From a virus, in the IMG/VR virus record IMGVR_UViG_3300011114_000175, positions 1 to 43,565 of that record: a DNA stretch of 43,565 bases; one strand, given 5' to 3'. Below the pieces are notes generated by a model. It was not told the origin of the DNA. It did not search any database and worked only from the letters and a program-made list of their open reading frames with translations. Of the stretch, positions 1 through 43,565 are shown one piece after another. The position numbers and the translations under genes were made by a program. Each line of letters opens with the position of its first letter. The first letter of the stretch is position 1.

Positions 1-234
1 ACTACCACTATTTTTGCTGGCCCAGCCCGCATTAAGGGTATCTCGATTAGCTATTCAACAGGCGCGACTGTTGTACTAAATGACGGGACAAGCGGCACTG
101 CTATGTTTTCTTTTACTGCGCCAGCGGCTGCGGGTTCTATCTACATGGTATTTCCCGGCGAAGGCATTAAATGCAGTACTAACATCTCCGCAGTGGTTTC
201 AGCAACTACAACGGCAGTAGTGTTTTATGGCTAA
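1..234 (+). CDS. Probable small virion (decoration-like) protein, 3' part
   Basis: Frame 1 is open from the first base to a TAA at 232-234, giving 77 residues with no start inside the window, so the 5' end lies outside. The visible part is rich in Gly, Ala, Thr and beta-branched residues and ends in a hydrophobic strand (TTTAVVFYG). It looks like the C-terminal half of a small beta-sandwich protein of about 110-130 residues, similar in style to the protein at 7953-8324. Such proteins often decorate phage heads or tails, but I recognise no family. The next gene starts inside its 3' end at 227, which suggests translational coupling. Confidence 0.6.
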   Translation, partial: TTTIFAGPARIKGISISYSTGATVVLNDGTSGTAMFSFTAPAAAGSIYMVFPGEGIKCSTNISAVVSATTTAVVFYG

Positions 235-472
235 GTCACCAGCATGGACTCGCAAAGAAGGCAAGAACCCCAATGGTGGCCTGAACGCCAAGGGGCGGGC
301 CTCCGCCAAAAAGCAAGGGATGAATTTGAAACCTCCCCAGCCGGAAGGCGGCAGCAGGCGCGACTCTTTCTGTGCAAGGATGACTGGGATGAAGAAAAAA
401 CTTACCAGCGAGAAGACGGCCAAAGACCCGAATTCGCGTATAAACAAGAGCCTCAAGGCTTGGAACTGCTGA
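227..472 (+). CDS. Small basic phage protein (GGLNAKGR...RRDSFCARMTGM type)
   Basis: An 81-residue, strongly basic protein. The conserved landmarks I recognise from many phage genomes are WTRKEGKNPNGGLNAKG near the start, RRDSFCARMTGMKKKL in the middle and SRINKSLKAWNC at the C-terminus. I think this is a named domain of unknown function (possibly DUF6321), but that is from memory. No catalytic motif is visible; the charge suggests nucleic-acid or capsid contact. ATG 227 overlaps the stop of the preceding gene. A second frame (244-477) covers the same DNA but lacks the conserved motifs and was discarded. It sits at the head of a run of tiny proteins in the structural region. Confidence 0.75.
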   Translation: MAKSPAWTRKEGKNPNGGLNAKGRASAKKQGMNLKPPQPEGGSRRDSFCARMTGMKKKLTSEKTAKDPNSRINKSLKAWNC

Positions 473-480
473 GGTGATGT

Positions 481-1032
481 ATGGCTACAAGATGGGATAA
501 CTTACCCGGACTCAATGATGATGTCATTGAACGTGCCAGAGAAGACTTGGCCAAAGCTAAAAAAGGTCGTGACGTAGATTCGTCTAACCTTAAAGGTGGA
601 GCTAAAGAGTCTGTTCGTGAAGCTGGTACTCGTGCCCGTAATCGCAATTTAGGCCGTATGGGCGCTGCGCAAGCCGCGTTTTCTGCTGGGTATGAAGCGG
701 GTCGAGAGCTTGATGAGCGCACTGGTTTGGGTAAAAAGATGGTTGACAAGTCTGGCATAGGCGACCTTGTAGATAAAGCGGTCAACATGCGGGACAAGGT
801 TAAGCTTTCCAAAGAAGCACAGAGACGTGTGGGTGAGGGCGAAACAAAGTCTGAAGATACCGATATGGGCAAATATGAGCCTCGCCGTACTGAAGGTGAT
901 TTTGGCGCATACAAACGTGGTGGGGCCGTTAAAAAGATGGCTTCCGGTGGCATGACTTCTAAGGTCTCCAGTGCCTCTAAACGGGCTGACGGAATTGCTC
1001 AGCGCGGTAGAACTAAAGGGCGGTATCTGTAA
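481..1032 (+). CDS. Lys/Gly-rich hypothetical virion-region protein with C-terminal tag
   Basis: 183 residues, preceded by a good ribosome site (GAGGTG, about 6 bases before ATG). The N-terminal half is charged and probably helical (DDVIERAREDLAKAKKG). A central stretch (GAAQAAFSAGYEAGRELDERTG) looks like a Gly/Ala helix. The last 35 residues, from KKMASGGM to KRADGIAQRGRTKG, match the tails of the proteins at 1267 and 1702. That shared tail is the most informative feature and suggests a common binding partner, perhaps in the virion. No known domain is recognised. The stop overlaps the next start (TAATG). Confidence 0.65.
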   Translation: MATRWDNLPGLNDDVIERAREDLAKAKKGRDVDSSNLKGGAKESVREAGTRARNRNLGRMGAAQAAFSAGYEAGRELDERTGLGKKMVDKSGIGDLVDKAVNMRDKVKLSKEAQRRVGEGETKSEDTDMGKYEPRRTEGDFGAYKRGGAVKKMASGGMTSKVSSASKRADGIAQRGRTKGRYL

Positions 1033-1280
1033 TGGAACTCCCGGTCTGGAATGTCTTTTTATCTTTCCTGTCAGCAGCGTTGCTGTTATGGGTAAAGGTA
1101 TCCCATGATGAAGTCAAGAGACTAGGTATCCTCCTGAGTAAAACTCGGGAAGAGAACGCCGAAAAGTTTGTGACCAAGAACGATATGCACGCTGATATTA
1201 ATCGGGTATTGGCCCGACTTGATCGGATGGACGAGAAGCTTGATGCCTTTATGAAGGAGCAGCGTAGTGCCCTCGGTTAG
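1032..1280 (+). CDS. Small membrane-anchored coiled-coil protein
   Basis: 82 residues. Residues 5-23 (VWNVFLSFLSAALLLWVKV) form one hydrophobic segment, followed by a charged helix of about 55 residues with coiled-coil character (ADINRVLARLDRMDEKLDAFMK). This N-in, one-TM plus coiled-coil plan occurs in many phage small proteins of unknown role; an inner-membrane spanin component or virion membrane anchor is possible, but no outer partner is visible next to it. It overlaps the previous stop and the next GTG start (1267), so it is translationally coupled on both sides. Confidence 0.65.
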   Translation: MELPVWNVFLSFLSAALLLWVKVSHDEVKRLGILLSKTREENAEKFVTKNDMHADINRVLARLDRMDEKLDAFMKEQRSALG

Positions 1281-1692
1281 CAAAAAGCAGCACAACTTTA
1301 TGGCTGCGGTAGCAAACAACCCCAGTTTTGCAAGCAAGGCTGGCGTACCCCAATCTGTCGGTGCCGATTTTGAAGCGGCGGATAAAGGCTTGAAGTTTGG
1401 TAAAGGATCGTCTAAGACCCGTGCTGATCTTCAGAAAGTTAACAACCCAAAGACTTTGCACGGCAAAGCATCTATCATGAAAAAAGGTGGTACTACTATG
1501 GCTACAAAGAAAATGAACCCATTTGCTAAATTTGAGGCGTCTGCCAAAGACAAAGCAATGGACAAAAAGGCAATGGGTATGAAGAAAATGGCTTCTGGTG
1601 GCTCTGCCTCTTCCCGCGCTGACGGTGTTGCTACAAAAGGCAAGACCAAGGGTACATTTGTGAAGATGAACAAGGGCGGCATGTCCTGCTAA
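1267..1692 (+). CDS. Basic phage protein, SKKQHNFMAA N-domain plus tagged C-domain
   Basis: 141 residues from GTG 1267, inside the end of the preceding gene. The N-terminal block (SKKQHNFMAAVANNPSFA, then GVPQSVGADF) is a pattern I know from many phage proteins. It is followed by KTRADLQKVNNPKTLHGK. After a KKGGTTM hinge comes a second lysine/methionine-rich block and the shared tail (KKMASGGSASSRADGVATKGKTKG). ATG 1498 at the hinge has its own AAGGTGG site 8 bases upstream, so the C-terminal 64 residues may also be made alone. In related phages I recall these two blocks as separate proteins. Function unknown; no enzyme motif seen. Confidence 0.65.
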   Translation: MPSVSKKQHNFMAAVANNPSFASKAGVPQSVGADFEAADKGLKFGKGSSKTRADLQKVNNPKTLHGKASIMKKGGTTMATKKMNPFAKFEASAKDKAMDKKAMGMKKMASGGSASSRADGVATKGKTKGTFVKMNKGGMSC

Positions 1693-1701
1693 GGATCAAT
1701 C

Positions 1702-1914
1702 ATGGCTGATTACAAGTACCCCAAAGATGTTCCTGTGGACGAGCCGGTTAGCAAAAAACCTGCCCCTAAGCCAAAACCAAAGCCAAAAATGCCTATCTAC
1801 AAGGACAGTGTTCCTGTGGATGAGCCGGTGGCAGCAATGGCTAAAGGTGGGTCTGCTTCCAGCCGTGCTGATGGCATTGCTCAACGGGGTAAAACCCGTG
1901 GAAAGATGTGCTAA
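1702..1914 (+). CDS. Small Pro/Lys-rich protein carrying the RADGIAQRGKTRG tail
   Basis: 70 residues. It holds two copies of a short motif (KDVPVDEPV near residue 9 and DSVPVDEPV near residue 36) separated by a PKPKPKPK linker, so most of it is probably extended and disordered. The C-terminus (MAKGGSASSRADGIAQRGK) is the same tail as in the two genes upstream, encoded with different synonymous codons. Aggatcaatc precedes the ATG as a weak ribosome site. Function unknown; the tail suggests it binds the same partner as its neighbours. Confidence 0.6.
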   Translation: MADYKYPKDVPVDEPVSKKPAPKPKPKPKMPIYKDSVPVDEPVAAMAKGGSASSRADGIAQRGKTRGKMC

Positions 1915-1917
1915 GCC

Positions 1918-2193
1918 ATGATGGCCTCACGCGGTATGGGCGATATCCTCCCATCCAAAATGCCAAAGGGCAAGAAAACTGCCCGACGGGATAACACTGA
2001 CTTCACTCAGTACGCTGAGGGCGGAAAGGTTAATGCTGCTGGCAATTACACAAAACCAAGCCTTCGCAAGAAGATTGTGTCCCAAGTAAAAGCCGCAGCT
2101 ACCCAAGGCACGGGCGCAGGAAAATGGAGCGCGAGAAAAGCGCAGCTTGTAGCCAAGAAGTACAAGGCTTCTGGTGGGGGGTACAGAGATTGA
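1918..2193 (+). CDS. Small basic protein with TKPSLRKKI / WSARKAQ motif
   Basis: 91 residues. The N-terminal 40 residues are low complexity with a double-glycine segment (YAEGGKV). The rest carries a motif set I recall from cyanophages, other aquatic phages and some large eukaryotic viruses: NYTKPSLRKKIVSQVK, then a Gly-rich turn, then GKWSARKAQLVAKKYKASG. It looks like a small alpha-helical nucleic-acid or virion protein, but its function is not established to my knowledge. ATG 1918 follows the previous stop directly. The last codons overlap the TTG start of the next gene. Confidence 0.65.
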   Translation: MMASRGMGDILPSKMPKGKKTARRDNTDFTQYAEGGKVNAAGNYTKPSLRKKIVSQVKAAATQGTGAGKWSARKAQLVAKKYKASGGGYRD

Positions 2194-2423
2194 AAGCTCC
2201 GCAGCAATCGCTTAAAGATTGGGGTGACCAGAAATGGCGCACTAAATCTGGCAAACCGTCTAGCAAGACGGGAGAGCGATATCTGCCGGAAAAAGCCATA
2301 AAATCTTTGAGCCCTGCTGAGTATGCAGCTACTACCAAAGCCAAACGGGCAGGTAAAGCAGCAGGAAAACAGTTTGTGGCGCAGCCTAAGACAATTGCAA
2401 AGAAAACAGCAGGGTTTAGATAA
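2190..2423 (+). CDS. Small basic protein, QKWRTKSGKPS...GERYLPEKAI type (TTG start)
   Basis: 77 residues if translation starts at TTG 2190, which overlaps the preceding TGA and has a G-rich sequence (ggtgggggg) upstream. The protein contains DWGDQKWRTKSGKPSSKTG, then GERYLPEKAIKSLSPAEYAATTKAKRAGK. I recognise this pattern from phages and giant viruses, where it often accompanies the WSARKAQ-type protein found immediately upstream here. Upstream ATG codons in this frame (2124) would add residues without family likeness, so I prefer TTG. A minus-one frameshift from the upstream gene in the G-run is an alternative. Function unknown. Confidence 0.6.
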   Translation: MKAPQQSLKDWGDQKWRTKSGKPSSKTGERYLPEKAIKSLSPAEYAATTKAKRAGKAAGKQFVAQPKTIAKKTAGFR

Positions 2424-3346
2424 TGGCATACACCTCCGGCTCCACTACGTTTAACCTTGATCTAGTCGAGCTAGTTGAGGAAGCGTTTGAACGCGCTGGT
2501 GGTGAACTGCGCACGGGTTATGACATGCGCACTGCGCGGCGTAGCCTCAACATTATGTTTGCCGACTGGGCCAATCGTGGTTTGAACATGTGGACGATGG
2601 AGACGGGCACCATTAACTTGGTGCAGGGTCAAAACACCTATCCACTCCCCGAGGACACGGTAGATTTGCTGGAGCATGTGATTCGCACACAGGCCAATAG
2701 CACTACCAACCAAGCTGACTTGACTATCACCCAAATTAGTGTATCCACGTACGCTACGATCCCCAACAAGCTCACCCAAGCACGTCCAATTCAAGTGTGG
2801 TTCCAACGCTATAACGGCCAGAACTCGCCGACTGGCTTGACTTTGAACGGCGCAATCAGCGCCACGGACACCACGATTGTTCTCAACTCTACTGTTGGCC
2901 TGCCCTCTACTGGGTTCATAAAAGTTGACAACGAGTATATTAACTACGTGTATATATCAGGGAATACCCTATATAGCTGCTTCCGTGGGCAACAAAACAC
3001 CACTGCGGCCAGCCACACTACGGGCACTGCCGCATACTGGGCGCAAATACCCGCTGTCACCGTTTGGCCAACACCAGATGGAGCGCAGCCCTATCAATTT
3101 GTCTACTGGCGACTGCGCCGCACCCAAGATGCTGGTGGCGGTGTCAACGTGATGGACGTACCGTTTCGCTTTATCCCCTGCATGGCGGCTGGATTGGCCT
3201 ACTACATGGCGTTAAAAGTAGCTGGAGGTGCTGAGCGCCTGCCTGTACTGAAGCAGCAATATGATGATTCTTGGGAGCTAGCCGCTACGGAAGACCGTGA
3301 AAAGGCAGCTATTCGATTTGTTCCAAGACAACAATTTATAAGCTAA
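2423..3346 (+). CDS. Head-tail adaptor-like protein
   Basis: 307 residues. The N-terminal third (LVELVEEAFERAGGELRTG, then RTARRSLNIMFADWANRGL) has the helical pattern of podovirus connector-ring adaptors such as the P22 gp4 / T7 gp11 type, which join portal to tail. An inserted beta-rich region (about residues 140-190, with DTTIVLNSTVGLPSTGFIKV) resembles a small appended beta domain. The C-terminal helices (AAGLAYYMALKVAG, then LKQQYDDSWELA) complete the adaptor pattern. It starts on the A of the preceding TAA. A second adaptor-like gene lies at 4224. Assignment is by pattern, not alignment. Confidence 0.65.
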   Translation: MAYTSGSTTFNLDLVELVEEAFERAGGELRTGYDMRTARRSLNIMFADWANRGLNMWTMETGTINLVQGQNTYPLPEDTVDLLEHVIRTQANSTTNQADLTITQISVSTYATIPNKLTQARPIQVWFQRYNGQNSPTGLTLNGAISATDTTIVLNSTVGLPSTGFIKVDNEYINYVYISGNTLYSCFRGQQNTTAASHTTGTAAYWAQIPAVTVWPTPDGAQPYQFVYWRLRRTQDAGGGVNVMDVPFRFIPCMAAGLAYYMALKVAGGAERLPVLKQQYDDSWELAATEDREKAAIRFVPRQQFIS

Positions 3347-3356
3347 CGGGCCTAAA

Positions 3357-3746
3357 ATGGGTAATCGTTTCGCTTCCGGTAAAAATAGTATCGCTATATG
3401 CGATAGGTGTGGCTTTCAGTTCAAATTAACTGTACTACGCAAAGAAGTTATTAAGACGAAGACGTACAATTTGCTTGTCTGTGATGAGTGCTGGGATCCT
3501 GACCAGCCCCAGTTGCAGTTAGGTATGTACCCAGTAGATGATCCGCAAGCTGTACGCAACCCACGTAGGGATGGTTCATACGTAACAGCAGGGTTGAATG
3601 CAAGTGGTAACCTGACTGGGGGTTCTAGGGATGTTCAGTGGGGTTGGGCACCGGTAGGCGGAGCCAGCCAATTTGACGCAGTTCTTACACCAAATTACTT
3701 GGTAGGAACAACAAGTGTTGGTACAGTATCGGTAACAGTTTCTTAG
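3357..3746 (+). CDS. Zinc-ribbon structural-region protein
   Basis: 129 residues. An N-terminal zinc ribbon is visible: C15-x2-C18 and C42-x2-C45 (ICDRCGF and VCDECWDPDQPQL). The rest is Gly/Ser/Thr-rich with beta-strand character (GTTSVGTVSVTVS at the end). I recall this CDRCG...CDECWDPxxPQ pattern in many aquatic phages, placed among the connector genes as here. The ribbon may bind DNA or act as a structural clip in the virion; function is not known. It sits between the two adaptor-like genes. Confidence 0.65.
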   Translation: MGNRFASGKNSIAICDRCGFQFKLTVLRKEVIKTKTYNLLVCDECWDPDQPQLQLGMYPVDDPQAVRNPRRDGSYVTAGLNASGNLTGGSRDVQWGWAPVGGASQFDAVLTPNYLVGTTSVGTVSVTVS

Positions 3747-3755
3747 GAGCTAAAC

Positions 3756-3956
3756 ATGGCAAAAGCAGAATCAATGGCATCGGACAAAAAGCAGGACGTT
3801 GCCCTCCTCAAAAAGGCATTTAAACAGCACGACAGCCAAGAGCACAAAGGTGGCAAAGGTACATCGTTGAAGCTAAAAAAAGGTGGCCCGACTACGGATG
3901 ACCGTATGCGTATGGGTCGCAACTTGTCTCGTGCAGCTAACCAAAAGACGGGGTAA
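3756..3956 (+). CDS. Small Lys-rich hypothetical protein
   Basis: 66 residues with a strong ribosome site (AGGAG, 7 bases before the ATG). It has a helical, charged N-terminus (KKQDVALLKKAFKQHDSQEH), a KLKKGG double-glycine turn, and a C-terminal TDDRMRMGRNLSRAANQK helix. The KKGG turn followed by an amphipathic basic helix recurs in several small proteins of this cluster. No known function; it lies among connector genes, so a virion role is plausible. Confidence 0.6.
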   Translation: MAKAESMASDKKQDVALLKKAFKQHDSQEHKGGKGTSLKLKKGGPTTDDRMRMGRNLSRAANQKTG

Positions 3957-3960
3957 TACT

Positions 3961-4227
3961 ATGGCTACTTATAGCAAAAAAATAATGGGTAAAGAAATTG
4001 GCGCTGCTAGCGTTTACGCACCTCCGCACAAGATGGACGGTAAAGCGCTGAAGATTTCTGGTAACCCCGGTAAAGATTCTGAACTTAGTAGCATGTCTAC
4101 TATGCGCATGAGCGTCGGCGCTATCAGCAAGTCTGCCGGTGACGAGCAAACCAAAACCAGCGGCATCAAAATCCGTGGTACTGGCGCAGCTACCAAAGGT
4201 TTGTACGCAAGAGGCCCAATGGCATGA
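3961..4227 (+). CDS. Small basic hypothetical protein
   Basis: 88 residues starting at ATG 3961, directly after the preceding stop; an upstream in-frame ATG at 3883 would read back through the neighbouring gene and was rejected. The product begins MATYSKKIMGKEIG and contains KISGNPGKDSEL and IKIRGTGAATKGLYARGPMA. It is Gly/Lys/Ser-rich without cysteine or enzyme motifs. The stop overlaps the ATG of the adaptor-like gene (ATGA), which suggests coupled expression with it. Function unknown. Confidence 0.6.
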   Translation: MATYSKKIMGKEIGAASVYAPPHKMDGKALKISGNPGKDSELSSMSTMRMSVGAISKSAGDEQTKTSGIKIRGTGAATKGLYARGPMA

Positions 4228-4892
4228 ACTACGCTGCGCTTGTAGTTGCGATTTCCGATTACACGGAGAACACCTTTCAAACGGTGGATGTAAACCTGTT
4301 CATTACACAGGCAGAGCAGCGCATCTACAATTCAGTGCAGTTCCCCTCGTTGCGTAAAAACGTGACGGGGACGTTGACGGCTAGTAATAAATACCTAGCT
4401 TGCCCAGATGATTTCCTTGCGCCATATTCTTTGGCTATTTTCCCGGTCGGTGGTGGGGATTACACATACTTGTTAAACAAAGATGTGAACTTCATGCGTG
4501 AAGCATACCCAAACCCAACTTCTACAGGGACGCCTAAATACTACGGTTTGTTTGGCCCCGCAGTTTCTGGCAGCACCATCAGTAACGAGTTGACGTTCAT
4601 CCTCGGCCCGACACCGGATACAACCTATTCCGCTGAGTTGCACTACTACTATTACCCTGAGTCCATCACCACCGCTTCTAGTGGACAAACTTGGCTGGGC
4701 GACAACTTTGATTCCGTACTGCTGTACGGTTCTTTGGTTGAGGCTTACACCTACATGAAGGGTGAGCAGGACATGATGGGCCTATACAACCAAAAGTACA
4801 TGGAAGCCCTTGCACTTGCCAAACGTCTGGGCGATGGCATGGAGCGCCAAGACGCATACCGTAATGGTCAATATAGGCAGGCGGTCACATGA
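4224..4892 (+). CDS. Second head-tail adaptor-like protein
   Basis: 222 residues. The N-terminus (YAALVVAISDYTEN, then FITQAEQRIYNSVQFPSLRKN) has the helix-turn-helix bundle typical of small podovirus adaptor-ring proteins (phage SU10-type adaptor family, as I recall). It continues with a beta region (residues 45-150, YLACPDDFLAPYSLAI, then YSAELHYYYYPESIT) and returns to C-terminal helices (LVEAYTYMKGEQDMMGLYNQKY). It would form a ring below the portal, between it and the nozzle encoded at 15619. Both neighbours overlap it by four bases (ATGA), so it belongs to a tightly coupled block. Confidence 0.7.
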   Translation: MNYAALVVAISDYTENTFQTVDVNLFITQAEQRIYNSVQFPSLRKNVTGTLTASNKYLACPDDFLAPYSLAIFPVGGGDYTYLLNKDVNFMREAYPNPTSTGTPKYYGLFGPAVSGSTISNELTFILGPTPDTTYSAELHYYYYPESITTASSGQTWLGDNFDSVLLYGSLVEAYTYMKGEQDMMGLYNQKYMEALALAKRLGDGMERQDAYRNGQYRQAVT

Positions 4893-5305
4893 GCATAGTT
4901 CAAACCCAGACCACCAGCTTCAAAAAGGAGTTGTACCAAGGCGTTCACGATCTATCTACGGACACGATCTACATTGCCTTGTACACGGCTGCGGCTGATT
5001 TGAACGCAGCAACTACGGTGTACTCCAGCACCAATGAAGTGTCTGCTACGGGCTACACGGCTGGCGGTCAAGTAATGACTGGGGTTTCCATCAACACGGA
5101 CGGCTACACGGCCTACGTTAACTGGGCCAACGTGTCTTGGACTTCTGCTTTGACGGCCCGGTGCGCGTTAATTTATAACGTGACCCAAGGTAATAAATCG
5201 GTAGCTGTGCTGGACTTTGGTTCTGACAAAACGTCAACCACCACGTTTACAATTACGATGCCGTCAAATACCTCAACCACCGCACTTATTAGGAGTTCAA
5301 ATTGA
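4889..5305 (+). CDS. Structural beta protein, paralogue of 5934-6410
   Basis: 138 residues. After an N-terminal helix (TSFKKELYQGVHDL) it is beta-rich, with IYIALYTAAADLNAATTVY, SSTNEVSATGYTAGGQ and a C-terminal FTITMPSNTSTTALIR. The same landmarks in the same order occur in the protein at 5934, so the two are paralogues. I recall this family as very common in aquatic phages near connector and tail genes; a decoration or neck role is likely but unproven. It starts within the preceding stop (ATGA) and its own stop overlaps a TTG start. Confidence 0.65.
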   Translation: MSIVQTQTTSFKKELYQGVHDLSTDTIYIALYTAAADLNAATTVYSSTNEVSATGYTAGGQVMTGVSINTDGYTAYVNWANVSWTSALTARCALIYNVTQGNKSVAVLDFGSDKTSTTTFTITMPSNTSTTALIRSSN

Positions 5306-5493
5306 TCGTTACTACTACCAAAGGCGATATGGACGATTCCTTGCTTGTCAAACAAGAAGGCTCCATAGATAATGAGAACGAACTTACAGTGTGGACTGAA
5401 TACTGGCTGGACGGGGAGCTTGTCCATCGCTCCGCGCACGTTACTTTGAAACAAATGCCCGTTTTTGCGGGTGGCGATACTGCTTCTTTCTAA
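5302..5493 (+). CDS. Small acidic hypothetical protein (TTG start)
   Basis: 63 residues from TTG 5302, which overlaps the previous TGA; AGGAG at 5291-5295 is correctly spaced and supports this unusual start. The protein begins MIVTTTKGDMDDSLLVKQEG and contains VWTEYWLDGELVHRSAHVTL, a pattern I recall from small proteins in similar phages, always next to tail genes. It is acidic, has no cysteines and no membrane segment. Function unknown. Confidence 0.6.
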   Translation: MIVTTTKGDMDDSLLVKQEGSIDNENELTVWTEYWLDGELVHRSAHVTLKQMPVFAGGDTASF

Positions 5494-5503
5494 GGATGGT
5501 TAA

Positions 5504-5941
5504 GTGAAAACTACGCACAAATGCTCTGTTTGCAAGGAAGAAAAATCCTTGTCGGAGTTTCCTATGCGTAAAACACACCGTCCGGGGAAGCCTGTATCGC
5601 AGTGTACGGCTTGCCGCGTAGCGTATAACAAAGCATATAGAGCAAAAAACAAAGAAAAAGTTCTTGAAATTGAACGCAAGAGCAAGTTAAAAATGACCTA
5701 CGGCATTACTGTAGGCCAGTATGATGCGTTGTTAGATAGGCAAGATGGAAAGTGTGCTATTTGTGCGGCTAAAAAACCGGGCGGTAGGACTAAAATGTTT
5801 TTTATCGACCACTGTCATAGCACAGGTAAAGTACGCGGTTTACTTTGTATGCGGTGTAATACTGGACTGGGTTTGTTTTTGGACAATCCAAAATTTCTTT
5901 TAAACGCAATTTCTTATCTTAAGGAGAACTCAGGTGAGTAA
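5504..5941 (+). CDS. Endonuclease VII-type HNH nuclease
   Basis: 145 residues from GTG 5504 with AAGGA upstream. The C-terminal core is the recombination endonuclease VII fold: CAIC (C84, C87), then IDHCHSTGKVRGLLCMRCN with D102, H103, H105, C115, C118 and N119, i.e. the ββα-metal site plus the structural zinc. The N-terminus holds another pair of CxxC knuckles (C7/C10, C34/C37), probably DNA-binding. T4 endonuclease VII resolves branched DNA before packaging; many relatives behave as free-standing homing nucleases. Its place between two paralogous structural genes favours a mobile or homing origin, but a packaging role is possible. Its last codons overlap the next GTG start. Confidence 0.85.
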   Translation: MKTTHKCSVCKEEKSLSEFPMRKTHRPGKPVSQCTACRVAYNKAYRAKNKEKVLEIERKSKLKMTYGITVGQYDALLDRQDGKCAICAAKKPGGRTKMFFIDHCHSTGKVRGLLCMRCNTGLGLFLDNPKFLLNAISYLKENSGE

Positions 5942-6410
5942 TACCCAATCAATGTGCACTTCGTTCCTTGGTGAACTGATGACTGCAACCCACAATTTTG
6001 GCGCTTCACCAGTGCGTGCAGCAGCCACTGCTGACACGTTTAAAGCTGCGTTATATTTAGCATCTGCAACGCTTAACGCCTCCACCACGGTGTACTCTGC
6101 TACCGGTGAAGTATCTGGTACAGGCTATACAGCGGGCGGCGTAACAATTACAAATGCAACTGCTCCAACTTCAACCAATGCGTCTGCAACGGCAGGCGTT
6201 GGTTATTGGACTCCCTCTGCGTCTATTGTGTACACAACCGTTACGTTGACAACTTCGTTTGACACGGTGTTTATCTATAACTCTACGCAGTCAAACAAGG
6301 CCGTTAGCGTTCACACGTTTACTGCTCAGACCATTACTGCTGGCACGTTTACACTGACCATGCCATCCAACACCACGACAACAGCGTTGTTGCGTTTGGC
6401 TACAACCTAA
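5934..6410 (+). CDS. Structural beta protein, paralogue of 4889-5305
   Basis: 158 residues from GTG 5934, with AAGGAG at 5921-5926. It shares with the 4889 protein an N-terminal CTSFLGELMTATHNF helix, then FKAALYLASATLNASTTVY, SATGEVSGTGYTAGG, VFIYNSTQSNKAVSV and FTLTMPSNTTTTALLR. The middle is about 20 residues longer and Thr/Ala-rich. It is probably a virion surface or neck protein. Duplication followed by divergence, with an endonuclease gene and a 63-residue gene between the copies, is the simplest reading. Confidence 0.65.
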   Translation: MSNTQSMCTSFLGELMTATHNFGASPVRAAATADTFKAALYLASATLNASTTVYSATGEVSGTGYTAGGVTITNATAPTSTNASATAGVGYWTPSASIVYTTVTLTTSFDTVFIYNSTQSNKAVSVHTFTAQTITAGTFTLTMPSNTTTTALLRLATT

Positions 6411-6441
6411 TAGCGGGGCGCGGCTAGTAGCCGTGTAGGCC

Positions 6442-7584
6442 ATGTTCGGATTTTCCCCGTTCGCCGGAGCCCCATTTGGAGATACGGGGAGTACTACCTC
6501 CGCCCCTACTTCGGGGTGGGGAGCAGGAGCGTGGGGAGATGGGCCTTGGGGCATTTCGGATATATCTCTTGCGCTTACGGGTGTACAGGCATCAGGACAG
6601 GTCGGCACAGAAACAAGTGGAATTAGCCTCGCACTTAGCGGGGTATCCGCCACAGGAAGCACTGGAACAGTAACAGCATCACAGGCTATATCTGTCGCGC
6701 TTACTGGGGTATCCGCTTCTGGTAATGCTGGAACAGTAACCACTTCAGCCACGGCCTCACAAGCATTAACTGGGGTACAAGCAACTGGAAGCGCTGGAAC
6801 GGTCACCACTTCTGCCGCAGTTTCACAGGCTTTAACAGGCGTAGCGGCTTCTGGTGTTTTGGGGATAGTAGAGTTAGGTGGAGTTTCTTTAGCTTTAACA
6901 GGCGTATCAGCCACGGGTAGTGCAGGAACAGTAACCGCATCAATAGTCGTATCACAAGCATTAACCGGGGTACAAGCAACCGGCAGCGCCGGGACAGTAA
7001 CCACTTCAGCCACGGCTTCACAGGCATTAACTGGCGTTAGTGCAGCAGGATTAGTTGAGTCGGTAACTGCTTCAGCATCTCTTTCCATAGCTTTAACAGG
7101 GGTTCAAGCCGCCGGGTCAGTTGGATCGGTTACCACATCGTTTGTTATATCCCAAGCGTTAACTGGAGTACAGGCTCAAGGTGACAATGGCACAGTAGGC
7201 ACTACAGCGGAAGCATCCCAAACCTTAACCGGGGTGCAGGCTGCTGGCTCTATAGGCACAGTAGGTACAAGTAGAATATTTGAAGTTGCGCTGACGGGTG
7301 TATCTGCCTCCGGCGCGGTGGGGGATGTCTCCAGAGAAATTGCAGTTTCTCTAACGGGAGTTTTGGCATCCGCCCTTGCAGGAACGGCAGGAACAAGTCA
7401 AAATGTTGTTCGTGCGCTTACCGGTGTGCAGGCTAACGGGCAAGTTAATGATGTCTACCCGCCGTGGACAATAATTGATGATAGCCAAAACCCGGATTGG
7501 CAAGCCATATCCAACGCACAAACTGCTGCTTGGCAAGTCATATCTGATGCACAAACTGCTAGTTGGCAACTAATTAACACATAG
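6442..7584 (+). CDS. Tail-associated repeat protein (14 x ~22 residues)
   Basis: 380 residues. Residues 1-40 are Gly/Trp/Phe-rich (FSPFAGAPFG, then GWGAGAWGDGPWG), a motif also found in the nozzle protein at 15619. Residues 41-338 are 14 tandem repeats of about 22 residues with consensus ALTGVxAxGsaGTVtts. The C-terminus (about 340-380) has three further repeats of the type WQAISNAQTAAWQVI. The regular short beta repeats suggest a fibrous beta-helix or beta-roll, consistent with a tail spike or whisker shaft. Location at the start of the appendage cluster agrees. There are 31 non-coding bases before it and the ribosome site is weak. Confidence 0.7.
   Translation: MFGFSPFAGAPFGDTGSTTSAPTSGWGAGAWGDGPWGISDISLALTGVQASGQVGTETSGISLALSGVSATGSTGTVTASQAISVALTGVSASGNAGTVTTSATASQALTGVQATGSAGTVTTSAAVSQALTGVAASGVLGIVELGGVSLALTGVSATGSAGTVTASIVVSQALTGVQATGSAGTVTTSATASQALTGVSAAGLVESVTASASLSIALTGVQAAGSVGSVTTSFVISQALTGVQAQGDNGTVGTTAEASQTLTGVQAAGSIGTVGTSRIFEVALTGVSASGAVGDVSREIAVSLTGVLASALAGTAGTSQNVVRALTGVQANGQVNDVYPPWTIIDDSQNPDWQAISNAQTAAWQVISDAQTASWQLINT
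6562..7455 (+). repeat. Tandem repeat array, ~66 bp unit, 14 copies, coding
   Basis: In-frame tandem repeat inside the gene at 6442. Units are 60-66 bases. At protein level each unit carries ALTGV(Q/S)A(S/T)G followed by GTV. Copies 4 and 7 are almost identical in protein sequence (SQALTGVQATGSAGTVTTS), while others diverge by substitutions and by loss of one or two codons. Codons differ between copies, so the array is old and held by protein-level selection, or it has been reshuffled. Confidence 0.85.
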
Positions 7585-7592
7585 GTATATGT

Positions 7593-7943
7593 ATGGCACT
7601 CATAATTGCTGACCGGGTACAAGAAACCACCACAGTCACCGGGACAGGTACTGCTACGCTTTTGGGTGCAGTTACTGGATTTCAGAGTTTCTCCGCCGTC
7701 GGGGATGGGAATTCAACGTATTACACAATTGCAGGGCAAAGCGGATCAGAGTGGGAGGTTGGAATTGGGACGTACACTGCATCCGGCACCACACTAGCGC
7801 GTACCACAGTAATAGCGTCCAGTAATTCTGGTTCACTTGTTACTTTTTCCGCAGGTACTAAGAACGTATTTTGTACATTACCGGCAGAACGGGCAACTAC
7901 ATTTGGCAGATCATTAATTTCATCCATTGTCTTTGGATACTAA
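7593..7943 (+). CDS. Short tail-fibre module protein
   Basis: 116 residues, beta-rich. It begins MALIIADRVQETTTVTGTG and contains VTGFQSFSAVGDGNSTYYTI, WEVGIGTYTASGTTLARTTV and FSAGTKNVFCTLPAE. I recognise this as a module very common at or near the N-terminus of phage tail fibres, or as a separate small protein, where it probably forms a trimeric beta domain. Here it stands alone between the repeat protein and the glycine-rich adhesins. A role as a fibre connector or head fibre is inferred from position. Confidence 0.65.
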   Translation: MALIIADRVQETTTVTGTGTATLLGAVTGFQSFSAVGDGNSTYYTIAGQSGSEWEVGIGTYTASGTTLARTTVIASSNSGSLVTFSAGTKNVFCTLPAERATTFGRSLISSIVFGY

Positions 7944-7952
7944 GGAAACAGC

Positions 7953-8324
7953 ATGGCAAATCCTAATTTAATTAACGCAAGCTCAATTTACGGCAGTACG
8001 TCCTATTTGATTCCAAGCACAACATCGGCGACAACATGGACTGCTCTTACTCCTGCCGCGGGCACGGTAAATAAAATTGATAATATTGTTGCTTCAAATG
8101 TAACAGCCTCAACTGCAACTGTAACCGTATCAATTAATAGTGCTGCTGCCGGGGGCGGCACTGCATACCGCCTTATTTACCAATTACCGGTTCCTATTAA
8201 TGCCGCTGTTGTTATTGTTGATAAAAGCACGGCATTTTATTTAGGCGAAGCGCAATCTATTGTTGTAACAGTAGGAACTGCTTCTGCTATTGAACTCACC
8301 GCTTCCTACGAGGCGCTTACCTAA
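7953..8324 (+). CDS. Small beta-sandwich virion protein
   Basis: 123 residues with AAGGA upstream of the ATG. It is almost wholly short hydrophobic strands and turns (TATVTVSINSAAAGGGTAYRL, then AAVVIVDKSTAFYLGEAQ, then TASAIELTASYEAL). The composition and size suggest a jelly-roll or Ig-like decoration protein. The truncated protein at the left edge has a similar ending. No enzyme motif. The stop overlaps the ATG of the next adhesin gene (TAATG). Confidence 0.55.
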   Translation: MANPNLINASSIYGSTSYLIPSTTSATTWTALTPAAGTVNKIDNIVASNVTASTATVTVSINSAAAGGGTAYRLIYQLPVPINAAVVIVDKSTAFYLGEAQSIVVTVGTASAIELTASYEALT

Positions 8325-9307
8325 TGTCCACGCAGTACAAGGGTTCTGTTCTTTCATCAACAGAACAACCCACTTCAAGTTCCGTTGCTCAAGGAATTTG
8401 GAATACCAGCGATGCAATGCAAGCACAAAAGGCGGGAACATGGCCCCTGATGAGTATTCCCGTTGAGTATTTAGTTCTAGCAGGTGGTGGAGCGGGCGCA
8501 GCAGGTAACTCAGGAAACGTTGGTAATGGTGGAGGCGGTGCGGGTGGTTTACTAACCAGTACTGCAAGTTTTATTCCAGCTACTGCTTATACCTTCACTG
8601 TAGGAGCAGGCGCAACAGGAACTGTTGCAGGTCTTGGAAATGTTGCATCAAACGGATTAAATTCAGTAATTTCTGGCACAGGAATTACCACAATAACCGC
8701 ACTTGGTGGCGGCAGCGCAATGGGATATAGGGCAACCGCTGCATCTTCTAATTCTGGAGGTTCTGGCGGTGGTGGTTCATACAACACTGTTACGGCAGGA
8801 ACAGGAACTGCTGGCCCTCCACGACAAGGCTATGATGGAGGTGCTGGTGTTGCTGCTGGAACTTATGCTGGCGGTGGAGGCGGCGGTGCTGGCGGAGCTG
8901 GAGCAGCAGGCTCTGTTAGTGGTAATGGTGGAATAGGTGTACAAAGTTCTATTACTGGAACAGCTATATATTATGGCGGCGGCGGTGGCGGCGGCGCATT
9001 AAGTGGAACAGCACCTACCGGTGGTTCTGGTGGCGGTGGCGCAGGCGGTCTTGCGGCAGCAGGTGTAGCGGGTACTGCTAACTTAGGTGGCGGCGGGGGC
9101 GGCGCAGCTAATGTTCTTTCAACAGGTGCAAATGGTGGTTCTGGTGTAATTATTATTGCGTACCCAGACACTTACCCAAGTGCTTCAGCGGCAAGCGCAG
9201 GACTTACTATTAATGGAAGTGCAGGCAATACAACCCCAGATACAGCATCTAGGTCGGGTTATAAAATATACAAAATTACCGCTGGTACTGGCACTATCAC
9301 ATGGTGA
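8324..9307 (+). CDS. Glycine-rich tail adhesin 1
   Basis: 327 residues. Residues 1-45 form a conserved N-terminal module (YKGSVLSSTEQPTSS, then AQGIWNTSDAMQAQKAG) shared with the next gene, probably the virion-attachment end. From about residue 50 onward it is dominated by GGGGAGG, GGSGGGGS and GGGGGGGA stretches with interspersed beta strands (AYTFTVGAG, VIIIAYPDT). Poly-glycine blocks of this kind form polyglycine-II helix bundles in phage receptor-binding adhesins such as gp38 of T4-like phage S16, with variable loops contacting the receptor. A receptor-binding role is therefore likely. The C-terminus ends in a strand (YKIYKITAGTGTITW) also matched in its neighbour. Confidence 0.75.
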   Translation: MSTQYKGSVLSSTEQPTSSSVAQGIWNTSDAMQAQKAGTWPLMSIPVEYLVLAGGGAGAAGNSGNVGNGGGGAGGLLTSTASFIPATAYTFTVGAGATGTVAGLGNVASNGLNSVISGTGITTITALGGGSAMGYRATAASSNSGGSGGGGSYNTVTAGTGTAGPPRQGYDGGAGVAAGTYAGGGGGGAGGAGAAGSVSGNGGIGVQSSITGTAIYYGGGGGGGALSGTAPTGGSGGGGAGGLAAAGVAGTANLGGGGGGAANVLSTGANGGSGVIIIAYPDTYPSASAASAGLTINGSAGNTTPDTASRSGYKIYKITAGTGTITW

Positions 9308-9313
9308 ACAATA

Positions 9314-10273
9314 ATGTCTATTAGATACAAAGGCTCTATTCTTTCATCTACAGCGCAAACTACTAGCTCTAGTAGTGCTAAAGGTATTTGGAAAAGATCT
9401 ACTATCTTGCAAGCGTTAAAAGCAAGTGCATGGCCTTTGTTTTCAACTTCAGTTTCCGTTGATTACTTGGTTGTTGCTGGTGGCGGCAGTGGGGGTAGAG
9501 AAGGTTTTAACACTGGTACAGGTGGCGGTGGTGGCGCTGGCGGCTTGTTGACCAATACTGTTACGTTAAATCAGGGAACAGCCTACACAATTACCGTCGG
9601 GCCGGGTGGAACAGCGCCTGCTGGAGCAAGTGTTGGAAATAATGGCACAGCTTCTTCAATTGCCGGGACTGGTCTTACGACTATCTCAGCTACCGGAGGC
9701 GGGGGTGGCGGTGGTGGAGCGTCAGTTGCTACCGTTGGTAACGGCGGTTCTGGTGGTGGTGGTGGTAGCGCATCACAAGCTGGCGGCACAGGAACTGCTG
9801 GCCCCCCGCGCCAAGGCTATAACGGAGGTACTGCTACAGCTAATTTGGGCGGCTCAACTGCTGCCGCTGGTGGAGGTGGTTCAAGCGCTGTTGGTACAAA
9901 CGGAGCATCAGGCGCAGGTGGTGCGGGCGGCGCTGGTACTGCATCTAGCTTATCTGGTTCCTCAGTAACTTACGCTGGAGGCGGGGGTGGCTCTGCTTAC
10001 ACCACAGCAGGCGCAGGTGGTGCTGGCGGCGGTGGTGCTGGTGGTAAATACAACACATCTGTTGGTGTAGCGGGAACAGCAAATACTGGCGGTGGAGGCG
10101 GGGGTGGCTCTAATGGGACAAATCCAAGTCCCGGCGCTGGCGGTTCGGGTGTTGTAATTCTCAGGGTTTTGCTTGCTGTTACGGCAACAGGCACAACTGG
10201 ATCGCCTACTGTTACTACTGATGCGACTTATCGGTATTATAAATTTACTGGTAGCGGAACAATAACATTCTAA
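9314..10273 (+). CDS. Glycine-rich tail adhesin 2 (paralogue of adhesin 1)
   Basis: 319 residues, same order of parts as the preceding gene: N-terminal YKGSILSSTAQTTSSSSA module, VDYLVVAGGGSGG strand, glycine-rich blocks, the marker TGTAGPPRQGYNGG (upstream copy TGTAGPPRQGYDGG), and a final YRYYKFTGSGTITF strand. Loops between glycine blocks differ from adhesin 1, as expected for proteins that diversify receptor contacts. Tandem duplication is clear at protein level. Long antisense frames here (proline-rich) are only mirrors of the glycine codons. Confidence 0.75.
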   Translation: MSIRYKGSILSSTAQTTSSSSAKGIWKRSTILQALKASAWPLFSTSVSVDYLVVAGGGSGGREGFNTGTGGGGGAGGLLTNTVTLNQGTAYTITVGPGGTAPAGASVGNNGTASSIAGTGLTTISATGGGGGGGGASVATVGNGGSGGGGGSASQAGGTGTAGPPRQGYNGGTATANLGGSTAAAGGGGSSAVGTNGASGAGGAGGAGTASSLSGSSVTYAGGGGGSAYTTAGAGGAGGGGAGGKYNTSVGVAGTANTGGGGGGGSNGTNPSPGAGGSGVVILRVLLAVTATGTTGSPTVTTDATYRYYKFTGSGTITF

Positions 10274-10275
10274 TC

Positions 10276-10638
10276 ATGGCACATTTTGCAAAACTTGGTG
10301 AAAATAATGTAGTGCTTGAAGTGCATTGCATCCATAACAACGAGTTATTGGTAGATGGCGTAGAGTCAGAAGCCAAAGGAATTGAGTTCTTAGTTACTTG
10401 GAGCGGCGGCTATCCGTTGTGGAAGCAGACCTCCTATAATGCTACCACCCGGAAAAACTATGCGGGTATTGGCTACACCTATGACTCAGACAGGGATGCT
10501 TTTATCCCGCCAACACCGTACCCTAGCTGGCTGCTTGACGAGCAAACCTGCCAGTGGAAACCCCCCACAGATTTCCCAAATGATGGTAAGATTTACCAGT
10601 GGGATGAATCGACAACATCTTGGAAAGAGATCCTATGA
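10276..10638 (+). CDS. Tail protein, KNYAGIGYTYD family
   Basis: 120 residues. Landmarks are MAHFAKLGENNVVLEVHCI at the start, FLVTWSGGYPLWKQTSYN, RKNYAGIGYTYDSDRDAFI, and PYPSWLLDEQTCQWKPPTDFP followed by YQWDESTTSWKE. I recognise this as a widely distributed cyanophage and aquatic-phage protein encoded among tail-fibre genes. It looks like a compact, aromatic-rich beta domain, possibly a fibre hinge or cap. Its exact role is not established to my knowledge. The stop TGA overlaps the next ATG (ATGA). Confidence 0.65.
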   Translation: MAHFAKLGENNVVLEVHCIHNNELLVDGVESEAKGIEFLVTWSGGYPLWKQTSYNATTRKNYAGIGYTYDSDRDAFIPPTPYPSWLLDEQTCQWKPPTDFPNDGKIYQWDESTTSWKEIL

Positions 10639-11810
10639 CAGTCAATTATACAACCAACCTTGCGCTTGCCCAACCAGTAACTGGAACAGAATCCGGAACA
10701 TGGGGCGATGATGTAAACAACGGGTTGACATCTTATTTGGATAATGCCATTGCGGGTACGGTGACGCTTACCAATGACGGCGCAGTCACTCTTTCTAATA
10801 CCCAAGGCACAAGCTCTGCTACCAACATTGTCTCCAGCTTGACTGGCGCGGGTACAGTTTCAGCGCAGTTTGCCATTATTAAAGTAACCGGCACGCTGAC
10901 TACTGCAAAGGTACTGACAGCCCCCTCAACCAGTAAAACATTTATTGTGGTTAATGCCGCTACCGGCAGCACCGTAACTATCAAGGCATCCGGACAGTCT
11001 GGTGTGTCCGTAGCAGTGGGCGAGTCTGCTACTGTGTACTTCAACGGCACAGACTACGTTAAGAGCGCAACCACTACGGCTGGCTCCGGAACGGTTACTT
11101 CAGTTGGCTGGACAGGCGGCATTGTTTCGGTTGCAACGGCTACCACCACCCCGGCGTTTACAATTGCAGGAACATCTGGCGGCGTCCCTTACTTTAATAG
11201 CGGAACTACTTGGGCAACATCGGCTGCATTAGCGGCAAGTGCGCTGGTAATCGGCGGCGGGGCTGGCGCAGCACCTGCCACAACAACTACCGGCACTGGC
11301 GTGGTGACTGCTTTGGGCGTGGCAGTTGGTTCTGCGGGTGCGTTTACTACTAACAATGCCGCCAATACTTTCACTGCCCTGCAAACCTTTTCCGGCTCAA
11401 CCAGTGTGCTGGCAGTAGCGATGGCAAATGCAGGTGAGGTAGCGACAGTTTCTGCCACGGCGGCTACCGGCACGATTAACTATGACGTGACCACCCAAAG
11501 TGTCCTGTATTACACGACAAGCGCATCTGCCAACTGGACGGTTAACTTTCGTGGCTCGTCTGGCACCAGCCTTAATACTTTGATGGCAGTGGGCCAAAGC
11601 GTTACGGTAGCGTTTTTGGTCACCCAAGGCGCTACGGCCTACTACAACAACGTTGTAAACATTGACGGTACAGCAGTAACTCCTAAGTACCAAGGCGGCA
11701 CCGCATGGGCTGCTGGCAATGCGTCGGGTATTGACTCTTACGTCTATACCATCATAAAGACAGCCAGTGCTACTTTCACTGTCTTGGCCTCACAGACCCA
11801 GTTCAAGTAA
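10635..11810 (+). CDS. Tail fibre protein
   Basis: 391 residues. I place the start at ATG 10635 (MTVNYTTNLALAQPVTG), which overlaps the previous stop; the ATG at 10620 would read into the preceding gene. The N-terminus (NLALAQPVTGTESGTWGDDVN) is a common fibre attachment module. The body is Ala/Thr/Gly-rich with short repeats (TASGTVTSVGWTGGIVSV type) expected for a trimeric beta-fibre, and the C-terminal 150 residues (from DVTTQSVLYYTTSASANW) look like a globular beta tip of the kind that ends in an FTVLASQTQF strand. Likely role: host surface contact. Confidence 0.7.
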   Translation: MTVNYTTNLALAQPVTGTESGTWGDDVNNGLTSYLDNAIAGTVTLTNDGAVTLSNTQGTSSATNIVSSLTGAGTVSAQFAIIKVTGTLTTAKVLTAPSTSKTFIVVNAATGSTVTIKASGQSGVSVAVGESATVYFNGTDYVKSATTTAGSGTVTSVGWTGGIVSVATATTTPAFTIAGTSGGVPYFNSGTTWATSAALAASALVIGGGAGAAPATTTTGTGVVTALGVAVGSAGAFTTNNAANTFTALQTFSGSTSVLAVAMANAGEVATVSATAATGTINYDVTTQSVLYYTTSASANWTVNFRGSSGTSLNTLMAVGQSVTVAFLVTQGATAYYNNVVNIDGTAVTPKYQGGTAWAAGNASGIDSYVYTIIKTASATFTVLASQTQFK

Positions 11811-11819
11811 GGTTTAGCC

Positions 11820-13832
11820 ATGCCAGTAATTAAAACTAAAGGCGCCGCATCCTCCCAAGGCTTTGGCGAGTTTGCTAAATCTGCTGCTGTTACCAATTAC
11901 ATTGAGGATGTGTTTTCAACGTACCTCTACACAGGCAACGGCACTACACAGACCATCACGAATGGCATTGACTTGTCTACTTATGGTGGGTTGGTTTGGA
12001 CAAAAAGCCGATCGGCAGTAAAAGACAATGGAATGTGGGACACAGTTCGAGGTGCAGGAACTGGAAGTGGGTCACCAAATAATAAAACCATTAGTTCTAA
12101 CGGCTTAAACCTTAGTGCTTTTTATTCGACTGATTATTTATCTGCATTCAATACAAACGGATTCAATGTAACTTATGGCGATGCCACTTACAGTGTGGCA
12201 AACCAAAGTGGAACTACTTACGCTGGGTGGTCATTTAGGAAGCAACCTAAATTTTTTGACATTCAAACCTGGACTGGTAACGGAACAGCAGGCAAAACAA
12301 TTTCTCATAATTTAGGTTCAGTGCCTGGATGCATTATGGTGCTTTGCACTACTGCTAACTACTCTTGGTTTGTATACCACAGAAATGCAAATGCTGGTGG
12401 AAACACAACATCATTGATGCTTAATAGTACATCTGCGGCCGCAGATGATGGTAATGCTGGTATTCAAAATTTAACATCTACAACATTTGCTCTTGGTAGT
12501 GCGGGAGCAACTTCTACCAGACTTAATGATTCAGGGCAAACATACATCGCTTATATCTTTGCTCACAACGCTGGCGGGTTTGGCCTTACTGGTACAGACA
12601 ATGTAATTACTTGTGGAAGTTTTACTACTGACGCAAGCGGCAGTGTGACAGTTAATCTTGGTTATGAGCCGCAATGGTTGTTAGTTAAAAATACTCAGCT
12701 AACTGAAAATTGGGTTGAGTTGGATAATATGAGAGGTTGGTCTTTTGCTTCTCAACAAAGGTTGTTTCCCAACTTAACAAATGCTGAACAATCGTTAGCA
12801 GGAAATTATGGAACGCCTACGGCAACGGGATTTAACTTTGTAAACGGATTAGGGAATAGTAACACCTACATCTACATTGCCATACGCCGTGGGCCAATGA
12901 AAACGCCTACAACAAGTACAAGTGTTTTTGGGCTTTCTGCTAGAACTGGAACTGGTGCAAACGCAACAGTAACCGGCGGTCAAACAGATGATTTGTTTAT
13001 AAGTAAAAATAGAGCCTCTGGACCTGGAACTTTGTTTGCATCAAGATTAAGTGGAACTGTATATTTAACATCTAGTACAACAACAGGAGAAAATCCAACT
13101 GGAACAAATATACTTCAAGCAAGCCCTTGGGACATTATGGATGGCGTTAAAGTTGGAACATCATCTAATCAAACAAATGCAAATGGACAAACATTTATAA
13201 ATTATTTAGTTAAAAGAGCACCTAATTTTTTTGATGTTGTTTGTTATACGGGTACGGGAAGTGCTACTACTCAAACCCATAATTTAAATGTTGCACCTGA
13301 GTTAATAATTGTTAAAAGACGCAATTTGGCTAGCAATTGGATTGTTGGAGCAACTACAATTGGTTACTCAAATAAATTATATTTTAATTTAACAGACGCA
13401 AGCGCGGCAGATTCAACTGCATGGAATTCAACGAATCCAACTTCAAGTGTTTTTAGTCTTGGAACAAATACTGAATGCAATGCAGGAGCCTCTACTTACA
13501 TTGCCTATTTGTTTGCCTCTTGTCCAGGTGTTTCTTCTGTCGGTACTTATACAGGAAATGGAACAACGCAAACTATTAATTGTGGATTTACTAGCGGCTC
13601 TAGGTTTGTAATGATTAAGCAAACCAATTCAACTGGCGGGTGGTATTTTTACGATACAGCCCGTGGAATGACAACATTGACAGACCCTTATTTGTTTTTT
13701 GATAGCACGGCGGGTGATGCTGCAACACTTGGCTCTGTAACAACCGTAACAACTGGTTTTGCGCTTGACGCTACGATTTTGGCTGCAATTAATACAAATG
13801 CCGCAACTTACATTTACATGGCAATAGCATAA
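11820..13832 (+). CDS. Large multi-module tail fibre / receptor-binding protein
   Basis: 670 residues. The first 30 residues (TKGAASSQGFGEFAKSA) resemble fibre attachment ends. The rest is a chain of about five related modules opening with a motif of the form YTGNGTTQTI..G or a variant: near residues 37, 145, 264, 468 and 572. Each continues with strands ending in aromatic residues (PGCIMVL, PQWLLVKN, PELIIVKR, SRFVMIKQ) and then W-F/V-Y-type segments. I recall such repeats in cyanophage and pelagiphage fibres (DUF7483-like; memory only). AAGG lies upstream of the ATG. DNA is noticeably AT-richer from about 13050 to 13500 than in neighbouring genes, which suggests a transferred module. Confidence 0.7.
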   Translation: MPVIKTKGAASSQGFGEFAKSAAVTNYIEDVFSTYLYTGNGTTQTITNGIDLSTYGGLVWTKSRSAVKDNGMWDTVRGAGTGSGSPNNKTISSNGLNLSAFYSTDYLSAFNTNGFNVTYGDATYSVANQSGTTYAGWSFRKQPKFFDIQTWTGNGTAGKTISHNLGSVPGCIMVLCTTANYSWFVYHRNANAGGNTTSLMLNSTSAAADDGNAGIQNLTSTTFALGSAGATSTRLNDSGQTYIAYIFAHNAGGFGLTGTDNVITCGSFTTDASGSVTVNLGYEPQWLLVKNTQLTENWVELDNMRGWSFASQQRLFPNLTNAEQSLAGNYGTPTATGFNFVNGLGNSNTYIYIAIRRGPMKTPTTSTSVFGLSARTGTGANATVTGGQTDDLFISKNRASGPGTLFASRLSGTVYLTSSTTTGENPTGTNILQASPWDIMDGVKVGTSSNQTNANGQTFINYLVKRAPNFFDVVCYTGTGSATTQTHNLNVAPELIIVKRRNLASNWIVGATTIGYSNKLYFNLTDASAADSTAWNSTNPTSSVFSLGTNTECNAGASTYIAYLFASCPGVSSVGTYTGNGTTQTINCGFTSGSRFVMIKQTNSTGGWYFYDTARGMTTLTDPYLFFDSTAGDAATLGSVTTVTTGFALDATILAAINTNAATYIYMAIA

Positions 13833-13841
13833 GGACACATC

Positions 13842-14288
13842 ATGGAAATCCGAATCAGAGAAACCGGCGCAGTGATGTTTGAGAGCGAGTTCCGCTCCTA
13901 CCTGCAAGCCAACAATGGCCCGTCTTACGACACACTGACCCAAGAGGTGGCAGAGGCTTTAAGCGTGGATGTGGTGCTGGAAGGCCCGCAAGCCAGCCCC
14001 ACGCGCTACCAAGTGGCCTACCGTGATGGCGTTGAGAAAATTGGCGGCGCTTGGCATACCAAATACAGCGTTGCAGATATGGACGCAGACGCTATTGCCG
14101 CCAAAGATGCAGAACAAGCAAAAGCCATGCGTGAGCAGCGTAATACCAAACTTTCTGACAGCGATTGGACGCAGTTGGCAGACAGTACGGCAGACAAAAC
14201 GGCATGGGCAACCTACCGCCAAGCACTGCGTGATATATCAGCACAGTCAAGTTTCCCTTGGGACATTACTTGGCCTGACGCGCCCTAA
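13842..14288 (+). CDS. Tail fibre assembly chaperone-like protein
   Basis: 148 residues. The C-terminal 55 residues match the phage tail assembly chaperone pattern: RNTKLSDSDWTQLAD, then WATYRQALRDIS, then FPWDITWPDAP. The N-terminal half (MEIRIRETGAVMFESEFR, then LDVVLEGPQ) is a small alpha/beta domain. Proteins of this type help large fibres fold and sit next to the fibre gene, exactly as here after the 670-residue fibre. AAGGA precedes the ATG. Confidence in the chaperone family is good; the client is inferred from adjacency. Confidence 0.8.
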   Translation: MEIRIRETGAVMFESEFRSYLQANNGPSYDTLTQEVAEALSVDVVLEGPQASPTRYQVAYRDGVEKIGGAWHTKYSVADMDADAIAAKDAEQAKAMREQRNTKLSDSDWTQLADSTADKTAWATYRQALRDISAQSSFPWDITWPDAP

Positions 14289-14298
14289 CAGGTGATTT

Positions 14299-14772
14299 GT
14301 GATCGACCCGATCACCGCTTTCGCCACAGCCCAAGCGGCGGTAAAAGGCGTCCAAGCCGCGATTAAGTTAGGCAAGGATATCCACGCCATCACTGGCGAG
14401 GCAATGAAATTTTTTGAGGCCAAGGATGTTGTCCAGAGGGCAGCGTCCAAGCCAAAGACAGGGTTTGCAGGGTCGGACACGGCGCAGGCGTTTGAGATAG
14501 TCATGCAAGCCAAGCGGCTGGATGACGCTGAGAAGGAGTTAAACCAGTGGTTGGTGCTTAATGGTCATGCAGATGTTTGGCAACAGTTGTTGATTACAAG
14601 AAATAACTTGATACAGCAGCGCAAGAAAGAAGAAATCTTGGCAGAGCAGCACGCTGCGGCTAAGAAAAAGGAGATGGACGAGTTTATTAACTGGCTCCTT
14701 GGCGGTGCAATAGCTATTTTGGTACTTGGTTTTGTCTTTTGGTGGTTAACAATTTTGCTGGAGAAACACTGA
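14299..14772 (+). CDS. Coiled-coil protein with C-terminal membrane segment
   Basis: 157 residues from GTG 14299. Helical throughout: an Ala/Lys-rich N-terminus (FATAQAAVKGVQAAIKLGK), a long charged coiled coil (about residues 70-130), then one strongly hydrophobic segment near 134-154 (LLGGAIAILVLGFVFWWLTI) and a short basic tail. I recall this protein from cyanophages next to lysis genes. It could be a holin partner, an anti-holin, or a virion membrane protein. Its stop overlaps the holin start (TGATG), which supports coupling to lysis. Confidence 0.6.
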   Translation: MIDPITAFATAQAAVKGVQAAIKLGKDIHAITGEAMKFFEAKDVVQRAASKPKTGFAGSDTAQAFEIVMQAKRLDDAEKELNQWLVLNGHADVWQQLLITRNNLIQQRKKEEILAEQHAAAKKKEMDEFINWLLGGAIAILVLGFVFWWLTILLEKH

Positions 14773-15284
14773 TGATCCCCATAGTCGCATCTTTGCTTGG
14801 GACACTTGCCGAAAACGGTCTTGGCCTCCTGTCCTCTGCCCTCCAAGCCAAGGGCAAAGAAGTTGTTGAGAACACCTTTGGCATCAAAATCCCGGACTCT
14901 CCTACCCCCGAAGACGTTGCCAAACTGCGCCAGCTTCAGTATGACCACGAAGAGCGCCTGATTGAACTGGGCATCCAAAAAGCCCAAATGGAACTGGATA
15001 CGCTAAAAGTTTTTGCTCAAGCAGTTCAAAACGAGGACAACAACGTATCTGATCGCTGGAAAGCAGACATGGGGTCTGATTCTTGGCTGTCTAAAAACAT
15101 CCGACCTTTAAGCCTTGTAGCCATTTTTACGGGTTATTTTTTGTTTGCCATGATGTCAGCGTTTGGTTTAAACGCCAATCAAAGCTACGTCACCCTGCTT
15201 GGAAACTGGGGTATGCTCATCATGGGCGCTTATTTTGGTGGCAGAACCATTGAGAAACTGGCAGACATAAGGGGTGGAAAATGA
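14772..15284 (+). CDS. Holin-like protein (GTA-type, C-terminal TM segments)
   Basis: 170 residues from ATG 14772, chosen because it overlaps the previous stop and has GGAG 10-13 bases upstream; the in-frame ATG at 14739 lies inside the neighbour. An amphipathic N-terminal region (IVASLLGTLAENGLGLLSSA), a charged helix (residues 50-90), then RPLSLVAIFTGYFLFAMMSAF and VTLLGNWGMLIMGAYFGGRTI give two clear membrane helices. This matches the holin family known from gene-transfer agents (3TM type). It would permeabilise the inner membrane and release the endolysin encoded next. Stop overlaps the endolysin ATG. Confidence 0.7.
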   Translation: MIPIVASLLGTLAENGLGLLSSALQAKGKEVVENTFGIKIPDSPTPEDVAKLRQLQYDHEERLIELGIQKAQMELDTLKVFAQAVQNEDNNVSDRWKADMGSDSWLSKNIRPLSLVAIFTGYFLFAMMSAFGLNANQSYVTLLGNWGMLIMGAYFGGRTIEKLADIRGGK

Positions 15285-15619
15285 GCCTATCGCAAGAACA
15301 AGCGGCATTTTTACTGGATATGTGCAAACTAATTCAGTACGCCACGGAGCAGGGCTTCGTGGTCACCGGAGGGGAACTGGCCCGCACGCCGGAGCAACAA
15401 GCCATTTACTTCAAGACCGGGCGGTCTAAAACGATGGACTCCATCCACCTGAAGCGCTGCGCCATTGACTTGAATTTCTTCAAGGATGGGAAGATAATAT
15501 GGGACAAGGGGATTTTGGCCCCGCTAGGCGTGTATTGGGAAAGCCTGCACCCAAAAAACCGTTGGGGCGGCAATTTCAAATCGTTGGTTGATTGCCCGCA
15601 TTTTGAAAGAAACGTGTAA
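15281..15619 (+). CDS. Endolysin, M15 L,D/D,D-peptidase type
   Basis: 112 residues. The zinc peptidase motif of the M15 family is complete: SIHLKRCAID gives H56 and D63, and DCPHFE gives D104 and H107. The spacings (seven and three) equal those of the T5 endolysin ligands and catalytic aspartate. It is therefore a peptidoglycan peptidase that cuts the cross-bridge or stem peptide. No signal peptide is seen, so export through the upstream holin is expected. No cell-wall-binding domain is present, and the length is short but complete for a single-domain enzyme. The stop directly overlaps the nozzle gene start. Confidence 0.85.
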   Translation: MSLSQEQAAFLLDMCKLIQYATEQGFVVTGGELARTPEQQAIYFKTGRSKTMDSIHLKRCAIDLNFFKDGKIIWDKGILAPLGVYWESLHPKNRWGGNFKSLVDCPHFERNV

Positions 15620-17751
15620 TGCCGTTACAAAAACTTGTCCTCAAGCCGGGGGTTAACCGGGAAAACACTCGGTACACCAACGAGAACGGCTGGTATGAGT
15701 CCGACAAGATTCGGTTTCGCCAAGGTACGCCTGAGAAAATTGGCGGCTGGGCGCGTATTTCTGGCAATACATTTATTGGCATTTGCCGTTCCCTTTGGAA
15801 TTGGGTAACGCTGGCAGGGCAAAACCTAATGGGTGTTGGAACTACGTCCAAATTCTATATTGAAAATGGCGGGGCTTATTACGACATTACCCCAATCCGC
15901 GCAGAACATACGCTGACCAATCCATTTGCCACTGATACGGCTACCAACTCCGGTGGCTATACAACAGTAACTGTAACAGATGGTGCAGATGGATTTACTG
16001 ATGGGGCTTATGTAACCTTTTATGGTGGCACTGCGGTTGGCGGGGTCACAGTACTTGGGGAATATGCGCTCACTCTTTTAACTGGTTCTACTTACACAAT
16101 CCGTGTTTCGGGAACTGCATCTTCCTCCACAACAGGTGGTGGCACTGTCTACGCCGTGTACCAGATTAACCCGGGCGGTGCTACTTATGTACCGTCTGTT
16201 GGGTGGGGCGCTGGCGCTTGGGGTGGAGGGTACTGGGGGCTTGGAACCGTTACTCCTACCGCAGTAGAACCCATCCGTATTTGGAACCAAAATAACTTTG
16301 GGCAAAACCTTTTGTATGGCGTAGGTGGCGGGCCTTTGTATTATTGGGATGCCAATATTGGGTACTCAAACTCAACAGTAACAATGACAATTGCCACACC
16401 TTGTGTGGTTTCATGCAATTTAGGGCTTGTTGATCTCACTCCCATTACACTGGCTACCACTGGAGCTTTGCCAACGGGCTTACTGCCCGGAACAACATAT
16501 TACGTTCGGTATGTCAGTAGCACATCATTTAATCTGTCGGCTACGCCTACTGGCGCTTTGATTAATACAACCGGTACGCAGTCTGGCGTACAAAGTATTT
16601 CCCCTCGCGGTGTTTTGGTTTCTACTCTGCCCGGTGCTGACGCTTACGTTCCTCTGTACCAAAATGTATTTACAGTATCTGATGCAAGCCGGTTTGTGTT
16701 GGTGTTTGGAACCAATGATTACGGCAGCACGGTGCTTGACCCCATGCTTATTCGGTGGTCGGATCAGGAGTCTTTGACAACTTGGTATCCGGCAATTACC
16801 AACCAAGCAGGCAGCGTCCGGCTATCCCACGGCTCTAAAATCGTAGCTGTTTTGCAAAGCCGACAAGAGATTTTGGTGTGGACAGACTCCACGCTTTACT
16901 CTCTGCAATACCTTGGCCCGCCGTATGTTTGGGGCAACCAGCTTCTTGCGGACAACGTGTCCCTTATTAGCCAGAACGCCCCTGTTATTGCTTCCGGTGT
17001 AACTTACTGGATGGGAGTGGACAAGTTCTACAAATACGACGGTCGCGTGCAAACGCTTAACTGCGATCTGCGCCAGTATGTTTACGGGGATATCAACCTC
17101 ACCCAGTCGGTACAAGTGTTTGGTAGTACCAACGAGGGATTTAACGAGGCTTGGTGGTTCTACTGTTCGGCAGAAAGTAATGTGATCGACAAGTACGTCA
17201 TCTACAACTACGTTGAAAACGCTTGGTACTACGGCACTATGGGCCGCACGGCATGGATTGATACCGGCCTGCGTAATAACCCTGTGGCGGCAACCTACTC
17301 CTATAACCTTGTAAATCACGAGTCTGGCGTGGATGACAACACCAACGGAACCCCAGCAGCAATTACCGCCACAATCACCAGCGCCCAGTTTGATATTGGT
17401 GACGGCAATAACTTTGCCTTTGTCTGGAGGATGCTGCCTGACTTAACGTTCCGTGGCTCCACGGCAGGAACAACCCCTGCGCTGACCATGCAGCTTCTGC
17501 CGTTACAAAACTCTGGCTCAGGGTACAACGATCCCAAATCAGTCGGCGGTACAAGCACAGACGCATCTCAGGCAGTTACAGCTACGCAGACATACCCAAT
17601 TGACTTGGACACCTACAACGGGCAGATTTACATCCGTATCCGTGGACGGCAGATGGCTATGCGTATTACGTCCAACCAGATTGGCACCCAGTGGCAGCTT
17701 GGCAGCCCCCGTATTGATATCCGTCCTGACGGTCGTCGGGGTAGCGCATGA
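15619..17751 (+). CDS. Tail nozzle-like protein
   Basis: 710 residues. The N-terminus (VLKPGVNRENTRYTNENGWYESDKIRFRQG) and the next block (EKIGGWARISG, GICRSLWNWVTLAGQNL) are typical of podovirus nozzle or tail-tube proteins (P22 gp10 / T7 gp12-like beta-propeller). There follow two inserted beta domains (about residues 110-180 and 250-310), a GWGAGAWGGGYWG segment near 195-207 shared with the 6442 protein, and the return to propeller-like strands (VLQSRQEILVWTDSTLYSLQ). C-terminal region (residues 580-700) is a separate beta domain ending in RRGSA. It would close the tail channel until infection. Overlaps both neighbours. Confidence 0.75.
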   Translation: MPLQKLVLKPGVNRENTRYTNENGWYESDKIRFRQGTPEKIGGWARISGNTFIGICRSLWNWVTLAGQNLMGVGTTSKFYIENGGAYYDITPIRAEHTLTNPFATDTATNSGGYTTVTVTDGADGFTDGAYVTFYGGTAVGGVTVLGEYALTLLTGSTYTIRVSGTASSSTTGGGTVYAVYQINPGGATYVPSVGWGAGAWGGGYWGLGTVTPTAVEPIRIWNQNNFGQNLLYGVGGGPLYYWDANIGYSNSTVTMTIATPCVVSCNLGLVDLTPITLATTGALPTGLLPGTTYYVRYVSSTSFNLSATPTGALINTTGTQSGVQSISPRGVLVSTLPGADAYVPLYQNVFTVSDASRFVLVFGTNDYGSTVLDPMLIRWSDQESLTTWYPAITNQAGSVRLSHGSKIVAVLQSRQEILVWTDSTLYSLQYLGPPYVWGNQLLADNVSLISQNAPVIASGVTYWMGVDKFYKYDGRVQTLNCDLRQYVYGDINLTQSVQVFGSTNEGFNEAWWFYCSAESNVIDKYVIYNYVENAWYYGTMGRTAWIDTGLRNNPVAATYSYNLVNHESGVDDNTNGTPAAITATITSAQFDIGDGNNFAFVWRMLPDLTFRGSTAGTTPALTMQLLPLQNSGSGYNDPKSVGGTSTDASQAVTATQTYPIDLDTYNGQIYIRIRGRQMAMRITSNQIGTQWQLGSPRIDIRPDGRRGSA

Positions 17752-18422
17752 CCTATATAGTAACTTCGGAGTACGTCCTCAATCAGGCAGTTGCCCCACG
17801 ATTACCTGCGGCTACGCCTGAGTATGATGTTAACTACATAAACCAGCTTAACAACGTCTTGCGGCTGTACTTCAACCAATTGGACAACATACTGGGGCAG
17901 ATGAAAACAGCGACGGATGGAACTTTTAAGATTGATGGCTCAGGGGTCAGGTTCCCTTATGGGGCATTTTCCAGCGATCAATCCCAGTCTACGACTGCCA
18001 ATACCGCCGCCCTGCTGACGTTAAACACCACGGATTTTTCTAATGGTGTAAGTATTGCAAGCTCCAAAATCACGGTAGCCAAAGCCGGTATATACAACTT
18101 GCAGTTCAGCGTGCAGGTTCAAAATCTGGATAACGCTCCGCAAGACCTTTTTATCTGGTTAAAGCAAAACGGCACAGACATTGTTGGCTCTACCGGAAAA
18201 GTAGGAATGCCTGCCCGTAAAAGCGCGGGTGTTCCGACTCATGACATTAAAGGCTGGAACTATTTTCTGTCTATGGCAGCAAATGACTACGTTGAGATTT
18301 ACTGGTCGCCCACAATTGCTACCGTAACTATCGAGTACTACGCTGCATCCGGCACCCCAACCAAACCATCTACGCAATCCGTCGTAGCCACAATGACGTT
18401 TGTCTCAGCGCTGGCAACATGA
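17748..18422 (+). CDS. C1q/TNF-like jelly-roll virion protein
   Basis: 224 residues starting ATGA-overlapped with the nozzle stop. Residues 25-60 are a helical segment (YDVNYINQLNNVLRLYFNQL) that could trimerise. Residues 85-224 follow the C1q-like jelly-roll pattern: TLNTTDFSNGVSIASSKITV, AGIYNLQFSVQVQN, DLFIWLKQNGTDI, NYFLSMAANDYVEIYWS. Such domains form trimers and occur as phage head or tail fibres and receptor-binding tips. Its position just after the nozzle suggests a tail tip or short fibre. A 34-base gap with GAGAGG follows before the ejection cluster. Confidence 0.7.
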   Translation: MTYIVTSEYVLNQAVAPRLPAATPEYDVNYINQLNNVLRLYFNQLDNILGQMKTATDGTFKIDGSGVRFPYGAFSSDQSQSTTANTAALLTLNTTDFSNGVSIASSKITVAKAGIYNLQFSVQVQNLDNAPQDLFIWLKQNGTDIVGSTGKVGMPARKSAGVPTHDIKGWNYFLSMAANDYVEIYWSPTIATVTIEYYAASGTPTKPSTQSVVATMTFVSALAT

Positions 18423-18456
18423 TAATATCGACCAACCCCCATTTTGAGAGGCAAAT

Positions 18457-21400
18457 ATGAGCCTACACGCACTGGCCAACCACATGGCTGAAAAGGGCCG
18501 AGGCCCAGATACTATGCTTATCCACATGGCCCCTAGCGAAGTGCGCGGGCTTCAGGCTTTGGCACAGGCTCATGGCGGGTCACTGACTGTTAATCCCGAA
18601 ACGGGACTACCCGAAGCTGGGTTTTTGGACAAATTACTTCCTGCAATTATTGGCGCGGGTATCAGTTATTTTTCGGGCGGTACGATTGACCCTATGACTG
18701 CCGCTGCTATGGTCGGCGGCGTTGAAACTGCGCGCACTGGCGATATTGGAAAAGGTATTTCTGCCGGTCTGGGCGCTTATGGTGGCGCTGGTATAACTGC
18801 TGGGTTTATGGGAGCTGGAGCAAGTGGCGTAGCCGCAGAACAACTTGCTGCTGGACAACTTAGCGCTGGACAGTTTGCAGCGGAGCAAGCGGCGGCTTCT
18901 GCACATGGGGCGTACCTACCAGCGGCTGAAGCAACGCAGGGCGCTTTCTTGCCTTCCTCTGCTGCCACCGCTTACACCGCAAACCCATCCAATGCTGATT
19001 TACTGAGCAAAGGATTTGATACCGCAACAAGTAGCGGTAAGGCGATGAAAGATTTTGCTCTTGCAAACTGGAAACCAATGGCTGCTGCTGCGCTGCCTGT
19101 ACTAGCTGACATAGGTGAAACTACTCAAATGCCGGGTATGAACCAAGTTCCGGGCAAAGTACGTCGGTATTCCTACGATCCCTATGGCCAAAGTTACACA
19201 CCTGCGGGCACTTACGAAGCCCCCGGCACCGCAGCAAATGGCGGCTTAATGGGTATGGCTAACGGCGGCATGGCTCGGTATGCGCGTGGGGATTTGGTTC
19301 AAGACACCACTTTCCAACCTGCGATAAACGATCAAGCTGCTGCCAAGGCCGCTGCTATGGCTCCTGTTATCCCCGTTGCCCCTGCCACCACTGCGGCTCC
19401 CGCATTTACAACCCAGCAAATCCAAGATGCAATTGCGGCGTCTCGCCAGCAAGGGTTTAACAATGACCAGATTCTCCAAGGCGCTCAAGCAAAATTTGGT
19501 GTGGATGTCAGTCAGTATTTAAGCCCTGCTCCAGCACCAGCCGCAAACAACGGTAATGGATTATTGTCTAGCGTAGCACCAGCAGTTAAAGAGTTTTTGG
19601 CGGCTAACCCCAACGCACTTTCAACCACAACACCAACACGAAGCGGCGGGATGTTTGGTAACGTAGCTAATATAAGCACGAATCTTTCCCCAGACACCAC
19701 CGCAGCTTCTACATCGTCCGCAGCAGAGCCGTCCATAGTACGCGTTGCAGATCAAGCCACTGCACCCGCCGCAGCCCCAAGGGGTGGAATGTTTGGTAAC
19801 GTAGCTAATATAAGCACGAATCTTGGCGCAGCCCCAGCCGCAACAGGTCTGACGGCAAATGCAGCTAACCAAGCAGCTACGGGTAATACTACGGCTGCAA
19901 ATGCGCTAAGCAATGCTGGGGTGACTACCGCAGCCGCAGCCCCCGCCAACCAACAAGCGCTGGCCATTCAAGCCGTGCAAAATGGAATAACTGCGGGTAA
20001 AAGCCCTGCTGAAATTGCTGCGGAAGTAAATACCCAGTACGGTAAAAACTTTACTGCACAAAATGTTCGGGATTTTGCGTTTGCTAACGGTTTGGAAGCA
20101 GTTACACCAGCGTTAACTACGGATCAATATGTCGCGCAAAACAAAATTCAAGAAGGCCAATTTGGCGGTTTGGGTTCGTTAAACGCCCAACAGCAACAAG
20201 CATTAGCACTTGCCGAAGCTAAAAAAGGTATTGCCGCCGGACTTAGCGATGCCGACATTGCCAGAAATGTTGATGCTAAATACGTAAAAGGGTTTACTAC
20301 CCAAAACGTAACGGACTTTATTAAGGCCAATAAGCTGCGCCCAATAAACCAACCACCAAACTCCACAATTATTGGGGATGGGACAGGGGTGCTCACGGAT
20401 ACAGGCAAACTCCTACCCGTCTCAACGCTTACAGACGGCACACAAGTCGTAGTTAACCCAACACAAGTCGCAACGACCGGAGTAACTGCCCCAACCGTAC
20501 TGAACGAAGCCGCCCGAACTGCACTGCCAGTCGGTGTATCGGGCAACCAAACTGCGACGATCAACCCCAACGGTACGGTGTCCATGAACACAGGCACACC
20601 TAATATGCCTGCTGGTGGCTATACAGGTATACAGAGCTTGCGCAATGCTTACACCAAAGGCGGCGGTAGCTTGGGTTACGCCCCTGCCGCGCCTAAGACA
20701 ATGGCTGAGTTCAACCAAAAGTACAACACACTTAGCGGTGGCTCCAAGCAGGCTTATGACTACCTGATGGGTGGTGAATATTCGCCGACTCCGTACACAA
20801 AAACGGGTGAAGTGATGAAGCCTTACTCTGAGGCAGTGCTTGGTATACCGGGAGATGTAAGCAAGAAGCGTTATTTGTTTGACCCGGCAACTCGGTCGTA
20901 CAAAACAAACCCTGACTACGTGCCTATAACGTATGACAGCAAGGGCAATAAACTTGTCGGTATATCCAATAAAGACGTTGCATCCTACGTAAATTCAAAC
21001 AAAAATGCTGCTACTTCGGACTATCAAAAGTGGATGACTGACAACAATGTTTCCCTTGAGCAGCTTGCAGGGGCGTTGGGTATTTCTCTTGCAGATGCCA
21101 AAAAGCGGTTTGGCACAGGAACAACTACGGATACAACTGCTACGACAGGCGTAGCTTTTGATGCAGGGGGTAATAGAGTCGATGAACTTGGCAGGATAAT
21201 CAAAGGCCCAGTTACTATCGCTAGTGGTGGTTTGGCTTCTATGGCTGGCGGCGGTATGTCGGCCCAATACGATCTTGGCTCTTACTCCGATGGTGGTCGA
21301 CTGCTTCGTGGCCCCGGCGATGGTGTGTCTGACTCTATCCCCGCTACGATTGGTAAGGGCAGGCCAGCACGTTTGGCCGACGGTGAATTCGTAGTACCGG

Positions 21401-21555
21401 CGCGTATTGTTTCCGAGATCGGCAACGGCTCTACTGAGGCCGGTGCACGTAAGTTGTACGCAATGATGGACAGAGTTCAAGCTGCCCGACGTAAGTCAAT
21501 TGGTAGAGGCAAGGTGGCTAAAAACACCCGTGCCGACAAATATCTTCCCGCATAA
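18457..21555 (+). CDS. Large internal virion / ejection protein candidate
   Basis: 1032 residues, strong GAGAGG site. Residues 60-130 are Gly/Ala-rich and hydrophobic (IIGAGISYFSGG, GGAGITAGFMGAGASG), possibly membrane-inserting. A long Ala/Pro/Gln/Asn-rich centre contains three helical repeats near residues 318, 501 and 581 (pattern AI..GI..G.S...IA..V...YG..FT.QNV.DF). Two identical 12-residue blocks (MFGNVANISTNL) come from a 36-base repeat. The C-terminus holds a motif I know from many phage virion proteins: GPGDGVSDSIPA, ARLADGEFVVPARIV, GNGSTEAGARKLYAMMDRV. With the next three genes it resembles the T7 gp14-16 ejection block in order. Exact role inferred. Confidence 0.6.
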   Translation: MSLHALANHMAEKGRGPDTMLIHMAPSEVRGLQALAQAHGGSLTVNPETGLPEAGFLDKLLPAIIGAGISYFSGGTIDPMTAAAMVGGVETARTGDIGKGISAGLGAYGGAGITAGFMGAGASGVAAEQLAAGQLSAGQFAAEQAAASAHGAYLPAAEATQGAFLPSSAATAYTANPSNADLLSKGFDTATSSGKAMKDFALANWKPMAAAALPVLADIGETTQMPGMNQVPGKVRRYSYDPYGQSYTPAGTYEAPGTAANGGLMGMANGGMARYARGDLVQDTTFQPAINDQAAAKAAAMAPVIPVAPATTAAPAFTTQQIQDAIAASRQQGFNNDQILQGAQAKFGVDVSQYLSPAPAPAANNGNGLLSSVAPAVKEFLAANPNALSTTTPTRSGGMFGNVANISTNLSPDTTAASTSSAAEPSIVRVADQATAPAAAPRGGMFGNVANISTNLGAAPAATGLTANAANQAATGNTTAANALSNAGVTTAAAAPANQQALAIQAVQNGITAGKSPAEIAAEVNTQYGKNFTAQNVRDFAFANGLEAVTPALTTDQYVAQNKIQEGQFGGLGSLNAQQQQALALAEAKKGIAAGLSDADIARNVDAKYVKGFTTQNVTDFIKANKLRPINQPPNSTIIGDGTGVLTDTGKLLPVSTLTDGTQVVVNPTQVATTGVTAPTVLNEAARTALPVGVSGNQTATINPNGTVSMNTGTPNMPAGGYTGIQSLRNAYTKGGGSLGYAPAAPKTMAEFNQKYNTLSGGSKQAYDYLMGGEYSPTPYTKTGEVMKPYSEAVLGIPGDVSKKRYLFDPATRSYKTNPDYVPITYDSKGNKLVGISNKDVASYVNSNKNAATSDYQKWMTDNNVSLEQLAGALGISLADAKKRFGTGTTTDTTATTGVAFDAGGNRVDELGRIIKGPVTIASGGLASMAGGGMSAQYDLGSYSDGGRLLRGPGDGVSDSIPATIGKGRPARLADGEFVVPARIVSEIGNGSTEAGARKLYAMMDRVQAARRKSIGRGKVAKNTRADKYLPA
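19651..19686 (+). repeat. 36-bp perfect direct repeat, copy 1
   Basis: Bases 19651-19686 are identical to 19789-19824. The two copies are 138 bases (46 codons) apart and in the same reading frame, encoding MFGNVANISTNL. Identity at every base, including third codon positions, implies recent duplication or conversion. Confidence 0.95.
19789..19824 (+). repeat. 36-bp perfect direct repeat, copy 2
   Basis: Second copy of the 36-base repeat inside the 1032-residue protein gene; see copy 1 at 19651-19686. The flanking codons (GG before the M) are also shared at protein level. Confidence 0.95.
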
Positions 21556-21566
21556 GGAGCCGACAA

Positions 21567-22595
21567 ATGGCTGATACCCCAACCCAAGTCACACAAACGC
21601 AGTACGGTTTTGCACCGGAGATTGCCCCCTACGCCCAAGATATGTTGGGTCAGGCTGCGGCTTTGACCGACACGTCAATGAATCCGTACATGCAGTACCA
21701 AGGAGAGCGCGTTGCTCAGTTCTCTCCACTGCAACAACAGTCATACCAAGGTGCGGCACTTATGCAGGGCGCTCCTCAGTTGCAAGATGCGACTGCTATG
21801 GCTGGACAGGCGGGGCTCGGCGCACTAAATACTGGATACACATACAACCCCTATCAAGCGCAATCGTTCACATCGCCGGGCACTGCTCAGGCGTACATGA
21901 ACCCGTACATGCAGCAGGTGGCGGATATCCAAAAGCGCGAAGCCCAGCGGCAATCAGGTATCCAAGGCACCCAGCAGCAAGCCCAAGCAACCCAAGCCGG
22001 AGCATTCGGTGGAGGCCGCGATGCCATTATGCGGGCAGAACGAGAGCGCAATCTTGGTACGCAGATGAACGATATCCAAGCGCAGGCTTCCAACCAAGCC
22101 TATCAACAGGGTATGGGCCAGTTCAATGCAGAACAACAGGCTACACAAAACGCAGCGCAGCTTAATGCCCAGCAAGGTCAGTTTGGCGCTGGACTTGGGC
22201 TACAGGCGCTACAAACAGCCAACACGGCTGCACAAAATCTGGGCAACTTGGGTAATCTCCAATACAACCAGAACATGGGCATCAATCAGTTGCAGAACCA
22301 ATACGGTGGTCAGCAGCAGGCCCAAGTGCAACAAGACTTGACAAACAAGTACAACGACTTCCAAAGCTTCCAGAACTACCCATACAAACAGTTGGGCTTC
22401 ATGTCTGACATTATTCGTGGCGCACCCCTTACGCAAACGGGCTCTTCTCTGTACACTGCTGCTCCAAGTACTGCACAAAATATTGCATCGTTGGGTCTTG
22501 GTGCTGCTGGTATTGCCAAGGTTGCAGGTATGGCTCACGGTGGTATGACTCGCTCCGGTGGATTGGGCGCACTAGCATTACATTCTTTGGGGTAA
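21567..22595 (+). CDS. Gln/Ala-rich ejection protein candidate
   Basis: 342 residues with AAGGAG upstream. The N-terminus (YGFAPEIAPYAQDMLGQA, then VAQFSPLQQQSYQGA) and the core (MNPYMQQVADIQKREAQRQ, then GAFGGGRDAIMRAER) are patterns I recall from a very common aquatic-phage virion protein. Glutamine is extremely abundant (residues 130-260), giving long helices. The C-terminus is Gly/Ala hydrophobic with MAHGGMTRSGG. High Gln/Ala helices and position between two very large proteins fit a DNA-ejection protein analogous to P22 gp7/gp20 or T7 gp14. No enzymatic motif. Confidence 0.6.
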   Translation: MADTPTQVTQTQYGFAPEIAPYAQDMLGQAAALTDTSMNPYMQYQGERVAQFSPLQQQSYQGAALMQGAPQLQDATAMAGQAGLGALNTGYTYNPYQAQSFTSPGTAQAYMNPYMQQVADIQKREAQRQSGIQGTQQQAQATQAGAFGGGRDAIMRAERERNLGTQMNDIQAQASNQAYQQGMGQFNAEQQATQNAAQLNAQQGQFGAGLGLQALQTANTAAQNLGNLGNLQYNQNMGINQLQNQYGGQQQAQVQQDLTNKYNDFQSFQNYPYKQLGFMSDIIRGAPLTQTGSSLYTAAPSTAQNIASLGLGAAGIAKVAGMAHGGMTRSGGLGALALHSLG

Positions 22596-22598
22596 CAC

Positions 22599-24185
22599 AT
22601 GATTGACCAAGCCTCAGTTTTTGCCGAGCGGTACAAAGGTCGTCCGCAGATTCTTCAAGCCACAGTTTTAGGGCAGGGCGGTGATCCAAACCTAGACCCC
22701 TATACGGCACTGCGTGCTCTCCAGCTAATCAAAGAATCTAACCGGATGGAGATGGCTCGTCAGGCTCAGCAGCCTACGTCGGCCCCGTCCCTTTTGTCCG
22801 ATGCAATGGCCCCTGTCCAACCCCCGGCTATGCCGATGGGCGCTCCCGTAGCTCAAGGCCAACCCCCACAAGGTATGCCCCCACAAAGGCCCATGCCCCA
22901 AGGTATGCCCCAAGGCCCAGCGCCTCAAGCTCCTGTTATGCAGGCATCCGGTGGTCTGGCTGGTATGCACGTCCCTGAAGAACACTACGCAGGTGGTGGA
23001 ATTCTTGCGTTTGCAGATGAAGGACTTGTAGACTCCGACGCAGAGCCTAGAAGCGCGGATGCTTCTGACTCAAGCAGGCTGGCTGAGCAGTATCGTTTGT
23101 ACGGCGAAGGAAAGTTAGACGATGGCGAAGATACAGGGGATGATGGCAGTCCGGCTGACCAAGCTCGTTTTAACCGTTTGGCTACGAAGAAATTGGAAGC
23201 TCTTGCGAAGTACGACCCCAAGGAAATGAGCGCAGCAGACCAAAGACAATTTATTTCTGACTACATTACGCGGGCAAGACAATCGGCGGGCCCGGATATT
23301 TATGCCCCTGCGCAAGCCGATCAATCTGCGAGGGAAGAGGCACGTAAGTCCAATATGGGCCAGATGAGCGGTTTGGCTTTACTTCAAGCTGCCGGTGCTG
23401 TGCTTAAAGGGCGCAATTTAGCTGAGGGTGCTAGTAACGCAGCCCCTGCTTACGCTACTGCTATGAACGAAGCCATGCGTGCCGATCAAGCTGAGAAACG
23501 CTCTATTGAACAAATGAATTTTAGCCTTGCTGATGCACAACGCAAAGAACGCCAAGGGTATCACCGTGACGCTAATGCAGCGTTGGGAGAAGCGCGTAAG
23601 TTCCAAGCGGATGCAAACAAAGCTAAGTTTGATAGAGACAAAGCTTTGGCAGAAATTGCGGTCAGGGGTTCGGCTGCAAACCGACCACTGCGTTCCGGTG
23701 CTGGTGCAGGTGGCGGGACTAAACTGGCTGAGCAGTTGGCTGCGGCAGAAATTGCGTACGAAAAAGACCCAAGCAAAGAAAACTTGCAGACGGTCAAAGG
23801 GTTGCGTGCGGCTGCAAGCCAGATGCGCTCCATGACTTCTACATCCAATATCACTAGCGAGTCTGGGCCGGTTAAAGCGGGCACTAGCTTGACTACGGGT
23901 ACTGCTCCAGTACAAGAAAAAGTGGATGCAGCAGTTTCTGCGGCAATGAAAACCTTTGGTAATTTAGATCCCGCATACCGTAAAGCCAAGCGGACTGGTA
24001 ATACTACTGAAGCAGCACGTCTTTGGAGCGAAGAAGAAGCACGGCAACGGGCTATATTTAGAAACACTGAGGGCGTAACGCAGAATCCGCTCCCTGCTCC
24101 TATTACAAATACACGAGGAACTACGTCGGCCCCCCGCACTTCTGTTCCTCCTCCCCCTCCCGGCTTTAATTTAAATACACGTTAA
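22599..24185 (+). CDS. Internal virion / ejection protein candidate with Pro-Gln-Met linker
   Basis: 528 residues. A helical N-terminus (DPYTALRALQLIKESNRMEMARQ) leads to a Pro/Met/Gln-rich linker (about 62-113) and a double-glycine segment (MQASGGLAGMHVP, then YAGGGILAFADEG). I have seen that segment in many marine phage proteins. Residues 190-420 are charged and helical (AMNEAMRADQAEKRSIEQM, ADAQRKERQGYHRDANAAL), likely coiled coil. The C-terminus is disordered, ending in PPPPPGFNLNTR. It lies between the Gln-rich protein and the giant protein with 2-3 base gaps, consistent with a co-assembled ejection complex. Function inferred from context only. Confidence 0.55.
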   Translation: MIDQASVFAERYKGRPQILQATVLGQGGDPNLDPYTALRALQLIKESNRMEMARQAQQPTSAPSLLSDAMAPVQPPAMPMGAPVAQGQPPQGMPPQRPMPQGMPQGPAPQAPVMQASGGLAGMHVPEEHYAGGGILAFADEGLVDSDAEPRSADASDSSRLAEQYRLYGEGKLDDGEDTGDDGSPADQARFNRLATKKLEALAKYDPKEMSAADQRQFISDYITRARQSAGPDIYAPAQADQSAREEARKSNMGQMSGLALLQAAGAVLKGRNLAEGASNAAPAYATAMNEAMRADQAEKRSIEQMNFSLADAQRKERQGYHRDANAALGEARKFQADANKAKFDRDKALAEIAVRGSAANRPLRSGAGAGGGTKLAEQLAAAEIAYEKDPSKENLQTVKGLRAAASQMRSMTSTSNITSESGPVKAGTSLTTGTAPVQEKVDAAVSAAMKTFGNLDPAYRKAKRTGNTTEAARLWSEEEARQRAIFRNTEGVTQNPLPAPITNTRGTTSAPRTSVPPPPPGFNLNTR

Positions 24186-24187
24186 AC

Positions 24188-27100
24188 ATGGCGCTCCAAA
24201 CAGCTACCAATCCCCAGACGGGGGAAAGTGTTGCCTTGGTTAACGGTAATTGGCAGCCAATTGCACAGACAGCTACGAACCCCCAAACAGGTGAACGTGT
24301 TGGACTGATTGGCAACGAGTGGATACCTCTCCCCGGCGCTGCTCCCAAGCCTGTTACGCCGACTGCAAAGCCTGCGTCTGATGATTTTGACTTTGGTTCT
24401 CCAATGGGAACTGGTGCAGAAGAGATCATGGCGCAAGCCAATAAACCAAAAAAAGTTTATACGGGTAGTGTGTTTGATACGCAGCCGTTTAACCCCCCTG
24501 CCAACCCCCCATTTAACCCAGTAGAAGCACAAGCAGTACCCGAGCGCCGGGTTCAAGAAATGCGGGCAACCCCCAAAAGTGTGTTTGAGCGGTCGGCACT
24601 AAAGGCTGCTGGGGACACTACGATTGGTATTTTGCAAGGCATGGTGTCAATACCAAAAAGCATTGTAGATAACATCCCGTTCGACAACCCCCTATCGCAG
24701 TTCTACAAAGATGCGTATAAAGCCGGGGAAGAATCAAAGTCGGGGTATTTGCGTTCTAAAAATGTAGAGCGCAGCGCCAACTTAGAAAACATACGTAAAA
24801 ACCAAGGGGAGTTAGCGGCTACCCGCGCTTCTTTTAACACTATGTTTAGCCCTACGGGCGCGGATATTGTTGCCCAAGGCGCTGGGTCTTTAGTCCCGCT
24901 TATGGGCCTAAGCGTGCTTGATTTTGGCGCTAAGTCAATGACGGCAATGAACGTATTGGCAAATGCTGGCGATGCGGCTCAGCAAACTGCGGCAAAGATG
25001 GCAGACCTAAGCCCTGAACAGTGGAGCAATAGTGCTGCGTACCAAGCATTACGTGAGAAAGGGCTAGACCACAAAGACGCAGTGCGTATGCTCGCACCGT
25101 TGTATGCACTGCCTGCCCAAGTTGTTGCCGGTATTACTGGGAAAATTTCTGGGTCTACTGGTTTAGAAAAAGCTTTGGTCAAAGGGGGAGCAAAAACAGC
25201 CCGTGCCCGTGCTGGCCGAGCCGGAGCCGAACTTTTGGGCGAAGAGTTTGAAAGCCTTGCCCCCGAACTTACCGGGAATGTCACTCAACGTCTGTTGGAC
25301 GACAAAGCCTCCTTGCTTGATGGGCTTGGGCAGACTGCGGTAGAAACTCTTTTTGGGACATTGCCCGGAGCAGGATTAGCGGCGGCGGCGAGTAAGGGAC
25401 AAGGTAAACAAACAGCCGAAGCACCCGCAACCCCTAGCGCACCCCCCGTTGCGCAAACTGAAGCCCCAGTTGCGCCTACGCCCCCGGAAACACCCGCACC
25501 CCCTAGCGCACCCCCCGTTGCGCCGCCCGCACCACCCGTTGCGCCGCCCGCACCCCCCGTTGCACCACCCACTGCCCTCTCTGAAGTTAAAGTAGATGAA
25601 GCAGCGGCGGCTAGACGCGACCGTATCAATGCAGCTACTGAGCAGCTTGAGCAAATGGGTATCCCTACGGACAACGCTAAAGGGATTGCTACTCGGCAAG
25701 TAGACGCTGCACTTACGGCTGAGGCAAAGACTGCCGCAATCAAAATACCGGAAGGCCGTGTAGAAGAAATTACACAGGACTTGATTTCTGCTGGGGTAGC
25801 ACCACAACAAGCAGCTATTGATGCAAAAAACCTAGCACAGGCGGAAGCAGAAGCCGATGCTAAAGCAGAAACAGAAGGAGCCCAAGATGTTACAAGACCT
25901 AACGCGGAGCCAGATAGAGCAGGCGTTCCAGTGGCTGGAGAAGCCGCCCCCGCTCCAAGCACCACCGGAGAACCTACAGCAGTTGAACGAGATGGAGTGG
26001 TTCCTGCTGAGCAGAATGTTGGAGAACCTGTTGCAGGAGAAATCGTTAAGCCGACTACAGTAGCAGCGGAAGAAAAAAGCCGCGAACTGCACGATAAAGC
26101 AAGTAGCCTTATTAAAGCAAAAGCAAGCCAAGAAGAAATTAGTGCTGCTATTGAAGAAGCTACAGCCTTTGATGCTGAAAACAAAGTTGGACTTTCCGTT
26201 CCTCTTGAGTCTGCCGCAAAAGCTGCCCCTACCGAAATTACCACTAAAACAGAAGGAACCCCAAGTGCCACTGAAACCATTGAAACCCAGCAAACAGAAA
26301 CGCAAGGACAAGAAGCACCAGCAGCCGCAGGAGTAGCTCCAGCCAAGCGCGGACGCCCAGCAGTCCAGCAAACTCACGTTGTTGCAGCAAACCCAGAGGG
26401 TGGGTTTAATCACGTTTCTAGTGGTGAAGTAGTTGCGACCTACGCAAATAAGAAGCAAGCGACTGCGGCAGTTGATTTGGCCAAGGCACAGGATAAGGGC
26501 GATGCCGCGCTTATCGCCAAGAACCAAACTAGGTTAGATGCAGCATTGGCTTCGCAGGGGCGTGGCCGACCAGCAGGCACTAAGACTGAGGGTGGGACTA
26601 AGAGAATTACCGCAACGGTAAAAGCAGACCTTGCAGATTTAGATTCGGCACTTGAAACTTACAACTCCCCTGATTCGAGCGATAAAAAAGTTAGGGAATC
26701 GGCGGAGTACATATACGAAGTTGCCAATGACGTGGGTGAATCCGATGTAGTGCGTAACCACGCGCAACAAATGATAGACGATCAGATCGCCGAGGAACAT
26801 ATACCCAGCGGGGCTAAGCCCAGCGCGTCAACGGCAAAGATTAAAGCTGCTTTGGCTGCTACTGGTAAGCGTGCGCTACCGTCTAAATTCACCAATGCAC
26901 CAGCAAATACTGATTTTGGTAAAGTAACCAATGCTTCTGAAGCGGTGGGGCTTGTCGTTAAAACAGGCACGTTGTTCCAAAAGTTTGTTGCCCAGCGTTT
27001 GCGGAGTAGCGTAGTCGGCATAAAGTTTGTAGTGTTGGAGAAAGGGGACGCTATCCCCGATGAAATGGATAACGCTCGTGGTTTGTTTGAGTACAACCCC

Positions 27101-30100
27101 GGTACCAACAAACATGTTATCTATGTTCGCGGTGCAAGTTTTGGCGATATGCAGGGCATCAACAATGTCACTGTTTTGCATGAGCTACTACATGCAGCTA
27201 CGGCTAGGCGAATAGAAGCAGGTTTATCGGGTGGCCCTAAAAACGTCCAACTTACAAAATTCATGGACGAGATGCAGACCCTAATGAAAAGGGTCGAAGC
27301 TGCGTATGAGTCGGGTGTACGTAGAGGTATTATTTCCGCTGAACTCCAAGACTTGGTTGAAGCCGACGCAGAAAATACAAAGTACGACGAAAACGATAAC
27401 CCTAAGTTTGAAATCTTTAACTCGCCGCATGAGTTCCTAGCCTATGGCATGTCCTCAGATGAGTTCCAGCGTTTCCTTATGCGGATTAAAGGTACTCGTA
27501 CATCAGAAACTGGGTTCACTAAGTTTGTCACTAGCATCCGCGATTTGTTTGGCGTGAAATCAAGTGAAGCAACCGCTTTCACCGACTTGGTAAATATTAC
27601 TGACGATGTTTTAAACACAACCGCAGGTGTTGCCCCTACGCAAAGGCAAGCGTTCCAACAGAAGAAAAAGTTTAAACCCCCAGTCTTTGATGAAAAAGAA
27701 GACATACGGGCTCGGCGCTCGGCCAAAAAGCTGGCTCGGGATACGAAAATTGCTAAAGCTAAAGTGGCTACTTCCCGTGAGGGCAACATTGGTGAAGCTA
27801 CCGAAGAAATGCAGGGGGCGCGTGATCCTAGCGAGGCCACAAATATACTTGCAAGGTTCTGGACTTGGGCTGATTACTGGGCAAAAGAACAGTTGGTGAA
27901 GCTGCCTACGTTTGATGTATTGGCTAAGCTGGCTGCGGATAAGGGTGTACCGGCTCTGATGCAGGTAGATACGCAGCTTGGACAAATGCTGGGCATGTCG
28001 CAGAAGTTTTTGGGCGGTGCAAACCAAATGATTGACATGCTAAAGCGTGGGTTTAAAGAAGACTCTAGCCTTAGCCGCACAAAGTTTGAAGATTTTGTGT
28101 ACGCAACTACGCTTGCAGAAATTGATCCGTCTGATCCCAATGCAGTAGAGCGCAGTAAAGACCTCGACAAAGATTACAAAGCGTTGGGTGCAGTAGGTCA
28201 GCGTATGTACAAGCAATTGAAGTCGTACTACGAATCAATCATTGAGTTGTACTCTGACCTTTTGGATGCGCAGATCAACAACATTCAAGGTATGTCCCCG
28301 GAGGAGAAGAGCAACCTGATGCTTGTGCTTCGTAAGACATTTGAGGCCAAAGCCCGTATCACTCCTTTCTTCCCCTTGGTTCGCCGAGGCGATTACTGGC
28401 TGGCTATTGGCGAAGGTGCGGAGCGTCAGTTCTACCTGTTTGAAAGTCGTTTTGACCGAAATAACAAGGCAAAAGAACTTGCTGCTCGCCAAGGCGACAG
28501 CTTAGAAGACTTGCTGTTCCAGCAAAAATTTGAACAAGGCAATGACCTCGGCAGCTTGCGTGCGGCATCTAAAGACTCCAGCGCCATGCTCAAGCAAGTG
28601 TTTGAAGCAATCGACAAAATGGAGTTTGGCGGTGCGGACTCTAACGCTGCTAAAGCTAAAGAAGGCTTAAAGGATGCGGTGTACCAAGTCTACTTAACCA
28701 CCATGCCAGAGCAAAGTTTCCGTCGGCAGTTTACACATCGTAAGGGCCGTACAGGTTTTAGTACAGACCTTCAGCAGAACATTGCTACCACTGCATCCAA
28801 GCAGGCTATTCAATTGTCTCGGTTGAAGTACGCGCCCGTACTACGTAACGCTTTATCCCAAGCAAAAGACTCTATCCGTGAGCGTGAGGAGCTATCTCCT
28901 TTCGTGCAGGAAGCTGAAAAGCGTATCAATTTGGCCCTGTCTGGTCAGAGCGGTGGGCTTGGCGAAGCTGTTGCTGGGGTAGCAAACAAGGCCTCATACT
29001 TCTGGTACCTGTCCGGTGTATCTTCTGCACTAATCCAGCCTGCCAGTGTGTTTATATCGGGACTCCCAATACTTGCAGCGAACCATAACAACGCAGCCGG
29101 TGCAGGTCTTGAGCTTGCCAAGATGGCTACACTGGTAAACCAATACAGCGTGTACCGTAAAAACATTGACGGCACTACATCTCTTGTTGCGCCTAGCCTA
29201 GCCAATAATAAATCCCTCCCTGCGGATGAGCGCAAGGCTATAAGTGAGATGGTGTCTCGCGGGGTAACTCAGTCTACCTATGCCTCTTTGGTGTGGGGCT
29301 ACAAGAGCATGAGTACTGAAGCAAATGAAGGCGTACGGGGTAAGGGTAAACGGCTAGCTAACTTGATGGTCGGCGCACTGATGCACAACACGGAGCGTCT
29401 AAGCCGGGAGGCGGTGTACTTAGCTTCGTATAGGTTAGGTCGCAAACGTGGGCTTTCTTATGAAGAAGCTGTACAGCAAGCGGCTGACGATACCAACGAA
29501 GCACTTGGTAACTATGACATTACAAACCGCCCACGCTATATGCAACAGGGTTTGGGCAAAGTAGCGTTTCAGTTCAAGATGTATCCGTTGCAAATGACTT
29601 TGCTGCTGCTGACCAACTTCAAGAAAATGCTGCCCTATTTAAATAAAGAAGGCAAAAAAGAAGCGGCGACTAAATTCTTCGGCATGATGGGTACATCGTT
29701 CCTTGCTGGCGGCGCAGCAAACATGGCGCTCTTCAGTCCCATTATGGGACTACTTGGCTGGGCGTGGAACGCAATGGGTAAAGATGATGATTGGCCAGAA
29801 GAACTTAAATCCCTTAGCTTTGAAACTTGGTTTAAGACTGTTTTCTTGCCTGAAAAACTGGGTGATGTTTCCATTGGTGGAGTACCTTTAAGCGACTTAG
29901 TAGAACGTGGCCCATTAAACGCAATCACTGGTTTAGAAATTGCTTCTCGTATTGGCCTTAATGATTTGTGGGGCCGGGATAGCAAAGAAACTAAAACTTC
30001 CAGAGATAGCGCAATTGCATTTATGCTTGATCGTTTTGGCGGGCCGACTGCTAGCCTAGGGCTTTCCTTTGCCGACGCTTACGATGCTTACGCTATGGGT

Positions 30101-30646
30101 GACTACCAAAAGATGACGGAGAAGTTGCTTCCCGCTGCCCTGCGCAATCTTGTTGTAACTAACCGCATGGCGAACGAAGGCATGAAGACTGCCCGAGGGA
30201 TGGAGCTTGTAACCAAGGATGACGTGAAGTTGGGTGAGTTGATTGGGCAAGCAATTGGGTTTCAACCTGACCTGCTTTCTGCTACCCAAGTAAACAGCTT
30301 TAAGTTAACTGGCATTGAGCAGCGCATCCTTAACCAGCGAACAATGATACTGAACAAACTGGACTTCCAATACCGCCAAGACACTGATGCAGCGGATGAG
30401 AAGTTTGACAAAATCCTTGAGGATGAAGTCACCAAGTTCAATACAAAGTACCCATCCTATGCTTTAGACCCAGACGCTATCGTCAGTTCCCTTGAAAAGA
30501 AAGCGGAGCAGAGGGCTGGTTCTCGTGCGGGCGTGATAGCGACTGAGAAGAATGTACCCATCATCGAGCAAGCTACGGATACGATGGAAGCTAGGCTTGA
30601 CCAAAGGGCTGCGGAGATGAAGGCTCGGCGCGAAAAGGACAAATGA
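24188..30646 (+). CDS. Giant polyvalent ejection protein with HELLH metalloprotease motif
   Basis: 2152 residues. Order: two 23-residue tandem repeats (4-49); helical region (100-400); Pro/Ala linker (about 415-462); charged helices; two AT-hook-like RGRP motifs (721-724 and 792-795); a putative zincin domain with HELLHAAT, H998, E999, H1002; a long helical region (1200-1600); and a C-terminal part with hydrophobic helices (YFWYLSGVSSALIQPASVF; FLAGGAANMALFSPIMGLLG) that I associate with large polyvalent-protein domains (LPD38-like, memory). Size and position match T7 gp16 / N4-like proteins that enter the host with the DNA. The protease could cut peptidoglycan-linked or host proteins, or the protein itself. 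Only one frame of this length is open, so it is clearly coding. Confidence 0.75.
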   Translation: MALQTATNPQTGESVALVNGNWQPIAQTATNPQTGERVGLIGNEWIPLPGAAPKPVTPTAKPASDDFDFGSPMGTGAEEIMAQANKPKKVYTGSVFDTQPFNPPANPPFNPVEAQAVPERRVQEMRATPKSVFERSALKAAGDTTIGILQGMVSIPKSIVDNIPFDNPLSQFYKDAYKAGEESKSGYLRSKNVERSANLENIRKNQGELAATRASFNTMFSPTGADIVAQGAGSLVPLMGLSVLDFGAKSMTAMNVLANAGDAAQQTAAKMADLSPEQWSNSAAYQALREKGLDHKDAVRMLAPLYALPAQVVAGITGKISGSTGLEKALVKGGAKTARARAGRAGAELLGEEFESLAPELTGNVTQRLLDDKASLLDGLGQTAVETLFGTLPGAGLAAAASKGQGKQTAEAPATPSAPPVAQTEAPVAPTPPETPAPPSAPPVAPPAPPVAPPAPPVAPPTALSEVKVDEAAAARRDRINAATEQLEQMGIPTDNAKGIATRQVDAALTAEAKTAAIKIPEGRVEEITQDLISAGVAPQQAAIDAKNLAQAEAEADAKAETEGAQDVTRPNAEPDRAGVPVAGEAAPAPSTTGEPTAVERDGVVPAEQNVGEPVAGEIVKPTTVAAEEKSRELHDKASSLIKAKASQEEISAAIEEATAFDAENKVGLSVPLESAAKAAPTEITTKTEGTPSATETIETQQTETQGQEAPAAAGVAPAKRGRPAVQQTHVVAANPEGGFNHVSSGEVVATYANKKQATAAVDLAKAQDKGDAALIAKNQTRLDAALASQGRGRPAGTKTEGGTKRITATVKADLADLDSALETYNSPDSSDKKVRESAEYIYEVANDVGESDVVRNHAQQMIDDQIAEEHIPSGAKPSASTAKIKAALAATGKRALPSKFTNAPANTDFGKVTNASEAVGLVVKTGTLFQKFVAQRLRSSVVGIKFVVLEKGDAIPDEMDNARGLFEYNPGTNKHVIYVRGASFGDMQGINNVTVLHELLHAATARRIEAGLSGGPKNVQLTKFMDEMQTLMKRVEAAYESGVRRGIISAELQDLVEADAENTKYDENDNPKFEIFNSPHEFLAYGMSSDEFQRFLMRIKGTRTSETGFTKFVTSIRDLFGVKSSEATAFTDLVNITDDVLNTTAGVAPTQRQAFQQKKKFKPPVFDEKEDIRARRSAKKLARDTKIAKAKVATSREGNIGEATEEMQGARDPSEATNILARFWTWADYWAKEQLVKLPTFDVLAKLAADKGVPALMQVDTQLGQMLGMSQKFLGGANQMIDMLKRGFKEDSSLSRTKFEDFVYATTLAEIDPSDPNAVERSKDLDKDYKALGAVGQRMYKQLKSYYESIIELYSDLLDAQINNIQGMSPEEKSNLMLVLRKTFEAKARITPFFPLVRRGDYWLAIGEGAERQFYLFESRFDRNNKAKELAARQGDSLEDLLFQQKFEQGNDLGSLRAASKDSSAMLKQVFEAIDKMEFGGADSNAAKAKEGLKDAVYQVYLTTMPEQSFRRQFTHRKGRTGFSTDLQQNIATTASKQAIQLSRLKYAPVLRNALSQAKDSIREREELSPFVQEAEKRINLALSGQSGGLGEAVAGVANKASYFWYLSGVSSALIQPASVFISGLPILAANHNNAAGAGLELAKMATLVNQYSVYRKNIDGTTSLVAPSLANNKSLPADERKAISEMVSRGVTQSTYASLVWGYKSMSTEANEGVRGKGKRLANLMVGALMHNTERLSREAVYLASYRLGRKRGLSYEEAVQQAADDTNEALGNYDITNRPRYMQQGLGKVAFQFKMYPLQMTLLLLTNFKKMLPYLNKEGKKEAATKFFGMMGTSFLAGGAANMALFSPIMGLLGWAWNAMGKDDDWPEELKSLSFETWFKTVFLPEKLGDVSIGGVPLSDLVERGPLNAITGLEIASRIGLNDLWGRDSKETKTSRDSAIAFMLDRFGGPTASLGLSFADAYDAYAMGDYQKMTEKLLPAALRNLVVTNRMANEGMKTARGMELVTKDDVKLGELIGQAIGFQPDLLSATQVNSFKLTGIEQRILNQRTMILNKLDFQYRQDTDAADEKFDKILEDEVTKFNTKYPSYALDPDAIVSSLEKKAEQRAGSRAGVIATEKNVPIIEQATDTMEARLDQRAAEMKARREKDK
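24197..24334 (+). repeat. Two tandem 69-bp repeats at the start of the giant gene
   Basis: Residues 4-26 and 27-49 of the 2152-residue protein share QTATNPQTGE at the start and a final aromatic turn (NWQPIA / EWIPLP). Two small beta units in tandem at the extreme N-terminus suggest a docking or packaging peptide. Confidence 0.8.
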
Positions 30647-30675
30647 AAAAAACCCCCGAGGATTAATCGGGGGTT
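30646..30675 (-). terminator. Rho-independent terminator for leftward transcripts
   Basis: A perfect 9-bp stem (AACCCCCGA with TCGGGGGTT; 30651-30659 and 30667-30675) with a 7-base loop. On the minus strand it is followed by seven T residues, so it ends the leftward replication operon. On the plus strand no T-run follows, so late transcripts are less likely to stop here. The T-run overlaps the stop codon of the giant gene. Confidence 0.85.
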
Positions 30676-30730
30676 GAGGGGGCGGGTTGCGCCCAAGGAG
30701 AAAGCAACAGACTAACGCACAAAGTCTACC

Positions 30731-30925
30731 TCATGCCCGCCATACCCGCAAGCCTTTAACGCCATCCACTACAACTACTTTAGAAATAGTTTTGATTTTT
30801 AGGCGAGTACTTATTGCCGCTAACGTGCGACGGGCAGCTTTGTGGTCAATGCAGGGTACAAAAAACGAGTACCCTTTCCTAAACTTGGCCCAGTTAATCC
30901 GGTACGTCACCGTCTCGATTTTCAT
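30731..30925 (-). CDS. Small conserved phage protein (TYRINWAKFRKGYSFFVPC type)
   Basis: 64 residues from ATG 30925, which lies inside the 3' end of the primase-helicase gene. It begins MKIETVTYRINWAKFRKGYS and continues FFVPCIDHKAARRTL, then KIKTISKVVVVDGVKGLRV. I recognise this as a small phage protein found next to replication genes. The ORF extends further upstream (31006) but those residues are the shadow of the primase gene. Basic, alpha/beta, one Cys; possibly nucleic-acid binding. Last gene before the leftward terminator. The ribosome site is weak, suggesting coupling to the gene above. Confidence 0.65.
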   Translation of the reverse strand: MKIETVTYRINWAKFRKGYSFFVPCIDHKAARRTLAAISTRLKIKTISKVVVVDGVKGLRVWRA

Positions 30926-33743
30926 CTTGCTTAATGTAAGTGTCCATTTGCAGGAACTCTGAAGCTGATGCGTCAAACTTAAGCACCCGAACCGCAGGGG
31001 ATACAACCCTCATGCCCTTGGACATGCGCTTATTTGTACCCTCAATAAACACCTTGATCTTCTCTAAGTCTTTTAGTGTGCTGCGGTAGTTGATTTGCTG
31101 ACGTACACAAAAATCTTTAAAGTGCTTCGCGGAAACGTATAGGTCTTTCGTGTCTGGTTCGTAGCGTATGAGTAGCTCTCCCTTGGGTTCTAGTAGCGGC
31201 AGTGATACCAAGTTGCTGCGGGCATCCACCTCACCGTTGACCACAAGTGCGTTGGCAATATAGGTGTTCATAAACTCACCCAGCACCGTAACAGGGGACG
31301 ATTGCGGAGGCTTAACCTCGTAGCGCATCTCCTCCAACATAACTTTGAGCCACTCGTAGACAGACTTCATATCGTAGTCGTGCAGGCCAAGGGACTTGGA
31401 GATCAAGCCACCAGCAATATTGCAAGCAGCAACACCCGACCAAAACCTCTCCCGTTGAGTAAACTGAACTTCTCGGTCAAGCCTAGCTTGGACTTGGCGC
31501 ATAAGGCTAACGGCCTCTTCCAAATTATTGACAAGCCATTGGGCATAAATCTCCATTGCGTGCCCGTAGTTTTCCCGTAGTTGATGGTCGAACATTGCCT
31601 TGCCCTCTTGCACCTCAATAACATTGTTTGGGCTAATCTTGTATTCCAGCAAACGCATTGACTCACCATCGGGCGAACTTTTAGATACGCCGAGCTTTTC
31701 GTAAAAGCTGGCATTGGAAGAGCATAGGGTGATGCCTTGCCACTTCGTATTATTAATGCGTAGTTCATTGGTTGAGCCTTTCATCTTGTCCTTGCCCCTA
31801 CCCTGCGAGATGCTGTACGCAAGGTCTGAGAACTCCATGCCCGACAAGTTGGTGATCTCGTCGATAGTGTTGGCCAAATTGTTCATCACGCCGAGCCGGT
31901 GGATTTTTGCGTTGAACGTATCCTTGAACATGGACGTTAAGTCTTTGGGCATACCCGTCACGCTATTGCACATGAACAGGGCAGTGGACTTACCGGAGCC
32001 AGACTCAGGATGAATAAGGTTAATGATTGCCCCCTCCAAACCCGTGAACTTCAGCAGCGGGGAGCCAAAGGCTGTGAGTGCAGCAAACGCATGGGGCTCC
32101 AAACCCTTGCGGCTATACATATTGAACGCTTCTTTCCACTTCTCAAACGTACCCTTAACGTGAATCTTATCTACTACGTCCTTAGTTGTAGATGACGGGG
32201 GGCTATAAAACACACCGTCCTTAGTTATTTCTCTGTCGCCGACAATAAATTTACTGTCTCCTTCAACCCATCCAAATTGAGTTCTCATTGTTTCCGCCTT
32301 TCTGACGTATTGCAGGTTCTTAACAAAATACACAACGAACCGTGCTAAGTTTTCATATTGCTTGATGTGGGCTACCACACCTTGCTGCGCTAATTGCTTT
32401 CGTAGATCATCCTTGGTTGATATCGACATTGTGGATATGGTGAATTCCCTGATCCCATCGTGCGGTAAGTGCAATCTGAACAGGGCAACCTCGCCCATCT
32501 CAGGGTCACGCATCCGCTTGACTACGTACAGATCATGCTCGTACACCAATGCAGGTTCCGACTCTTCATCGTCGGCTTCGGGCCGTATATAAATGCCACC
32601 GTTCTTACCCCGGAAAAATGGAAAGGGGTACTCGGGTATGCGTGATATCTCCTTGCTCTCCGTATCCTCAATAACGTATTCATCACCGTCTACGTCGGCT
32701 TCTTCTATTTCCACGCCCAGCATGATTGGGGACTTAATTTTCCCGTGATGCTGACAGCCCTCGCAACCTTGTGGGTTGAGCTTGGCAAACGTGGTGCAGT
32801 GGTGTGGCCCACCTTTCTTCCTAATATCACTAACCTTCTTATCTACTTCTGACGGGTCATACCCTTCGTGCTTGTTGGACAGCTTGTGTGCTGCTGCGTC
32901 CCCATCTATGCAAAAAGCTGCAATGGATAACGCCGAGCGCCACAGTGGCTCATCAATACTCTCCTGATTCTCAAAACAATGAAGCAGTTGGTTGCACCCA
33001 TCCTCACCCTTCAGCATGATGGTTTTAAAACGCTTTACCTTGTTCCCCATCAACGCTTCCATCATTGGGCTGATGCTGCGCGGAATGAAGTCAGGTACCT
33101 CGTCTTTGGGCTCTGCCGCACCTAGGAGACTTTTGATCTCGTCGTACGTCATGCGCTGGGTCACGTCATTAAGGACGGTCACCGGCTGCGGCTGCTCATT
33201 CTTGTAATTGAATGTGCCGGGGATGCGCAGGACACGGGATGCCTCAAATACTGAGGAGTCCACAATTAACCCTTGCTCGACGCACAATTCACGGAGCCTG
33301 TCGGCTAACGGTTCCCACTCGCGGCGGGAGATCGTTTTGTCTAGTAGCCAGTACGCATGTACGCCGTATCCTGAGCTAACTAATAGTGGCCTTGGTAAGC
33401 CGACTGCGATGCAGAACTTCTTAAACTCACTGAGTCCAATCTGCTGAGTCAAGTAGCCTTTAATAACGCCCTTCTCATCCGGCACACCTTTAGTGGGGCC
33501 GCAGTCAATGTCCATCCACAATGCGCGGAAGTACGTGGCGTTCTCGTGAGTCCTGTTGTTTAACGGGCCAAACTTAGCGCATCCAAAATACGCATCAACT
33601 TTGCTCGCTACAAATTCCTCGGCTATCTCATCAACTTCTTCCTTAGTATCTACAAATCGCTGATCGGGGTACCGACCCATTCCAAACACACAGTACCGCC
33701 CTTCCGTAGGCAGCACGGCGTCCAATAGATCGAATGCGGACAT
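30894..33743 (-). CDS. Primase-helicase (AEP-like N-domain, DUF927-like ATPase C-domain)
   Basis: 949 residues. The N-terminal third has primase-polymerase (AEP) motifs: MDID with D78 and D80, SSGYGVHAYW with H129, and SRVLRIPGTFNYK near 169-181. A Cys/His cluster (HHCTTF.. CEGCQHHGK, about residues 317-340) may bind zinc. The C-terminal half is a helicase-type ATPase: Walker A HPESGSGKST (about 576-585), Walker B-like NTIDEI, then ISQGRGKDK and TLCSSNAS (sensor), as in DUF927-type phage helicases. It would prime and unwind for the family A polymerase at 38187. It is in an operon with the HTH gene; overlaps the 64-residue gene downstream. Ribosome site is weak (translation coupling). Confidence 0.8.
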   Translation of the reverse strand: MSAFDLLDAVLPTEGRYCVFGMGRYPDQRFVDTKEEVDEIAEEFVASKVDAYFGCAKFGPLNNRTHENATYFRALWMDIDCGPTKGVPDEKGVIKGYLTQQIGLSEFKKFCIAVGLPRPLLVSSGYGVHAYWLLDKTISRREWEPLADRLRELCVEQGLIVDSSVFEASRVLRIPGTFNYKNEQPQPVTVLNDVTQRMTYDEIKSLLGAAEPKDEVPDFIPRSISPMMEALMGNKVKRFKTIMLKGEDGCNQLLHCFENQESIDEPLWRSALSIAAFCIDGDAAAHKLSNKHEGYDPSEVDKKVSDIRKKGGPHHCTTFAKLNPQGCEGCQHHGKIKSPIMLGVEIEEADVDGDEYVIEDTESKEISRIPEYPFPFFRGKNGGIYIRPEADDEESEPALVYEHDLYVVKRMRDPEMGEVALFRLHLPHDGIREFTISTMSISTKDDLRKQLAQQGVVAHIKQYENLARFVVYFVKNLQYVRKAETMRTQFGWVEGDSKFIVGDREITKDGVFYSPPSSTTKDVVDKIHVKGTFEKWKEAFNMYSRKGLEPHAFAALTAFGSPLLKFTGLEGAIINLIHPESGSGKSTALFMCNSVTGMPKDLTSMFKDTFNAKIHRLGVMNNLANTIDEITNLSGMEFSDLAYSISQGRGKDKMKGSTNELRINNTKWQGITLCSSNASFYEKLGVSKSSPDGESMRLLEYKISPNNVIEVQEGKAMFDHQLRENYGHAMEIYAQWLVNNLEEAVSLMRQVQARLDREVQFTQRERFWSGVAACNIAGGLISKSLGLHDYDMKSVYEWLKVMLEEMRYEVKPPQSSPVTVLGEFMNTYIANALVVNGEVDARSNLVSLPLLEPKGELLIRYEPDTKDLYVSAKHFKDFCVRQQINYRSTLKDLEKIKVFIEGTNKRMSKGMRVVSPAVRVLKFDASASEFLQMDTYIKQDENRDGDVPD

Positions 33744-33746
33744 TGA

Positions 33747-33983
33747 TTATTTTTTCTTGAGTTCTTCGATGTATTTGGCTACTTGCGGAGCTAAGCGTGG
33801 GTGGGGGCGAGAAGCCCCTTGAAACCAGTTGTAGACCGTCATCCGACTTACGCCAAACGCTTGCGCCAACTGATTCACGCTTATCCCAGCAGGTATACAT
33901 ACACGACCCAAGGCTACGCCCAGAGACTTAGCATTAGCCGCTTTATTGGCTGACACTAAGCTCAGGCTATAACCGTAGCTCAT
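33747..33983 (-). CDS. Small HTH (XRE/Cro-like) transcription regulator
   Basis: 78 residues with a strong GAGGAG site. The helix-turn-helix is residues about 34-56: ISVNQLAQAFGVSRMTVYNW, i.e. the Cro/CI/XRE pattern, followed by a short basic helix and a C-terminal KYIEELKKK. It has no separate effector domain. It lies between the ssDNA-binding candidate and the primase, in the same operon as the promoter at 35346. It is the best candidate in the window to bind the shared inverted repeat of the two promoters (inference). Alternatively it could act on a host or late promoter outside the window. Confidence 0.8.
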   Translation of the reverse strand: MSYGYSLSLVSANKAANAKSLGVALGRVCIPAGISVNQLAQAFGVSRMTVYNWFQGASRPHPRLAPQVAKYIEELKKK

Positions 33984-33986
33984 GCG

Positions 33987-34877
33987 TTACTCCTCATCAC
34001 TCCAAGCCTTCACCACGGAGTCAAGGTCTTTCTTGACGGTAGGCTTAGGCTCGGATTTCTTTTCGCGCTTGGTGGGCTCATCAATAGGCGATTCCAACTT
34101 CGGCGCAGCGGCAACGGGTGCAGGTGCTTCCAACTTAGGTGCTCGGCCTGATGTGTCCGCTTGATACGGAGTCATGATGACCATCTTCTGCACCTCGGGA
34201 GTAGCAGCTACCTTGCTGGTAACCGCAAACTGAGCCTTGTTGATGAAGCGCGTCGGCGTGAACATAACCGACTGGTTGTCGTTGTCCTCGTTAAAGCTGA
34301 TCTGCGTAACCACGTAGTCCAAACTCTTGCCGTTGTTCGACAGGTACTTGGTGTAGTTCTCAAACGTATGGGTGTTGTCCCCTGCGCCATCACCGAACAG
34401 CGACTTGGATGCCAAGTTCATCTGATACACAGAACCTTCCAGTGAAGTACCAAAGTCCTCTTCCAACACAAGCGCAATACGGCGTGAGTAACGGCAGGCC
34501 TTAGAGTTGCCCATGCCCGAACCTTTGATGTTCTTATCGCAGCTATCGCAGCGGTCTGCTTGGGGGTTTGCGGAACCAGCATCGGGTGCACGGCCATCAT
34601 TGGAGAAGCAATCGGGCGCAGTCGGCTCGGCTTCGGGGCTCCATGTCTTCGTGTAGAAGATACGGCCAACGTGGGGGGATGCACTAACAATGATGGTGCT
34701 AAGGTCACCCTTAACTTTACCCATCTCTTCGCCACCAACTACCTTGCGAAAAATACCGTTCTTTGGAACGATGCGTTTAACCCCGGTCTTACCAGCGAGT
34801 TGTTTTGTAAGCTCACTGACACCTGCGGTTTGCAGGAAGTCGGGCAAGTCTTGGTTTAGTAAAGCGATATCACTCAT
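33987..34877 (-). CDS. Candidate single-stranded DNA-binding protein
   Basis: 296 residues. Four cysteines (C90, C110, C113, C128) in DRCDSCDKNIKGSG..KACRYSRR could bind zinc. Beta-strand rich flanks (STIIVSASPHVGRIFY; RRIALVLEEDFG; LDYVVTQISFN; SVMFTPTRFIN) could be an OB-like core. The C-terminus after a Pro/Ala linker is charged and ends in an acidic tail (VVKAWSDEE), as in T4 gp32 and T7 gp2.5, where the tail recruits replication partners. The size (296) is like gp32 (301). No alignment was possible; a recombination-annealing or zinc-dependent SSB is my reading. Preceded by AAAGGA. Confidence 0.5.
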   Translation of the reverse strand: MSDIALLNQDLPDFLQTAGVSELTKQLAGKTGVKRIVPKNGIFRKVVGGEEMGKVKGDLSTIIVSASPHVGRIFYTKTWSPEAEPTAPDCFSNDGRAPDAGSANPQADRCDSCDKNIKGSGMGNSKACRYSRRIALVLEEDFGTSLEGSVYQMNLASKSLFGDGAGDNTHTFENYTKYLSNNGKSLDYVVTQISFNEDNDNQSVMFTPTRFINKAQFAVTSKVAATPEVQKMVIMTPYQADTSGRAPKLEAPAPVAAAPKLESPIDEPTKREKKSEPKPTVKKDLDSVVKAWSDEE

Positions 34878-34878
34878 T

Positions 34879-35301
34879 TCATTTTTCCTTTGAACGTCTA
34901 ACTACCACGGAATAAGAACTCTCCACGTTGAGACCAGCGGGAAGAAGATCGGGATTCTCAATAAGAAAGTCCTTCATGTTGGTTTGATGAAGTCGTTTCT
35001 CTAACAGGCCAAATGCACCTTGTTCTTCGATGAACGTGTACATTGAATCCCAATCATTCGTCCAGTACCGTGACTTTACCGAACGGATGATCGTGCCATG
35101 TGGGGTGCGTATGCTATCCGCATTCATCTCTTTGCATACGTCGAGCATCTGTGTTTCCAAAACTTCCATCTGCTCTTTTAAATCGGCGTCGGCTTCCTCA
35201 AACTCACGTTTGTTTTCAGCGCGTTTATCTCGTATCTTGATGTAGATTGTGGTGAGCTTGCCCAAATCTATGGGGGCAGCTACCTCTTGAACTTCGTCCA
35301 T
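34879..35301 (-). CDS. Coiled-coil early protein
   Basis: 140 residues with GGAG upstream. Residues 15-60 are a charged coiled coil (IYIKIRDKRAENKREFEEA), followed by a small alpha/beta domain (SIRTPHGTIIRSVKSRYWTN, then GAFGLLEKRLHQTNMKDFL, PDLLPAGLNVESSYSVVVRR). I recall this protein from similar phages next to the SSB-like gene. The layout is reminiscent of Gam-type nuclease inhibitors, but that is only a resemblance. It is the first gene after the 35346 promoter and so probably made early. Confidence 0.55.
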   Translation of the reverse strand: MDEVQEVAAPIDLGKLTTIYIKIRDKRAENKREFEEADADLKEQMEVLETQMLDVCKEMNADSIRTPHGTIIRSVKSRYWTNDWDSMYTFIEEQGAFGLLEKRLHQTNMKDFLIENPDLLPAGLNVESSYSVVVRRSKEK

Positions 35302-35345
35302 CTAATTCTCCTGATTGGTTGTAATCGTGCGACGTGCACGAATTG

Positions 35346-35373
35346 ATTATAACACTGCTTTTTACAGTGTCAA
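35346..35373 (-). promoter_or_regulatory. Sigma70-type promoter P1 (leftward)
   Basis: On the minus strand: TTGACA (35373-35368), 16-base spacer, TATAAT (35351-35346). Both hexamers equal the consensus. It overlaps the stop codon of the SNF2-like gene and lies 45 bases before the 34879-35301 gene, so it would transcribe the coiled-coil, ssDNA-binding, HTH, primase and 64-residue genes. Confidence 0.85.
35352..35370. promoter_or_regulatory. Perfect inverted repeat in promoter P1 (candidate operator)
   Basis: ACACTG, 7-base spacer, CAGTGT: a perfect 6-bp inverted repeat (19 bp overall) filling the spacer between -35 and -10. A dimeric HTH protein binding here would block RNA polymerase. The same arrangement is found at 40928-40946. 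Confidence 0.7.
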
Positions 35374-36755
35374 GCGTCTTCTGAAATTATTTGTTTGTAA
35401 AGGTCAATGACCTTTTGGTGGTTGCCAATGTTGCCCCTGAGCATGGAGTACATGCGCGTCTCCACAGGGCTGCCATTGATGTGCACGACTGTCATGTTGT
35501 TGACCTGACCGGGGCGGTCAATCCGTGCGTTGGCTTGCAGGTAGGTTTCTACGCTGGTGCATGGAGCGTACCAAATAATTGTGTTGGCCGCAGTTAGTGT
35601 TAACCCGTGGGATGCCGCTTTAGGCTGAATAATCAGCACCTTGGGGTCGGGGTTGTCTTGGAACCGTTTAACTATGTCGGCGCGGTTGTTAACCGAGACA
35701 GCACCATTTATTACGTCACACGTAATGTTGTTCTTGGCTAAGTGCTTCTGAAGTAGCTCAATGGTGTGCGTGAACGGGACAAAGACCAGCACCTTGTGGC
35801 TGGACTCTTCAATGACTTCCTGCACCACTTTCAGTCGGTTGCTCACGTCAAACTCAATGATCTCACCGTTGTCCGAGTACACCGCACCGCCAGCAATTTG
35901 CAACAGCTTATTAATTTGTACCGCAGCATTAACGGCTGTGATCTCTTCGCCAGATGCCTCAATCAACATCTGCTTCTTAAGTATCCGGTAGTACTTTAAT
36001 TGCTGTGGCGTCAGTGGCGCGTCTCTGTCTACAAAAGTAACAGGAGGCAGATCAAGGCAGTCGGCTTTCTCAAACCGGATGGCTGGCTGCAACGCCTTGT
36101 GCACGATGTTTTGCGCAGTTGGCTTTGGTATCCAGCGGTACAGACCCATCTTGAGCATCACTGAATCGCGGAACATACTGAAGAATTGCGGGACTCCAGT
36201 GGGGTTCACTAGCTTTGCCAGCCCATACGCATCTGCGGGGGACTGTGCTGCCGGTGTGCCTGTGAGCATCCACAAGCCCTTGATAACTTTTGTTAGGTCA
36301 CGCAGGTCTTTCCATCGGTCAGTCTGCGCATTCTTGTAGGCCGACGCCTCGTCCACCACGATCAGGTCAAACCCGCCCGCAATAATTTCTTTCTTGACGA
36401 TGCCAACGCCATCAAAATTAATGATGACAAAATCTGCGCCCATGTTGATAAGCTGTTTGCGTTTCTGCGCAGCACCGTATGCCACCGTAACCGTACGATG
36501 GATGGCAAACTTAAACAAGTCGTTCTGCCATGCCGACTTCATAATGGACAGGGGGCAGATCACCAGCACTCGGTTCACCAGCCCACGCTGCATCAAATAG
36601 TCTACGGCCCAAATCACTGATGCCGTTTTACCTGTACCCTGCTCGTTAAAGCAAAACGCTTTACGGTTTGTGGTTAGGAACTCTGATGTTAATTTCTGAT
36701 GGTCGAATGGGGTAAACCCCGGAGGCCGGGGCCACTCATACTCTGATAGGCTCAT
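35370..36755 (-). CDS. SNF2-family superfamily 2 helicase/translocase
   Basis: 461 residues, full set of motifs: Walker A NEQGTGKT (37-44), DEAS box at 135-138 within IVVDEASAYKN, LTGTP (164-168), and C-terminal QANARIDRPGQ as motif VI. The N-terminus FTPFDHQ is a Q-like motif. The RPGQ ending is typical of SNF2-like translocases. It would move along duplex DNA, perhaps for recombination, fork remodelling or removal of bound proteins. Overlaps the HNH-like gene above by ATGA, so co-translated. Its stop is inside promoter P1. Confidence 0.85.
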   Translation of the reverse strand: MSLSEYEWPRPPGFTPFDHQKLTSEFLTTNRKAFCFNEQGTGKTASVIWAVDYLMQRGLVNRVLVICPLSIMKSAWQNDLFKFAIHRTVTVAYGAAQKRKQLINMGADFVIINFDGVGIVKKEIIAGGFDLIVVDEASAYKNAQTDRWKDLRDLTKVIKGLWMLTGTPAAQSPADAYGLAKLVNPTGVPQFFSMFRDSVMLKMGLYRWIPKPTAQNIVHKALQPAIRFEKADCLDLPPVTFVDRDAPLTPQQLKYYRILKKQMLIEASGEEITAVNAAVQINKLLQIAGGAVYSDNGEIIEFDVSNRLKVVQEVIEESSHKVLVFVPFTHTIELLQKHLAKNNITCDVINGAVSVNNRADIVKRFQDNPDPKVLIIQPKAASHGLTLTAANTIIWYAPCTSVETYLQANARIDRPGQVNNMTVVHINGSPVETRMYSMLRGNIGNHQKVIDLYKQIISEDA

Positions 36756-37066
36756 TTTTTCTTACGCTCTTTGGTACTGACCTCTGATACTACCTTGTGG
36801 TTTGACCCACGCTTGAACGAACGGTTGGCGCTTGGGCTTTGCAGCTTTGTACCATCCTTGTTAGTTCCACCTTTAGATAAAGCCTTGATGTGTGCAACAT
36901 CTTTTCCTTCGCGCACGTCAGCTTCTCCGTTGTTGTTTGTGTCGGGGTTCTTTTTATCAATTGCTTCTCTCGCTCGTTGTCGCTCAAGGCGGGACTTGCC
37001 CTCACCTCGGGCAAGCTGTTGGTCGTATTCTTTCTTATACGGACGGGGTTTATTTACGTAGGGCAT
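36752..37066 (-). CDS. HNH-like small basic protein
   Basis: 104 residues, very basic. The N-terminus is KPRPYKKEYDQQLARGEG with RLERQRARRE-type helix. The core (GKDVAHIKALSKGGTN followed by LQSPSANRSFKRGSNHK) has the order of an HNH nuclease ββα motif: AH, then GGTN, then N. There are no CxxC zinc clusters, unlike most HNH proteins. I recall this protein in many aquatic phages beside an SNF2-type helicase, as here. A nuclease is likely but not proven. AAAAGGA upstream of the ATG. Confidence 0.6.
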   Translation of the reverse strand: MPYVNKPRPYKKEYDQQLARGEGKSRLERQRAREAIDKKNPDTNNNGEADVREGKDVAHIKALSKGGTNKDGTKLQSPSANRSFKRGSNHKVVSEVSTKERKKK

Positions 37067-37071
37067 GACTA

Positions 37072-37362
37072 TTATCCTTTTTCAATCATGTGGGTACTAA
37101 GTTCTTTGTGGTCAAAACCAAAATCCTCGGGCTTTGATTCCCAAAGCGGCTTGCGACCTTCCTTCTCAATCAGGTTCAACATCTGCCCGACATTGATGCT
37201 GATCTCCATTAGCATTTTAGTTTTCTGCTCGGTAAAAATTGCTTGCATCTGCTTAGATACTTCTTCGCGCACAATATTTACGGACACCTCATGCACTCGG
37301 CGCTTAAGTTCACCTTCAAGGATGAGGGCGGTATCGGTTTCTTCGTTAGTCATTGCACTCAT
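37072..37362 (-). CDS. Small helical early protein
   Basis: 96 residues from ATG 37362, selected because CAGGAG lies 6 bases upstream; the open frame continues upstream without this site and into the nuclease gene. The product is helical and acidic/basic mixed (ALILEGELKRRVHEVSVNIVREEVSK, then KTKMLMEISINVGQML), with a C-terminal KPEDFGFDHKELS. No known motif. It sits between the HNH-like and Cas4-like genes, so a recombination accessory is possible. Confidence 0.6.
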   Translation of the reverse strand: MSAMTNEETDTALILEGELKRRVHEVSVNIVREEVSKQMQAIFTEQKTKMLMEISINVGQMLNLIEKEGRKPLWESKPEDFGFDHKELSTHMIEKG

Positions 37363-37364
37363 TT

Positions 37365-38027
37365 TTAGCTCCTGTTGTATTCGCAATCTTTCACTGCACA
37401 AAACTTGCACAGTGGGCCTTGGACAGGGTTCCACACCCCATTTTCCTTCGCTGCGTCGATTCGTGCAACATCCTCGGTGGGCTTTTGCATATACTTGGGC
37501 AGCATCTCAACGTAGTGGTCGGCCCGAACAAACTCTTTACTCACCGTAAAAAGTAGAGCGGACTTCACCCTCTGGAGAGTCGGGAACTTGGCGAACAGGC
37601 CACAAGCTACAAGATCGAGTTGCTTCACGTCCGCATATCTCGCACTCTTGCTTGTCTTGTAGTCCACTGAGTAGGCCATCGTTTGGGTCGGATTGATAAC
37701 CACCAAATCGGCTATTCCATGCCACCACACATTCGGCGCATCGAAATCGCAGCTTTCCAAGCTCCTTGTCAACCCAAGCCTTACTTCGCATAACTTATCT
37801 CCGGGGATAGCCTTCAGTACATCTAAGGTAGCTTGCATATAAGCAAACTGCGGTGGGATTGGCACGTCATCACGGATGTATTCTTCTGCTACCGTATGCG
37901 CTGTCTTGCCATAAAGCGTTGCCTGTGTATCGGGCTCAACAATATCTCGGACTACCTTGGTGTGGTAGTACTTGCGGGGGCATTGCTGAAACGTCTTCAG
38001 ACTGCTAAATGACCAGACAGTATTCAT
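37365..38027 (-). CDS. Cas4/RecB-like PD-(D/E)XK exonuclease with Fe-S cysteines
   Basis: 220 residues. Motifs in order: SLKTFQQCPRKYY with C16; GKTAHTVAEEYI (helix I with H); WHGIADLVVI then YSVDYKTSK, i.e. the D..DxK catalytic core; and C-terminal GPLCKFCAVKDCEYNR with C207, C210, C215. One N-terminal plus three C-terminal cysteines is the 4Fe-4S arrangement of Cas4 and AddB. It would degrade DNA ends, giving 3' overhangs for recombination, or process host DNA. Overlaps the small gene upstream by ATGA. AAGGA before the start. Confidence 0.85.
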   Translation of the reverse strand: MNTVWSFSSLKTFQQCPRKYYHTKVVRDIVEPDTQATLYGKTAHTVAEEYIRDDVPIPPQFAYMQATLDVLKAIPGDKLCEVRLGLTRSLESCDFDAPNVWWHGIADLVVINPTQTMAYSVDYKTSKSARYADVKQLDLVACGLFAKFPTLQRVKSALLFTVSKEFVRADHYVEMLPKYMQKPTEDVARIDAAKENGVWNPVQGPLCKFCAVKDCEYNRS

Positions 38028-38212
38028 TTTGCTCGTTCCTTCATGTCGTTGATAGCGTGGAGCATCAGCTTGGTCTGCACTATGGCTTCCAGCGTTTGCT
38101 CAGCAGCCTCGTCATACATATTGGCTAGCATAAACAGGTGCGCATCCTTTAGCGCCTTCTCCGCCATCATCGCGGGAAACGCATAATCAACAATCGCCGT
38201 AACTTTTTCCAT
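38024..38212 (-). CDS. Small helical protein between polymerase and nuclease
   Basis: 62 residues from ATG 38212, which has GAGG about 8 bases upstream; a GTG at 38224 is an alternative start. Helical: MEKVTAIVDYAFPAMMAEKA, then AHLFMLANMYDEAAEQTLEA, then VQTKLMLHAINDMKERAK. It overlaps the end of the polymerase and the start of the nuclease gene. No known domain. It may be an accessory of one of them, but there is only the position to say so. Confidence 0.6.
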   Translation of the reverse strand: MEKVTAIVDYAFPAMMAEKALKDAHLFMLANMYDEAAEQTLEAIVQTKLMLHAINDMKERAK

Positions 38213-40004
38213 ATCCAGCCTCACAATTTAAAGGTAAATCCAACGCCCATTTGGGGCGTAATCTCATGCACAACTCTACGTACTCCTTGGCCGTTTCAAC
38301 TTCGGCTTCGGGAACAACGATAGCAATTGCATCATGCACCGTCATGACCACTCGGTATTTCTTAGCGATCATAAGCATCTGCTCACCGATCACAATCCGC
38401 GCAAGGGCTTGGCACATGTTCTCAATTACCTTGCCGCCGTAGATTCGGTTCGGTATTATGGCCTTGCCCTTCTTTGTATCGTAAACGATCTCGGCTTTGC
38501 CATCCTGCCCCTCATGCACTCTTAGGTTGGGGTAGCGTAGGTACAAGCCATTGGGTAGCCGTATACCGCCTGTGCCTTGTACCTCTAGTGCGCCATCCCG
38601 TCCAAATGTTGTCTGCTGGTTGCTTAAGATAGCTTTGAGGGCTGAGGCGGCAGACTTCCACAACTCTGTAATCCTTGGGTAAGTTCTGCGGTAGGTATCA
38701 ATGACGTGCTGGGCTGCGTCCAACTCAAACTCGACCCCAAAGTTTTTAAGCTGCGCTTTAAATTTGGCAGCACCCATACCGTAACCACACCCAAGAATCG
38801 TAGTCTTACCCACAAATCGCTCATCCTTGGTAATGTCGCTCTCTGCTTTGTTGTAGATAGCTGAAGCCATGATCTTGTATACGTCATCGCCCCGATCAAA
38901 CGCAGCTACCAAGTCATCCTGCCCAGCCAACCAAGCCAACGTACGTGCTTCAATCTGCGAGGAGTCTGAGTCAATCATTACGTACCCATTGGGCGCAACG
39001 ATGCAGGACTTAAGAATGGACTTGCGCGGCAGGTTCTGAAGGTTCAGCTTATCGTCGCCACCCCAGCGTCCAGTATGCGCAGCGTAATACCGTAGGGGTA
39101 CAGGCAGTGCACCGCGGTAAGCAATACCGATAAACCTCTCTGTCCGCGTCTCTTCGATCGTTGACTTGGTTCCCAACCTAGCAGCCACTAACGCCTGTAC
39201 TGCGGGGTCACTATGCTCTAGCAACGCCTTAAACTCTTCGTCCGTCTTAGAGAATGCGTAAGTTTGTTTACCGTTGGCGGGGCTAACTTTCATCGGGGGC
39301 TCTACGCCCATCGCTCTGAGCAAGTCGGCGAACTTGGGGTTGCTCATCAAGTCGTCTTTGTTGTACGTACTAAGTATGCGCTTTTTGTTATCCTGCACAT
39401 CAAGCAAATAGGTTTTCAGCTTCCCAACGTCCAGCCGCAGTACAGGCTCCGTAAACATCTTGACCGTCAGATCAATGAGTCGCAACTCAGTCGGCGGGAA
39501 GTCCGTAGCCATCGCTTGAAAAAGGGCGTATGTGATAGCCACATCGTTCTTGCAGTACTCGCCATACCTTTGCAGTTGCTCGGGGCTGAAGTCCTTGCGG
39601 CGTAGGCCCAACGCATTTTCAACTTCGGTTCCCTTTTCGCCGATACCATAGTGGTTTGCTAGGACTTTAAGGCTGCCCCCTACTTCAGTACCGTGTAAGG
39701 CTCGGCCCATCGACAGAGTATCAAGCCAACCCTTGGGGCTGAGTCCGTATACCCAAGACAAAATTGCACCGTCAAACGGAGCGTTGTGCGCAAGGGCGAG
39801 GGAATTCCCCCAATCAAACTGAGCAAGGAACTGGTGCATGGCAGCAGCATCGCCGCTAAACCAAACTGGCTCTCCGTCGTTGATCTGCACCGACACGCCG
39901 ATCGTTTCAAACTGCGAGCTACGAATGTATTCCTCAGTGGTAACTTTTGTTAGGCTGAACTCACGCGAATAAAAGGTCTCAAAGTCGATCGTGAGGATAT
40001 TCAC
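38187..40004 (-). CDS. polA: Family A DNA polymerase with 3'-5' exonuclease
   Basis: 605 residues from GTG 40004 (overlaps the previous stop). Exonuclease: IDFETF (D7, E9), AHNAPFD (D78), YCKND (Y150, D154). Polymerase: motif A IDSDSSQIEARTLAW (D347, E352), motif B ERFVGKTTILGCGYGMG (R396, K400, L404, Y408), motif C TVHDAIAIV (D558). L404 aligns with Phe762 of E. coli Pol I, and A559 replaces the usual Glu of HDE. The metal-binding Asp residues (347 and 558) are both present, so it should be active. It replicates the phage genome with the primase-helicase at 30894. Its N-terminal 5'-3' nuclease is absent, as in phage enzymes of this size. Confidence 0.95.
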   Translation of the reverse strand: MNILTIDFETFYSREFSLTKVTTEEYIRSSQFETIGVSVQINDGEPVWFSGDAAAMHQFLAQFDWGNSLALAHNAPFDGAILSWVYGLSPKGWLDTLSMGRALHGTEVGGSLKVLANHYGIGEKGTEVENALGLRRKDFSPEQLQRYGEYCKNDVAITYALFQAMATDFPPTELRLIDLTVKMFTEPVLRLDVGKLKTYLLDVQDNKKRILSTYNKDDLMSNPKFADLLRAMGVEPPMKVSPANGKQTYAFSKTDEEFKALLEHSDPAVQALVAARLGTKSTIEETRTERFIGIAYRGALPVPLRYYAAHTGRWGGDDKLNLQNLPRKSILKSCIVAPNGYVMIDSDSSQIEARTLAWLAGQDDLVAAFDRGDDVYKIMASAIYNKAESDITKDERFVGKTTILGCGYGMGAAKFKAQLKNFGVEFELDAAQHVIDTYRRTYPRITELWKSAASALKAILSNQQTTFGRDGALEVQGTGGIRLPNGLYLRYPNLRVHEGQDGKAEIVYDTKKGKAIIPNRIYGGKVIENMCQALARIVIGEQMLMIAKKYRVVMTVHDAIAIVVPEAEVETAKEYVELCMRLRPKWALDLPLNCEAGYGKSYGDC

Positions 40005-40366
40005 TTGAAAAACCCCGACAGTTGGGTTGACACCTTGTTGTTCTCGCTGCTGATATTGACGGAATCCACAAGGGCGGCGTGTGGGTTAATGCCAGCAATA
40101 GCAGTGGCATATCGGCCTGACGCTTTTATCTTTACGGTGTTCTCCATCTCTTCGGTAAGCAACTCCTTGAACACCATAGAGTCGAACTCCTTGCGCCGCA
40201 CTGCCTTCAACGCCTCGTGCAACGCGCCCTTCTCGGGCTCGGTCAGTACCTCACGGAAGTTAGGCTTAAACATAAAATTCCACTTCGGTGCATCCCCAAA
40301 AAACTCTTCGGGGTTTGATTCCATCCGTGCTACTAACGTACGCACTCCATCACTAAATTGGCTCAT
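40001..40366 (-). CDS. Hypothetical protein upstream of polymerase
   Basis: 121 residues with GGAGGAA upstream. It begins MSQFSDGVRTLVARMESNP and has KWNFMFKPNFREVLTEPEKG, then LHEALKAVRRKEFDSMVFKEL, then a beta tail (NISSENNKVSTQLSGFF). Mostly helical, soluble. I recall similar proteins upstream of polymerase genes in aquatic phages, but no function. Overlaps both neighbours (GTGA at the polymerase; ATGA at the next). Confidence 0.6.
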   Translation of the reverse strand: MSQFSDGVRTLVARMESNPEEFFGDAPKWNFMFKPNFREVLTEPEKGALHEALKAVRRKEFDSMVFKELLTEEMENTVKIKASGRYATAIAGINPHAALVDSVNISSENNKVSTQLSGFFK

Positions 40367-40602
40367 TTCGGTTCCTCCAGTAGTTTCATCATTCCAATTG
40401 CGGTGTGCTTGTCCAGCCCTTTGGCTAGGGTCGTTGAATGCCTGCGCTGCAACTCAATCGAATACTCATTCCTGTATATTGAGTACTTGCCGTACCTAAA
40501 CTTCATCACATACCACATACCAGCCTTTTCGTACTCAATACCAAACAGTTTGTTAAGCCCCGGTAACAATTCTTTGAGTAGGTCAGCACGGCTAATTGCC
40601 AT
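40363..40602 (-). CDS. Small protein with SRADLLKELLPGLNKLFG motif
   Basis: 79 residues from ATG 40602, with AAGGTGAG upstream; the in-frame GTG at 40611 is less likely. The N-terminus (ISRADLLKELLPGLNKLFG) resembles the opening of some phage major capsid proteins I remember, but the rest (KAGMWYVMKFRYGKYSIYR, then IELQRRHSTTLAKGL) does not and the gene is in the early region. Probably a small alpha/beta regulator or capsid-related scavenger; unknown. Confidence 0.55.
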   Translation of the reverse strand: MAISRADLLKELLPGLNKLFGIEYEKAGMWYVMKFRYGKYSIYRNEYSIELQRRHSTTLAKGLDKHTAIGMMKLLEEPK

Positions 40603-40894
40603 TGCACTCACCTTCTATCCAACCCTTCAAGTCATCTATGTTTGTTTCGTAAATGACCGCAGTTAAACCACCGGCTTCTCGGATAGCTTTAAGGTTTTTC
40701 TCTTGCAGCGCGGTAGTTGTACCCTTCCCTGCCTTAGCTTCAATAGCCAAAAACTTACCGTTCACGCAGCAAAGGAAATCGGGGACGCCACTGTTGCCGT
40801 AGCCAGTACCAATCGGCATGGCGTAGTAAACGTTGTGGGCTTTGAGGATGGCCTTAATCTTTGCTTTGACCTTGGCCTCGGGTGTTTGTGCCAT
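40592..40894 (-). CDS. VRR-NUC domain nuclease
   Basis: 100 residues, the whole VRR-NUC domain: GNSGVPDFLCCVNGKFLAIE with D39, then IEAKAGKG with E52 and K54, then Q64 within TALQEKNLKAIREAGG. This is the PD-(D/E)XK-like catalytic set. Single-domain VRR-NUC proteins of phages cut branched or structured DNA (Holliday junction resolvase-like in some cases). It is the first gene behind promoter P2. GGAG upstream of the ATG at 40894. Confidence 0.85.
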   Translation of the reverse strand: MAQTPEAKVKAKIKAILKAHNVYYAMPIGTGYGNSGVPDFLCCVNGKFLAIEAKAGKGTTTALQEKNLKAIREAGGLTAVIYETNIDDLKGWIEGECNGN

Positions 40895-40921
40895 CTCATA
40901 CTCCAGTTGTTTTCAGCCTCC

Positions 40922-40949
40922 AGTATAACACAGTGTTTTACTCTGTCAA
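40922..40949 (-). promoter_or_regulatory. Sigma70-type promoter P2 (leftward)
   Basis: Minus strand: TTGACA (40949-40944), 16-base spacer, TATACT (40927-40922; one mismatch to TATAAT). It lies 28 bases before the VRR-NUC start and just after a terminator, so it starts the replication operon (VRR-NUC to SNF2-like helicase). It shares 22 of 28 positions with promoter P1. Confidence 0.8.
40928..40946. promoter_or_regulatory. Inverted repeat in promoter P2 (candidate operator)
   Basis: ACACAG, 7-base spacer, CTCTGT: five of six positions pair as an inverted repeat, same length, spacing and position as the perfect one in P1 (35352-35370). Likely the second binding site for the same regulator. Confidence 0.6.
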
Positions 40950-40961
40950 GGGTACAGGCGT

Positions 40962-40984
40962 AAAAAAGCCACCCGAAGGTGGCT
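40962..40984 (-). terminator. Rho-independent terminator with UUCG loop
   Basis: Minus strand: AGCCACC, loop TTCG, GGTGGCT, then TTTTT (40984 to 40962). A 7-bp stem closed by C-G around a UUCG tetraloop is very stable. It ends the small-gene operon (43565-41012) just before promoter P2. Confidence 0.85.
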
Positions 40985-40993
40985 AGTACTTAC

Positions 40994-41009
40994 CCTAACA
41001 TTTGTTAGG
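40994..41009. promoter_or_regulatory. 16-bp palindrome CCTAACA-tt-TGTTAGG
   Basis: Perfect 7-bp inverted repeat with a two-base centre, just past the stop codon of the HTH-DUF3310 gene and before the terminator. Could be an operator or part of an RNA structure. A similar 13-base palindrome (CTAACA-a-TGTTAG) is at about 41980-41992 inside another gene. No function can be assigned. Confidence 0.35.
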
Positions 41010-41011
41010 TA

Positions 41012-41452
41012 TCACTTGAGCATACTGATCTCTCGCGTCAGATACCACTGTGCCTTGCGCAAGTCCTCCAGCTTGTTGCCTTTGTGGTCGGCGCGGGTCA
41101 GATACTTGACTACGTTGCCAAGGTTGTACCCCAGCTTCTTAGCCTCAATGAAGTCGATGGTCTCGATACCACCTACCTTGTAATGGGCAGGGTGATTGAC
41201 GTTATCGGGGGCGTTCACCGTATCGTTACTTGTGATGATTGCCAGCGTCTTCCACTTGTTCGCTGCTACCTTAGCTGACTTGCGTGGTACACGTGGGATG
41301 CCCTTCTTAGCTTTCTTGTCGTACGAAAGGGTTGCGTATACGTTCCTCAACGTAACACCCTCCAACGCCGCCGCAATATCATTTGGCTTAGCCTTGGGAT
41401 GCTGCTTAACGTACGCACGGATTTTTGCTGCTGCTGTCTTAGTTTGTTTCAT
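41012..41452 (-). CDS. HTH-like N-domain fused to DUF3310 (T7 gp1.7-like) domain
   Basis: 146 residues from ATG 41452, with CTGGAG upstream; the longer frame to 41479 runs into the neighbour. N-terminal half: AAAKIRAYVKQHPKAKPNDI then LEGVTLRNVYATLSYDK, an HTH-like segment with a basic tail. C-terminal half matches DUF3310: NVNHPAHYKVGGIETIDFIE, then LGNVVKYLTRADHKGNKLEDL, then RKAQWYLTREI. T7 gp1.7, a nucleotide kinase, has the same domain by my recollection. A role in nucleotide supply or in takeover is plausible. Last gene before the terminator. Confidence 0.7.
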   Translation of the reverse strand: MKQTKTAAAKIRAYVKQHPKAKPNDIAAALEGVTLRNVYATLSYDKKAKKGIPRVPRKSAKVAANKWKTLAIITSNDTVNAPDNVNHPAHYKVGGIETIDFIEAKKLGYNLGNVVKYLTRADHKGNKLEDLRKAQWYLTREISMLK

Positions 41453-41654
41453 TTTTAACTCCAGTTTGGTTAGTAACATACTCAGTAAGAATTTCTCTCA
41501 TCTTGGCTTGCTTTGTATACGCAAAGTTAGTGTTGAAGTAATCCATCACCTCCTTTGTTAGACGCAGGCTCGTATTGAAAAGCGCGGGTTTCTTACCCAA
41601 TCCCCGCCCTTTTCGTTTTTTCTCCGGTTTTAAAAACTCAATCCCTGTTGTCAT
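41439..41654 (-). CDS. Small RHH-like DNA-binding protein candidate
   Basis: 71 residues. A basic arm (EKKRKGRGLGKKPALF) leads to TSLRLTKEVMDYFNTNFAYT, then KQAKMREILTEYVTNQTG, the strand-helix-helix order of ribbon-helix-helix regulators (like the BrnA/CopG pattern slRLt.evmdyF). It may be a DNA-binding dimer. Overlaps the next gene's start. AAAGGAA upstream. An alternative is a capsid-independent structural protein; sequence only suggests RHH. Confidence 0.55.
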   Translation of the reverse strand: MTTGIEFLKPEKKRKGRGLGKKPALFNTSLRLTKEVMDYFNTNFAYTKQAKMREILTEYVTNQTGVKNETN

Positions 41655-41802
41655 TGGTTTGTTCCTTTCGTGCTTTCATAAATTGGTCGGCTATCGTAAA
41701 CGCCTGCTCATGTGGAAAGTTGTCGTTCTTATTTCTAATCAACAACGCTGCCATTACAAACATAGCTGCAAGGTCTCGTAAATTCTGTTCATGCTCGGTC
41801 AT
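41638..41802 (-). CDS. Small helical protein, EHEQNLRDLAAMFVMAALLIR
   Basis: 54 residues from ATG 41802, with TTTGGAG upstream; the frame extends upstream (41844) without a site. One hydrophobic helix (LAAMFVMAALLIR) followed by charged residues (HEQAFTIADQFMKARKEQ). Likely a small cytoplasmic helical protein; hydrophobic stretch is short for a membrane span but possible. Overlaps neighbours on both sides. No function known. Confidence 0.55.
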   Translation of the reverse strand: MTEHEQNLRDLAAMFVMAALLIRNKNDNFPHEQAFTIADQFMKARKEQTNDNRD

Positions 41803-42049
41803 CGTAGGCTCCAAAAGGCATAGGGCAATTCTCAGGCGGTACAACTACGCACCATACTGCGCTCCACTTGCCTCGGCCTTTACCCACCTTGGGAATCCAT
41901 CGGTCAATATAAGCGTCGGGCATCTTCTCTAAGCTACGCCCTGCATTGGTGTAGTTCATATTGAGGTAGTTGGATACATCTAACAATGTTAGGCCATCGT
42001 GGTACTGTTGCAATAGCATCCTAATTCGATGCTGCGGGGGTGTGTTCAT
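41789..42049 (-). CDS. Winged-helix-like small protein
   Basis: 86 residues, AAGGAG upstream. Helical start (RIRMLLQQYHDGLTLLDVSNYL) then MNYTNAGRSLEKM, then IDRWIPKVGKGRGKWSAVWCVV, which looks like a HTH plus beta wing (ladvsnyLnmnytnagrsLekM). Probably a DNA-binding regulator. No catalytic motif. Overlaps its neighbours by 4-14 bases. Confidence 0.55.
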   Translation of the reverse strand: MNTPPQHRIRMLLQQYHDGLTLLDVSNYLNMNYTNAGRSLEKMPDAYIDRWIPKVGKGRGKWSAVWCVVVPPENCPMPFGAYDDRA

Positions 42050-42291
42050 GTGTTTTTCTCCTTTAGTTTGGTTTCAATGGCTTTATAAAAAACACCCCAG
42101 CCATCGTTCTGCCATTGCTCGTACGCTTGTTGTTGCTCTTCATCCGTCAACCCAACCCAAGGGCGCTCAGGCCACTGCGCTACCACATCAGCACGCACCC
42201 GCAGGGCAAAGTTATATATCTCAGGTGTCATCTGCTTGATGCCAGCCTCCGCGCCAATCCTGTCCAGCTTTGGTATTAGTCGTTCACCCAT
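42046..42291 (-). CDS. Small early protein with RPWVGLTDEE motif
   Basis: 81 residues from ATG 42291 with AAGGAG upstream; the reading frame extends to 42360 but that part is the neighbour. Contains ALRVRADVVAQWPERPWVGL then TDEEQQQAYEQWQNDGWGVF and a C-terminal ETKLKEKNT. The motif WVxLTDEE is common in phage small early proteins, and is also in 42776-43042. Its C-terminal KEKN is encoded by the ribosome site of the next gene. Function unknown. Confidence 0.55.
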   Translation of the reverse strand: MGERLIPKLDRIGAEAGIKQMTPEIYNFALRVRADVVAQWPERPWVGLTDEEQQQAYEQWQNDGWGVFYKAIETKLKEKNT

Positions 42292-42514
42292 TGTTTTTCT
42301 CCTTGAGAATTGACTCTGCACTGGTTGCAGCTTGCTTCGCTGCCGAATCCCAAAAATCAATCATGGCGTGGTGTTTGATACGCCATGCAAACACGCGCAG
42401 TTCAGGTGTTAACTCAACCCGCGCTTCCTTTGCAATTGCTTCTAGCTTTAGCTTCTCTTCTTCCATAGTTTTGTATACGTCGTAGCGTTTGTATAAATGT
42501 TCTTTGCTATCCAT
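42284..42514 (-). CDS. Small early protein (related in layout to 42046)
   Basis: 76 residues from ATG 42514 with AAGGAG upstream. Helical: LYKRYDVYKTMEEEKLKLEA, then TPELRVFAWRIKHHAMIDFW, then AAKQAATSAESILKEKNNG. The segment TPELRVFAWRI resembles TPEIYNFALRV of the previous gene, so the two could be diverged copies. C-terminal LKEKNNG is the footprint of the next ribosome site. Function unknown. Confidence 0.55.
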   Translation of the reverse strand: MDSKEHLYKRYDVYKTMEEEKLKLEAIAKEARVELTPELRVFAWRIKHHAMIDFWDSAAKQAATSAESILKEKNNG

Positions 42515-42779
42515 TATTCTTCTCCTTGTCTGCTTTCTCCTTGTCTTTGCGCTCCAGTGCAATCATGTAATCCAGTGAATCTTGAATCGACTTTTGGTTT
42601 CTTACTGACAGATTTTTCAAATCTTCAAACGTGATATGTGGTTTTTTCTGGGTGTCGCATAACTCTGCCATGTACGCAAAGTAATCCCTACGCGCTACCG
42701 TTTCTATATACCATATTAGCGTTTGTAGCTCGTTTGTATTTGGCACACCAAGTAGTTCAATCATTTCAGTGTTAGTCAT
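42507..42779 (-). CDS. Small early protein
   Basis: 90 residues, AAGGA before ATG 42779. Starts MTNTEMIELLGVPNTNELQT, contains WYIETVARRDYFAYMAELCD and HITFEDLKNLSVRNQKSIQD, and ends DKEKADKEKNNG. Helical throughout. The KEKNNG ending coincides with the ribosome site and start of the following gene. No domain recognised. Confidence 0.55.
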   Translation of the reverse strand: MTNTEMIELLGVPNTNELQTLIWYIETVARRDYFAYMAELCDTQKKPHITFEDLKNLSVRNQKSIQDSLDYMIALERKDKEKADKEKNNG

Positions 42780-43042
42780 ACGTTCTTATCCTTAAATTTA
42801 GTCAGCAGGTCACGGGCAAAACCAATAGGCGTGGGTCTTTTGAAGGGTTCCCTTGACCAGTATGTTTTAGTAATCTCCTCGTCCGTCAGGTCTACCCAAG
42901 GGCGCTGTGCTGCTTTCTTTCCGTCATAGAAACCGCTTTGGTATGCAATCGTCAACGCATCGTCGTGGTCTTGGTATACCTGCGTATCGTCATCGTCCAG
43001 CTTGTCCCGCGCTGCTGCGCGTTTGCTTTCGTAGCCTGTCAT
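42776..43042 (-). CDS. Small early protein with RPWVDLTDEEI motif
   Basis: 88 residues. Acidic N-terminus (DKLDDDDTQVYQDHDDALTI) and then YQSGFYDGKKAAQRPWVDL followed by TDEEITKTYWSREP; ends LLTKFKDKNV. The QRPWVDLTDEE motif is shared with 42046-42291. GAGG upstream of ATG 43042. Overlaps the next start (ATGA). Function unknown, probably host-takeover. Confidence 0.55.
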   Translation of the reverse strand: MTGYESKRAAARDKLDDDDTQVYQDHDDALTIAYQSGFYDGKKAAQRPWVDLTDEEITKTYWSREPFKRPTPIGFARDLLTKFKDKNV

Positions 43043-43251
43043 GCTCTACCTCTTGTGTAAACGATCTGCCTAAAATTTTCAATCCAAAAAGCAGCGGGTT
43101 TATTTTGCAGCAGGGGGTTGTCCTCTACTGGGCGCAGTTCCTCTATCGACTTCATAATGGCTTCACGCTCATGCGCTGCTACCAATTCGGCAAAGCGTTC
43201 CAGCCAATAGTCGCGTTGACCCGCTTGCTTTGCTAGTTCAATGTAGTTCAT
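43039..43251 (-). CDS. Small early protein with FAELVAAHERE motif
   Basis: 70 residues, GAGGTGA upstream. Landmarks YWLERFAELVAAHEREAIMK, then NKPAAFWIENFRQIVYTRGRA. Related to the next gene, 43248-43442, in the FAxLVAAHERE segment. Helical. Function unknown. Confidence 0.55.
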   Translation of the reverse strand: MNYIELAKQAGQRDYWLERFAELVAAHEREAIMKSIEELRPVEDNPLLQNKPAAFWIENFRQIVYTRGRA

Positions 43252-43442
43252 GCTTCACCTCTTGCTCTGATTTTTTCAACAATGAAATCGGCTATTTCAT
43301 CTGGGGGTACAAACAAATCCTCAACTACTTTGGCGCACTCCTCACGCTCATGCGCGGCTACCAATGCGGCAAAGTGTTCTATGTCACCATGCAAGTTCAG
43401 CCCATTGGTTTCAATCAGTTTAATAATTTCATCTTGTGTCAT
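43248..43442 (-). CDS. Small early protein with FAALVAAHERE motif (paralogue)
   Basis: 64 residues. Starts MTQDEIIKLIETNGLNLHGD, then IEHFAALVAAHEREECAKVV, and ends DEIADFIVEKIRARGEA. Shares FAALVAAHERE with the previous gene, so the pair looks like a local duplication. Overlaps both neighbours by ATGA-type junctions. No enzyme motif. Confidence 0.55.
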   Translation of the reverse strand: MTQDEIIKLIETNGLNLHGDIEHFAALVAAHEREECAKVVEDLFVPPDEIADFIVEKIRARGEA

Positions 43443-43565
43443 ACCTTGCCCCTTGCTCTGTCCATAACTCTTTCCATCGCGTCTGAGTAGCTCATGCCTA
43501 ACGCTTTGTTTATAAGCGCCAATGACTCATCAATGATTTCATCATGCACTCCCGCTTCTACTTCC
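43439..43565 (-). CDS. Partial small early protein at right edge (5' missing)
   Basis: The frame is open on the minus strand from 43564 to a TGA at 43441-43439, giving 41 residues of the C-terminus: EAGVHDEIIDESLALINKAL, then GMSYSDAMERVMDRARGKV. The start lies beyond the window. The stop overlaps the ATG of the next gene (GTATGA), and the ribosome site AGGGGCAAGG is in its last codons. It is one more member of the small-gene operon, so the operon begins further right. It was too short to appear as a long frame. Confidence 0.6.
   Translation of the reverse strand, partial: EVEAGVHDEIIDESLALINKALGMSYSDAMERVMDRARGKV

Follow-up and report, generated by a model that had tools for sequence, protein, structure and literature searches.

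A candidate Cro-like autorepressor and a predicted operator built on the -35 box of two replication promoters in uncultivated phages

Described phage repressors and the present locus

Small phage repressors of the XRE type with operators lying over promoters are already known. Lambda and 434 Cro and P22 c2 are small XRE-fold proteins that act on near-palindromic sites overlapping sigma70 promoters and repress their own synthesis; in lambda, tandem operators lie between divergent promoters. The replication region described here is similar in having a small protein of predicted XRE fold, the 78-residue helix-turn-helix (HTH) protein P0001, whose model resembles these repressors, and a near-palindromic site overlapping a sigma70-type promoter, with autorepression as the predicted outcome. 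However, it has two single sites rather than tandem operators, and these lie 5.6 kb apart, on one strand, each built from the -35 hexamer of its promoter. A lambda-like switch is unsupported here. Both promoters are on one strand, and neither an antagonistic repressor nor an integrase was found among the matches listed for 31 proteins of the early/replication region and 38 plus-strand proteins, in a scan that took in neither the 2152-aa ORF nor the smaller ORFs, nor the final 19 kb of a 63-kb contig of the same or a near-identical virus.

Two reports on cluster A mycobacteriophages describe the HTH repressor as a two-domain monomer that binds an asymmetric 13-bp site at many places, and the repressors of related phages as preferring their own distinct sites (PMC9283540, PMC6550527). 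The protein considered here is, in contrast, a single small domain, predicted to act as a dimer on a near-palindrome at two sites. Stoperators are asymmetric 13-bp sites in large number across the genome, whereas exactly two exact sites were found in 15 of 20 viral contigs. TgrL of the virulent Caulobacter phage phiCbK is an XRE factor that forms homomers and mostly represses, and it was studied on host targets (PMC10688885). The predicted targets here differ in being the phage's own two replication promoters. The literature search on this system returned comparator systems only. What appears to be new, judging from the sequences, is a proposed operator in which the -35 hexamer serves as one half, together with a natural switch of specificity at one residue.

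The window, that is, the whole stretch of DNA analysed, is a virus record of 43,565 bases from a freshwater phage. A stretch of 18.6 kb in it is identical to part of the 63-kb contig IMGVR_UViG_3300011116_000165, and the record is thus a fragment of the same virus or of a near-identical one. Megablast of positions 33000-43565 against named phages gave no match, and the HTH protein had none among named phages at an E value of 0.01.

The promoter pair, its operons and its recurrence in relatives

The first promoter, P1 (35346-35373, minus strand), reads TTGACA-16-TATAAT with an extended -10 and matches the consensus at 12 of 12 positions; the second, P2 (40922-40949, minus strand), reads TTGACA-16-TATACT and matches at 11 of 12. 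An earlier note on this DNA had reported both, and they are present exactly where it placed them, at 35373-35346 and 40949-40922; our recount of their agreement also gave its figure of 22 of 28 positions, with 11 of 16 identical within the spacer. Between 24000 and 43565, eight promoter-like sites were found at a threshold of 9 of 12, compared with 18.3 expected by chance, and P1 and P2 are the two best of them. When the window was resampled 60 times under a Markov model, promoters scoring at least 11/12 arose 0.58 times on average, and two or more arose in 6 of the 60 resamples, so that two strong promoters alone are unremarkable. The window by itself does not exclude chance, and a comparison with relatives was therefore needed.

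The -35 box of P1 overlaps the end, at 35370, of the gene for an SNF2-type helicase (35370-36755, minus strand), the last gene of the P2 operon. Downstream of P1 are four abutting genes, all on the minus strand, which encode a 140-aa protein (34879-35301; PHROG 13900, annotated as minor head protein), a 296-aa protein (33987-34877), P0001 (33747-33983) and a 949-aa primase/helicase-like protein (DUF927; 30894-33743). A terminator-like site at 30651-30675 (minus strand) would end this series. Based on this layout, one operon is predicted, with the HTH gene third, in keeping with the earlier proposal that the HTH gene is transcribed from the first promoter. P2 would serve the polymerase/helicase operon, also on the minus strand, which comprises genes for a 100-aa endonuclease-like protein (PHROG 93; 40592-40894) in first place, a family A DNA polymerase (38187-40004) and a PD-(D/E)XK exonuclease (37365-38027), in addition to the helicase. 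Just upstream of P2 lies an intrinsic-terminator-like site, AGCCACCTTCGGGTGGCT-TTTTT (40967-40984, minus strand). A 71-aa protein that looks ribbon-helix-helix-like by eye is encoded upstream of P2, at 41439-41654 on the minus strand.

Relatives were collected by searches with the 296-aa and the 100-aa proteins, which confirmed 419 and 560 loci; the 80 best of each were taken. Across these roughly 160 viral loci, a few of them on a shared contig, the promoter pair recurs with 16-bp spacers in both promoters. One of the two is found where the helicase gene ends, and its partner in most cases directly follows a terminator. Because of this recurrence, the pair exceeds chance. When spacers of 13 to 21 bp were scanned, 16 bp was dominant, with 63 of 101 deduplicated clusters; deduplicated and unique counts, here and below, remove identical or near-identical stretches only, and many loci overlap in their source contig.

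Three further searches led to 296 HTH loci, partly redundant, of which 262 include 2.3 kb of upstream sequence. In every one of these 262, the P1 interval holds a promoter scoring 9/12 or better, and 261 of them have one of at least 10/12 with a 16-bp spacer at the P1 position, as against 41 of 1186 control windows of 1 kb. A P2 candidate was found in 62 of the 73 loci with at least 10 kb upstream and was not found in the other 11. The P2-type sites, defined by an A at column 7 of the operator described below, are associated with terminators: in 24 of 27 unique sites, the 100 bases upstream include a terminator-like stem of 6 bp or more, compared with 2.9% of 3000 random positions. Such a stem also precedes 14 of 77 P1-type sites, which have T at column 7, and the 13 of these that are listed have, by reading, P2-like flanks.

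The motif TTGACNNNGTMAA-N9-TANNNT is present in exactly two exact copies, both on one strand, in 15 of 20 viral contigs, in a single copy in G009, and in none in G004, G011, G013 and G015. The contigs that lack an exact copy encode a variant HTH protein, with Ala or Thr at residue 48 in G004, G011 and G015 and a distinct class, described below as VTRA, in G013. With up to one mismatch allowed, 19 of the 20 contigs have a match; these include three of the four without an exact copy, where one match, in G004, looks spurious, and additional one-mismatch matches occur in G005, G006, G007 and G010. The reversed control pattern had 3 matches over all 20 contigs. The compact two-promoter regulon that the earlier note had envisaged is thus supported by these counts, together with the covariation of HTH residue 48 at both promoters.

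A conserved dyad on the -35 box and its covariation with the HTH protein

Among 330 dyads scored over 63 deduplicated sites, which were selected for TTGACN, a 16-bp spacer and TAnnnT with a consensus match of 10/12 or better, TTGAC-N3-GTCAA ranks first, with at least four of its five pairs in 48 sites. The TTGAC left half, being the -35 box, was used in selecting these sites, and the right half of the dyad played no part in it. The conserved element is thus a 13-bp dyad, TTGAC-N3-GTMAA, built on the -35 box, and columns 8-12 read GT[ACT][ACT][AG] in all 101 unique main-class P1 sites. The proposed operators of the window, both on the minus strand, are O1 (TTGAC-ACT-GTAAA, 35361-35373) and O2 (TTGAC-AGA-GTAAA, 40937-40949), each of which is imperfect, with four of the five pairs of TTGAC-N3-GTCAA. 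Equivalent half-site bases are 10 bp apart, or one helical turn, a geometry compatible with a predicted dimer on a palindromic operator. Because the -35 box holds the left half constant, any covariation involving both halves would be hidden, and the 13-bp site could be a one-sided motif. Column 7 is T in all 101 unique main-class P1 sites and often A in P2 sites, some of which have T, as if the P1 and P2 sites were tuned differently. The P1 spacers also hold an A-run, and 65 of the 101 sites have TG at columns 19-20; a spacer A-run and a TG before the -10 box are known to aid promoters.

Blind scans of five viruses also revealed that a second class of promoters precedes the replication genes; most of these have a 17-bp spacer with TGTGG before TATAAT, and they have no GTMAA arm. 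In the same virus as the window they lie at 8299 and 6251 of L169 (minus strand), and similar sites occur in G003-G006; these are probably early promoters. As they lack the arm, it is unlikely to be a general promoter feature, and we ruled against that explanation of it. The parts of the named distant relatives KPP25, RHph_TM3_14A, Rollin and Xp15 that were searched had no clear HTH homologue and no such site, the best HTH match being a weak one in RHph (E 0.0078, best domain 0.051). In Rollin, a promoter without GTMAA is found at the end of a gene annotated as hypothetical in a helicase-like position, and the comparison with the promoters of named distant relatives rests on this one example.

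The operator is proposed for the main class of loci and not for a second class, marked by VTRA[ST]VYNW in the HTH protein (43 loci, e.g., L158, L137 and L286), which has a different P1 spacer. In this class, P1 reads TTGACA-CNNAAATTTGACAGTG-TATAAT or close to it (24 unique sites), and ACAGTG precedes TATAAT in all 24. Most of these sites have a second TTGACA-like half-site 13 bp downstream, in direct repeat.

P0001 matches the Pfam family HTH_3 at 26.8 bits (cutoff 23, E 5.2e-6); HTH_23 and HTH_7 are also above cutoff, so that its subfamily assignment is not unique. Its predicted structure, from a 54-sequence alignment, has five helices and a mean pLDDT of 88.2, and the predicted recognition helix spans residues 47-55, with Met48 inside. 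Foldseek matches of the model include CylR2, ImmR, P22 c2 and 434 Cro. No match reached an E value of 0.001 or less, and those to CylR2, P22 c2 and 434 Cro have TM scores (query) of 0.52-0.61 and probabilities of 0.66-0.99. The XRE-type assignment given earlier thus agrees with the HTH_3 match and, as far as a model can tell, with a resemblance to CylR2, P22 c2 and 434 Cro. P0001 is the only regulator match among the 31 proteins of the early/replication region. The 30 further proteins of that region matched no other regulator family, and the 38 plus-strand proteins had no regulator among the nine Pfam families or the 25 of 63 PHROG families listed. In bacterial genomes, the HTH family has 10 relatives, and the only one near full length is in an 8-kb MAG contig; these matches therefore identified neither a host nor a prophage.

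That the HTH protein may read the operator at both promoters is argued chiefly from covariation, a signal read from alignments. In a set of 126 unique HTH and P1 pairs, from which the 43 loci of the VTRA class and P1 sites with spacers other than 16 bp were left out, Met48 and operator column 11 form the top pair of 3240 APC-corrected residue-base pairs, with a z of 6.7 compared with 4.8 for the next. At P1, column 11 is A in all 77 Met48 rows and C or T in 38 of 49 rows with Ala, Thr or Gln48, staying A in 11 of these 49. The P2 sites, which were located separately from P1 and lie 6-10 kb away from the HTH gene, show the same split, with A in 28 of 29 sites for Met48 and C or T in 14 of 15 for Ala/Thr48. 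The exception in the P2 split is L229, a 9-of-12 site that looks spurious.

The control tree, built from the adjacent gene's 296-aa product, has eight changes of residue 48 (seven without two long-branch rows) and nine of column 11. Well-supported branches provide three independent pairs, of which 2.3 on average change the same way and none the opposite way; this number is too small for the sign test to reach significance (median p 0.5). A Pagel-type comparison of dependent and independent models for residue 48 and column 11, with 124 rows after the two long-branch rows were left out, gave a likelihood ratio of 28.3 (4 df, p about 1e-5). The highest ratio among ten other residue-column pairs was 14.8, and one of these ten fits gave -2.3, so that the optimisation is approximate. 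Three of the ten, residues 8, 19 and 24 with column 11, had nominal p values of 0.005-0.02, as expected from shared descent. In normalised mutual information with column 11 (125 rows, one left out), residue 48 has 0.451, whereas the second-ranking HTH column has 0.303 and the 296-aa control protein, over 208 columns, reaches at most 0.298; without correction, HTH residue 28 is above residue 48 (0.695 vs 0.648).

Proposed control of the replication genes and competing explanations

We think it likely that P0001 is a Cro-like autorepressor of the replication genes that binds O1 and O2 and shuts P1 and P2; binding, dimerisation, repression and timing are what we infer from the computed promoter pair, dyad, operon layout, predicted fold and covariation. 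P1 and P2 would be sigma70-type promoters of the phage replication module, each with a 13-bp operator made of the -35 hexamer and a mirror half in the spacer. The P1 transcript would give rise to the 78-residue Cro-like protein, a dimer of which would bind both operators, cover the -35 box and shut off P1 and P2. The predicted outcome is that the polymerase, helicase, exonuclease and primase genes are transcribed in a pulse that limits itself. The terminator-like site before P2 may insulate the P2 operon from upstream early transcripts, and the upstream promoters, mostly with a 17-bp spacer and no operator, would escape control by the HTH protein.

Dimers bound over a -35 box usually block sigma70. 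The dyad covers this box and a dimer there would be expected to do the same, which makes autorepression with coordinate shut-off the likeliest function. It is unlikely that the HTH protein acts at the same sites as an activator or timing switch instead of a repressor, given that the dyad covers the -35 box of promoters that are near consensus.

The conserved bases might not be an operator at all, with GTMAA and the extended -10 box forming a promoter-strength signature for the host sigma70 RNA polymerase. The A-run and the TG in the spacer fit such a signature; however, the upstream promoters of the same viruses do without GTMAA, and the GTMAA half changes along with HTH residue 48, and we regard this explanation as quite improbable.

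It is also very improbable that another protein reads the operator, be it the 71-aa ribbon-helix-helix-like protein or a host regulator. Of 180 loci searched, 88 contain relatives of the gene for the 71-aa protein, which in the window is upstream of P2, but the strongest covariation, at both promoters, belongs to the recognition helix of the HTH protein. Over 53 unique loci with both genes, the normalised mutual information of residue 48 is 0.467, whereas the 71-aa protein, over 57 columns, reaches at most 0.274, and a host factor is not expected to track a residue of a phage protein. A Pfam search with the 71-aa protein gave no supporting match. As it covaries less than HTH residue 48, it was dropped as a better-supported regulator.

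The earlier note had placed the operator at another inverted repeat, ACACTG-N7-CAGTGT, inside the two spacers. The repeat is there as described, perfect at P1 (35352-35370) and, as ACACAG-N7-CTCTGT, with five of six pairs at P2 (40928-40946), at the same offset; the conserved dyad is centred 6 bp upstream of the centre thus proposed. The P1 copy is the sole match without mismatch in the window, where up to three mismatches give 24 matches compared with 20.0 expected, so that the weaker copy at P2 is within chance. The right arm, CAGTGT, coincides partly with the TG of the extended -10 box. In relatives, the promoters are conserved and the repeat is not, the outcome that the note had said would speak against it. 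All six pairs are present in one and five in another of the 63 deduplicated sites, which puts the repeat at about rank 63 among the 330 dyads, and among the 101 unique P1 sites six pairs are present in one and five in two. L085 is the closest relative in which P2 differs, with 97.9% identity over 30.8-37.1 kb and 89% within the polymerase gene; its second promoter has kept TTGACAGAGTAAAA and lost the right arm, and in L001, L004 and L040, relatives at 89-90%, one pair is broken at P1. That an HTH dimer binds this unconserved repeat is scarcely credible, and we dropped it as the operator.

Autorepression by P0001 through the -35-based operator would give a small conserved protein of a large uncultivated phage group a proposed function, target site and specificity-determining residue. 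Repressor-operator pairs would then be matchable from environmental sequence alone, and the replication switch of these phages is thereby open to direct test. More tentatively, these elements may be joined in one reading, in which the operator is half-locked, its -35 half being frozen and specificity evolving via the free half alone, a single recognition-helix residue switches both distant promoters together, and P1 of many relatives, though not of the window, is also under RNA control. If this joint reading is true, control of P1 in many relatives would act at the DNA and the RNA level alike.

A structured leader RNA in relatives

In 45 distinct P1 leaders of relatives (e.g., L162:14112-14229, plus strand), the start of the transcript would fold as a structured RNA, with an outer helix, a hairpin with the loop GUUAGCG and a second small hairpin. 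GGGUUAGCGCC is invariant in the first hairpin and CACUGCUUNAUGUG in the small one. Thirteen of the 26 pairs have changed on both sides, 97.8% of the cells are paired, and none of 500 shuffles reaches any of the five measures. All four pairs of hairpin 1 are present in 51 of 68 rows, compared with 9.6% when arms are swapped between rows; the elements were preselected for the outer helix, which biases the test of that helix, so that the hairpin-1 figures alone count. At the gathering score, Rfam gave no match over the leader RNA in 22 loci (7 + 15), its two matches lying elsewhere, and at a relaxed threshold one instance had weak matches far below gathering. A literature search on this RNA found no paper.

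The motif was sought in the window and in other loci of the same virus and was absent there. The window's own P1 leader has a different element, the inverted repeat TCGTGC-N5-GCACGA (35325-35341), which as RNA would form a small hairpin with a stability not clearly above that of shuffles (z -1.0).

A pattern scan located at least 120 stretches of the leader RNA type in viral contigs. The next ORF is a homologue of the 140-aa gene in at least 18 of 120 elements, a lower bound because the start finder returned no ORF for many others. Copies in L391-L509 and other freshwater phage contigs have a different outer helix and are often found just after a -10-like box. Among 183 elements, which are partly redundant and include the P1 leaders, 126 show a TAnnnT box no more than 16 bases away from the outer helix, compared with 11% at random positions.
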